Shown here piece by piece: positions 1 to 64,000 of a DNA stretch of 64,000 bases. A program made the position numbers and the translations under genes. Source of the stretch: Amia ocellicauda (taxonomy: Eukaryota; Chordata; Actinopteri; Amiiformes; Amiidae); NCBI RefSeq assembly GCF_036373705.1, contig NC_089856.1, positions 9,566,001-9,630,000 of the forward strand, in the 5' to 3' direction. Position 1 is the first letter of the stretch, and each line of letters opens with the position of its first letter. The notes beneath the pieces are model-generated. The model worked only from the letters and a program-made list of their open reading frames with translations, made no database searches and was not told the DNA's origin.

Positions 1-2167
1 TACATGTAGCACGCCTTTATCCACGGCAACTGGCATTCATCAGCACAAGCGTGACACAAACTTACAGGGAACTATAAATAATCCAGATTCTGCAATTCTG
101 AGTAGATGGGTTTGGCGAAAATGCAGGATATAGCATAATGCAGCATGGTAATTTATACAGTGGAGCACCAATGCAGTGCAAAATAAGGGACAGCAATTAC
201 ATCTCCCCGTTCCCAAACAGCCAGGGCAGTGGGAAATGATACAGGTCCAGTAGTAAAGACAGTCTGATGCTGTGAATTATAGTGTAGGTGTTCATGTCTT
301 ATTAATTTGTGTGTTTCTTCATTTCCAACTTTGACCGTGTATTTTAGTTAAACATATAATAGAAAATAGTTGATTGACAACAATGGGTTTAAAAAGTTTT
401 CATTTGTAGTATCCTTGTTTAAAAGAAAATACAACTTCTAAAACACAACATAACATTTTATAATAGTTTCGTCATGTAATAGCCTATTTTGTTTGTCTTT
501 TCCAAAATACACCTTTTTTTTTTTTTTTTAAAGAAACAAATATGTACACTGCCATGTAAAATATTCCAAAGCCAAATCCCCTCAAAAATAAGAAAGGAAA
601 AAAAAAAAGTTAAAAGCATGAATCAATACAAATATAGAAATACAGCAGGAATATCTAATGTATATCTAATATCTAATGCACTGGAGGAATTAACACTGAC
701 AACTTCAACTAGTTTCCACGCACCTGTATCTATAGTGTCTGCTACCAGAGCAGAGCACGTAGAAGTCATAATAGGCAATGCATCAGTAATGTATCTCCCA
801 TCACAAAAATATTTATACTTCCACTGCCTCGTTTATTTAACCCGTTCATTAAATAACTCGATACGCAATTTTGACCCAACACATCAGCCCCCTGCAGTAA
901 CAGTAATAAACAGTAATAAAGTACAGCCAAAAGAGATCTCAGTCACCTGTGCACATTGAAAAGACAATGGACTAAACATGTGTGCTAATAATAATACTCA
1001 TCATCATCATAGCCTATATCTCGTTTTGTTGTTTGGGAGGGTGGGGTGTGTCTACACCAACTGCCCCGGCTTAACTGGAATAGTAGATTAGATTTGTTCC
1101 CCTGGGTGATTTAATACCGTATATAGATGGCAACGCACTGCAGGCGAGAAATGCACCCTTAAATTGTTCACCTCGGATTTACACTCCACACCCTAGACTT
1201 GAGTTGCATGTCAGAAGCGCACAGAGGCTTCAAAATGCTGACTAAAGTCTACGGAGACTCTTCCTCACTATAGCGGGCTATAACAATGATTTATCCTAAT
1301 TGTTTGCTCGTCCCGTCATGAATTAGGCTACTTGGGACTTCAGTTGAAACAAATCGACCCAGAATACATACACACAACAGATATAATAATGCAAATCCCA
1401 CAATGTACATCTCCCTGACATTATTTCCTTACCAGTACAGTAGTGAGACCCTGCTGTGCCGCAAACATTGCCTCTCCGCAAATAGGCGCTTTTTAAAAAA
1501 CACTATGTCCCTCCAAGGGCTCCAGACAGCTCCAGTGACACACTCCCCGGAGAAGTTGGCCAGTGCAATGGTGCCCACTCCTCTCCTGATGCGTGCACAG
1601 TGGTGAGTGGGCGAGGAAAACCTGAGGAATGAGGGAGACGGAGACGTTTCCCACCGGCCCCCACTGCCCAGCCAAAGCCCGCAGGACGAAAACTGTCCGC
1701 CCAGCTAACGACCGCTTTCCGCCACAGCCCCGCTCAGCCGACGCACCGGCGAGGTAATGACTGCGCCATTCACTGCCAAAGAGCACAATGGAAAATCGTG
1801 GGGCATCAATTGCCCCTAATGCAGCTCTTTTAAAGTAAATTGTTATGAAATGCTTAGAGCTGTGTTTACTACGAGCTCTGGCATGACTTTCGCATGATCA
1901 CTCTTCATCACCGGTCGTTACACAGCTGGGTAAAGTTGGATCAAATAAATGTTCTTTCTTTTGCAGTGGAAGAACAAAAATAAACTCAGCAAATAAAACA
2001 CGTGTTACTGAAGTATGAGGACTGGCCATACATGACACACTGAGTTTTTTAAAACAATTAAGATTAACCACCTATACATAATGCACATTGTCTACAAGAG
2101 GTGTCAGTAACAACCTGTTTAGGCTATGAGTATGTTTTGTCGGTTTAACCTCACAGGTATACCACAA

Positions 2168-2226
<59 letters not shown>

Positions 2227-2880
2227 CATAAATAAACCTATGATCTGTATATTCAGAGAGTGGGTTACAAAGGTAGATGGAATATTGCTGTTAATCAACA
2301 ACTGCTTTTTAAAAGGAATACAAAATAACATCAAATTGTTTCCTGATTGACTATTTCATTTAAACTGTGAATGTAATCCCTGTATTTGAGGTTTTCCAAT
2401 GTAAATCTGAGCTCACACCTGATGAAGTGTAAGCACAGCTCAGTCCCAATTATTTAGACTCCACTAAATCAAACTGCTGTTTAATGTGACCTTAATTACA
2501 AGCATGTAATTGACGCTTAATCATGCACGTCACAGATAACTGGACAAACGTGTGGGATGGACACATTTAGGTATTTGTCTGGGTGTTTATTGGTGTGAAA
2601 GATGCAAGTGGATGAATGAAACAAGATTTTGAACACAGATGACAAAACACGCTTTCTGTTATTATCACTGAAAATACAACATGCCATGATTCTTTCAAAG
2701 GGCCGTCGGTCGTGTCTCTTTTTGACAGTAGACAAACAATCACAACAATATTTAAGTGTCAAACAGTTATATTGCTGACATATTTGTGGACAGTTGTTGG
2801 TGTTGAGACAAACGCAGAACTGTGCAATTGATAACATGTCAGAAACACAGCGCATAAGGCCAGTCAAAATAACAGCGAGT
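1..2880. other. Gene-poor A/T-rich intergenic stretch
   Basis: I see no coding exon with flanking splice sites and protein-like sequence here. The stretch is A/T-rich with homopolymer runs (T-run near 515-530, A-run near 598-608) and one long ATT microsatellite. The longest open frames are low-complexity or lack any recognisable domain. It may be upstream or intronic sequence of a gene outside the window. Confidence 0.5.
2169..2226. repeat. (ATT)n microsatellite
   Basis: This is an uninterrupted ATT trinucleotide run of about 58 bases. Open frames crossing it would encode only poly-isoleucine and are artefacts. ATT/AAT arrays often mark the 3' ends of fish SINEs, but no SINE tail is clear beside this one. 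Confidence 0.95.
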
Positions 2881-2924
2881 GATACAATGCAATAATAATG
2901 CGAGTTGCTGCAGCTTCCAACAAA

Positions 2925-3060
2925 TTGATCCCGTCCGCGCAGCGCACATTTCCGCAGTTCTGCACGCATCTGCGCTGCTCCACCAATGGGATCGGGGGAC
3001 TTCTTCCAATCTGCGCACAACTGCGGAAATCTGCGCTACCAGTCTTCCTATGGGAAACCT
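2925..3060. repeat. CpG/TGCGCAG-rich repeat unit, copy 1
   Basis: A roughly 130-base segment repeats short words such as 'ctgcgc', 'ccgcagtt' and 'ctgcgcacaactgcgg' in both orientations around a 'ccaatggga' core. A similar arrangement occurs in the SMAGP first intron near 46990-47110. When this copy is reverse-complemented the two share a 'cccattggnggagc' core flanked by CGCAG-type words. It is probably a dispersed element, though I cannot name a family. Confidence 0.4.
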
Positions 3061-3369
3061 CTATCCAACACAGTGTTGTCAATGGAACTGACTTGCAGTG
3101 GTCTTAGTGCAACTGGCCGAGGCAGAAATGAAAGGAAAAAAGATAGATAAAGAAAGACACGAGTGGGTGGCGATGGCAAGTGACAGCAGCGGGAAAAAAC
3201 AGCGTGGGAAAGGATGAATGGGGAAGGACAGCAAAGCGCGTAAAACAGGATGAATGGATGGCAGGCGTAATGGAGAATTGATCCCGTAAATGAAAGGAAG
3301 ACGGAGAAGAGGAGGGTGAGGGGAGGGGGGGTGCTCCCGGGAAATAATGGAAAAGGGACGGCAGAGGAG

Positions 3370-3407
3370 AACAAACAAACAAACAAACAAACAAACAAAC
3401 AAACAAA
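3370..3407. repeat. (AAAC)n microsatellite
   Basis: About nine tandem copies of an ACAA/AAAC tetramer sit inside the left shoulder of the CpG-rich block. Confidence 0.95.
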
Positions 3408-3419
3408 GAAGCCGCAGTC

Positions 3420-3910
3420 CCCTCCTGCTGCGAGACCCCCCTCTCTCCTCTCACACCTCCCTGGATATTCACAGCCAATCCACCCCCCACCCCCGTCCTC
3501 CTCCTCCCGCCCCCGCACTCTTGCGGCTGAAGCCTCCTGCTGCTGCCCCGCAACCGTCACACCGCACCGAGGCGAGTCCCGCACACACCGCCGGGGACTC
3601 CGCGTCTCCCTGCGAGGCGGGCAGGTCGGGGGTGAGGGGTCGGCAGGGACAGGCTCACTGAAGTTCAGGCAACAACAGACACCGCTACCCATAGCGCAAA
3701 ACGGGGCATGCAATCGGGGGGGACTTCACCAGGTCCGTGGCGATGCTCTGCTGCGTGGTGGCGATCATCCTGGCCGGCGTGCGGGGTTTGTCGGCTCTCG
3801 CTGTTCCCGGATAGCGCCGGCGCTCCTCCGCTCGCTAATAGCGCCGCAGGCTCTGCTGTGCGTCTGGCACACACAGGAGCGCACACAACGAGACCCACAT
3901 CCCCCACCCA
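3420..3910. promoter_or_regulatory. CpG island, candidate promoter of an unseen gene
   Basis: This roughly 500-base block is GC-rich with dense CpG and stands out from the A/T-rich surroundings. It lies 2 kb upstream of the RACGAP1 promoter, which has its own CpG cluster, so it may serve a different gene, possibly transcribed leftward out of the window. In human the neighbour divergent from RACGAP1 is ASIC1, but I find no ASIC1 coding sequence here. A 23-codon frame with a signal-peptide-like start lies at 3743-3814 on the + strand. The direction of transcription is not decided by the sequence. Confidence 0.45.
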
Positions 3911-4149
3911 ACACACACACAGCCCTCCCCTCCTGTGCTCTCCAACACCCCCCCACCAGTATCATTCGCTCACTTTGCCCCCCCCCCGTCAATAATGTAT
4001 CGACGTGCTGGAAATGAAGATGCCACGGCAGTCTGCCTTCCTCAGCGAAATCACCCCGCCGCCACCGTTTCTTCCCAGTCTGAAAGAAAGCAGCAAACAG
4101 GAGGATCCCACTGAGCCTGAAACACAGAAAAAAAACCCTGTTGCTCATT

Positions 4150-5028
4150 CTAGTGCTGCTTTAATGACAGCAACAACATAATAACAATACGGGTGGTGAA
4201 TTATATATTGCCTTTGCATCATCACATTTCTTAAAAGTTTCACATTTGAACTCAAATCAAAGGAATAGTAATTCCACCCATACCCAAGTGTAAGTTTTAA
4301 TATCACCATTGCCAGCAGACAATACTAGTCCACCGAAGACAGGAGTCTCCGAGTGTAGCAGCGGCTCCAACAGTCTAGAACGATTTGAAAACTACCCTGG
4401 AATGGACAGATCTGGCAAATGAACTGTAATATGGATACATTGAAGTACAACATTATAAATACCACGGGGGTGAAATATAACGTGGAGGAGCAAACTATGA
4501 GAAATGATTTAGGAATGTGCGTTCATTTGGCATTGTCTCCAGCTAGGCAGTGTAGGGAAGCGAATACAAGAAGGAGAATGCAGTGCCTGGATGTATTGTG
4601 ACGTGTTTACCACTGAAGAGACAGATTTGCAATTAGACCGTGCACTTAGTTTCTAATTTAGAATAGTTTGTATAGTTATCGTCACCCTATGAAAAGATGA
4701 GATTGCTGCACTGGAAAGAGGCCAAAGATCAATAATCTGTGGTCTCAAATGAATGTCAGGGTGGGGGGACAGTCTCTTCAGTCTTGAACAGGAGCGATTG
4801 CAAAGTGATTTGATTTAGGTATTCGGAATCCCAATATAGATTGAGTTGAGCCACATTCAATTTGTGTCCCAGGCGGAAAAGCAAGGGCTTCTTTACACAA
4901 AGAGTTGTTAAGGTCGGGCACATACTGCGGTGTCCTTAAAAGGCACTGCGAATTGGATGAAAGTCGGGGACAATTAGCGAGTGAAATCCAAGTGAACCTG
5001 ATGCATTGACCGCTCAGTTGTCAAAACA

Positions 5029-5030
<2 letters not shown>
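4150..5030. other. Intergenic, nothing recognised
   Basis: The sequence is unique-looking and A/T-leaning. I see no exon with credible splice sites and no recognisable repeat family. Confidence 0.4.
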
Positions 5031-5068
<38 letters not shown>

Positions 5069-5089
5069 GCTGCTGCTACTACTACTACC
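5031..5089. repeat. (CTA)n microsatellite with CTG interruption
   Basis: A CTA trinucleotide array of about 59 bases is interrupted by three CTG units near its right end. Confidence 0.95.
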
Positions 5090-5940
5090 AAAAATAATGG
5101 CACCACCAATAAGAGACACACAAATTAAACCATACCAGCCTCCAAAACCAGCTTTTTAGTATTTGGGGAGTTTTTCAAACAGGACAAATGACAGTGAATT
5201 TGGCTTGCCATAATAGCAGCAACTCGCTATTATTGAACTGTGGCTGTCGGCGGAAAGAAAGAGGCTGGAAAAAAGCGGGGGAAATGGACCGGGATATGTG
5301 CTCTGTAATTATTACTAATGTAGCTGTCTTTGCAATTCAAAAGCCATCTATTAAGCTGTGTACATATTGTTTATGTATATGATTTATTTATATATAAAAA
5401 ATATATTTTTTTAAATGCTAAGGGACCAACTCTATTTACCACAACCCAAAGCAAGCGGTGGCCTGTGCATTTGCCAAACGTGTGGCCGTTTCACTGTAAT
5501 GAAGTATCAGTATAAGCTGGAATCCAACACGCTACATTAGGCCAAATTAGACGCAACACGTCGGCTGCTGTTAATTGCGGTGTGGAAAAAGAGACTCAAC
5601 ATTCCCACCTGCTGGACCACCGTGTGTATAACAACCTGCGCTTGAGGACAATTACTAGTTCTCTATTTACAGGGGCAGAAGAAATGTGTTATATATATAT
5701 TCATCACATGTTCTTTTAATCTAATGAAAGCTCTCGAATTCTTAGGTATATTCCAAATTTAAAGGATGATTATTTATATTTTCTAGTTTGATTTCGTTTT
5801 GTTCTTTAAACCCACAGTTGTTCTTTAACATCCATTAACGTCTCCCAAAAGAATTCGGATAATTATCCCCGCTCATAATATACAGACAAAACTGTAAAAA
5901 TGCCAGAAACACGTGTATTGTGTTATGCTTTTAATAACTC
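5090..5940. other. Intergenic stretch up to the RACGAP1 promoter
   Basis: I see no gene or named repeat. The segment is A/T-rich, with short TA runs near 5390-5410 and 5690-5700, and ends where the RACGAP1 promoter CpG cluster begins. Confidence 0.4.
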
Positions 5941-5944
5941 GCCA

Positions 5945-6065
5945 CAACAAAGATGGCGCTGCCACTGACCCGCGCCGCTCCGACGTCGTCCCGTACACGT
6001 TGACGCGCTGACGTCCATTTACAGTCCATTGTAATTGGCTGGCGGGTAAATTTGAATTGTAACGA
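5945..6065 (+). promoter_or_regulatory. RACGAP1: RACGAP1 core promoter with CCAAT box and CDE/CHR
   Basis: This CpG cluster contains a YY1-like 'aagatggcgc' at 5950-5959, a CRE-like 'tgacgtcc' at 6009-6016, an inverted CCAAT box (attgg) at 6034-6038, a GGCGGG at 6041-6046 and a TTTGAA at 6051-6056. GGCGG followed after four bases by TTTGAA is the classic CDE/CHR arrangement. DREAM and B-MYB-MuvB complexes use it to repress genes in G0/G1 and activate them in G2/M. CCAAT boxes bound by NF-Y typically lie just upstream, as here. A late-cell-cycle promoter fits a cytokinesis gene. The motifs are seen directly; occupancy is inferred. Confidence 0.75.
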
Positions 6066-6170
6066 AAGCAGCTTGGGACGATTTAGCAAGGTGTGGAGGG
6101 GATACTCTTACGAAATTACGGGTGAATTGATATAGATATATCATTTTACATAGAGGAAGCCGCGAAAGCA
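6066..6170 (+). other. RACGAP1: RACGAP1 noncoding first exon (5' UTR)
   Basis: Just downstream of the promoter elements the sequence reaches a strong splice donor, 'gcgaaagca|gtaagtgg', so the exon would end at 6170. The next exon starts at 8197 after 'gtctccacag' and carries the start codon three bases in. The exact 5' end is not visible; 6066 is an estimate from the position of the CHR element. Confidence 0.55.
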
Positions 6171-6959
6171 GTAAGTGGACATTAAATGCTATTAATATTC
6201 TGCTTAATGAAAAGCGAAATGTTATATCCTTCGTTGTGCTGCTGCCTGGTATTGTTTATTTTAGAAAAAATAAAATCCGATGTAGCCTATCCCAGCGTAT
6301 ATAGGATACATAGGATATCAACGTAATTGGTTTTTAATATTTACAATGTTAACAAACAGGGAACCATTGGCTTATTAGCGTCATTATTTTGCATGGGTGA
6401 GGACGTATGAGACTATAGCGCAGTAGTTAAAATATACCAGGTTGTGTATCGTTTTGATGGTTATTTAAACAGATCGGAAATGCGCTGTTTCTTTACAGTG
6501 TAGTGGTTGGTTTAGAAAACGTGTTTGTTCCGTGGTTGGTGCACTTTGTGTCTTAATCTGTATAAACGAGGTGTGTGTGTGGAGAGGGACAGTTTAAGTG
6601 CTATAAGTATGTGCATATACATGTATATCTCGGTAGAAAACAGAAGCAATACACAGCATTAGCAAAACAAGCACGTAGTTGGCTGACATTACAGTAGCGC
6701 TGCTGTACACAAACGGCCAGAGAGCAGGAGGCCATTCAAACAATGCTGTGAAGTCACGTGATTTGCTCCCTGGGTTAAAGGTCAACATCACTCGTCTGCT
6801 GAGATGCTAATTTACACCATATACTGGCAACATGCACTCAACACTCAAGGTCTGTCATTAAATTGGCATTTATTGATCCAATGCTGTATGAAGGCCTACC
6901 CAATATATTGCCACTTTTTGAGGTCACACCAGCACATCTTATTTAATCTTCCCATCTTT

Positions 6960-7900
6960 TATTTGGTCATCTTTCAGTTCTACTTTTTTCTTTAATCTCT
7001 TGACGCATTCTATAGCTTCTGCTGTCCGTCTTTGGTTTATTTATCTTGCAACGTGTCCGGCCCATTCTCTCTCTAACATTGTCACTCTTTGAATTGTCAC
7101 GTACTTTTGTTTGTTCATGGATCAATTTGTTTTTCTGTCTCTTGTTATTCCAGGCAGGCATCTTCCCAGGCTTCTTTTTGTCTTTTCCAGTTTCTGTGTA
7201 AACTGGAAACTGTTTGCGTTTGGTAACCAGGTTTCAGAACCATAAATGAGCAATGCTAGTATACATTGATGCAATTTGTCTCCAAGCAAATGTGTAGATT
7301 TCCTTTCACAGGCATTCTGTTTCTTCCATAATGCACCTTATCCTATTTTCACACTTTAGAGTTCTTCCATAAGATCTGCATCTGTGTTGCTAGACCACTT
7401 TTGACTTTTTGATCTTCACTTAAGTTTAAACCAAGTTGTGGATCATGACTTCCTCAAGTTTTTAGAATTTTGAATCCAGTTTTCTTACTTGCATCCGAGA
7501 AGAGAATTGGAAGCTACAGGTGGTTGACAAATCGTAGGTTATGACCTCTGTTTAAATTGATTCCTTTTTATTCCCAGTCCAAAACCTCAAGTTTCGTCAA
7601 GAAGACTTGAAGCGATTGCATCTCCATGACATTTCTCCTTTGCAGATCTTGATCTTGTCAGTGTTTTGGGGAGTTGGATTGTCAGTGTTGCATTGTTGTA
7701 GATCTATTTAATGTTTTTTCATTCCCTCAGTGTCATGATTTCTTAGAGCCCTGATGACTGAATTTGTAATGAATCAAATGTTTTCTTCTAGTTAATAAAG
7801 CCCAGGCACAGAGGAAGCTCATACTGTCTGCATCTTTCCAATACTTCTCAGAGGACTTGAATATGATGCATCATGTTATATCCACTTCTGAGTCCTGCTT
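6960..7900 (-). mobile_element. RTE-like LINE remnant (3' part of reverse transcriptase ORF), antisense in RACGAP1 intron 1
   Basis: Minus-strand translation around 6967-7161 contains 'IHEQTKVRD' followed by a basic stretch. This resembles the 'W-I-R-E-Q-T-K-V-R-D' segment near the C-terminus of fish RTE-type non-LTR reverse transcriptases. The flanking 7160-7900 sequence, read on the minus strand, continues upstream as decayed reverse-transcriptase-like sequence with many frameshifts and stops. It is non-functional. The family assignment rests on that motif only, and the boundaries are approximate. Confidence 0.45.
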
Positions 7901-8199
7901 GTTCTGTTGGTTGGAAGTAACAAGAGTGTCTTGAAGCTGAACTTATAGTCACTTAATTATAACTTGATATTGAAATATTCAAAATTCATAGGCTCTGGAA
8001 CTGGAATTGAATTTGAAAAGGAATTTAAAATGGAGAAACTGGAACTGGCCCCAACCCTGCTTGTCACCTCGATGGATGGTGGCCTAAATATGTTTAAACA
8101 AAAATCTGAACTACTTGGATGTAATGTACTAAAACAACTTCCTTCACAGTGATTGTGCTGTAGTCATGAGGTGTGTGTTTGTGTCTGTCTCCACAGGAG

Positions 8200-11100
8200 A
8201 TGGATTCGGCCATGGTCAGTCTGCACAGCCTCTTTGAGCAGCTGCAGGAGCATGTGGAAGTCTTGAGTGAAGGCATCGAGCCACGTAAGAGCCCCCTCCC
8301 TCCCTGCGGAGAGCTACCTCATGGTTCACTGCCTGACATGATGCTCCTTTACACCCGTAGTGGTCAGTGCATGGAGCAACTCCACAGACTGCCCATTTCG
8401 GGGTTAGACAACCCTGGTCCCAGAGAGCTGTGGTCTCTTCTAGTTTTTATTTAACCAGCACCATTCATCACTTCAAAAACTGGAGCTGGTTTTGTCCCGA
8501 TTTTAGCATGTAATTAAGGTATTTGACGGAGTTCGATTAGGGAGGTCTATTAAAAAAAAAAAAAAAATAATAATAATAATAATAATAATAATAACTAAGT
8601 TAGTGCCTTTGTTGGAAACAGGCTTGGCCCACCACGATCCCTGCCAGCACCTTCAAGATCGGGATTGGTAAATATTCTGGTTTAAAGAGCTTGCAGTTCA
8701 GACCACCTTGACTCTGTTTAAAGTTACAGTTAACGATCTGAAAAGCAAGAAATGCGTCTAAAGAGAGAACTTATTTTGTTTTTAAGGATCTTGATACCAC
8801 ACTAAATGGGGTACTTTCAGGATTGAAAATTGAGGCTTTAAGCAATTTAAGTGAACTACCTCCATGTTACTGTTTACAGGGTGTGTTAGGTAAACTTTTT
8901 TTGTGAGCTGTTCACTTAATTATGTGGTACACAGCAAAGTGTATGAACATCTTCTCATGGTGCTGAAGATTAATGGACCCTTAGTCCATCACTGCCCTGG
9001 TGTTGACTGTCTGTCTGCCTCCCCCTGTCCACCTCAGAGTTCATCCAGCTGGCAGTGAATTTCGAGAACTGCCGCCGGCGGTGGCAGCGCTGTGAGCAGG
9101 AGCTTGGCAGCTCTAAGGAGGTGCTAGCCAAGGCGGAGACAGAGCGCAGTGCCCTGGAAGTCAAACTCAAACACGCCCGCAACCAGGTGGACGTGGAGAT
9201 CCGCCGGCGCCAGAAAGCAGAGGCTGACTGCGAGAAACTGGTGGGTGAGCCATAATGAACCCCATGAATAGACTGCTATCACATATTCCAAATAGGTTGT
9301 TTCTTGGTTGACAACCTAATCCAGAGTGAGTTCGATATCACAAGAAACATTTGAAAGCATTCCAAAATGCACTAAATGCATTAGGGTGTAAAATTCAATG
9401 TAAGCAGGAATCCTAGTAGGAATGATTTGTAACAAATACATACTCTAGTACACAATTTGACTGGTTTATTGGTCCTCATGTTTTTGTAGGAGAATTTACT
9501 GACATTTTCAATCTCCACTTGCCTGTCGTTTGGTCTAAGTGAATGTGCTGGGAAACAAGGACTTTATCAGAGTTGTAGAGACAAAGGCTGTTGGAAAGCT
9601 GCCACTAACTCATACATTCCTTTGGCATTTTTTAGTCGATGGAATGTCGCCCAGTTGACCACAACAATCTAAAACTAAAACTGTATAGTGGAACTGGAGA
9701 GAGTCTGGTGCCCCTGCCCTGTTTTCATCCTCCAATTGCGATTGCTTTGCAGGACCGTCAGATCCAGCTGATCAGAGAGCTGCTGATCACAGAGGGGTCC
9801 ACCAGCATCCAGCTCAACGATGAGCAGAGGTCTGCCCTGGCCTTCCTGAACGCCCGCACCCAGCCCACGCAGCAAAACACCAGTCGCCGGTGAGTGCTTT
9901 CCTTCCCGTGCCCTTCAGATGACTTCGCACTCATTCCTGGTAGAAGTGCGATTCCCAGAGTGACCTAAGGCTGAAGGGCTACAGGAAGGCTCGGTAGGTG
10001 TCCGCACTAACCTCTTGCTGTCCCTACCTGCCTGTGAAGCTCCAATTATCGTTAGTGAATGCACGTCCGTTCCTTCTGACGAATCACACATTCATTGTCT
10101 GGGAGAACAGTGCATCTTTTGGACTAATTGCTTAGTTCTTTTCTTCAGTGTTAATTAACGCGCAGAGAGCGGATCTTGTCTGTTTAACATGTATTTGATA
10201 AGGGAAGGGGTATTCAAGATGCTATCTTCACTCATACACAATGACAGATTCATTTGCTATGACAGGTGCGTTGTACTGCATCGCCTAAATTGTAGTTCAT
10301 AAACATTGTTCTTTTTGGAATTCAGAAGCGCATGATTGGTTGCCCAGATGTCTGCAGTTTTTTATATTTTGATGTTGAAACTCAGAAAATAAATACCCAT
10401 TTGCAGTTGTGAGTACTTAATGAAGCCAGTCGAGTGTCGGAAGGATCTGTCCGACCACTCGCCTTCTCAAAACTACAAGTTGGCCCTAGCTGATGTAAAG
10501 GATGCCAGCAGGAGACAAGTCTACTGTGCTTCTTGTCTTAATGGACACTGCTTACCTGGGCTGTCATTCACCCATGTCCTTCTCTTGCAGACTATCCACA
10601 ATTGATGAGACTGGGTCCCTCCTGTCTGACATCAGCTACGACAAGACTGATGACTCCTTGGTAATATCTCACCCCTCATCTGCTCTTTATCTTTTAAGAC
10701 TGGACAATATTAGGGTATCCAAATATATCTGCTAGATTATACATTCAGGTTGCTGTCTGTAATGATTCCCACCAGCGATTGCTGAAAAGTTAGTTTTGTT
10801 TTTACTGAATGACTTGGGAAATAACCATGGGCTGCTGGCTTTTTGATATGACTGCCCTGTACTCTTCAAATATTTCTGAATTCATATTATTGGACACTTC
10901 TCGTTAAAGTGCCTCACAGTCTGTATCTTTTTTTTCCCCCCGCAGGACTGGGATTCCTCTATAGTGAGAACAGTCCGTCTGAAGAAGAGAGAGAAGCGAG
11001 TAAGTGACTGAGGGGAAGCCATGGCTTGCATATTAAGAGCACAAGGCTCTTGAATAAGGTGGGGCAGCCCAGACAAAGGTGATTTGTTCAGTATGCAGTG

Positions 11101-14100
11101 GTGAAGTTGATTTGAAATCAAAAGGTAAACACAGGAAACCCCTTGCTCTTTGTTGAGCTCAGATACTTCCTCCAGGTCTTTCTAAACTGGCGCTAAACTG
11201 CTGGCAGCACAAACGGGGAAAGAATCCACATAGTGAACAAATGAGCTGAATGCCAATCCTTAATCCATATCGCAGCCCAAAAGCCACATTTCCTTTCAGT
11301 GAGGCTTCTCTCCCCCTCTTCTGCTTCTCATGGGATCAGTTTTAGTTAGGTGATCCCAAGTATTGTGTTTTTCTGGGAGAATGTAGTGTTCTATATTGGC
11401 ACAAAATGACCACCATGGATTAAAAAATGGCTAGAGAAATGTGTGTTTGCTGTCCTCCGCGGTGAGAGCGGGCGTTAATATCCTTCTGCTTTGTCTTTGT
11501 AGCGCTCCTCCAGACACCATGTTGACGGTCCCCCGGCTGCTGCCAAGAGATCACGTTCCTCTGGCAAGGCAGAAAAGGTATGGCCGGCCCTCCTCTCTTC
11601 CCAGGTTCACCTGTACATACACTTTTGGTACAAATGGAAGCCCTGCTCCCAGAGAGCCACAATCCCACACGTTCTACAAACCTCTCTAAACCAATCACTG
11701 AATAACTTGAACGTAGGTGGCTTTTGATTAGATTTGATCCCAAGTTATTCCTGGTAATTTTATGTAATCTTGTCCTTACCCTGCTTTAACACCTGACCCC
11801 TGACTATAGTACTATGATAAAGAACACTATGAAAAGTTCTAAGCAGTTGAACATGTAAAATCAGTGTTGTGTGATATCCTACATATCTGACAACCATATG
11901 AGTCTGTCCTTCATTTTAAATGGTGAAATTATCAATTTAAACTTGAGCTGAATACATGTGTGGAAATGTGTGAGATTATGATGCACAGATTGCAAGTCTT
12001 CACTGGTGTGATCTGGTTCCTCCAGGGCAATGAGTCCATCATCACGAAGACCAAAGTTACAGTCCCTAGCGATGGGGGTCCGATTGAGGCTGTTTCCACC
12101 ATTGAGACCGTACCCTACTGGACTCGCAGCAGGAGGAAGACTGGTAACTAATTCTGGGGGGGTATTTTGTTTGTACAGGGAATGTTGGTTTGAACCTCTG
12201 GGTTTTTCTATACTTTTTTTTGGTTTCTATGGGCTTTTATTTGGTTTGTTTCCAACTCTCCAAGCACCGCCCTACCAGTCTGTTGTGAACTACGCTTGTA
12301 TTCTTTTGTGAGAACCATCTTGGAATCCAATTTTTTATTTGGAAGGGGGGTGATTGTTGCCATTCCCTGTCATTCACTTAATCTCAATGCATTCATTTTT
12401 AAAGAATTGTGCCAGCAACATTGCCCCACGTTATATGACCTTGTTTTTGGTACACCTTGATCTTCATACAGTAAATGCTGCATGCACAAGAACAACCACT
12501 AGGCAAAATCACTAATCCAGTTTACTGGTGGATCTGTTTTGGCACTTTGTTTTTGCACGTGATTGGACGTTTTCCTTTGTATTTCTCTCCTGTCAGCTAC
12601 CCTGCAGGGCTGGGACTCTGAGTCGGGCCTGTCTGAGCACGCGGGAGAAAAGCAGAATCATCCGGAGCTGATACACCACGCCGAGCCTAGCACCCCTCAG
12701 GGCAACGGAGGCATTAGGCTGCATGAGTTCGTCTCCAAAACGGTACAGAGCAGTTTTGCTACCTCTGGCCTGATCCACCACCAGTTCACTTTCCTATTTT
12801 ACCCCCTCACACTGGCCTCCTCCACCCTAACCTCTCTTTTCAAATGTCAGAAACTGAATTAGCCAGTTTTAGACTGACGTGGTCGGGTCATGGAAAGCCA
12901 CTGCCACAATTTTCTTACTTACAAGATGTATTTTAGTCTCTGATCGGCTGATTTTAATGTCTGACTGTTTCAGTACCTGAACCAGTACCAGTACATGCTT
13001 GTCGTTGGTTGCCTCTCCGAGCCCTGCCGTGAGTTCTCCAGTGAGCAGGCCTGCTGTCTCTCCCCGTGCAGGTGATCAAGCCCGAGTCCTGCGTACCCTG
13101 TGGGAAGAGGATCAAGTTTGGCAAAATCTCTCTCAAATGCCGCGACTGCCGGGTGGTGGCTCACCCTGAGTGCCGTGAGCGCTGCCCCCTGCCCTGCATC
13201 CCCAACATGGGCAGCACCCCTGTCAGGATCGGAGAGGTACTGCAGGAGGAACAACTGTTTTCCTATCTTGTTTGTGTTAACTGATGGTATCACTAGAATT
13301 ATGCATAAAAACTGTTGCAGTTCGACTTATAGATCTGTAAAGTGTGTGGGTGGTGGATGAGAGTGTTTTGGCATTTTTAAGTCTTTTCAATTACTTTTGG
13401 TCTGGGATGTAGTGCATTGATTGACCTTGTCTGTTGTTAGGGCACCTTGGCTGACTACGTGTCCTCCAGCTCTCCCATGATCCCCTCACTGGTGGTCCAC
13501 TGTGTCAACGAGATTGAGCAGAGGGGCCTGCATGAGGTAAAAACAAGACTTGAGTTGCCAATCTTAAAAACTCTTAACTGGGTACATCCTGTACCGAGTC
13601 CACCACTAAATGCTGGACACCGTAACCTGGGTGGAAGATGCTAATGTGACGGACTTGTGTGTGTGGTCGTAGACGGGGCTGTACCGGCTGTCTGGGGCGG
13701 AGCGCACCGTGAAGGAGCTGAAGGAGAAGTTCCTGCGGGGGAAGACCATCCCTCTGCTCAGCAAGGTGGACGACATCCACGCCGTGACCGGCCTGCTCAA
13801 GGACTTCCTGAGGAACCTCAAGGAGCCGCTGCTGACCTTCCGGCTCAACAGGCCGTTCATGGAGGCTGCAGGTCAGGGCTGAGCGTGGTCTGGGCAGTCC
13901 TGGGGCAGATGGTTACCTCTCAACACGCCCTAGAGAGGGTTGATATCGGGGAATTAAAAAACGCATGCACATTAATCATGATTTTCGGGTGGGAAAGTTA
14001 AAAAGTAAAATCAAATGAAAGAAAAAATAGATTGTGCCAGTATATCTGCACAGGTTTGCAATCTAAAGCTATGTATAAAAATATTTTCTTAAGTGAATAT

Positions 14101-16343
14101 TTACCTAACGCTAACACGGGGCCAGTAACAACCTGGCACTGTAGCTACACTAGACTTAATGCCCGGGTTCCCCTTCTGATTGTTCCTCTTCCTCCCGTGT
14201 CTCAGAAATCTCAGACGACGACAACAGCATCGCCTCCATGTACCAGACCATCAGTGAGCTGCCTCAGCCCAACAGGGACACGCTGGCCTTCCTGGCCATC
14301 CACCTGCAGAGGTAACAGCCCATCAGATAGAAGCACTATCTTGGTCTCTGTGTTGTTACAGGCGTTTCTTTTTACATGAGCTTTGAGCAACAGCCTCCTT
14401 AATAGCTAGAGAATGCACAGCTGTCCAGACAAGTCACAGGCAAGATGCCTTCTTTAAATGTACTGAGGAATATACAGGTACAGATACACTATTTTTAGCT
14501 CGTTCTCTAATCCCTTGCTCTTTGAAAGTACTTGATCATTTGAATTGTGATAGACTACAATTGTGTAGGATTACGATTTACTATCCCCGGATGAATGTCA
14601 GTGCCTGCCCCCCTGTGGCCCCTCTGATGTCATTGTGTTTTTTTTTCAGGGTCGCCCAGAGCCGGGATACCAAAATGGACATCTCCAATCTGGCCCGGGT
14701 CTTTGGCCCCACGATAGTTGGCCACGCGGTGCCCGATCCAGACCCCATGACCATCCTACAGGACACTAAACGCCAGCCCAAGGTATCCTCGGCCTTCACT
14801 GTGCTCTTCTCTAATGCCCAAATGTTTTTCCTTGTTCAGTGAAGCAGTAAGACCTTGATGTTCTCTCCGGTTCTAAGTGTGTGTTGAGAGGAATGGTGAG
14901 GTCTTGGTACTTCTTGACTTGGACAACAGTCTCAACTTTCGGGGGGCAAAAAATTGAGTTTGCTTGTGAGCTCTAACTGCTCATCTCAGAAAAGAAGTAT
15001 TCTCTTCACGTATTGGTGACTTGTTTTTAACCATTCATCAACAAATGAAAAATAATTGGGATCCTTTCTGAAGGCCTGTCCCTCGTTGCGCTGGGCTCCG
15101 TAGTGAACATCATGTACAGATTTAGTTTCAGCGGTTCTTTTCAGAACTGAGACGCACTTGGCTGCCTCCGGAAGGTTTTCTCGGGTCAGGTGTATAGGTT
15201 TTTAAGCAGTGTTTTTTTCATTAACACCCAAGAAGCACATAAATCAGTTGAGTTTGACGTTTTTCCTCAATCTTGAAGGGACGTTTATCTCAGTGGTGGA
15301 GTACTAGTAGTGACAAGATAATTGTACTGGTTTTAAACAAGTGTGGCTGTGGATTGTGCTTGACGATCACCCGATGGAGGTCGCTGTTAAATGAAAGCAG
15401 ATTGTGTAAAGATCGCAGCTTCATGCTCTGGCAGTCAGTATAGCTCGACAGTGGAGCTCTTGGCAGTGGGCACCGGTCTGATCTCTATGGGTGTGTTTGC
15501 AGGTCATGGAGAGGCTGCTGAACCTGCCCGTGGAGTACTGGAGCCAGTTCGTCATGGTGGAGCAGGAGAACATGAACCCAGACCACATGGTCTTTGAGAA
15601 CGGCAACACCTACGCCACCCCTGATGGCAAAGGTGAGGAGGCCACGGTCTGGTTGCTGGTGGGGAGTGGACTGCACTACAAGAGAGCAGTGCTTCTCGGC
15701 CTGCACCCTGCCATGCTTAATTAATTGAACTATTAATTGAATTTGCCCAATTAGAAGAGCTCCTTCATTTGAAACAGTCTGAGATCTCAAGCTTCATATA
15801 AAATGGGTAACAGGTGCTTGGGTTCTCCAGTGGTTTGAAAGCTAAAGCAATCTAGGCATCTATTACAATATATTACACCTAGATACCGTGCTTCCCGTCA
15901 GTCCCAGCGGTGTTAATGTTCTCTTTCTGTCTCAGTGAGCATGCTGGGGCCCCTGACCACTCCAGAGCACCAGATGAGCAAGACGCCCTCCTCCAGCTCT
16001 CTGTCTCAGCGCATGAAGACCACACTCAGCAGAACCACTCCCAAGTGAGTGACCCGAGGGCTGTAGCCAGTAGTTTAACTACACAAAGAGCATACTACAT
16101 CAGACTACTAGATCAGAAATGTTTTCTGTTTCATTAGACCAACCATTACTGCATATTAAAGATAATCTTCAACATCAGACTTAATGTGTAAACTCGTAAC
16201 CATTAGCTTTTTGTTAAACAAATGATTTCTCTAATGCACCCATTAAGCAATGCGTTTCCTATTGCAGGTTTGGCAGCAAGAGTAAATCTGCAAGCCAGTT
16301 CAGTCGACAGGGCAACTTCTTCGCCTCACCACTCCTGAAGTGA
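8200..16343 (+). CDS. RACGAP1: Rac GTPase-activating protein 1 (MgcRacGAP/CYK4), complete, 16 coding exons
   Basis: Coding exons: 8200-8284, 9038-9240, 9753-9889, 10591-10660, 10946-10999, 11503-11577, 12026-12143, 12597-12742, 13072-13236, 13441-13536, 13673-13871, 14206-14311, 14650-14782, 15503-15632, 15936-16044, 16268-16343. They join in frame to 633 codons plus stop; human RACGAP1 is 632. The protein is the GAP subunit of centralspindlin, which with KIF23 bundles the central spindle and recruits ECT2 for cytokinesis. Order of parts: an N-terminal coiled coil (about residues 35-115, '[20 protein letters not shown]'); a phospho-regulated segment ('[18 protein letters not shown]', matching the human Plk1-site region); a basic linker; a C1 zinc-finger-type domain (about 290-338, HEF...CVPCGKR...CRDC...HPEC); a RhoGAP domain (about 350-545) with arginine finger in 'TGLYRLSG' (R388, equivalent to human R385); and the conserved tail '[12 protein letters not shown]'. 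The Ser of the human Aurora B site just after the finger is also kept. The start codon lies three bases into the second exon, as in the family. I see no frameshift or missing key residue. Confidence 0.97.
8551..8595. repeat. A-run followed by (AAT)n
   Basis: A short poly-A run leads into an AAT trinucleotide array in RACGAP1 intron 2. This pattern is common at the 3' tail of a retroposed element. Confidence 0.85.
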
Positions 16344-18065
16344 AGTGACTCCAGAGTGACATCGGATTGGTAAAACTCACACAGATTCTGATGCGGTCCA
16401 TGTAACGCCCTGTATTTGTATCATGCTTCCAAATATCTGTAACTAGTGTGAGTTGTTATAAACAGTTTTATGATTATTTAATCTCTATTTTAAGCTGACT
16501 CATATTTTTTAATGTTCCTTTGCATATGTGCAGTAATCATGACCAAAGGAGGTGCACAATGGAAAAGTGATTTTTATTTTTTGTGACAATTGAAATCCAC
16601 TGTTCTTGGTGGATTCCTTATAACCATGATTTTGTTATCAGTATTGTAAACCTGTTTAGTCTGCCAGTAACCTGTAACAGCTCAAATTGATGTGCTGAAG
16701 TGTATCCACTACATGTTGTCTATGGTACTAAAATATGTGGTGTGTGTGTAAGTGCGGTTTTGGTACCTTATCAGAATTTGGTACACGTGATTTGCAATGT
16801 AAGGAGCATTCATTGAATTGGCCGTTTCAATGAATCCTAGTTCATATTTATACTAAAAGACTTTAAATCTGATCGAATAGACCAACATTTAGGCATTTTC
16901 CTCATATGTGACTGTTAGCACTAATGGGTATTATATTTAAAGATACATTTTTAAATGTTTCCTTTCAATCCAAGGGCCTGGGAATCCATACTGGGGTTCC
17001 CCGCTGTAAGAGGCTAGAAAAAGCCATTTTGCATGTCCAGTGCTCTTAGTACCAAAATTGTGATGGGTACCAAAAAATGTGATTCCAGTACGTGTCTTTC
17101 ACCTGCATTAACACACCAGAGTGGTTCACAGTACTGGAAAATCATCTCTGTCCACTGTAAATATTTATGAATGGTTGTGATGTTTTATCTGTAACATACT
17201 TTTTAAATGAGAGAGGGTGCATCTTTCATCAGTTCTGTTTTCTACAATGTTCATTAAGCAATTGCTCACCTAATCCAACCCAAGTTGGAAGGTTCTGCCT
17301 CTTTGTGTGTATGAAGTGATCTCTTCTGTTCCCTCCCTTCCCCACACTTGGGTAAATTATCCTGTCACACATCTTCTGTACCCTTCAGACTTGACATGAC
17401 ATGGCTATCTTTCTTTGGGAAATGATCATAAATCCAAAAGAGGCACAGAAAGGGGTAAAGGCCCCTGTCTCTCTCTAACCGCTCCTTCAAATCTGGTGGT
17501 GAAACTGATGAGACTAGTGTTGCACGGTAGTTTGGCCTGTTTCAGGAATTCGGGCAGCTCGAATGTAAGCTGGGACAGCTTAGTCGATGTAACAAGCTTG
17601 TTACTTATTTAGAAAGGGGGGAGGGGTGGAAAAAAAGCATTTTGCATTTAAAATATTTTGTACAATCTGCACCTGCTGCTTGTAAGAATGGGACAGGATC
17701 AGATGCGTACACCCTGGGAGACTTATTGGATTCCCTGCCGTGCTCCATACTAGCTTAAATAACAAACCTTTGATTCTGTTCCTGGAAGAGCTCCTCACAA
17801 ACGAGCTCAAGGAAACCAAACTACAACACTGGAATTTTGTTTTAATCATTCAGAACAAAGAAAGGTGTCTGTCTTGTTTCTATCCAGGTAAAAATGGTGA
17901 TGGAAACCAGGACCTGTTTGCAGCGAACAACTGCTGTACAAAACAATAATAATCTATATACACTTTGAAATAGCAACTGCAGCCATGCTCATTGAACCAG
18001 TGTGATATTTGCTTGAACAGTTGCAGGATTTGTATTAATCAAATAAATGTTCTGCATTTGAAAGC
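16344..18065 (+). other. RACGAP1: RACGAP1 3' UTR with polyadenylation signal
   Basis: The TGA at 16341-16343 is followed by about 1.7 kb of A/T-rich noncoding sequence. A canonical AATAAA lies at 18042-18047, so cleavage is expected near 18060-18070. The long 3' UTR has no protein-like open frame. Confidence 0.7.
18042..18047 (+). terminator. RACGAP1: Polyadenylation signal of RACGAP1
   Basis: AATAAA is followed by T/G-rich sequence ('tgttctgcatttg', then 'tttgatctgtgtt'), the usual context for cleavage. Confidence 0.6.
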
Positions 18066-18493
18066 CTTTGATCTGTGTTAGGGCAGCAATATTGCACTGT
18101 GTTTCGAGCTGTAATCCAATGTCTACATTCACCCGGTATCGAGTGTTGTATTTGCATGCTGTGCTATTTCTTCATAAATATTGGTAAAGAAATCTGTCTC
18201 GTTTGGTTACTTTGTACACCTTTCTACGTGACTATGCCTCTATCCTAGTGAAGAGAGACGTGGTTATAGAATGTAGCCTCTTAGTGTTGCATTTTTTTAA
18301 AGGGACACAAAGGGATTATCCTTGTCAGTTAGATATTGCTGTCCCATTTACACTTTTGTGACATTGACACTCCAACTTGGTGAAACTGATCATATGAGAG
18401 GAATGGGCTATGAGTCTTGTATGGCTCTTTGAAAATCTAGTTCTTGATGCTTAGAGAACCTTTTACTCTAGGGAATACATTATAAAAGGAAGA

Positions 18494-19690
18494 TTGGTAA
18501 TATACCATTTACACAGTATTTTTTCCCACCTCAGAGCACAATATCACATGAAGAATTATTGCAAAACTATAGCTAGAGGTTTGAATTTGATTACGCTATC
18601 CAGCATTTCAAGATTAAAACCTTCACATACAATATTTCAATGGTCACCTCGCTCAGAAGATATTCTGTCTGTTATTGTTTGGTACGAAGACCACACCAGA
18701 TGGTGGGCCAGTGCTGATTCTTGCTGAAGATGGTGCAAGAATATATTTACAGTGAGTAATAACACTATCACACAACTGATACAATACAAAGTCATTCACA
18801 GAACACACATTACCCAGCACAAAATGTTTACAATGGGTTTCATAGAGTCTGATACTTGTTCACACTGTATGCTGAACACCCCAGACAATTACTTTCATGC
18901 CTTTTGGCTCTGTCCACTGACTCAACACACTTTTGGGCTGCAGCATCCCACTCTCTCAATCCACACGTCTACTTGGAGACCTAACCTCGCTCATCCTCCC
19001 CGAACAAAACCCAACTCAAGTTCTCACAGCGTTAACTATTGCCAAGAAGACTATACTCCTGAACTGGAAAAGCAGATGCAAACTTCGCATCACACAAGGG
19101 CTTAACCTGATAACCGATTATATTACACAGGAAAAAAAACATAACCACCAACAATAACCAGGAAAACAGATTTAATGAAACTTGGGCACAATTTCTCAAT
19201 TTTTTCCATTTACCATTGTAACTAATGCTTCATCCACGCACACACACACACCCAAACAGTCTGTTAATAATGTATTAATTTATTTATGTGGGTTTGTGTC
19301 CCCTCCTTCCCCCCCCCTCTTTTCTTTATTATGCTTGGACGTGAGTGATACATCCCAACTGGTATCCTATATATGCGCACAATTGTACGTTTATATCTTA
19401 GTTTGCTGACGTGTCATCAGTCCGTCTGTCTAATTGTCCACCTGTTGATTTAATTGTTTACTCTGCTGATTGTTTGTCTGTCTGTCTGTCTCTTGGCCAC
19501 AGATAGTCTTGGATGGGTAGGGAAGGGTAGTAGGGGAGCGTGGGTGGAAGAGGGTTGGGTGGGGTTAGAGGGGTTATTGGGGGTAGGGAAGTGTAAAGAA
19601 ACTGTTATTCCATTTTTTTGTATTTTTTTTTTAAACTAACTGAAAGTGATTAAATAAACAATAAAGTTGTCCTCCCGAGGGGGGGAATTA
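18494..19690 (+). mobile_element. L1-type LINE 3' fragment (ORF2 C-terminus and 3' UTR)
   Basis: Translation of 18750-19110 gives 'IQYKVIHRTHITQHKMFTMG', then a C-x2-C / H-x-C set ('CSHCMLNTPDNYFHAFWLC'). This is the C-terminal cysteine/histidine region of fish L1 ORF2 reverse transcriptases. The frame shifts, and the next frame continues with 'ALTIAKKTILLNWKSR', the following conserved segment. The upstream part (18494-18727) looks like the preceding ORF2 piece. The 3' UTR ends in A-rich AATAAA-containing sequence near 19650-19700. The copy is 5'-truncated and frameshifted, hence dead. It begins about 430 bases past the RACGAP1 polyadenylation site. Confidence 0.8.
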
Positions 19691-19699
19691 AAAAATAAA

Positions 19700-20050
19700 A
19701 AATAAAGATGGTTCAAGAAACAAAAAAGTACAGTAATGTATTTTAAAACACACTTTTTGTCTCCTGTATGTATTTAGAACTGGTGGACTTTCAAATGTTC
19801 AATGAAGCTGCCAAGAGGAACTCCACTGTTACAGTTGATCTGAGATAATTTGGTTTATAATAGATGACCACAGTGAACTGAGAGTTGTCTAAATGAGGAA
19901 CTGGGCACACGCTGTACTGGGAGCATTGATTTCCTGTATGGAATTTGTATTGAGCATTGCAGATCTGAATGTAGTGTAGAATGTGTCGTCCCCCCCCTAA
20001 ACCCCCAAGCTCTGAATCAATGAGGGGTCTTTCTCCTAATCCAGTGGTCA
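19700..20050. other. Short intergenic gap, nothing recognised
   Basis: This stretch lies between the L1 tail and the 3' end of the minus-strand DUF1295 gene. I see no exon or repeat. Confidence 0.4.
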
Positions 20051-20054
20051 ATAA

Positions 20055-20407
20055 CGAATGGTGTTCACTTTATTGGTTATGATTACATTTCTTCCCAGGT
20101 CTTTACAAGATGGAGGCCCAGCGAGACCTATAAGACCTGTGATATCTGGCCCTCAAGGACATCCCTTCAGTATTTTGTTTTCCTGTCTCAAGTGCTACAT
20201 GAGGTTATTTAGGACGGGAGAGTTTTTGTTCTACTGCAGCACTTTAAAAGTATTAAAGCACACAACCTTTGTTTTGTAAGTTAAGGGAAAGCCACATCAT
20301 TACTCAAGTTTGAAAATAACCTTCCTGTACTGTACTCTCTTTCTCTGTCAGGTTTAGCCCTTGCTGTGCTCTGTATGTGTAGCTGGGTAGGATTGTTGGG
20401 GGGGCGG
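20055..20407 (-). other. 3' UTR of the DUF1295 gene with polyadenylation signal
   Basis: On the minus strand the stop codon at 20410-20408 is followed by about 340 noncoding bases. A minus-strand AATAAA (plus-strand tttatt) lies at 20069-20074, so the transcript probably ends near 20050. RACGAP1 and this gene are convergent, with the L1 remnant between them. Confidence 0.55.
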
Positions 20408-23398
20408 TCATCCGAGGAAGGGCCAGAGCAGGGGGGTGTTCTGGATGTACTGCTGGAAGGCCGGGTCCGAGCCCCATTTCTTCAGCGCCTGCTTCTCCAG
20501 GATGGGGATGCCACTGACGTAGCGCAGTAGGAACCAGACGAAGAGCGGCGACACCACGCTGAGGTGCTGCTGGGCGCCCCGCATCACCGAGGAGGCCGAG
20601 AGGAAGAGGCCGCCCCACTGCAGGATCTCCCCCAGGTAGTTGGGGTGGCGGCTGTAGGCCCACAGTCCACTCTGGATGAACTTCCCCTGGAAAAAGCAGA
20701 GTCGGGGTTAAGGACCAAGAGGAGGGAATTGTGGGGAAAAACATGAGGCCAGTTAGATGACAATGCCTCCTCACTGTTGACTCTAAACACAGCCCATGGT
20801 ACCTACATTGTTATCAGGGTCCCGTTTGAAGTCCCACTTCTGCTGGTCTGCGATGGCCTCCGTGGCGAAGCCCAGCCCCCACATGGCCCAGCCCAGGTAG
20901 TCCCGGCCCCCCAGCGGCAGGTCTCGGCGCTCCGTGTTGAGAATCAGGGTGGGGAGCAGCGTCACGAACACCCACACAGCTGCAATGGACCACACCGAGA
21001 GAGAGGGAATCGCTGTGAACACAACTCCTTCCCGAGGTGTCGGAGAGCGCATGAGGGTGCTGCGTACCTTGCACGGTCCAGTAGGTGAAGAAAGTGCCCG
21101 GATCGTCCCTGACATTGTTGAAGCGCCGGTCCTTCCCCTCACGCAGTATCCGCAGAAACAGGAACAAGCCCAACCTGCTCAGGGCGAGAAGACGTTGCGT
21201 TTGACGGGAATTAAACTGGGGCTGTTGTTGTCCTTCCAAATTATTCTTAAATACACAGTTCAACTTGTCATTTATCACACCACATGCTGGCTGATTGCGA
21301 TACAGGTTATCTTGTATATTGGTTTTATATTTTGTTGTGTCTGTTAGCCAATATAATTTGTAAATTTTTTTTAAGAAATGCTGATTTATATGTAAATCTA
21401 TTGAGCTTAGCATCTAAGAAATTATAATATGGACTTTTCCTCTCTTGCCTCGGCCTATAAATTTATATTTTCGCTTCGTCAACACTCTCTACATTATTTT
21501 ATTACCAAATAAACATCTTATTGATTCCTCATTATGTCCTGTGGATTCCTTACAGATACCAATTTACTTTAGCATGTGGTGGGCAAACTGAAATATCCAG
21601 CTGCTTAGGAGATAGTGTTTTTCATTAGAGCTGGCACAGACTGGCTACAAATTAAGCTATGGCTGTCATTGTTGGCCTCTGGGTAATTGGTGTAGATTTG
21701 TAGCTTTATTAATTTGTGTGCTTTGTAATGCTCTGTGGGGAACGAGAGTGAGGTTTACACTCCCGTCCCCTCAGTTGCTCGGCACCGTTTCAGGAGTGCT
21801 GCACAGTCACGTTCACATTGGCACACGCGTGAAGTGTGGAAGTTCATAAGTTAACGGCCGTGCTCCGTGTTCAGATAGTAACTGGACTGACCGCAGCCCC
21901 CACACTGTCACCAGGCCGGTCTGAATGCTCTGCCGCCGGTAGCCGGACCCTCCCCACCGCCGGCTGAGGTGAGCGAGCAGGACGAAGGTTCCCGAACCTG
22001 CGGGACAGAGACAAACACGAGGTTACATGATGAAGTAACACGTCTCCCAAACTATTTTCCCAATGGATGACTTGGTTTAAGCTATTTCTGAGCAGTAGAA
22101 AGGATAATTCCACTGAACGCCACAAATTAAGCGATACAGGGCTGTGTATAGAAGTAAGAAAACCATTGGAAAATAATGTGGGGGGAAAGACGCCCAGGCC
22201 TAAACCATGTGCTCTTCCAGAATGACAATAATTGGATTCTAGGCCAACTCTGAGCGGATTCAAAATAGACTGTATTGTAGTGGCATGAAGTGTGAAATCA
22301 GATAACGCTGTATACAATGCCAAGTGGAAAATGTGTTTAATCAAAGTTCAATGCTGAATTGTGCCAGTGTTCAGCAACCGCATAACTGAAGAGCACAACA
22401 TCCTAAAAATCCTAAGACTTCGTAAAGTTTCTATTAACAGCATTTTGAGCGTGTTTCTAAGAGGATGGTTGGCTCGGGTACAACCATGTGATGGGTGAGT
22501 CGATTTACCTGGTGCTATTTGGGGAAATGAATACCCAGCATTCTTGTATAAATGTATTCACTCTTAGGCACTTACATTGCAGTGTCTAAACAGTCGACTC
22601 CTTATAATTGCCTACTCCCGTTTTATTGCATAACAAGCAGCTGGCCCCATTTTAAAAACGCATTGTTTTAATGGAAACATGCTTCGGTTAAATGCATATT
22701 TATTGCATAATTGGCATGTGTGCACAGTCACGTAGTCCCAGACACACTTTCACAAGTTCGCACCTTTAAACAGCCGTGCATTGCGACTGATCCTCCAAGT
22801 ATAGGCTGGTTGAGCAACAGAAACAGGAAAACTAATGCACAGGATCACATTGTAGCAGACTATTTTTAATTCAAAATTAAACCTACACTTGAGCAATATC
22901 ACAGCACCAAAAAAAAGTGTTTACTAGTCTATAGTGCTGCCTCAAACTCATATTTCCTCACAATTGCGTGCAGTGCGCATTGTGTCCGTGGTTTACGGTA
23001 CTACAGTTCACGCATGCCTAGAGAGGGCGGAGCTCCCGTCAGTCTTATTTCACAACACTGCTGCTATGACGCGGGGCTTACAAAAGAGTTGCATAACTGG
23101 CACCCCTGTACACACACAACTACAATGCACGTAAGAATTAATGCAAATATTACAGTATAGTATAGTATGCTCCACAGCAGCCTCACCCCATGCTGAATCA
23201 GAAGAATAAATACACCAATCAAGAAACACACACCTATTCACCGTGCAGGCGCCCTGTGGAGCACAGCCGGGACTCACCCGCCAAATCGTAGAACTTCTCC
23301 GTTTTCAATGCGGAAGCCACAGCCCACCCGAGCCATTGAATTGCCAGGTCGGCGAGGGCACACTTCGCCAACGCACTGCCCATCACTGCTGCCCACAT
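20408..23398 (-). CDS. DUF1295 / steroid-5-alpha-reductase-like multi-pass membrane protein, complete, 5 exons
   Basis: Minus-strand exons in order of transcription: 23398-23278, 21997-21892, 21174-21068, 20979-20807, 20686-20408. They join in frame to 261 codons plus stop, all with GT-AG introns. The C-terminal exon holds 'YSRHPNYLGE' followed by 'LQWGGLFL', the signature of the DUF1295 / steroid reductase / ICMT-like superfamily, whose members bind NADPH or a similar cofactor in a membrane fold. Before it come 'WTVQAVWVFVTLLPTLILN' and 'DYLGWAMWGLGFATEAIADQ', both typical of DUF1295. The N-terminal exon is hydrophobic ('WLGWAVASAL'). Several membrane segments are likely, probably in the endoplasmic reticulum. 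The first ATG (23398) is chosen; a second in-frame ATG lies at 23383. The substrate is unknown: this is not SRD5A1/2/3, and the family in animals is uncharacterised as far as I know. The gene is head-to-head with BIN2. Confidence 0.9.
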
Positions 23399-24060
23399 GC
23401 CGCCGGGTCAGTACCTGCACGACTTAAGCGCACTGAGCAGCGGCAGAGAGAAGACGCCCACTCCGAAGCGCGGGGGCTCATGGGAAGTGTAGTTTGTTTT
23501 GATGATCTGTAGCATTGACTGCGGTACAGCATCAATATAGTGCCAACTACAATCCGTCGTATATGTCTGCCTTTGTCCGAGAAGTACTAATATATACTCA
23601 TTTAATAATAAGGAAGCAAACAATTCAAGTTAAAAAGATGCTGCTCCGGTAATTCACCTTCCCCAGTGCAGGGTGCAATTACGCAGGGCTGCCAGGAGGT
23701 GGCGGAATAGAAGAGGTGCTCAAATAGACGCACTTTATAATAACAGTCTTAGATGTCGACAGCTTGGGATTTAATTTCGAATCAATAAATAAAATACACA
23801 CATGGACTACTTGTTGGGGTGATTATAATGGCAGAACTTAAAAAACTTAAAAAAAAAAGTACTTTAAGTCAGGATTGGTAAATACAAGCCTGACACGTTG
23901 CAGTCTCAGTAACATTGTAACACTTTATATCCCACCACGTCACTTACACTATAGCGATGAGCAGGTAATTAGAAGACTAGACAATTACCCTCTTAATTGC
24001 GGCCAGCGACCAAGTGGCGGTGATTGAACGGACCCGCCCCCAGCCGACACCCGGCTCACA
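23399..24060. promoter_or_regulatory. Divergent promoter region between the DUF1295 gene and BIN2
   Basis: The DUF1295 start codon (minus) and the CpG-rich block that probably starts BIN2 (plus) are less than 1 kb apart. At 23481-23493 the minus strand reads 'actacacttccca', matching the ZNF143/THAP11 'ACTACAnnTCCCA' motif often found at housekeeping promoters. At 23690-23706 'tgccaggaggtggcgga' matches the CTCF core. I infer a shared or abutting promoter. Exact start sites are not visible. Confidence 0.5.
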
Positions 24061-24484
24061 CAAACCCAGCCGGCGACTCCCGTTTGACACAGCAGCGGCA
24101 GCAGCAACTATATCCGGATACACTGTAGCCGTCGGGGGGTTGATTTGGCAACACTTGGGTGGGGGGTTTGGAAATAAAATCGGGAAAAACCTGTTGCCGG
24201 CTGCGATAAAGCCAGTGCGACTCCACTAGTCCCGGCACGCCGGGGGAGCCGCTCGCAGCCCCGCAGTGAGTGCAGGCTGGGTTTGAGTCTGCGCCTCTGG
24301 ATCCGCAGCACTTCCTCAATACATGAGCTGGTCGTGGATGACTTTGCCTAGTTCCCCTTTACACTTCTTCTTGTGCCTGCTGCTGTCGGGGCGGGCATCT
24401 GGCTGCGTCTTTCTTTTTTTGGGGGGGTGAGTTTGTCTTTGTTGAAAGTTGAACCTGCAGCCCGAGCTGGACGCGCCTTCGAGG
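24060..24484 (+). other. BIN2: Candidate BIN2 noncoding first exon in a CpG-rich block
   Basis: The block 24000-24490 is GC/CpG-rich. It ends at a good donor, 'cttcgagg|gtgagttgg' (exon end 24484), with an alternative 'gggggg|gtgagtttg' near 24426. The exon carrying the BIN2 ATG is preceded at 26349 by a strong pyrimidine tract and 'gtgcag', so an upstream exon is expected and this block is the best candidate. It also contains a 35-codon frame at 24323-24430 with a hydrophobic 'FFLCLLL' core, which would be an upstream ORF. Confidence 0.4.
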
Positions 24485-25159
24485 GTGAGTTGGGATGTCA
24501 GTGAAATGGGTTTGCGTGTGAGGGGAAGGAAGTGTCGCTGGAAACCACGCATGTTTACGGGTCTCATCTCTTCAAGTAACCGTTTTCTTGCCGGCTGGCG
24601 TACAGTCCTGTCTCGGGTTATATCTGTCCATTGCACTGCTGTATTGCGGCTGTGATTCAGACCTGCAAACCACAGCTGGGAAATTTGCATCTAAATGGTC
24701 AGGGCTTATGTATTTATTGTATTGAATTGTATCTTATTGATGTATTTGTGCGTTTGCTTTGATGTACCATGAAAGTGTAGTGAGTGACTACAGATTTGCA
24801 AAGTCTCTGTATAGTAATGGGGAAAAAATGTCATGTTTAATACATTTGGGTGTACTTCAACTATTTCAGAAGCTTCCTATACTGAATGAAAGCACACCAC
24901 GTATGTATGCGTCTAATTTTGTTTTGTAAGGGTTCTTCTTGTAGCTATAGACCTGTAGGCTATTGTATGAGCCTTGTGAGTCAGCTGGGATGGTTGTTAG
25001 TGCTAATATCTTCTTCCTGTAAGATTCAAACAATGGTTCAATGGGGGTTAGGGGGTGAATTGACGGGTTACACAGTCCAGTCCACATTGTGCACCAGCTG
25101 ATCAAATATAGCAGATCAGGTGAGAGAGAGAGAGGACTTTTTTGGCAGCCAGTTAATCA

Positions 25160-25275
25160 GCAGGGAGTGTATTAGTATTAGTAATGTCTTTGCAAACACC
25201 CTCACCCAGGGCGACTTCCAATAGTCACAGGAAACACTACCAGCTGCACCGTGTGTAAAGTACAATACATAGCAG
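25160..25275 (-). repeat. SINE-tail-like fragment
   Basis: 'cacccagggcgacttcc' preceded by TTAG/TAAT-rich sequence is the reverse complement of the fish SINE 3' tail that reads 'aagtcgccctgg...'. It is a degraded copy, located in the probable first intron of BIN2. Confidence 0.5.
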
Positions 25276-25906
25276 AAATGTCCCAAAAGTGATCTAAACG
25301 CCTTTTAAAGTGCAGCACAAAAATGATAACAGTACTGGGTGCAGTGGAGACACCAGAAAGACCTCACTTCTCGGCAGAACAAGTCAGGCAACACAAACAG
25401 TGGTTGAGTCTGTGCCAAAACCAGTTTGTGCAGATCGTCTGTCCCCTGAAATCAACAAGCTGCCACTGATAGTAACTTGGCAGTAATCGCAGCCCTGCAC
25501 CCAGATCCTGTTTTCTCGAATCGCACTTTGTTAAAGTTGCACACAACCCTGCAGAGATCTTGACCCTGTGTGCCATGAGGTGTGTCCTCTGCCCCGGCTG
25601 TGACTGTGAAGAGCTTTCTTCGCTGTCCAGGTCCCACTCAGTGGATCGCGGCCCCTACTTTGAGTCCATTGCTATAGTAAATCTTGACTGTGAGGGAGTG
25701 AGAGAGCATGTCTCCAAACACTCATACCTATATATATCCAAGCTCTTCATCTCCGGTCATTAGTCCAGTTCTATAGACCGCCCTTAAATCATCATCTTGC
25801 AAAGACTAGGAAATGCTCTCTTCTGGTCAAAGAAGCAGTCGACCCATTCATGTGTACAGAACCACGTGTTTTGCCCTTGCTCCTTTGAGAGTGATCTTAA
25901 TGTCCA

Positions 25907-25922
25907 CCCCCCCCCCCCCCCC
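25907..25922. repeat. Poly-C tract
   Basis: A run of 16 cytosines, prone to length error. Confidence 0.9.
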
Positions 25923-26045
25923 TGAAAACAAAATCAATCAATCAACCAATCAAGACCTAATTAAGATGAGAGGGATTTTATATGCCCAAGAAATCCACAT
26001 TTTATAATGGATTTATTTTACTTGTTCAAGCAGAAGCAAGAATAC

Positions 26046-26071
<26 letters not shown>
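26046..26071. repeat. Poly-A tract
   Basis: An uninterrupted run of about 26 adenines upstream of the first BIN2 coding exon. It may be the tail of an old retroposed element. Confidence 0.9.
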
Positions 26072-26076
<5 letters not shown>

Positions 26077-26349
26077 AAGTTGTATTTAACAGAATAATTT
26101 ATTTAAAGTATTTACTATTGGGATCCCCCTCACACCTGCCCTGGACCCCCTTACCTCAGTGGCCATCGATGGAGGGCCACGTTCAGCACTGGTGTGGAGG
26201 AATCGGCAGGCAGGGTTGTCTCGGCTCTGCGCTCTTGGATACCTATCAGGATGTGGTTTTGGTGACAGAGCTGGGGGGGTTGAGCTTGAGCTTGAAAAAT
26301 CTTAACTTCCAACCCCTTACCCCTCCCCTCTGCTGTCTTCCCTGTGCAG

Positions 26350-26439
26350 TAAACAACAGCTGTATAAAAACCACATCGCCACCAGCAGAGGAAGGAGAGT
26401 GTGAGCGAGACTGAGAGAGAGAAGGAGAGACGGACAGAC
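26350..26439 (+). promoter_or_regulatory. BIN2: BIN2 5' UTR segment with TATA-like box and GA-rich stretch
   Basis: A strong 3' splice site ('cttccctgtgcag') ends at 26349. The 90 bases before the ATG contain 'tataaaaa' at 26363-26370 and 'agaggaaggag' at about 26387-26397. Two readings are possible. The segment may be the 5' part of a spliced exon, or it may be an internal TATA promoter with an ETS/PU.1-like GAGGAA site, which would suit a haematopoietic gene. The splice-site reading seems stronger to me. Both may hold as alternative first exons. Confidence 0.4.
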
Positions 26440-29400
26440 ATGGCGGAAAACAAGACAGCCGGAGGAGCGGGGTTGTTAGCCAAGAGATTCCAGAAACAGC
26501 TGAGTCGAGCGCAGGAGAAGGTAGGTACGGGGAGAGGGCAGAGAGGGGGTAGTGGGCACTGCCACACAGAGTTATTTAACTAGAGAATGCGTCTGTGGGG
26601 CGGTTTTGATCTTCGGACTGCAGTGACGCAAACGTGTCTGTAACCTAAACTTTTTTTTAGGTGGCTGTTATTTCTTAACGGCTGAAAGATTGCCGTCTCT
26701 AATTAACTGCCCTCCTCCACACCATGACCTCGAATCCGTCGTTGTGTTCTGGTACTTTGCATCGATGATCTAAAGCGAGAGCAAACTGCACTGGCAGGCA
26801 TGTGTTGAGTAGTGTGGTGATGATGGGGTCCTGGTGGAAAGAGAAAACGAACAACAAAAATGTGCAAGACTGATCTTGTGATGGGGGAGTCGGTGACTGT
26901 GCAGCCATGCACCCCAGCCCGATACACACGGGTGTAGGAGTAGCTACCTGGCACAGCCGTGCTGCAGCCAGAGGTGACGCGACTTTCAGGCAGTTAAGTA
27001 GCAAACTCTGGGCTTTGCCTTTTTAAACACAGATGAAAGTCTCTGTTCAAAAACACGCCCCGTCTATGAAGTGACTAGTGGAGCCTTATATGATAGTTTT
27101 TTTTTTTTTCTTAAACTCTTGACACTGTAACTTGAACATCCGGAGGAGAGCGCCGTTTTCTAGTGAAAGCGCGGTCATGAATAACCAGAGCCTGACTTCA
27201 CTTTCTGAGTCTTATGTGGCAGTCGGATGTACAGGAGTTTAGTCATTTCTGTCGTGTGCAAAACCCTGATTCAATCATCCGTCCACCCACAAGCCACCTG
27301 TCCCAGGGAAGGAGAGCAGAAATGTGTGCGTTACTTATGACACCATCACACATGGGAGTCATGCCTGTTTCACCGTGAGTCCCGTTTTGAAAGCTGAGGT
27401 GGCCGTCTATCTAAGACACTTTGTGCCAGTTATTCACTTCACACCGCAGACCTTTAATGAGTGCGTCTGGAGCTCTAGCTGTTGCTCACTCTATGGTTTG
27501 TTTACCCAGTCTCTGAATAACCACGCCTGCTCTCGACTGGTTGTTAGTAGGCGGGGGAACGCTGATCTCTCTGGGGACATTTTTGACACCTAAGCCGACG
27601 AATGCGAAGACTTTCTTGTACAGACCCAAGAATGTCTCGCTGGCCTTTCTTTAAGTAGGCCGCGCTTCCCTGCAGAGTTCGCTTTAACAATGACGAGGAC
27701 AAACGCAGAGCCACAGTCCAGCTCGAATAAGTGTGATTGCGTGTTAGATTTAGAGGCTGTGGTTCAGCCAGTATCTCTGACCTTGACTGCTGTATGCGAA
27801 ACCGTGCTCTTGCTCTGACTTATGTGACATCTGCTGTTGTACCCTTGAGCAAGGTACTGTAACTAGATTGCTAAAAACCCTGCTGTGTAAACGGGTAGTT
27901 GTATGTAAAAATAATGTGATGTACTATAACAATTGTAAGTCACCTTGGATAAGAGTATCTGCTAAGAAATGCAATAATACAAAGATAACCCAGAGACACA
28001 GAAGCAGTGTAGTAAAAACATTCAAAACTAGTATGATTTGCTTTACAGGTTACTAAATAAAACCAAGTAAGTGTACACTGAAATGCCCTGTTACTCACAG
28101 TAAGTGGGATTCATGCAGCAACCCTGAGTTCACCTATACATTTACCAGACAAGGTAGCAGCAGAGAAAGAAGTGGGCTATATGGAATTGTGCAGTTTACC
28201 ATCTTATTCTTTAAGCTTAAAACTTATTTCAGATACCCGTTATACTAATACTTGCTGGAGCCACTGCATACAAGATAATCTTAATTGTCAAAAGGTGGAA
28301 GAGAAGCCTGTGTACCATATTAAGTTAAGTTAGTGATTTTTCAGGTTTCTATAAATTAATCTTCCTACTGCATTTGGCCTTTTCTCTACTGTGCTAGATT
28401 TTCAATAATATCATAATTGCAATGTGTGATGTAAATCCTGATCTTACAGCCTTTGAATGCAGTTTAGCAGGACAAGTTTAATCTGTAGCCCTTGGACGGT
28501 TCATTAGAGGAAATGCAAGCCGTTGAAGGGATGTGTTCAGCTTTCTTTAAGGGAAATCTGACCTTCAGTCTAATGTAATGTCTCGGTTCAGACCTAGCTA
28601 GAAAAACTCTCTGCTGGAGACTTGCAGAATAACTTGGCTGGTCATAGATGCAAAAAACATATGGATTGTCTATGGCTGTGTATACGTGCTAGTCAGGAAG
28701 ATATGACGGCAGAGGTAGTGCCATGACTTATTTAAGGTGGTTGTGGGCCAGTCAGAAGCCTTACATCTCACTGTACATTTCTGGTACCAAATCCAAAGAA
28801 ACATTTGAAGACGTCGGCGTTTTATTATTAAGAAAGCATCCCTATATTGTGGCCTTTATGGATGTCTATGCAATTATCTTCTGATTGCCACTGTGTTTTT
28901 GCCAGAAGCAGCTGGCTGGACTTCCTTAAGTTTCCCTGATATTCAGAGAAGTTGCATTTGCTGAAAGACAACTTCTGCAGCTGCCAGTCTGCCTGTCTGT
29001 CTATCTGGCTAGCTGCTCTAAGAGGGGATTTTCCCAGGCTGCTGGCTCCTTCCTTCTACTGGCGTTTGCCAGGAACCTTCACTGGGAGCTATCCTCTTGA
29101 ACTGCTGACTCCTCTTCTAACCAAAACATCAGATCAGCTGACTTCTTATTTATACATCTCCATTTTTCTGTTTCTGCAAACTTCTTCGACTAAAGTCCTG
29201 AGAGACCTTTCCGTCCTCTTCCTGTCTGCCCTTCGTGTTTTCAATCATCTTGCAGCACAGCTGTGACAGGTGGCCGGCAGCGAGGGAGTGATCTTGATCA
29301 TGAGTGGGACGGCACCGCAAAAGATGGACGGCTGCGCGTGTTACTGCTCTCCCATCTCGGGGCTGTAAATAAGGAGATCCAAAGCCAGAGCATCAATCTT

Positions 29401-30872
29401 TTATTACTTTATCTGTTTTCCTTTACAGGGTCGATATATTCTAAGATGTGCTAAGTTACACCATCAGTGTTGGGATGATGCAGCGAGAGTAATTTAAAAT
29501 GTGTAGAAACTAAGGGCCAGTTTTGCCACACAAGACCAACTAAATCTTCATGGGGACGGTGAAAAGAGTGGGACAGACCGGAAGGGAGGAGCCATTTTAC
29601 GACCGTGAATGGAGAATGGAAACCGATCCACCATTGCTATCTATAAGGCCACATAACTTGCAGCTCGCAATGAAGCCAAATGGAAAAGTCACTGATCTTG
29701 AGTTCCACTCCACACCTCTGTTAACAGTCAGTGTTGATTGGAATGATTTGAAATGTTTTTTCTTACAATGATTCGGAAACTGATTATTTGTAGACCAGTT
29801 CAGTTTAATTTGAGAGCTATAACATTGTGGGGGGGACTGGTGCAGCTCTCAGTGAGAACCCTGCAGAAGGCACGTGCACCGAGGAAGCCCTGGTTGATGG
29901 GCACCCACCCAAGTCATAGGCCAACTGCCTCCTGCCCCCGTGGGGAATCCTGGTCACAATGGGCTCGGTCACCAGCCCAGACTGGACAGCCTTCTAGGCC
30001 TCAACCTGTGCTATTAGTGGATAATTGTCCTGGTTGAGCCAGTTAGGAGGAAGATTGCATCCAGTTGCACACTCTGAAACACAATGACACCACTGTTAAC
30101 CTGGCCGTACACGATTGCTTAAATGTGGTCCGAGCGAGAGTGAAATTAATGTTTCACCATGACTTGATTCACCAATTGCTTCCTGAATATGAATTAAATA
30201 TGAAAACACCAGGGAATCAAATGCTAACTATGGATTTACCTAACTTGTGACAAACTTACTGAATCAAGTATCGAGACGGTTGTAAATGTGCAGCCAAGAG
30301 GCTTGGGGATTTTTTGCCCTGTCGAAAGTGAAAATCATTCGCGGAAGTTACTGGGCTGTCGGTCTTGAAGGAATCTCTGTTGTTGCGTTTCCCCTGCTCA
30401 GCGGAAAAAAAAGAAAAGAAAAAAAAGTGTAATCCCCGAATCTAAATTTAGCCCGGATTGAAACGCCTTCCTTTCCATCCAGAATTGGTTCTGTTTCCAC
30501 AGCTGCTCCGGCACACAATGCTAAGCACACACGAGCGCTGGCCTGCTCTCCCTGGCTTCCTGCTAGCGCCACACTTCCTCTGTGTGCTGGCCTGGTGCTG
30601 TGGACATCTGTCTGCTATGATGCGAGCGGGAAAGTGACTTACCTCTGTACGCAGGCTGAGGAGGAGTACGCACAAAACCACCCAACCTAGTCTTTCTGGC
30701 AACGGTGTGTCTGGTTGTACTTTTGCTTTGACACATAGGACTTGACAAAAACTGATGCTGAAACTTATTACTGTCCTCTGACTGTTGTGGAGCAGAATTG
30801 CCTTTTCATTTTTGTACAACTCCAGAATGCCAATACCTATCAAACACTGTTGCTGTTTGCCAGGCATCTTAT

Positions 30873-30909
<37 letters not shown>

Positions 30910-33900
30910 TGCACTTTTTTTTTTCTGCACAATACCGTTCTATAAATGACTTTATACCGTCATTGTACAATGTTTTGACAACATTACCTGGAGTCTACAA
31001 ATCTGTGTTGCCAAAACTTTTTTATGTTCTGTGATCACTTTAATTACTATGTTGCCACAACATTAATTAATTAAGCATAATAACCAAAAGCATAATTAGA
31101 ACGTGACCTTGCAACCCCTGGAACACACCACCCTTTTCGTTGTACAACCCTTTGGGAGAATAGGAAGCTAAGTTAACCGGTCGAGTGTTTAAGGTATAGA
31201 TTTTGTAACTAGAAGCTTCCTGGTGCAAACTCTCTCTCTCTTGGCACTCCCATACAGAACAAACCTATGTTTCATCCACCAAAACTGGCCCCCTTTCTTA
31301 CATTTAAAATGCAAGGGCTTCACTTTATAACTGTCTGGAATCCGTATATTGTATAGCTTCCAAATATGTGGTGAGGTTTAATTTCTACAATATATTTTCA
31401 GCAAAATGTCTATTACAGATTTGAAGGTAGAGATGTATCATTGACTAAAAGCTATATTTTAAATGTACAAAAAAAGGGGATTGATTTATACTCCTTAGTA
31501 TAGAAATCGCAACAGTGAGGCCGAGGGGGTAGGAAGTAAGAGGCTGCATTGAGATCCATTTCACACATTAACCTACACACACACACACTGCTCTTGTTTT
31601 TCTAGAGGCACAAGCCCTCAAGCACTCATCTTGCATCCCAACAAAGGATTATTTCCTGTCTAGGCCCGACTTGATGCCAACATCGACCGTGACCAGACCA
31701 CGACCGTAGACATGTCAAATGACAAAACTGCAAGTCTGATGCTTGTTGTTCAATTGAGAACCATAACTCTCCCAGGGTACCTTTCTGCATAAATGTACAG
31801 TTTGTTTTAAGCGTTGGGTGGAATAACATGGTTTCAAGTGAAGGGGGTGGCAAAACTTTTAACTGGCAGTGGTGTGCAACCCTCCCCCTTAGTGATGGGA
31901 AGAATATTGGGGCTATTGTTCAGACTTGTATCTCACAAGTCAGTCTCTCTCCGTGCGATGGCCTCTCAGGTTAATGCGCCGCTGACTATCTCTCTTTGCC
32001 TTTGCAGGTTCTACAGAAGCTGGGCAAAACCGTGGAGACCAAAGATGAACAATTTGAACAGTGCGCCCTGAACTTCAACAAGCAGCAGGTAACCCCTAAA
32101 AGCCTTGTAATCGGATCAGAAAAAAATAATCTAGAAGCGTCGTCTTCTCTTCTGCCTAGTGGTGCATATAATTGCATCAGGTGTCCACTCTTGGATCTTG
32201 AATCTGTCCCAGTTTCCATCCCTGCTCTCCCATCTATTCTCTAACTTCAGGGTATTCGGGCAGGAAACGCGTGACCTTTGTTACTGTGGGGAAATGCTAA
32301 GTTGTACTGCGTTCTCTCTCTGTACTGTTCACAGGAAGCCACACCTCCCTTCGAGCTCTTTCACCGTGTTCAGCACATTTCTGTGGCAGCTTATTCTTCG
32401 GATTCACAGCAAAAGACAAGTTCTGGGCTGGGCTTTGGTTTTGACACTTTCTGCTGAAGTATTGACACCCTTTTCACAGATGCTGTATCGGCTTGTGTTC
32501 CTACGCCACAGTCGAGCGCATTTACTTGCTCCGCCCACTCGCACCTTGGTCTTCCTTTGCGGTGAGGATCGGTCAGTGTTATCTAAGGGCTGCACTCTTT
32601 CTCTGTGAATTTCACATGAATTCCACAGCATACACGCGTACACATACACGCATACATACACATGTGCACAAACACACTTACACCATCACACTCGCACATG
32701 CATGTGCAAGTGCACGCATACATCTCTTCCATTGTTACTTTTTTTTAATCCAGTGCAACTGAAAAATGCTGATCTATCAAAATAAACACAATCTACACTG
32801 TCACGTGACGAGAAACCATCTTAAGTAACCAATAATCCAAGTATTAGGGAAAGTTAATGCATATCGGCCAAGGCTTTCTTGTAGATTGTGCGCCCATCCT
32901 TCTCGGTGGTGTGGTCTGTTGCTGGCAGACCATTGGCAATGGCGAGAAAATGAAGTTGCATTTAACATTCGAACATTTAACCAAAGGAAATGAAAGCACA
33001 CGGGTTGTAAGGTTCCTCTAGTGCTAGAGCTGTGGTGGAGGTCTTCCCTCGCTCCTGACTGAAGCCCCAGCCATGACTTTCTGTCGTGGGCAGACCTGAA
33101 GTGGAGGATTGGGTCCTAAATCCCTTGCACGCTAAACAAATCTGCATTCTTTTTTTCCTGCCTGAGATTTCAATCCTTTTAAATCCGTCTGCAAAAGAAC
33201 ACGAGAGAGAATGTACTGCTAAATCCCAAACATTGTTACAAGGCTTAGTGGGGCTTGGACTGGGGGGCCCGGCGGAAGCAAAGTATTACACAAAGTAAAA
33301 ACCTAGAATATGTGCACCATAGGTTTAAAAGGGCTCTTTGATCAATATACCACTAGCAGCCCTGATATTGAGTATAAGGCTCATTGTACTGATTCAAGAG
33401 CTCTACTGAGCATAGTAGTATTACAAATGTATACACCGTAATCACTCGATATATGTGAGGGTTGTGATCCTGGAAAACGTTGCGTAGGTGACAATTGCGC
33501 AACTCAAGGAGCATTATCACAGTTAAAAATGTGACTATATACGTTACTCAGACGCCATATTTTATACCTGTCACAGTCAATACATTATTCAGACACGATC
33601 TCAAAGTTAAAATTGGCTGGACAAGTGCCTCACTTTCCTCTCCAGAAGACAGAGACTGAATGTAGGGTGACGCTTCAGCAATGTCTCGATTACTCTGTGG
33701 TGCTCTCTAACGGTCTAAAGTTTTCGTAGTTCTACATTTCTGACGACACGATAAATGCATTTTAAATTTGAATACGCTTTAAATCAATTAATGTTAAATT
33801 CTTGGTCCTGCTCTTTGTGTTTGGGTCTGTTTGAGTTGAAATGTTCTGTTCAATCTTGAATAACATTTTTTTCACTTTGAATAAAACAAAAGGAGAAGGT

Positions 33901-36900
33901 TGTCCCAGTAAGCATATTTCTGGTTTAATTTTAGACTTTGATCCTTTGATAGATCTGCACCCTTTCAGGTCACTTAAGGAAACTTTCAAAATGATCACTA
34001 ACAGATCTTTCCTGTGCACCATCTACAGATCTGTTTCAAAGAGTTTTTTTCTGTGCACGTCAACTTGTTTGGGAGTATGAGTGTGATAAGATCCCTGACA
34101 CTGACCTAGAGCCTATGGCATTGAAAAGGATCTTGAGTTTAAAAAATATTTTTTAATTCTTACACCCATAAGAACCATCAAACCTTCAGTCACTAGTCTT
34201 CACACAAGTGGGCCGCCTGCAGAAAAAGGCACGGGGACTCGACCCAATACTGTTGCATTAGGTCCCGTTAGCTGTTTGAGTGTCAGGAACACAGCTGTCT
34301 CCAGGAATTAACGCCGGTTTCATTTTTTTCCCCTTCCCTTTGTTTAGAACGACGGCAACAAGTTGTTTAAAGACCTGAAGGCCTACTTCAATGCTGTAAA
34401 AGGTACTTTAATTTTAAATGTGCTGTCTCTCTTTTTAAGCAGGCTTACCGCTGTACATTTAATCTAATTGTCTCTTTCACCTGATTTAAAAGTGAATAGG
34501 GCCTGTGGTGGGTTTGAGGAAAGGCAGTCTGTGGTGTCATTTGTGGCATTTTAACTCTTCTGGTCTTGATTATCTCCCAACATTGCGTGCTACGAGTCTG
34601 ACAACACGGCCTGCAGTTTGCACGCTGCATGACTGAACTCTCACCCTGCCTCTGCTTAGATCCTCTTTCTTAATTGAGTGGCGGATTGTCCACATGCTGA
34701 ACTTGGCAGAATATGATGCTCTTTGTTCATTTCAATACGTTTCGGTCGAGTTCGAGGTGACCCTGAATCGGCCTTCAGCACAGGAGTGTCTAACTCCAGT
34801 CCTGGAGGGCCGGTTTGTCTCCTGGTTTTTGTTTCCAGACCAGCTCTCTGCTCCTTAATTGGTCTCCTTTAAACAATTAACTGGATGAATTAAACACTTC
34901 CCTGCCGACTCTGAAATTATCTCTGGGGACAATATATCTGGAGTAATCGACCTATTTGAAGCTATCGCTGTAAAACTAAAACATGAAAGTCTAGCTAAGC
35001 CTACCTGGGACAATAATGACATTAACTGAATAACTGAGAGCTTTCGTTGTGACAAAATCCTGCAGATACAGGACTGGAGTCTGACACCCCTGCATTAGTG
35101 TTCAAACTCGCACTCATTTTGGGCTGCCTGAGAACTAATTTCCACTGATTGTTGGCTTACAGTACACAGTAAAGCTAGCTTATACATGTATGGGATCGGG
35201 GTGATCTATCGGAGTCATCCAGTTTTCAACAACAATTCTGTGCACCTTAGAGTACTTATCAGCTTTGCCCATTAGTGTGTGCCTCCCAGCCTGGCACGAG
35301 ACACCCAGCTGAGGTTGGGTTGGTGTCTGCTCCCGTTTGGGTTTGGTGGTGTGCCGCATACACCTGCAGATCTCCCAGTCAAGGCTGCTTGATACGACAT
35401 GACAAGTCTGTCCGGAATATTCCTGATTCTCTCGTCAACCTACCCAGAGGAGGTTCCTGATGATTAAACACCAAGCACAAAAAGGAGCATGCACGAACGC
35501 ACACAGGAGATATTTATAGCATTGGGTGTGGATGTTCTCTGGTTAAATTTGCCACTTCCACTATTCATTGCTTTATTTTATATATATTTTTGGAAGAGGG
35601 CAGGGTATTGTAGATCTATGTTTGGTTATTCTGCATGACTCATCAAAACAAAAGACTTCTTATAGGCCCTATGCCAGAGGAAATGTGCTGAGGAAATCAC
35701 TTTCAAATGGAGTACCTCCTCCACAGGCATCTGTGCAGTGCAAGCTCCATGTATTATATTTTTATAAATCCTATTCTGATTGGGCCAACCCCCTGTATTT
35801 TCTCTCAGCCCCCCTAAAATAATATGATCATGAAGTAACGGCACGGTCAAACAGTTTGACAAAACACCGTCAGCCGCCCCTTGTATTTTCTCTCGACCCC
35901 CCTAAAAATAATACAACAAAAGAATCCAAGAATGAAGAAGTAACTCCGCAAAACACCGTCAGCAACCCACCCCCCGGCTCTGACAATGGAAAAAAAAATC
36001 CTGGACACCGTTTCAAAGCCCACCTAAGACTTGAAGTCTAGAAATGCCCCTGGGTCGTCCCCCCCTGGAGTTCTGTAAAGCCACTTATCTCCTAAGCTTT
36101 AGAGCACTGAAAACATGCCTTTTTCTACAGGCAAGTGATGGCCTGTGGTGATGTCCTGTTAGATTATAGATATTTTTTTGTTGCGGTCATTGTATTCTCT
36201 TATATTGGGATGTCTTATTTCTGTCAACCATGGGTGGAATGGCTCCCTAGATGAAAATGATGCTGATTTTCCCACCCTGTGCACTTGCCAAGCAGGCAGA
36301 GGCAATGCAGAAGTGGTTTACCCTTGCTCTCTATGGCCCTGCTGAGAGAGACTCGCTCTCGGTACCACTGTGCTATGCAACACGTTGACAAAACAGGAAA
36401 CCACAAAGGAAATTTGTTTGAACTGAACTGAGTTCACAGAGCTGAGGGTGGCTGTTTGTGTCTCGGGAACATCTACACTACTCAGTGCCCGGGTACACAT
36501 TACAAATGTACTATTAGTTTTAGCCCTATATGAAAGAACCACATATTATGAATCATTTATTTCATAGTCCTTATCCAGGGTGACTTAGTTTACACAAGAA
36601 GCATTACAAAAGTGCAGTAATACAGTCTAGAATTAAAGATTGTAAGTAATCTATAATTCTAGACTGTATTGCACTTTTATAATGCTGTTATGTTTTGTAA
36701 GTCGCCCTGGATAAGGACATCTGCTAAGAAATAATAATAATAAGTAGCTTACATCCTAGCAAGAAACACACTAAGCAATATTTCATAATGTATATTCACA
36801 TTAACTGCTCCATTTCAGTTTTCATATCGGGATCCTGCGTGGCGTCTTCTGTCTCCTTTCGCAAAGACTGCTAGTAGCAACAGAATGAGAGCTTGCGGTT

Positions 36901-39900
36901 TTGAACTTCTCCTTAAAAACGGGCAAACCACACACAATCCTAATACCAATAAGGAAATGGAGCGTTTTCCGTTAATAAACAAACTTCTGTGAAATTAGTA
37001 GGCCTTTCATGCTGTATAGCCAGATTGTCTCTCTTGTTCGGGCTGCCCTGGAAGTTGGGCACACCAGCTCTGTATCTTAGACCTCTCCGTTGATGCCCCC
37101 CACAGTAATGCACGAGACCTCCAAGAGGCTGTCGCAATCCCTGAGGGACGTGTACGAACCAGACTGGCAAGGAGGGGAGGACCTATCTGTCATCATCGAT
37201 GTGAGTATGTGCTCGATACATTTCAGCATGCGTGTAGTCTGGGAGCCCCTGGTTTTCGTACAGGTTGCCGTCTTCTGAGTAGGGGGTAAGCTGGATCTGT
37301 CTGTCTTTGTCTCCAACACAGAGTGAAGACCTGCTCTGGAATGACTGCGAGGAAAAGATGGCAGACCAGGCGGTCCGAACAATGGAGACCTACATGGGCC
37401 AGTTCTCTGAAGTCAAGGTGGGTTCAGACAACACTCCCTAACCTTGTGAATACCTCCTCTGTCTCAAAACTCCAAAATACATGTGAAATGTGTTTTGATT
37501 TTTGAATAAAGTGCATCAGACCATGCAGTGGCTTCAGAGAGGTACAAGTTGTGAAATGCACACAGACGAGACCAAAATTTATCATAAAAGTATAAAACAA
37601 TAAGAGAAAATAAATAGAACGAGGGAGAGATTGGGAAACTGAGCAGGCAATATTGAATACCCGTGCTACGTGTGATTAGTGTAGATTAGAACGGTTTTCA
37701 GTTTCTTACAGGAGAAGTTTGGAGGTCAGGTGAAGTTCCACCGGGAGTGAGAGAGTTTGTGAATGATATAAAACCTTAAAATATTAAATTAAAAATGCAA
37801 TTACAATAACCTAGTACAATGTAAGGAGCCTGTGAGATGTATTTATACCAATCCCCTTCTCTCTCCCTCTCTCCAGGACCGGGTGGCCAAGCGCGGCAGG
37901 AAGCTGGTGGACTATGACAGGGCCCGTCACCACCTGGAGGCACTACAGAGCACTAAGAAGAAAGATGAAGCCAAAGTGGCCAAGGTGAGAAGTGAGGGGT
38001 GGGGGCAGGTGTCGGGTGCAGTGGTTGCAGAACCGTACAGAGCCTCTGTTTCTCAAGATCCCCATAATAAAGCTGGTTATTAGTCTTCAGTTACATATCC
38101 AGTTTTGTTGTAATGCGTCACATTTGCCCTAAATCATTGTGAAGTTGGATTTTTTTTTATTTTTTTATCCAGTTTATTTAAAGCTGAAATTAGCCTTGTG
38201 GATATGTCCATTTCTGAATGCATTTACAAAGATCTGAGGGCCAGTCATGGGGTGTTTTTTATAGAATTGCTCACCTTTAAGACTCCATGAGGGGACGCAG
38301 AGTGGGGACCTAGTCAGTTGGCCAGTGTGCGTGTAATTCTTAGAGGGCAGAAAGATGTATTGACCCACAGCTCAGTCAGCCACGTCATTTTTGTTTTGTC
38401 AAAAAACCACCCAACCGAGGAGGCTTGCTCTTAACAAATCTTTCCTTTCAACGGAAGACTGAAACCAAGGGCACACTTGACTAGCTGTTGACTAACAGGT
38501 GCTTCACTCCATTGCAGTTTAAAGGGCATCGTTTCAATGCAAAGAGATTCTTAACAGACACACGATTGGTCGTTGGATCGTTGTGATTTAATTGAGAAGC
38601 GGAACATTAAAGCTTTAAAGGAGAGAAGACATAAATGTCAATAAATGGAAGTCCTTAAAAAATCCTTTGTTTCCTCTAAAGCAAAGCCTTTGGTCATCAG
38701 AAGAGATGATCTCAAAATGGATGTACATTATCTGAACGCTAAATCGCCCTTGTGATAGTATACGGGTCCATTAAAGATCCAGTGCGATGGAGTAAGTCTG
38801 GAGTATTTTGTCCGCCTGATGTGACACATTGCCAGGATACACCCCACTGCTCTGTGTAACTGACTCGTTGTTTCTCTCCTGCATCCAGGCAGAGGAGGAG
38901 TTCAACATGGCGCAGACAGTCTTTGAAGAGATCAACACGGAGCTGCGAGAGGAACTGCCAGCTCTGTATCACAGGTGGGCCGAGAATTTGATTTTGATAG
39001 ATCAGTAAGGTTGGTCTATATTCTGCATGGATCCAACTTGTGCTTTTGCTTGCCCCCCAACGCAGCCGAATTGGATGCTACGTGACCGTGTTCCAGAACA
39101 TTTCCAACTTGAGGGATGTTTTCTACAAGGAGATGAGTAAAGTAAGCTGCGGATTTTACTTTATTGCTCTCCCTCCCTGACTCTCTCCCACCCTTCCTCC
39201 GTCACTCACTTCCTCTCTGCTCTGTTCCAGCTGAATCATGAGCTGTACAATGTGATGACCAAACTGGACTCCCAGCACTCGGACAAGGTCTTCATCATTA
39301 AGGGTGTTACTGGGTAAGAGCACTGACCTCCACAGAGGCAAGGCCGCCCGCACCATGGGTTGGCTGTTGATTTTCTGTGCTCTCTACCTGCTTCTTAATC
39401 ATCCGTCCACATCTGTTCCTTAATTAAATGCCTGGTATTCAACCTTTCTCATTTTGCCTGTGGCGAGAGCTGAATGTGTAATTGTCACTGGAGAGGAGAA
39501 TTATATATGTCACCAAAAAAGGAAATGCCACTGTCTGCCATGGGGACACAAGGTTTTGGGCCCCTCTTCCCTGGCTCTGTTGATTTTGAGAATAAGGTCT
39601 AAGAGGATCAGAAATACTGCTTCAGTTTCAGTGATGATGGACCAAAACAAATTCCCAATGATCCCTGCATGTCTGATTTGGAGGTCTCATTGGTAATAGT
39701 CAAGTCTTTCTTAGTAGCAAATGTTCTAGGCTTTATGAATCAAAAATCTAAATTCCTATTTTTGGTAACATTATTGTCGGGGTGTGACACTCCCCCCTGT
39801 TTGGTACAGCTCTGCTGGCAGAGAGCAATGAGAGTGTCCAGGCATAACTTACTCTATCTCCTTCCTTACTTCCAGCAGTAAGAGGCGCTCTCTCATGATT

Positions 39901-42514
39901 TCTGCACCCATCCCCTGCAACACCGCCTTCCCCCCATCGGAGATCAGTGCGGATCTGAGCCCCTCCGACTCCTCCGCTTCCGAACCACATCAGAACGGAA
40001 AGGTGCCCGACTCGGCGAGCGGGGAGGACCAGGGCACTCCGGCCGAGGCACATGCCAATGGGAGCACGGAGTCACCCAAGCTTCCGCCCAGCACTGATGA
40101 AACCTCTGAGGTTAAGGGAGAGGGAGCCCACTCCAGCGGCAAAGACGTGCCAGCTCTGGACCAGGCAGCAGAAACTCAGGAGTCGGATGAAGATGGGGGC
40201 CAGGAACCTGGTGATGCCCCAGAGGAGATTGTGATATCCACTCAAAACTCGGACGAAAACGCTGTTCAGGAAGAGATCAGTGACACCTCTCTCTCAGTCC
40301 AGGGGAGCGAGAGCATGGCTCCCACCGAAAACAGCCCTCCTGCAACTGAAAGCCCAGATGCTCCTCTACACGCCTCCACTCCCTCCTCTTCCGAAGCCCT
40401 GGAGCCCAAACCAGAGGAAGACCCTTCAGATCTCCAGGACCTTGTGCCTGTTGCCCCCCAGGATCGCACTCCGGAGCAGGCCTCCATCCCAGATGCTCGG
40501 GAGGATCCTGGTCCTAGCCAGGCTGAGGAATCGGAAGCCCTAGCCAGCCCCGATCCCCAAAAAGACGTCCCCCAGGAACAGAGTGTTGGAGGTCAGGAGC
40601 TTCCTGCTGGATTCCTGTACAAGGTAGGAGAGTCTCGAGAGGAGAGAAATTACACTGTCGGCTTCTGTTTGGGTCATATGAATCATCATCATCATAATTA
40701 ATCATCGTAATCCTAAACGGTATAATGCAAAATGATTTATTTGGCAGATGCTTAATCCAAGGTAACTAGATGGACAATATAGTCAATTATCAATACTGTA
40801 TTTACAATGTGATATTACATCAGTGTTTTGACTTCGTTTGCTGGGCTCAGTAGAAAGTTTCCTCTCTTCATCCTTTTTCAAACACAAACTTTTATTTATT
40901 TCTTTATTAAACTACAGTGTTAATCTGCACGATTCAAAATAAAGTACCTAGTTTACATAGTAAGGCACATTCTTGTCAAATCATTCTGTATTTTCAGGTA
41001 GTGTGCATTTAGTGTGAATCGAAACTTAATGACAGGGATGTTTCAGATTTTACTTCCTGGGAATGGCACTAGCTAGTCACCTGAATCGGTCGACTTGCAA
41101 GACTGCAGACTCCAATGAATGGGGCTTGTTTGTGTTTCCATTTTTTTTCTAGGCTGTGGCCTTGAAGGAGCAGGCGTCGGAGGAGGCCGGGCAGCTGCGG
41201 TTTCAGGAGGGGGACGTCATTCTCGTCCTCGCTGACTCAGAGCAAGGGGTGAGTTGGCGGGGGGGGGCGGTTTGGGGAACAATACATCATTGTTTTTGGT
41301 CGGCTGAATGAATCTGTGATCATCAATGCATGACCTACCTGACTGCATTTTTCACAATAGGGAAGTGCAATTGTAACAGGGCTCTTGAATATGTGGTGAT
41401 GTCACTGCCCCTAGACTAGGTAGAGTGTCGGGGGGGGAGGGTGGGCGGGGGTTGTGGTGGACGGCGCGGATCGGGCGCTCTGTGGGGGGTGCCTGTGAGG
41501 ATCTGAACAGGGTCTGACCATGTACGCTACGCAGCCACACACGCACGGCTCCGTATCCTCTCCCGTACCGAGCCAATAAAAAAAGAGCCTCCACTGGTAA
41601 CCCGAGACCATTTGCTTGTATTTTAGTTATTGTCAGACTGTGCGGATTGAGGTTTGAAGTTGTGGATTCTGTGATGCAACCGCACAGAAGCACAGCTCAG
41701 AGAAGGGATAGGACATGGTCTGGTTTAATGTAAGACTACATATGTCGATATACACCATTGAGTTAATCGACATGTAGATCTATATTCGGCAAACATCCAC
41801 ATTATGATCAAGTATATGTGAAAAAATAATAATAATTTGGATTGCCAGGGGATGCTTTCCTTGCAGTGAGTGCTACTCGGAGGGTATACATTGCCACCTA
41901 AAGGCCAATATGTACAACCACATTGTTTAATAAATAAATTTTGATTTTTTTTTTATTTATTTTCTCCTGGTCTTCTTACCATTGTAATGTTGTGTGTATA
42001 TTCCAGCAGCTGTATCTGTAGTACCTCAGCTATTTCTAATTTGTAGGACCATGCTCACGATCGGGCCACACTTCCTGTAACTGCTTCCTGAAAGATTAAT
42101 ATTATGGATGAAACTTTGTGCAGTGTTTTGTACTCTTTATTCACATGACCTAGGGCTGCATATCGGTGTTTTGCACTTTTCTGTATGATGTAATGCTTTT
42201 GAGCTTTACTGGATAAGGGCATTCATTAAGAAATCGGTAATAACAAGTACGAGAACCAGAAGACACTGCAGACTTCAAGAAATGGAGTTCCAGCCTTTTG
42301 TGCTAAATAAATGACCAAGGATTATCCTAGTAATTATTGTTGCTGCTGCTGGGACTCTTCTCAGTGCTGGGATGCTATTGATGTTTCTTTACTCCCTCAG
42401 CCTGAAGGCACGGTGACTGGGGTGAAAGAGAGAGACTGGCTTCAACACAAGAGTCTGGGTGATCACACTGGGACCTTCCAGGAGTCCCTTACCAAACCAC
42501 TGGACTCTGAATAG
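26440..42514 (+). CDS. BIN2: Bridging integrator 2 (N-BAR protein) with degenerate C-terminal SH3, complete, 12 coding exons
   Basis: Coding exons: 26440-26520, 32008-32088, 34348-34402, 37106-37200, 37322-37417, 37877-37984, 38889-38974, 39066-39141, 39231-39313, 39876-40623, 41153-41248, 42401-42514. They join in frame to 572 codons plus stop; human BIN2 is about 565. BIN2 senses and makes membrane curvature in leukocytes and platelets (podosomes, phagocytosis). Residues 1 to about 250 are the N-BAR domain: amphipathic start '[20 protein letters not shown]', then '[19 protein letters not shown]', '[10 protein letters not shown]' and '[19 protein letters not shown]'. Exon 10 encodes about 250 residues rich in Ser, Pro, Glu and Asp, presumably disordered. 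Exons 11-12 encode a tail that aligns with the BIN1/amphiphysin SH3 ('GFLYK', 'GDVILVL', '[11 protein letters not shown]') but lacks its key aromatic residues. Placement beside SMAGP and DAZAP2 supports BIN2 over BIN1 or AMPH. Exon 10 has a tandem CAGCAG acceptor (39875 or 39878). Confidence 0.95.
27810..28010 (+). repeat. SINE copy with 3' tail, BIN2 intron 1
   Basis: The segment contains 'cttgagcaaggtactgtaa' followed by 'ttgtaagtcaccttgg' and 'tctgctaagaaatgcaataa'. This order is typical of a tRNA-related fish SINE with a LINE-derived 3' tail. The boundaries are approximate. Confidence 0.6.
28011..30870. other. BIN2 intron 1, nothing recognised
   Basis: I find no exon, RNA gene or nameable element. 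The open frames are short and lack splice context. A repeat-like GC-rich segment near 29830-30050 cannot be assigned. Confidence 0.4.
30877..30907. repeat. Poly-A tract
   Basis: About 31 adenines in BIN2 intron 1. Confidence 0.9.
32626..32722. repeat. CA/CATA-rich low-complexity tract
   Basis: An imperfect purine-pyrimidine alternating stretch built from 'acacgc', 'cacatac' and 'tgcac' words in BIN2 intron 2. Confidence 0.75.
33430..33600. repeat. Possible short DNA-transposon-derived repeat
   Basis: The stretch beginning 'cactcgatatatgtgagggttg' (33444 on) followed by 'gtgacaattgcgcaactcaag' has the look of a non-autonomous DNA element in which the same CG-containing words recur with variation. 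I recognise the style but cannot name the family. The right boundary is not visible. Confidence 0.3.
34779..35093. mobile_element. Short inverted-terminal-repeat element (family 'CTGGTCCTGGAG'), BIN2 intron 3
   Basis: The left end reads 'caggagtgtctaactccag' and runs into 'tcctggagggc'. The right end, reverse complemented, reads 'gcaggggtgtcagactccag' and runs into 'tcctg'. These are imperfect terminal inverted repeats of about 28 bases around a 250-base A/T-rich interior containing 'ttaattggtctcc' and 'aacaattaact'. There is no coding capacity. Related ends occur at 48576-48706 and 49945-50150. Confidence 0.6.
35788..35964. repeat. Tandem duplication of an approximately 88-base unit, BIN2 intron 3
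   Basis: Two adjacent copies (about 35788-35874 and 35876-35964) share 'cctgtattttctctc' or 'cttgtattttctctc', then 'cccccctaaaa', 'gaagtaac' and 'aaaacaccgtcagc'. Copy 2 carries small internal changes. Confidence 0.75.
36555..36740. repeat. Large palindrome made of opposed SINE-tail-like arms, BIN2 intron 3
   Basis: The left arm (about 36555-36633) is the reverse complement of the right arm (about 36655-36740) over about 80 bases with moderate divergence. The perfect core is 'agtctagaatt' / 'aattctagact' around a loop of about 20 bases. The outer part of each arm is the SINE-tail sequence 'gtcgccctggataagg' and its complement. The right end runs into AAT repeats. The element could be a foldback or MITE type, or a head-to-head pair of SINE tails. 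Confidence 0.75.
40722..40815 (-). repeat. SINE-tail-like fragment, BIN2 intron 10
   Basis: 'tttatttggcagatgctta' followed by 'atccaaggtaacta' resembles the reverse-oriented SINE 3' tail. It is short and diverged. Confidence 0.4.
41249..42400. other. BIN2 intron 11, repeat-bearing
   Basis: A G-rich block at 41265-41500 precedes A/T-rich sequence. Near 42190-42250 'ttactggataagggcat' and 'cattaagaaatcggtaataa' look like a plus-oriented SINE tail. I see no further exon between the two SH3-tail exons. Confidence 0.45.
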
Positions 42515-45295
42515 CTCTCCTCTGGGCTGCTCAAACTCGGTGTCATCACGGCAACTCTTCTCCCCCTTTTTTGAACCCTGCCACCTTAAAACAGGTGACC
42601 CCCCGCCGAACGTAGCGGAGCTGTTGACAAACTTCACTCTTTCCACAAAGGCCAAGCCTGACCAAACCATGCTGTGTTTGTGCCTGCTCTGTTTTATGCT
42701 TGGTGTTGTGCCACAAATGCTTATCAGTGTCCTTTTAGGGTGGCAGGGCTCTGTTTGCTCTGTTGTGTGTTTTTTCTGCTCCGGTTCCATGATGGCGATG
42801 AACATATCTGGGGTGCACCTTATTACCAGAGGCATGGTGCAGCAGTGTAATGCTTACCCCTGCACACTTCCTGCCACATGTGTTCCCTGCTGGAATTTTG
42901 CTTCACAAGAACCACAGAGAAGAGTGGAATGCATGTAAGATGTCTCGGACCGATGGAAAATTCCCCATCTAAAACAGAAGCAGATATTTAGTTTGTCTAT
43001 TTGTGTCCGTACAGTAGCAGTTTGGAGATCTGTGGGCCTGATATACAGGGTGATATTTATATATTTTTTTGTATGTGTCGGAACATTTCAGTTACTCCTA
43101 TAAATGTAACCAATCAGTACAAACATCATTATTTACTAGAAGTAGCGGTACATATGGGACACAGTCTTCAATGCCAAGCTTATTTAATACATAGTCTTCT
43201 CTGTGAAACAACGAGTACACCCCTTGTTTTATTGCCTCTTTCATATCATCAGTTGTGGGTGGATTGGTGTCCTGGTGTGTACCTAAGGTTTTGTACAATT
43301 TTGGTTTCAATACTGTTGGTCTTAGAAATATAGAAGTAACTGAATAGGTTCAATGAATTAAAACATTTAAAAAAAAATAATCACCCTGTAGAAATGCATA
43401 CCACAGTAGATCATTGCAGCAATGTACTGTGTAGTCGCATACAGATGGGTCACAGTATTTCTTAAATTGCTTTTGTTTATTTATGCTTTGTTTTTTTGCT
43501 GATAGGCCATCGGGGATAGAGAAAATCGGAAACTGAAGTACCCATTTTTAGCTTGTTAGTAAAATCTCTGGTTCATTTTTCTCCTCCCCTAAGGGGAAAA
43601 AAAAAAACATTTTAAATATATGGTCGATTTTATAATCCTTATAGTTTTTCCTACACCAGAATTGGCTGCCGTTTTGGTTTAAATTACATGATGTATATTT
43701 AAAATGTTTTAGTCTGTCAATCTTATTTATTTTATAAGTTGGAAATGCATGGTGGACATTGAAATAAGACTAAATGCTTTTAAAATAGACCCCATGTATT
43801 TTAAGTGTACAAACAATACCTATTTTGGTATATGAAAAAATGGAAGGATAATAAATCTGCCATAGGTTGAAAATGTCTGTTCCATAAGGGCACTATCACA
43901 CATTGGATTACTTTTCTGCCATCACCCTTTTAAGACTATGAACTTGTTTATTGACAGAGGAATACTTTGCCAGTTTGGGTACAGTGTTCAAGCTGTAATA
44001 CGTAGGGCACAGGGCTATCACCAACTATGTAATTCTCATTTTTGTACAGCATTAAATCTCCTGAGATACAAACTTCTGTATTTTTTGTACATCTACATTC
44101 TCCAAAGCTGCACTCTCCCAGTCCCCCAGGCGCCAGGTCAGCTGATCAATTCAGCAGAACCCGATCATATTGTTATATCTACTTTCAATTGTATGGAATG
44201 CACTAACATCTATTTGTCATCTCTTTTCTATGCAGTGTAGAACTCAAAATCCAAGGTTGGATAAACATTTTAAAACAATTGTCAGACTGGTAGAGTGGTG
44301 ATTGGTTGTGGTGGGGGCAGGATCAGATTAGGAAAGTTATGTCCAAAGATGATTAATGGCTTTCTCTGAGGTTTTAATAGAACAAAAGATTGCATTGGCT
44401 CACAGTCTAATCTCAGGTAAGAGCAACAATAAATTAAAACCGAAAATGCGTTGGATGGCGTTTGCTTCCTCAGCCCCTCCTCAGACAGCTGTGTGTGTTG
44501 ATCACAGCCTAGTTTGGCATCACAGGGAACACATGCCACCTTCCTGTCTGGACAAAGCTCCCTGAACTGACCGCTGCACTTCCACTCACTCCAATGCATA
44601 CACATCATAGAGCCCTATACCTCTACTGCTCCAATAATTATAATTATATTATATGGTTATATAATATGCATGCATAGAGCGGTAGAGCTGCTATATTAAC
44701 ATAGTCCAGTCCCCCCCACCCACTCGCACCTCAAGGCCAAGAAACTGCTGTGTGTGTTCCAGCTCCATTTTGTGTGTGATGTATGATCTGTTGTCACGGC
44801 TGTTCAAGTTAAACATGGATTTGTCCACAATCCTGTTTTTTTTTTTTTTGAGGTTAAAACCTTGGAATGTAATACAATTTTGTGATGGAGCTGTTATTTC
44901 TGATGAACAATGTATCAGTGCCTGTATCTTGCTGTGCATCTATTGATTTGGGTTGATACTTGATGTCCTGTAAATTCAAGTGCCTTTGACAGTCTGTGTC
45001 CAATCAAGGTAAAAATGGAACTGTATCATATATCCCCCTGTGCTACGATTCACATTACAGAAAAACAGCAGAAGGGTATTTTCAAACAGAGTATTCTTTA
45101 ATTGTTAACATTTTAACACAAAACATACTCCCAACCTAACAGTATAGCTAATGGTATGCTGTGTCTTACTCTAACAATTTTTTTTTCTTTATAAACCATT
45201 TACAAAATGACATGTTGTACGATTTGCCATTTTTAATGCTGGAAAAGAAGCTAAACCATATTAAATTAAATAAAGATTTTTATGACATTCATTCC
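42515..45295 (+). other. BIN2: BIN2 3' UTR with polyadenylation signals
   Basis: About 2.8 kb follows the TAG at 42512-42514 with no conserved open frame. A strong terminal AATAAA lies at 45269-45274. Earlier AATAAA copies occur near 43849 and 44427 and could give shorter transcripts. Confidence 0.6.
45269..45274 (+). terminator. BIN2: Distal polyadenylation signal of BIN2
   Basis: AATAAA is followed within 25-35 bases by T/G-rich 'tcggtgtccttttcttt', a good cleavage context. It lies only about 500 bases before the SMAGP CpG promoter. Confidence 0.6.
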
Positions 45296-45454
45296 AGTCG
45301 GTGTCCTTTTCTTTAAAGTGTCTATAGATATTTTGAGGGTAACCCCGTTTGTAATTCATAAATATGCTTAAAAGTGCAAATGAAGCAGTTTAGGAAAGTA
45401 ATGGGAAATAAAATTGAAATATACATGTGTGTGTTCATTCTTGCACTCCCATAC

Positions 45455-45600
45455 TCTGGAGCAGTGGTTTTCAAAGCCGCCCTGGAGTACCCCCTGCCCT
45501 ACTGTTTTTTGTGCCAACCCAGCTCTTAATTGCTTAATTGAACTAACAAAGCAATATACCATTCAATTATGTAATTAAGACTGGAGAAATGATCCGGGAG
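45455..45600. repeat. Dispersed 'gcagtggttttcaaa' repeat fragment
   Basis: The left end 'gagcagtggttttcaaagcc' followed by 'gccctggagtacc' and an A/T-rich 'ttaattgcttaattgaac' interior matches the ITR family described at 34779, but I see no clear right end. It lies between BIN2 and SMAGP. Confidence 0.45.
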
Positions 45601-45689
45601 CTGTTGGGGTTGCATTGCAAGCCAGCACTGGGCGAGCCCATGCCTATCGCACTTGTCAGTGACTGGAGGTTGAGTGGTTGAATGAGATG

Positions 45690-46000
45690 CTGCAGCGGCT
45701 GATTGCGCAGCCTGTGTTTAGCGGCGCGGCGGCTCTGCAAGCTGAGCCCGGGTCCACGCGCATGCGCACGAGCACGCCGGGGACGGGGAGACGCAGACGC
45801 GCTCCGGGCTCCACGCTTTGGCTCGGGTGTGCTTTCATTTCCATTTCGGACCCCGTTAGCTCTGGTTTTCGGGAAGTGTCAGGTCAACTTTTTCTTTCGA
45901 CCAGAAAAAAAAAAAGTTTCCCAGGGGAGGCTGACGCCGCGGGGAGCTCCAGTGTTGCGCGCAGCTGCCGCTTCCTCCATCCGCACTCCGCCGCGCAGAG
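45690..46000 (+). promoter_or_regulatory. SMAGP: SMAGP CpG-island promoter and noncoding first exon
   Basis: The CpG-dense block contains a perfect palindromic NRF1 site, CGCGCATGCGCA, at 45757-45768. It ends at a good donor, 'ccgcgcagag|gtaagcg' (exon end 46000). The next exon, at 48311, starts after 'agaaccccag' and carries the SMAGP ATG 22 bases in. The start site probably lies at about 45780-45900. Confidence 0.6.
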
Positions 46001-46514
46001 GTAAGCGTGCACACAGCCCGGATACGGTCTGAAGTAACCGTGCATATACACTTACACTTCATTTGTGTCGTGTCCCGTTTTAATGGCTTTTCCACGAGTA
46101 GAAAGTGTCTGTGAATGCGTTATGGGTCCGACTTTCACGTTGGCGGCAGCCCATTCCCTCCGTCCCCCCGGAGCGGAGCGCTGCGGACGGGGCGGCACGG
46201 AGACGTTTGGTGCCTGAAAGTGCGGTGGGAAGCGAGACGGACTGGAGATCAACTGCGAGCGTCGCCCGGACTCCGTGTCTGTGCGGTGGATCTATGAATC
46301 CAAGAATTCAACTGCCAAACCAGGTGTGCTCTACAAAGTTCAGTCGTAAAACCATGTCGTGAGTCTTTTTAAAAAACGCAACAAAGTAACAAAGAGTAAC
46401 AAAGAGACACAATGTAGTAATCGAGGTCCTGAGCAACAGTACGCCTGAGCAGCGTGCATCGCTGTACGGACGGGTTTAGGCCAGGTACGGTCTGTATTTT
46501 GTATTTTTATAATA

Positions 46515-46605
46515 ATCATAATTTCTTGGCAGACGACCTTATCCAGGGCGACTTACAACATAAGTGCAAAGTATTTTATATATAAATACTGGTTTGTCAA
46601 ACTTG
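46515..46605 (-). repeat. SINE tail, reverse orientation, SMAGP intron 1
   Basis: 'ttataataatcataatttct' followed by 'tggcagacgaccttatcc' and 'agggcgacttacaa' is a well-preserved reverse complement of the SINE 3' tail, including its AAT-type terminal repeat. Confidence 0.65.
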
Positions 46606-46974
46606 TTGCTAATATGGGCTGTATGCTTCGTGGACAAGTTTATTTTTAGTTTTCTGGGTATAAAAAAGATACTGACGATACACATTAATGCCGTAAAGGA
46701 TTGATAACGAAATGCTTTTGACCGTGTATATTCAATATGTATCTTAAACGTGTTGATTCCTATCCGATCGACAACTTTAAATGGCAGCGTATCTCACTGA
46801 ATATCATTATGTCCGATAAGGCAGTGGTAATTGGTTTATGGCTGCAATAAATCTCTCCATGTAGTCGGGGTGGTTGGGTGTATTAGTAAGTAATTCAACA
46901 AAGTTAAAGGAAAATAACTACAACTTTTGGCAATTCCGGTTCAAAACTGGACAACTCCCGGAGACCGTTCAACT

Positions 46975-47210
46975 GAACGTCAGTACTGTAACCCGACAAC
47001 AAGGACGGTCGCGTCTGCGCAGCTCTGCACAACTCTGCGCAGCTCTGCACAATCCCAGCGCTCCCATTGGCGGAGCCGCGAACAAGTGCGACCATCTGCG
47101 CGGCGCGGATTCAGTGTCGGTACCTTGTCGCCCAGGTGTGCGTGGGAGTCGGGCGCTGCGAGTTGACAAAGCAGGCGGTGTCCTGTTTCAACACGGTGCA
47201 CGGGCGCCTT
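46975..47210. repeat. CpG-rich repeat unit, copy 2, with internal 20-base tandem duplication
   Basis: Two 20-base copies, '(g/c)tctgcgcagctctgcacaa', sit head to tail at 47013-47032 and 47033-47052. They are followed by 'cccattggcggagccgcg' and a dense CpG stretch. The arrangement resembles 2925-3060 in reverse complement. It could act as an intronic CpG island; a separate promoter function cannot be judged. Confidence 0.5.
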
Positions 47211-47299
47211 CCTCCTGGGGGACATTTGTTTTATATGCTTTTAAAGCTATTATGGAGCTGGGGGGGATTTTTTTTTTCTCCCGGCCTACATAAGTTACA

Positions 47300-48310
47300 G
47301 ACGTAAACGATTAGAAAAGTTTAGTCGATGTTTAATTGTAGATGCAGCTTCCTCGCACTTCCGGCAAGGTTGTGAATTACTGGGTGTTTGTCAAGTTATC
47401 TCGAAACTGTACAACTTAATCTCCCTCAATTACTTGGGATTTTTAAAAATGTTGATGTAAGCCACGTTTGTTTTTTTGTTTCACTGTCACGTTGCAAAAC
47501 ATTTCTTCACATTTTGTGGGACGGGTTGCAAACAGTGAACAGTAGCCGGACTCGTTTTTCCAGGGCTCAGGCTCCCCATCGAGCTCTTCAACTGTCCGGA
47601 TTACGTTATCATCACAGGGGCTTAGCTCATTTTCCCTTTCCTTTAGGTTAATATTATGCAGTGTTCGCCTATGTATCAGCATGTGTACAATATAGAGTTA
47701 CACAGATAATGTTCACTGTTCAAATACCAACCAAGCCTTTGCAAGGAGTTAAAGGGATGTGGAGAAACCGCGACAGGATACTACATTGTGATTGTGTTCA
47801 GCCTGGGGTGTGTTAGGACAGGGTGACTTTCACTTCACTGACGCTTAAACTTCAACATCAGCTGATAGGATCCCAACCTTTTCAGCAGAAGCAAACCAAT
47901 AAAAATGTTATTTAAAGATCTGTAGCAAACACTTGTGGTAGTATAAGCCTGTATGTTATTGAAACCCATGATTGGTTCTTAAATGAACCTGATTTGTTGG
48001 ATGTATCATCAGTCCGAGCAGAATTGCACCACACGATGTATGTGCCAAACCCAATTCCAGAAAAGGGCTGAGCCTTCTTTTAGCTTGCTTTCCATAGGAG
48101 ACTAACTTTAATGTATTGTTCTTAGTCTTAATATTTGTCGTCTCATTGAATCAATAAGACCAGTTAAGTGGGGGGGGGGGGTATTGAAGAAGAAACCATG
48201 GCAGAGCAGTGCAGCCCCAACAGTTTGAGAGGGTGGGGGTTTCTGAATCAACCCTAATAACTTAACTTTTCTGTTTTTAATTCCCCTTCTCCAATGCACA
48301 AGAACCCCAG
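47300..48310. other. SMAGP intron 1, right part, nothing recognised
   Basis: The sequence is A/T-leaning with a G-run at 48171-48181. I see no exon other than the SMAGP exon that begins at 48311. Confidence 0.4.
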
Positions 48311-48332
48311 GTGAAGGCAAAGGGCTCTAACC

Positions 48333-51074
48333 ATGACGACCATCACACCCAGCACAAACATGGGTAAGGGATGTGATCAATGGCTCTTATTGAGTGTGTG
48401 TTTTGTGTGTTAATAGCAGGGCTCTAAACCCTTATCCCGGAGAGCCCCAATCCCTCGAGTTTCATAGACATCTTGAATTGGCTACAGATCAGTGTAACCT
48501 GAGACTAATTAAGCTAGTTATGCCCAGTTATGGTATTAAAAGATTGGCTGGGATGAGAACCACAAGACCTTCTAGCACAGTGCTTCTCGCCCCTGGTCCT
48601 GGGGCCCCCACTGCCCTGCTGGTTTGTGTTCCAGCTACGCTCTCAGTGACTCATTGAATCCATCTGGACGGTGGCTCCCTAGGACCAAAGTTGAGAAGCA
48701 TTGCTCTAGGATTTCAGGACCAGAGCCAGGGAACTCAGGATTATGAAGGATCATATTTTCAATCAACTACACACATGTCAAGAAGGAAAAGGGTGTCTTC
48801 CAGTGAATCCTGTGTTCTAATTAACTTAATTAACTGAACCTCTCTGTGGGCATGCAAAGACAGTCCCTGCATTGAGGTGCACTCTCTATTATTGAAGCCT
48901 GCTTTTTCTACACGCGCAAATACGTTCATCGTATTGTACGTTTCAGTTGGACTAACATAAAAATGATTAAAAAAAAAAAAAAAAAAGAACATCCAAAATG
49001 GCTGAATCACAAGAGGAAAGCTGCCTACTGAGGAAGATAGTTCCTTATCTAGGCTTTGAGGGTACATTTCAGGTTTTTTTTTAGACACCCTCAATTCATT
49101 GACCAGACTCATTTCTTTGAAATGCAATACAGTGTTTTTCTTTCCATGTTCAAAACAAGTCCAGCAAAGCCCTTCTCTCTCCCCCTCCCCCAAAACCAGA
49201 TTAAAATATATCAATATTTATCTTCTCTATTTTCTGTGCTGCCGTTGTCTCGTGCCAGATTTGCACAATTCAGCTTTTTCAGATTTGCTGCTGGGGGAAA
49301 GAGGGGAAAAAAAGTAGAGACATTTTCTCTCCAAGAACCTTGGTAAAATCTGTTTGCATTCTCCTGGCTCTGCCAAGAAACCACTGCTGTTGGCCTGGGG
49401 GAATAAAAACAAACTACTGTTGTTTCCCTACCTGGTAGAAACGGACTGGTTCGGCAGCTCTCTCCACTATGTAGCCAAGGCTCCAACTGACAATGTCCCG
49501 TGGGCCAGGCATTGAAGCAGGCAGTTTACCTGAATGCCAGCCAACAGTAGGAGCTGCATATTGTATGTTCATTAGTTTCTTTTGAGTTTGCATAGGTGGA
49601 AGATTGGAATTATAATCTGAAACAAATTGCAGCATCGGTTGGATCTGGTTAGTGGATCAATAAAAGCTGTGAGGGCTGCACCCTCACCATGTATAAGAAC
49701 TGTTAATCCATAATCCCTGGGCATTACTTGGATCTTGTGAAGAGCTGCACAATTATATTAACCTTCGATTTTTATTATTTCCCGTTTCTTGTCTAGCAGT
49801 GACCACCCCTGAGCCGCCCCCCCAGCTGAACTCGGCTGTGATCGGAGGTAATGTTGCTGAAAAAGGGGAGGGCGAGAGGGTGGGGAGTCTTGTATTTTTT
49901 ATTTCTTTCCTCCAGAGTCATATCACATAGCCAGATATATCTAGTCCAGTGGCTCCCAGCCCTGGTCCTGCAGAACTCTCTGTGTCAGCTGGTTTGTCAC
50001 TCCAGCTCCATGGGCAGCTACTTAACCTAACCTGTCTCCACCGGTTTAAGAGCTGAAAACCATGACTAGGTTGGAATAAGACCATCATGAGTTAGGAGAT
50101 CAATTGAGTTAACGAGCAGAGACGGGGAGTCCAAGAGCAGAGCTGGGAACCTAATCTGATGCATAAGCAGGATATTAACAAAAACATGTTCTATTATAGG
50201 AGAAATGGTCAGGAGTTCAAAAATACTTAATCTCTTAACCTACATATCTCACCTTCCGGTTGTTTAATTTGTAATGCAGAGATAGGTTGAGTGTAAACCA
50301 ATTTAACACAGAATGCCCCATAAGGCAAACCACAAAAACCATGCCAGATGGTGGAGGCTGGAGCCCTGTGGGGAATGTGGTGCTTTGTGGATTGAATGGG
50401 GCTGTCCACAAAGACAGAGCACTTACTTGCAGCAAGCTCTTGAATGGCCACCTCAGGGTAGCGCTTGCATTGCCGATCAGCTCAATGTCCCAAAGACTTC
50501 AGAAGTCCGTTCGTATTGATCGGAGTTTGGACCAGTGCCAGTGGGCAAACCATCGCACTTAATTTTAAGGTCCGTTCACACCGGGTACGGTGCAGATAGC
50601 CACGGCACAGTACAACACAATTGGATAACCCAAGTTTTTGAGTCCGGACGTTCCTCTGCTTGTGTGTGATGGAGTGACTGGGAAGCAGTGTGTGGTAGGG
50701 AAGGGAGGGCCTGGAAATAGCATTGGTTTGTATGACTTTTATTATTTGTGGCACTTGGCACTCCTAATCACCCAGAAAGTACAGTGCTTGGTCCATTAGA
50801 ATAGTGCGAGTGGAGACCCCAGGACTAGACAAGAGACAGGCAGATGGGCTTGGCATGCAGTGTCATGGGATGAGGTAAAGCTGGTGTGCCTGTGTTTGCA
50901 GTGGTGATCGTGCTGGTCGTACTAACGCTGGCAGGCCTGGGCTTCCTGCTGATCCGTTACCTGTGCCACAACAAGGGGGCCTACCGGACCACGGGAGAGC
51001 CAGCCCCGGGAGAGGAGCTGGAACAGGGGCCGATCGACAGCAGCGCGGAGGAGAAGAAGGAATATTTTATCTGA
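48333..51074 (+). CDS. SMAGP: Small cell adhesion glycoprotein (SMAGP), complete, 3 coding exons
   Basis: Coding exons 48333-48363, 49800-49847 and 50902-51074 join in frame to 83 codons plus stop; human SMAGP is about 97. SMAGP is a small single-pass membrane glycoprotein of epithelial cell junctions. A short Thr/Pro-rich extracellular stretch ('MTTITPSTNMVTTPEPPP') offers O-glycosylation sites. A membrane span follows ('VVIVLVVLTLAGLGFLLIRY'), then 'CHNKGAYRTTGEP' and an acidic tail ending 'EEKKEYFI'. The human protein has the same layout, with 'KGSYVTYEP' after the span and 'EKEEYFI' at the end, so the match is secure despite weak extracellular similarity. There is no cleavable signal peptide, as in the family. 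The middle exon has a tandem TAGCAG acceptor that can add one Ala. Confidence 0.92.
48420..48545. repeat. Diverged dispersed-repeat fragment, SMAGP intron
   Basis: 'gcagggctctaaaccctta' followed by 'tcccggagagcccc' and an interior with 'gactaattaagctag' resembles the left end of the ITR family. It is degraded. Confidence 0.35.
48576..48706. mobile_element. Inverted-terminal-repeat element with candidate TCTAG target duplication, SMAGP intron
   Basis: The left end reads 'tgcttctcgcccctggtcct'. The right end, reverse complemented, reads 'tgcttctcaactttggtcct'. TCTAG lies directly on both sides (48571-48575 and 48705-48709), consistent with a 5-base target-site duplication. The 130-base element is non-coding. 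Confidence 0.6.
48965..48986. repeat. Poly-A tract
   Basis: A run of about 18-20 adenines in the SMAGP intron. Confidence 0.85.
49945..50150. mobile_element. Inverted-terminal-repeat element, SMAGP intron
   Basis: The left end 'ggctcccagccctggtcctg' pairs imperfectly with the right end, which reads 'ggttcccagctctgctcttg' on the other strand. The A/T-rich interior includes 'gatcaattgagttaacgag'. It is about 205 bases long and has no coding capacity. Confidence 0.55.
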
Positions 51075-51915
51075 TTGGAAGGAGCTGGAAGTGGGGTGTG
51101 GAGGGATGCAACTCCCACCCACCCTACAGAACTGTGACACAGCCAGTGGAAAAGGGGGGAACCTGGATCTGGGCCCCATCAGTGACTAAAACCAGGGTAC
51201 CCATCGCTGCCACCTGCTTTCCCAGTTTCCCAGAACACCCTTGTCTAAAGCGTGCAACCGTATAAGCGGCCTTGGTCGTCTTCCATAATTACAAGCAGGA
51301 TAAACCCAGGAATACTGTACTGAAGAGGAGGATGTAAAAAGCACAACCCCCCCTCAGTTAGCATTCCTGATCCACATCATATTTGGATCTCACCTGATCT
51401 GGGCAGTGTACAAAGCTGTGCATTGCTGCCTTCAAGTGCCTTAATCAGTTCGATTTGCCTATACCCCCCCCCCCCCCAAATTCAGTCCATCCACAGACGT
51501 GCAGTATATGGATCCATTCCTTCCTAGAAGTGGTCAGCTGACGTGGATCTGTTATTATGTAACTGGTCTCAGTTCATGGTTTGATTCAGTTTGTTAAAAT
51601 GTTTTACTTTTTTAATTCAAAAGATGTGGGTTGTAATTGTACTTGTATTACTATTTAAAGCTTTAAAGCAAGAAAGTCAGATGTCATTAAGGGTTTAGTT
51701 AGATCATACCTGTACTGTCTTTGGGATTGTTGAATTGACAAACAAAAACCCTATCTTATATTTTTAATTTATGAAGTCATCTGATTTCTAGAAGGTCAGT
51801 TTTTTTTTTTTTTCTTAAACTTAGTGCATTATTATGTGTAGAACTCAATGGAAGCCACAATGGAAATCTGTTTTCACTAGAACATGAGAAATAAACCACT
51901 TGAAAAACCTCTGTT
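51075..51915 (+). other. SMAGP: SMAGP 3' UTR with polyadenylation signal
   Basis: The TGA at 51072-51074 is followed by about 0.84 kb of noncoding sequence including a poly-C run near 51465-51477. AATAAA lies at 51890-51895, followed by T/G-rich sequence. Confidence 0.65.
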
Positions 51916-53205
51916 ATTTTTTGTACGATCCTACTGGAGTTTAACAAAATTAGTTTCTTGCATGATTCGCACAGTTTAAATTATTTTCAGTAGTAGCATG
52001 GTGCACATGCCAGTCCTTTGGTGCCAAAATGAGCGTGGTTGGCACTGCAACCTCCTGTTCTGCAGGATTACCTGTAGGTATGCAAGATGACCAGCAGAGG
52101 TAGCTGTATCAGCCTATAGGGGGCTCCTCTAACTAATAGTGACACTTTGCAAATAATCAAAATGGTCAGCCCTTATTAAAACATATAAATAGTGCAGTTT
52201 AAAGCAGGGCTTCTGCAATAGATGTCTCACTGGGTCCAGTCACTATGTGGCCCTGATGCAAGAACACTTTTTGTAACCTGGTCTATAAACTCCTTTTAAT
52301 CACATATTTCGGTACTTTTAAGATCAAGATCCAGCTTCTAGTGCAGCTCAGCAAGACATCTTTCAGCTTCATTAAGAAATATCAGATTGTGTCGTAATTG
52401 AAAGTGGTTGCATTGTGGGGAAAGCGAAAGACCTGCTGAACTGAAAGGAGAATGAATCTCGGGGGGCAATAAGTATGCAGTATGCATACGGAAAAGGGAT
52501 TTTGAGTGGATAATGAGACTAGATGCAGCATGGGGTGAAGCTGAATAAGGAAGCTTTTGGTTGTTTAGAAGACTCGCTTTATTGGTGTTAATGGACCAGA
52601 ACAAGACAAATCAGCCATGAAGACTTGATAAGGAGTATTCAGTCTTATCAGCATTTGCTTATCCTTGACCACAAAGGCTTTTAATGAAGTGTGTGCTGTA
52701 CTGTGCTAGTTAAATGTGTTCCCTTTTCTTTCAAGCAGCTTATAAATATGATCCCCCAATGTACCAGCCCTCTTAGATGGAAGAGTACAGCAGGTCTGTC
52801 TCTCTGTGCATATTTGTACTTGAAGGCGGGGGGTGCTGGATCAGCAATGCACACACCCCCTGTGGGAGCCAAGGTACCGGGATTCTCTGCCTTTGAAGGA
52901 CTCTGGTTGAGGCACTGCCATTAAGGATACAAAATCCAACAATCTTAAATCAGCTAAAAGAGTTGAAATCTAGACAATATAATCAAAAGTTATTTGCCTT
53001 TCTGTTTAAAAAAAAAAAAAGAAAAGATTAGATGAACAAATACAATCTGATTTTAAACTTCATGCAGGTACACAGAATGGATTAAATTGCTATGTTTCAT
53101 AGCCATTGGAGAGTGTGTGAATGCATTTAGGTCATTTGTGGTTTGTTTTTTCCCTTTATTGGTGTTTGAGTGATTGAAATGAAAACGCAACAAAAACGGG
53201 GGGAT
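51916..53205. other. Convergent intergenic gap between SMAGP and DAZAP2
   Basis: SMAGP (+) and DAZAP2 (-) end facing each other across about 1.3 kb. I see no gene, RNA or clear repeat here. Confidence 0.45.
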
Positions 53206-53412
53206 TCAAATTTCCAAAATAGTCTTTTTATTCTAAATTTAACCTTATTTTAGTTTAGTATAAAAAAGTTAAGTGCACCTCCGTTCAGATACAAAGAGAG
53301 GTCTCGCCCACTCTAACAGTCTTTACACACAGCAAACAATACAGTGACACTCGGCTCCTTCTTCATAACCTTAGAAGATAAAATATATTCACCAGATCCA
53401 TCAAATAATCAT

Positions 53413-53417
<5 letters not shown>

Positions 53418-53449
<32 letters not shown>
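53418..53449. repeat. (TA)n microsatellite
   Basis: A run of TA dinucleotides about 30 bases long, followed by a short A-run. Confidence 0.9.
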
Positions 53450-53451
<2 letters not shown>

Positions 53452-53950
53452 AAAAAAAAAAATATTTAAGAGAATCCCTGAACTATTATTGTCCATAAAT
53501 CCTATACAAGACTTCATTTCCACTAGCATGTTTTTGAAGGTTGGAGTGGCGTCTGCTGATTGGTCAGCGACAAATGCTGGGATTAAATTTCCCTTAGGGA
53601 AAAGTATCACTTACTTCAGGATTTGTTTTGAAATTTTGGCAATAACCAATAAGAGACATTTTTTTTTAATCTAATTTAAAAAAATGTTGCATTTATGTTT
53701 TAATCTGTGGTAATGGATTTAAAACCCAGTTCAGGAGGATGGGACACCCATAGGTCCAGTTTAATCCCAGCAGTGTGTTTCGGAAGCTGTGCCCAGTTTT
53801 ATTTAGGATTTTCTTTTTTTGCTGAACTATCTGGCAATTTCCATTTTGGATTCCCCCGCAATGGATCTCGGTGGGAAACCGAGCAGTGGGTCAGCCTGGC
53901 TTTTACAGATCAACACAAATGCGCACTGTCAAAGCCCACCCAGGTTAAGG

Positions 53951-53957
<7 letters not shown>

Positions 53958-53982
<25 letters not shown>
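53958..53982. repeat. Poly-A tract (poly-T on the DAZAP2 strand)
   Basis: About 25 adenines, followed by AAAT repeats, inside the putative long DAZAP2 3' UTR. Confidence 0.9.
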
Positions 53983-56900
53983 GTAAAAATAAATAAATAA
54001 AAAAATACAAATAATATTACACATCATCATTGCCAAACAGCTTGCATGCTGGGTACCGAAGGCTGTGTACATATTGCTTGTGAAGTAGCTTTTAAATTCA
54101 GGGCGGAGGGGGACAGAACTTCCATATTGTGGAGAAATCCCCCCCTCACAACCCCCACCAGACAGTTTCTCTAACACAGGCACATTGCCCATCTCATTTA
54201 TATGGAGTGGAAAAGGCAGTTTGCCAACAGCAGAAAGTAAGGACCCGGGGGCCATTTTCTTTTAGTGTGTCTCGGAGGTGCCTTAACAGAAAGCAGTGCC
54301 CATTTCTTATTTTTTGGGGGTCAGTGGCAAAACTTTCAAAACACAGTGTGTCGGATACCCGGTGCCAAGACTATCCAGCTTTGGGCCACAGAAAGCTCAT
54401 CAAAAGCAAGTCTCAGTAGTCTAGTACTGCCAAATGCTATAGTGTGTTAAAGGTTTGAGTGGCCCTGCAGTGCCTGGAGCAAAACAGTCTTGAACTCCAC
54501 ACTCTGGAGAGAGTTCGTTGGTTAGGGTCCTAAAACCAAATCCTACAACACCATTACAAACAAGACAAACAGATGCCTAAACACTTGAATGCTGTAGATG
54601 TCACAAAACCACCAAAATATTTATTTTCAGAGGACAGACCTGTGTATGTATGAAAATAAAACAATGTAAAGCTGGCAGCCATTTCATGTAAGTAAATACA
54701 CTGGGTTTCTGTGGTACCAAATGTCAAGAGATCATTGCCAATTTCAGCCCAGTGATTGTGTAGGTACTACCACAGCTAAAAGAAAAAAAAAAGGAGAAAA
54801 CAAATGACTGATGTATTGCAACAGCCTGCTTTTTATATTATTATTATTTTACTTCCTTGGGGTGTGAAATGAAAGGATAGGGATTCCTAGACAAGGGATT
54901 TAACTCAATGGTGGCTGGGGCTGTAAGATTAGAGTTAGCCAGTACACGATTGCGTTTTACACCAGCAAGGCCTCGACCTCTGAAGAGCCACAGCTGCACC
55001 CTGGCTCTCTTTCCCCGCCCGCTCAACCCCAGACACCGTACAGCAACTTGGAAGCTCCCCACAGTATCCCAGCACAGAAACTCCCTCTTTCGCAGATCTA
55101 AGGAAATGAAGAGCAGGCCAAATCACAGCTCTAGCAGGCGGTAGCACGTGCTCCATGGAGAGAGTTTACATACTGATGCGTGTCAAGATGCTCCAAACCA
55201 CCCCACCACCACTTAGAAAGTTCGGACAGCAACGTTTCAGGCAGTGCAACCACTTAAGTGTGCAGCTGCATAGTCTAAGTTGCAGTTAAAGAGGGGTTAA
55301 AACTAATCTGACAGGCCTAAAGATTTAAGGCTTTCTTTCCTTGGGGGCGTGGGGATTAAATTAGAAGCTGGTCCACAGTGCAGGACGAAGTACTTATAAA
55401 GACTGATCCTTAAAGTTCACTCTAGTTGAATTATTATAATAATGATAATGATAATAATAAGTTCCACCTCAATAAAATGATCAAAATTTTATTGAATAAA
55501 AGTTTGCAAAAAAAAGAAAAAAAAAGCATGCAACAGAAACAAGATGTGCTTTTACTTAACATGCGTGTTTAATACACTCTCAAAACGCTGCGGATGTCTC
55601 TTGGATGTCAAACGGCATCCAGATTGGCTCACGTGTCTCCCCCAACACAGACAGGGACCCCCCCCCCCGAATCCACGCACCTCTGGCACTGGAAAGTCTT
55701 GTACATACATTTCCTTCCTGTATTCCTAAATGGAATCGATTAAACTCTTTCAAACTGAAAGGATTTAAGATGTCTCCAGCTTGGATCCAGTCTGTCATTC
55801 ACGGTTAACAGAAAAAGATGCTTGGCCATAGCCATCACAAGACCGCCGTGTGCATTTCTGTTCTTAAATGATCAGCTTTAAACTTCAAAAGACTCCCCCT
55901 TGTATCTGTAAAATCTCTGGGTATCCAACGCAAATGGGGGAAAAAAAAACAAAAACAAAAAAACTACAACATCCAAGAAAAAAATATTACGCTTAATAAA
56001 AATAAAACATAAAAAACTCAGACGCCATCCAACCCATCTTTCAACATCACAACTCCCACCTGTACTGAATTACATTTCAGGATAATTAAAGTTTCTTTAT
56101 TTGATTTTTTGTTTGTTTGTTTTTGTTTTTAATTAAAGGTGCTCAAAAGCTTTGGCACCTGATAATATTCCTCTAAAAGTTGCCCTTAAAGGTACAGTAA
56201 ACCACCATTACTATTATATATATTTTAATAATCAATGCCCGTTAAATGCATTTCCAGAAATGTTTCTCCCACAAACAATCATAATAAAAATGTAAAATAA
56301 TAATAACACAGATCAGCCTTTTGCCTTGGATTGGGATTCTTTCCTCTCTCATGGTGCCCAACTGCATGCTTTGGCTTTTGAAGCATAATGATAAAGAAAA
56401 GATATATATAATAAAACAACTTGGCAAAGTTTAGGTGTGATTAATGCAAAAGGCTTCTGAAAAATGTAAGCAAAGAACATTGGAACAAAGGCAAAGTAAA
56501 CCTGCATGTGGATTTCGATGGCGCGACCGAGCCGTCCGAGGCAGACCCGTGCGGAGGGAGAATCCAGAGACAAAAGGCCCGGCCAGCATGTTCAACACGG
56601 AGTTGCTTGCCCAACTCCCGTCTCAACCCGACGCGTGATTTTACAAACCACGAAAACGCTCAAGTCTTGGCTCTGTGACCTGACAAACGCACAAGAGCAC
56701 GACTCTCTTTAACCCTGACGGAGGAGAGATTTTTAGACTGCTAGAGTCTGAGGTTAAATGGCATTGAGGCCGGGCTCAATCAGAGTGCTGCGGGGCCTCT
56801 TCCTGAAAGTGGCAAAATTGGCATCTTTATGGAAATATGGCGATTTGCAACTGGGGAGAATTCTGGAAAAATCTTTAATGGGGCTGGACTGCAGCGCTCT

Positions 56901-57324
56901 ATTACGGGCTGTGTGAAACGATGACCTTGGCAGATTAAGTATCAAAATCAGGGAGAATCAATGGGCAATCTAGATCAGTTAAGGTCCAACGCAACGGTGA
57001 TGCTAGTCGGCTCCAAACATGAGCAGAAACCAGCTAGGTGCTTCCGCTGTGCCTAAACAGTTATGAAAAAGAGAGGCCAGTTGAGCATCACATGGCACTA
57101 TATTCATTTAAATTAAAGTGCTTCCCAAATTAAAATGTACTTTCCCTTTTGAGGGGGGCCCCTGGGTTCACCTCGCCACGGCGTTGGGGTGGGAATTTTC
57201 CTTGGATTTTTTGTATTTTTAGGCTGGTGGTGGTGTACTGCACCTTTGTCGGCGCTAAAATATTACATTCCGTTAGGTGATGTCAGTATTGAGGCGTGGC
57301 AAGCTGCACAGCCGCCCAGCCCCG

Positions 57325-60300
57325 TTACCAGATGGTGTAACCCCCGTTGGAGCCGCCCATGAAGAAGTTGCCCTTCCGCTGTGTCATCATCACGTTGGCA
57401 CCCTGCATGGCAGCGAGCTGGGCTGCGTTCGGGAGGTGTCCGGGGGGAGGGGGCTGTGGAGACAAGGAACACCCCCGTCAAACTCCCTTTCAAACACCCA
57501 GGCTGTCATTAATAGGATGGAAAGGACAAGGTGGGACAAGACAATACTTTTCTTCTTGCTCCTGAATCCAGCTAATTGTTCTACACTGTGTAAGGAACTA
57601 AAACATTTTTATTTTGTACCTCTTGTACCTACACAGGCCCAGATTAAATCAAACCCGAATAGTGAATGCCGACTCCCTGCTGGGGCTGAAGCAAGGTGAT
57701 CTCTGCCGAAGACAAGCAGTGATCAAGTGAAGTGTTATTATTATTGCCGATTATCTAATCTGCACCCTTGTCTCTTGCTAAAATCTGCCATCTTTTACAG
57801 ACGCTTTTCATCTTCAAGAGTCAGCATGTGTGTGTAGATAATCACACTGTGTATATAAATCACATAACTTTAGATCTTGGCAGTGTATAGAAAGTACAAA
57901 GCAATAAGACCTGAATATAAGAGGATGAGGCCTAAATGTAGGGTTTTAGATCTCTAAGAGGAAATTAATCCTAAATAGTCCAGGAGCTGTGAGGCAGCAG
58001 TGCTAACCACTGCCCCATGCGGTCTCTGTCTTTCTCTCTCAATGAGGATTATGTGCCAGGCCTCTCTGTACAGGTTGATCAATATACGGGATCTTTCCAA
58101 ACTGACTTCGATCCTGAGATCAAAGGGCTCTGATGGGCTGAATGACCAGTTCTAAATCACCTTTTTCTTCCTGTCATATCAGCAGTACAGGGCCTCTTTC
58201 CATCCATAGTAACCACTCATGAGGTTACTGTGTGAAGCAGAGCTCTCCAGTTAATGCACACAGCTGGCACACTGTGTGGACCACAGTGTAAAATGACAAC
58301 TCTTTTGGTTTCCATTTTTATACTTGCTAGCAGGTGTCACAGATTGACCACTAGCTAACTAGTTAAATATTAATGCATCTATCCAGATTGTACCAAAAGC
58401 TAGAACTGACTTTTTACTTAACTTAATTCCAGTCCAATTGAAAAAACCCTAACTAACAACATTTTCAATTGATTAAAGCCATTCAAGTCACTGAGGCTGT
58501 TTTACTGCATTACAAAGATGGGGGCAACCACTCTGGGCAGGTCAGGAGATGTAGACAGTACTCACTGGGATGGTCGCTGAGCTGCCAGCTCCAAAGCGGG
58601 CACCAGCATCATAGCCCCCTTCCACCAGCACCGTGGAGCCAGGGGGGTAAAGAGGTCCCATTGGGTAATACGCCATGGGCACATTGGGACCGACGGCTCC
58701 CACTGGCATCGACTGGGCAAGGGGCACGTACATTTGTGTCCCGGGGTAGGCAGAGGACATCTGGGGCAGGTGGCCGGGGGCCTGGGGGGGGTGCATGTAC
58801 CTGGGCTGGTAGATCTGTCAGACAGACAGAGACAGAGACAGAGAGAGATGCCAAGTTAGTAGGGGGTTAGGGAGACACACTAGAATTGCATTTGAACAAA
58901 CCACTGAGTTGACTGTTGAGAGTCTTAAGGGACTAAGTTAGGGCTCCTGAAAAAGCATTGAACATCTCTGCATGTTGCTAGAACAGTTTAAAGTCGACCA
59001 CGAGCTTCAACAGTCCTCAGGTGTCCCAGTCACGTCTCTGCTGCGGAAATGGTCCAAAGCTCCTGACAGAGGCTCTGTGATGTCAGACAGGCAGCAGCCT
59101 TGCACGTTTAAGATTAAGCACCATTACAGACTGGATGCTTAAGACCGCTGTAGCATCACAAGGGTGATACGAGACTCTTAAACCTTATGGGTTTGATTTA
59201 TTTAATGCTAATGATTTAACAACAATAGAAACAATAGAAAGTCACAGTTTGGTTCAGTTTTTGCGCTTGCTAGATGCAACCCCTTTCAAAACTACCCATT
59301 ACAAGTGCATTTAGATACAAACACCCATTTTGCTGACCCTTAACCCTGAACGTACACCCCCAAACCCCCAACAGTATTACAATTTATACCAGTCATTCGT
59401 CAGATGCTTTTCATCCAACAGGATTTAGAGAGGTGAGAAGGTGAAGCAGGCAGAGAACTGCTACCACAGAGTCACTGACACTAGGATTGCAGTTTGACAC
59501 CTCATGTGAAGGCCAGAGCAGTCTCAGGGTTCAGTAACTCGCTCATGGCAACACAAGAGCGACAGGGTTTGGGATCAAAAACGTAACCCATCGAAAACTC
59601 TTCCTGGGGATGAAGGTTATTGAATAGGAAATGCGCCCCACCCTTACCCCGTTTCACCCCCCATCACTCCTGAAATGGTCACCTGAAAGCCCCACATAAC
59701 AATAACAAGACATCAATCTAAATAGAAAATGAAAAAGAAATGCACTTTGGTTTGCTTGAAAGGAGAACAATTCCAACTACATATCATTTTATAAAATAAT
59801 ATTTTAGACAGGGGTGAAAAAGTAACCTGTGTGGTGAAGTGAGCAGGGATTAAAAATAGTGGCAAGATATGATACTTGAAAATAAATTCATAAATAATTC
59901 AAAAACAAATGTGAATCTAAGGTGGTCACCTTGTCAACCATGTTCAAAATGTTAATATAAAGATGCCTTGATTTCCTCTGGCTTTAGGCCTCATGTTCTG
60001 CAATGGGCAGACAGGGACCAATAGAGGTCCTTAGAAAGCGGCCACAGGGAGGCCTCCATAAACGCCTGAACAAAAATATCCCCAGGAGAACCCGGATATC
60101 AAACCCACACCCTGCCCAACACAAACCCTGACGATACAAGGTAGGCAAACCGACCGTATCATTAGATTTGCTATGGTTGCTTCTGTGATTAAAACAAGCA
60201 AAAAAGACTGTACGGTTATTGATGTCAGTTTAGACTGGGTTGGCTCCCTACAGAAAGTGATGATTTGAAAGGGGGTTCCCCAAACAAGAGCTAGCTTGAG

Positions 60301-61190
60301 ACCCTACCTTTCAAATCATTCGTTGACATGCAGCAGCCAGAAAAATAATGCTTCTCTACTTTTAAACACCTCCAGACTATAGAGAAACTGGCAACTTCCT
60401 TTTTTAATAGACAAAAAAATATATAATAAAACAATTGATATAATCTATCCATTTCAAATGAGGGTTCAGGGAGTAAAACTAATTAGAAATGAACACACTA
60501 TCAAATTAATCCTGCAAATAACCAGTTTTCTACAAGAAAAGGTGAAAATGAATCCCCAGAATTCACCCTCTGCAGGGGTAGGGAGTGAAGGCAGTCCCAG
60601 GCTGCAGGTCTTACCTCAGAGTAGGCCGGGGGAGCGTCGGAGTAGGGGGGTGCCTGGGTGGGCACCTGCATGCCTGGTGGGTACAGACCTGCGGAGGTCT
60701 GCTGGGGGGCGTAGGCGGGCTGTTGGGGATACGCACCTGAAAGACGAGACAAAATTCACCCATTAGACCAAAATGCCCAGGCCAAGACAAACCTCATCAC
60801 AATCCCCACACTGGACATGGTATTGAGAAGGGCCAGCCCTGTAGGGTGACTGGGGTACACTGAATTCTTCCACTTACAAAGAAAAACAAGAAAGGTTCCC
60901 CGGGTTCAACATTCACAACATATGCACAGACGAAAAGGCACTTAATTTCAAACAAACACACATTATTCCAATTTATACCACTCGATGAAATTTTGAAGCC
61001 ACTGACTTAAACAAATCTTTGCCTTTTTCCAAGCCCTGTATAAATAGGGTGTTCTGAATTCACCTTTGTAAACATCTAACTGTTCTTTAGGCTGGCCTTT
61101 CTCTGCTCTGGTCCTGGAGTACGGTCTACATTTCTGCGGAGTTCTCAATTACGTCATTCAAACCTCACCTGAAGTAACAGCTTTGTTCAT
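57325..61190 (-). CDS. DAZAP2: DAZ-associated protein 2 (DAZAP2/PRTB), 4 coding exons, first exon tentative
   Basis: Minus-strand exons: 61190-61169 (tentative), 60736-60615, 58814-58566 and 57453-57325. They join in frame to 173 codons plus stop; human DAZAP2 is 168. The last three exons are secure. They encode 'AYPQQPAYAPQQ', then 'QAPPYSDAPPAYSE' (a PPAY WW-binding motif), 'SMPVGAVGPNVPMAYYPMGP', 'YPPGSTVLVEGGYDAGARFG' and the C-terminal 'GNFFMGGSNGGYTIW'. These match the Pro/Tyr-rich DAZAP2 adaptor, which binds WW, SH3 and ubiquitin-system partners and shuttles between cytoplasm and nucleus. The first exon reads MNKAVTS before a perfect donor (cttcag|gtgagg) in the right phase. It resembles the family start 'MNSKG' with a four-codon insertion, but it lies 1.2 kb from the CpG-rich promoter candidate and its start context is weak. 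Confidence 0.88.
57960..58150. repeat. Dispersed-repeat fragments in DAZAP2 intron 3
   Basis: 'ctgtgaggcagcagtgctaa' followed by 'ccactgccccatgcgg' is a phrase typical of fish and shark SINE-like repeats. Further on, 'gctctgatgggctgaatga' is another common one. Both are fragments. Confidence 0.45.
58815..60614. other. DAZAP2: DAZAP2 intron 2
   Basis: There is a short (GACAGA)n stretch next to exon 3 at 58818-58845. A SINE-like segment lies near 59385-59590 ('cagatgcttttcatccaaca' at the left, 'caacacaagagcgacagggt' at the right). Nothing else is recognised. Confidence 0.4.
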
Positions 61191-62280
61191 TAGAGTCTGC
61201 AGTACTGTAGTTTCCAAGCTGATTTCATGTTACTAATAAAATGTGTTCAGATACAATGAAAAGTATTTGAACAATTGAGTATAATGGAAAGGGGCTACTT
61301 AAGTTAAGGGTTGATTAAGGATTTAATGAATTGATAGATAGTAAGCAGATACTGGGGTACTACAGGACTAGAGTTGGCTTGGGCTTATGAAGGTCTCCCA
61401 CACACATACAAAAATGACATTATAACATCAGGCAAGTTCCCATCGTATTGAGTTTAGGATGGATCTCTGAAATTAAACTGATGTAGACAGCTGTCTTCTC
61501 CAAATATCTGTATCCAAAGGCTTTGGGGCTCACAAAATGCAGGTTTGACAACGTATTTCAGCCCTTCCAGACTTAGTACATGAAACTCCATGTCATGCCA
61601 CTGACGATGAAGTGTAAATATTGTTCAATTGTTAAATATGATTGTTTCCATATTACGGATTGACAAAATGTTATTTGAGTATTAAAAAAAATATATATAG
61701 TAAAACTAGAACAAAATATTTCATTATTATTTAACAAACAATCTTAAATAAGATTGGGTTAGTTAATATTGAATTGTATCTGTTAAACATTATAAATTAA
61801 ATATAATTCAGATTACCTTATTTCCAGGCTGGAAACCTACTCGGTATTAACAGTCCAAAGGACAACAAGTAACTTTTGGTTTCATTTTCACAAATTCTTG
61901 CAGGGCGTTTAAAGGAAAACGAGATAATCGGGTTCACTCCTATATAGTCATAATAACATTCTTTCCCAAACAACACTTAAGAATTTCATACACATATATA
62001 ATTGTGTAGCATAAATTTTAGATATAAAATCCACATTATTTCCTATAGATATTTTCCACACGGGCGTTGCTACGAAATATCCACAGAAAGGCGAAGGCAT
62101 TTGGATTCCCCAAAAAGTACTGTTTTTATGCTAATAATAAATGATTGAATTCCTAACTATTCGGTAAGGTTTTTATAGCGATATAGTGTTCACGAAGATA
62201 TTTGCCAAGGCTGTGACCAGACTACGAACAATACAAAACACAGTTGTTTTATCATTTTTAGTTACTGAATCTGACGCATT
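61191..62280. other. A/T-rich DAZAP2 intron or upstream sequence
   Basis: The stretch is very A/T-rich with no exon or repeat recognised. If the 61190 exon is real, this would be intron 1 between it and a 5' UTR exon in the CpG-rich block to the right. Confidence 0.35.
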
Positions 62281-62284
62281 TAAC

Positions 62285-62475
62285 ACAGTGGGCGTTGCTG
62301 GGGGGTTTCCTTTTGGTGACCTGGCCGTGTGCTTGGTTATTTATGTGGTAACACTTGGTAGTACGTGTTGCCGGGGCTGCAGCTGTAACACTGTCGCCGC
62401 GCTGAAGAATGCAGCTCACAGCCGGCGCGATAAACCACCCGCTGCCTCACAGGCACTGTGCGTTTAGGCTTCATC
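62285..62475 (-). promoter_or_regulatory. DAZAP2: CpG-rich block, candidate DAZAP2 promoter
   Basis: This is the only CpG cluster right of the DAZAP2 exons ('ctgtcgccgcgctgaag', 'cagccggcgcgataaa'). In human DAZAP2 begins in a CpG island, and the next gene on that side (POU6F1) is transcribed divergently. The block may therefore start DAZAP2 leftward. No MNxKG-type start with a donor is visible inside it. Confidence 0.4.
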
Positions 62476-62479
62476 TTTT

Positions 62480-64000
62480 CCAGCTTGTGTTAAAAATGCC
62501 GACTAAAATGCCACTGGTGCTGCTACAACACTGTCTGAAACACCCATTTGAGAGAGAAAAAGAAAAAAAGGTCTGAATAGTAGGAAATGAGGACATGGGC
62601 CTATTTGTATCTTCGGAAGTCTCAAAAAGTGGCTGTATTGTCAGAGTAGCTTATAAAAAATATAAAAACTGTCCTAAAAAAAAAAAAAAAAAAGACAAGT
62701 AGACTTCCATCGTTCTCAAGTACACAAATATAGATGAATGAAACAATGTTCTACTTAACCCTGACTGTTTCCCTGACTCTGCAGGTAATTCAAAGCACGG
62801 TGTCCATGTGGACGGCCCCTTCAGTAGCGGTCACAGGTGTACTGCTCTCTAGACTGGACTGTCCTGACTCTGTACTCTTGAAACATGGCCTCTCCTTCCA
62901 CAGAGGAGGACATACCACCCACAGTTTGCACAGAGCTCAGCCTTCTCAAGACCAAAAATCAGGAACCATGGACAGACCAGAACAGAAAATCGCCACCACC
63001 AGCAGCTGGCAATCGAGTCCAAATCAGTAGAGATACTCAGTACCATACCACCTTGTGAAATATTAACATCTGCCCATTTGTGCCCATAACACTTCCATCA
63101 TCTCTATTATTGTGGGTCACCTCAAATACTCATTGGCTGGAACAAGAGCACAAGCCAGGGGTGCCCCAAGTCTGAACTTTGAGGGATGCCTTTCTCCAGC
63201 TCTTAATCTTAACTAATTACATAATAATCTAAAGTGTCCATCGTATCCATGTGTTTAGCAGGTTAAACAGAGCTAAAAGCCAACAGGATCCAGCCTGACA
63301 GGAACTAGACATTCCTGATATAAAAATCCCTGAACAATGGAGAGCCACGAATCTGCTCAGATCCCAAAACTGAGTACATTGTAAGAGACCTTGCTGATCT
63401 GTGAAGAGTCCCCATGTGTCTGGCAGTATCGGCAGGGTGGTAAATTCCTCCAAGCAGAAGGCTTTGTGTACAGTCGCGATCAAATCCCCATTTTCACCTA
63501 TGCTATACAATAGCTGGGGGCTGACATGACCCCCTCTACTTTACATACTGGTGAAATGTAAAGGGTTGCTCATTAAAACAGATGGTACCCTCGCCAGTGT
63601 TTTTTGTTGTAGTTTTGCTGGATGACGATTATATTGAATTTGTCGACAGAAACCCAGCTATAACGTGACGTGCAGCGGTGTGTTTTCATACAGTGCAGTA
63701 CAGGCATCCACGCAAAACACGACTCTTCGTAAAAGCGAAAAGTGCACGTTTTATTCGTGTATTATTTTACAATGTCGCACGTTTAAATTAAGCATTGCTT
63801 ACACAAAACACTATAGATGTACATATTGTACAGATCATTTCCCATCTTGAGCAGCCCAATGACCGGAAACTACATGTTTCCATATTAATTGTAATTATAC
63901 ACGTCCGCTCATTAGCTCGCCGCATCCACCACCACCTACATTACGATTTCATTACGTTACCACGAATTTCGTTTTTTGGAAATATCGGGCTGCAACCGTA
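62480..64000. other. Right-end intergenic stretch, nothing recognised
   Basis: A poly-A run lies at 62676-62694. The open frames lack splice context or protein character. The last 250 bases contain several CpGs but no recognisable exon. Confidence 0.4.

Follow-up and report, generated by a model that had tools for sequence, protein, structure and literature searches.

The BIN2 gene of Amia ocellicauda encodes an amphiphysin-type SH3 tail whose peptide-binding groove residues are replaced

The window, i.e., the whole 64,000-nucleotide stretch of Amia ocellicauda DNA analysed here, was found to carry a complete BIN2 gene of 12 exons (26440-42514, + strand), which encodes a protein of 572 amino acids and in which 11/11 introns are bounded by GT and AG. 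The exons are listed in Table 1 together with the other features of the window. We take the exons with C1 and RhoGAP domains to be those of RACGAP1, and the open stretch with a membrane-spanning segment presumably resembles SMAGP.

Table 1. Exons of BIN2 and neighbouring features, in positions of the window
Feature	Position	Strand
C1 and RhoGAP domain exons (more exon-like stretches from about 8170)	13045..13879	+
BIN2 exon 1 (start codon, N-terminus)	26440..26520	+
BIN2 exon 2 (BAR)	32008..32088	+
BIN2 exon 3 (BAR)	34348..34402	+
BIN2 exon 4 (BAR)	37106..37200	+
BIN2 exon 5 (BAR)	37322..37417	+
BIN2 exon 6 (BAR)	37877..37984	+
BIN2 exon 7 (BAR)	38889..38974	+
BIN2 exon 8 (BAR)	39066..39141	+
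BIN2 exon 9 (BAR region end)	39231..39313	+
BIN2 exon 10 (acidic linker and first SH3 residues ELPAGFLYK, 40597-40623)	39876..40623	+
BIN2 exon 11 (SH3-like domain, first half)	41153..41248	+
BIN2 exon 12 (SH3-like domain, second half, and stop codon)	42401..42514	+
Open stretch containing a membrane-spanning segment (Pfam: no match at E 0.01)	50874..51074	+
DAZAP2 exon (PF11029, E 3.1e-20)	58542..58817	-
Proline- and tyrosine-rich open stretch, second DAZAP2 exon by eye (no Pfam match at E 0.01)	60501..60755	

The Pfam BAR model matched residues 1-254 of the BIN2 protein with 121.7 bits. The PDB chain closest to the N-BAR part was that of BIN2 (4avm, which we take to be the human protein; E 2.4e-109), followed by those of BIN1 (E 1.1e-89) and AMPH (E 1.6e-86), and 164 of the 230 aligned BAR residues were identical between the window BIN2 and the solved BIN2 chain. 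A scan of the BAR part against NCBIfam, a prokaryotic library, gave no match. The linker encoded by exon 10 comprises 250 residues, including the last nine, with which the SH3 starts. It is acidic (52 Asp/Glu versus 12 Lys/Arg), and a pattern search of it detected no class I or class II PxxP motif; simple patterns for the clathrin box and for AP2 motifs likewise gave none.

The 385 contigs (988 Mb) of the window's own genome were searched for relatives of the BAR region and of the BIN2 tail. The BAR search returned 11 matches, of which eight fall in the window gene and the others outside it (one on contig C22, two on contig C2), and no second BIN2 was detected in the genome, the BAR matches being confined to these three places. 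Downstream of the BAR matches, the SH3 exons of BIN1 (C22; L027 and L028) and of AMPH (C2; L035) were recovered. The BIN1 SH3 of this genome was identical to the solved BIN1 SH3 at 53 of 74 residues, and the AMPH assignment of the C2 gene agrees with the solved AMPH chain. The window BIN2 is a gene distinct from the BIN1 and the AMPH of the same genome. In the BIN1 SH3 of this genome (L027:8287-8388, C22), the Gly that precedes the Asp of 'GDVVLV' was also seen to be replaced by Arg (KARDVVLVI).

The earlier note had read exons 11-12, together with the last codons of exon 10, as an amphiphysin-type SH3 domain, and both the exons and the similarity were borne out. The exon 10/11 and exon 11/12 junctions are in phase 0 with GT/AG borders. 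The donors of introns 10 and 11 each matched 7 of 9 bases and their acceptors each had 11 pyrimidines of 12, values that lie inside the ranges of the other nine BIN2 introns (donors 6-8 of 9, acceptors 8-12 of 12). The reading frame of the tail is open, and the two alternative frames contain three and four stops; the in-frame TAG in one match of the genome search is the acceptor of intron 10 and lies outside exon 11. The 78-residue tail that results matches the BIN1 SH3 almost end to end, and its best PDB match by phmmer was the BIN1 SH3 1muz (E 4.7e-12). The alignment scores of the tail were 106 against BIN1 and 101 against AMPH, compared to 50 and 57 for the best shuffles, and the real score was reached by 0 of 5000 shuffled controls for BIN1 and by 0 of 5000 for AMPH. 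The similarity of the BIN2 tail to amphiphysin-type SH3 domains is far above chance. When scanned alone, the tail missed the cut-offs of three Pfam models, SH3_1 (20.0 < 22.9), SH3_2 (18.0 < 21.8) and SH3_9 (17.6 < 30), all of which were exceeded by the BIN1 and AMPH SH3 domains of the same genome. An annotation that relied on the Pfam cut-offs would overlook the SH3-like domain of BIN2.

The positions of the introns within the domain were also compared. The first SH3 intron lies after the same Lys in BIN2, BIN1 and AMPH, the second lies immediately before the (E/A)G(W) stretch in all three, and both are in phase 0. Since the positions and the phase are identical, the common descent of the SH3 domain, which stands at the same end of the three proteins, is secure. 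When the genome was searched with the BIN2 tail (E up to 10), seven matches were obtained: three in the window gene, two on C6 and C20, and two weak ones that fall on the final SH3 exon of BIN1 (E 3.3) and that of AMPH (E 5.7).

The BIN1 numbering was anchored at Y531, with which the nine variant residues of PMC11245310 land on the correct letters. The BIN2 residues at the sites equivalent to BIN1 529, 531, 537, 538, 562, 585, 587, and 588 are K, Q, G, Q, T, Q, S, and L, respectively. BIN1 and AMPH agree at seven of these eight groove sites, whereas BIN2 agrees with either of them at none, and the aromatic groove and the acidic specificity residues of a canonical PxxP binder are kept by BIN2 at 0 of 8 sites. 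The three motif changes that the earlier note had pointed out (HDY to KEQ, EGW to EGT, and PENF to QESL) are all present, and two further changes were found in the RT loop, where D537 and E538 of BIN1 are replaced by Gly and Gln in BIN2. Groove sites 538 and 587, as well as the list of ten core positions used below, are our own assumption. PMC11245310 places Y531 and D537 in the interface of BIN1, and sites 529, 562, 585, and 588 were mapped by motif from the residues named for Fyn and Src in published papers.

To compare the groove with the rest of the domain, we considered the 37 columns that are invariant in the BIN1 and AMPH of this genome and in the solved BIN1. BIN2 keeps 0 of the 7 groove columns and 20 of the 30 others (Fisher p 0.0019), a contrast in which the groove set is derived from the literature, yet three of its motifs had already been flagged in the earlier note. 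With the six paper-derived groove positions alone, BIN2 keeps 0/5 versus 20/32 of the others (p 0.014). When conservative changes were counted as kept, the corresponding values were 0/5 versus 28/32 for the six-position set (p 0.0003) and 2/7 versus 26/30 for the eight-position set (p 0.005). The weakest contrast, which was obtained with the columns common to the BIN1 and AMPH of this genome and the six positions, was 0/5 versus 21/38 (p 0.0485). Each of the groove residues examined is lost, and the residues elsewhere in the domain are preferentially retained. Of the ten core residues, BIN2 shares eight with AMPH, seven with the solved BIN1, and six with the BIN1 of this genome, and the Phe equivalent to the core F584 of BIN1 is retained. 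In the available text of PMC11245310, the F584S variant of BIN1 loses binding in vitro and its fold is thought to be destabilised, while full-length F584S BIN1 continues to recruit DNM2 in cells. Since recruitment persists in that variant, we regard the retained core Phe as a soft indicator.

According to the same source, the Y531S and D537V variants of BIN1 had no detectable DNM2 binding in vitro and showed weaker recruitment in cells; over many peptides, their binding was weakened and reshuffled, not ended (PMC11245310). Since BIN2 has lost the Y531 and D537 sites together with the groove Trp and Pro, dynamin-type binding by the BIN2 SH3 is unlikely. Judging from the residues at the groove, PxxP binding has probably been lost in the window BIN2.

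Mammalian BIN2, which the earlier note had described as having no SH3, is confirmed to be without one in PMC3527510, the available text of which also describes it as without dynamin binding. The N-BAR part is alike in the two, but the SH3-like module of the fish BIN2 is absent from the mammalian one. The mammalian tail has two consensus PxxP sequences and binds the SH3 domains of alpha-PIX and endophilins (PMC3527510, in the part available); such ligands are present in the human BIN2 tail, whereas the fish linker has none of class I or class II. The same text reports BIN2 from zebrafish and frog, with no mention of an SH3 in them, and states that BIN2 was not seen where clathrin-mediated endocytosis takes place (PMC3527510). 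In the literature on the BIN2 SH3 and its evolution, we found no report of an SH3 in a fish BIN2, which is weak evidence of absence.

It can be considered that the SH3 is a relic, from which constraint was lifted once BIN2 gave up dynamin recruitment, and that its exons are drifting toward the SH3-less mammalian state. The SH3 of BIN2 evolves faster than its BAR, with branches of 0.86 and 0.41, about twofold (the BAR values being from solved chains and the SH3 values from this genome), a larger ratio than those for BIN1 (0.19 and 0.15) and AMPH (0.42 and 0.26). When the eight groove columns were left out, the BIN2 SH3 branch was 0.65, and the groove accounts for part, not all, of the excess rate. 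Between the BIN2 tail and BIN1 and AMPH, pN was 0.37 and 0.40 and pS was 0.76 and 0.91, with the synonymous sites saturated; the low pN beside a saturated pS points to a long past constraint and would be compatible with a later release. Furthermore, neutral simulation from the BIN1 SH3 at 0.3-0.5 substitutions/site gave mean identities of 51% and 35%, which is about the observed identity to BIN1 (31/74), and 13% and 6% of the runs were free of stops. Since neutral runs are sometimes stop-free, the open frame alone does not decide between constraint and decay. The scores below the cut-off in all three Pfam models, the absence of the domain from mammalian BIN2, and the description of the C-terminus as the most divergent part of BIN2 across species (PMC3527510, in the part available) also favour a relic. 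Against it, the frame is without stops and the splice sites are sound, and the changes cluster in the groove, with 26 of the 30 other invariant columns identical or conservatively changed. This contrast between the groove and the rest is the main argument against plain decay, and we consider that a relic is unlikely, while it keeps an appreciable weight. The claim of the earlier note that the fold is still encoded under constraint while the groove is lost held in that the SH3 exons are in frame, the groove is gone and the rest is preferentially kept; its suggestion that the tail may be decaying fits less well. The intermediate state that the earlier note proposed would be one of two readings of this single BIN2 sequence, in the other of which the groove was lost privately in this lineage and not ahead of the mammalian loss of the whole domain.

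The BIN2 SH3 may also still bind peptides, with an altered, non-PxxP specificity and by the same or another face. Atypical, proline-independent SH3 ligands are known (PMC10453029, in the part available), and the effect of the single BIN1 groove changes described above is more to reshuffle peptide binding than to end it (PMC11245310). However, BIN2 is changed both in the aromatic pockets and at the acidic site that sets specificity, and we hold a retained peptide binding to be improbable. That exons 11-12 are unused and translation continues from exon 10 into intron 10, where a 25-codon extension precedes a stop, is very improbable in view of the sound splice signals, the preserved frame and phase, and an SH3 similarity that spans three exons.

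A known SH3 domain offers a parallel. The SH3 of Caskin1 has been solved and folds without the groove, three of the aromatic sites being occupied by Lys, Arg, and Leu, and its lipid-binding surface is separate from the altered groove (PMC7830187, in the part available). In the SH3 domains of Caskin1 and BIN2 alike, the first aromatic site is Lys and the site of Src Y136 is Leu, and in both the Trp and the specificity-pocket Asp are replaced (the mapping from Src to BIN1 is our own), but the Trp site holds Arg in Caskin1 and Thr in BIN2. As in a grooveless SH3, the key groove residues of BIN2 are substituted. Caskin1 belongs to another protein family, so that the likeness is a parallel and not kinship, and lipid binding is known for Caskin1 only.

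We therefore favour, with moderate confidence, the explanation that exons 11-12 and the last codons of exon 10 form BIN2's own amphiphysin-type SH3, which has lost the PxxP groove, has probably kept its fold and serves a role other than that of the groove. From the sequence, we infer that this domain is translated and folded, and that a role independent of the groove constrains it. By analogy, the best reading of its function would be an SH3 constrained for a non-PxxP task, like the grooveless SH3 of Caskin1. The faster evolution of the SH3 than of the BAR, the Pfam scores below the cut-offs and the neutral simulation were counted against this explanation, as were the incomplete agreement at the ten core positions, the weakest of the groove contrasts (p 0.0485) and the softness of the core Phe as an indicator.

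As for the mechanism, a BIN2 N-BAR dimer, or a BIN1-BIN2 heterodimer, would shape the membrane with no dynamin recruitment by the BIN2 subunit. The grooveless SH3 may then serve for a contact that is either internal or faces the membrane, comparable to that of the Caskin1 SH3 with a lipid, the exact contact being a guess. BIN2 heterodimerises with BIN1, according to earlier work cited in PMC8065113, and the amphiphysin SH3 is described as acting on dynamin by multivalency in the available text of PMC6773865. Since the one acts by multivalency and the other forms heterodimers with BIN1, the valency could be reduced by a subunit whose SH3 does not work. A bolder speculation, which we doubt, is that selection fixed BIN2 as a grooveless-SH3 amphiphysin in non-teleost ray-finned fish; when paired with BIN1, it would halve the working SH3 domains per dimer and thereby restrain dynamin recruitment through valency, and it would stand midway from a full amphiphysin to the mammalian BIN2 that has no SH3. 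A BIN2 with the domain but without the groove would show that the binding of partners can be lost before the domain, and the fish BIN2 would be a natural test of the use of an SH3 fold without its ligand site.

The genomic setting of the genes was also considered. With 150 of 156 candidates scored, four Hox13 homeodomain loci were found (85-97% identity, the next best being 60%), each on a separate contig (C10, C7, C3, and C22). Four such loci give no sign of the teleost duplication and suggest a non-teleost fish. In the same set of 150 of 156 scored candidates, the AMPH contig C2 had no entry in the Hox13 list, and the contigs of BIN2 (C7) and BIN1 (C22) each carried a Hox cluster. The location of BIN2 and BIN1 on Hox-bearing contigs fits an origin by early vertebrate duplications.
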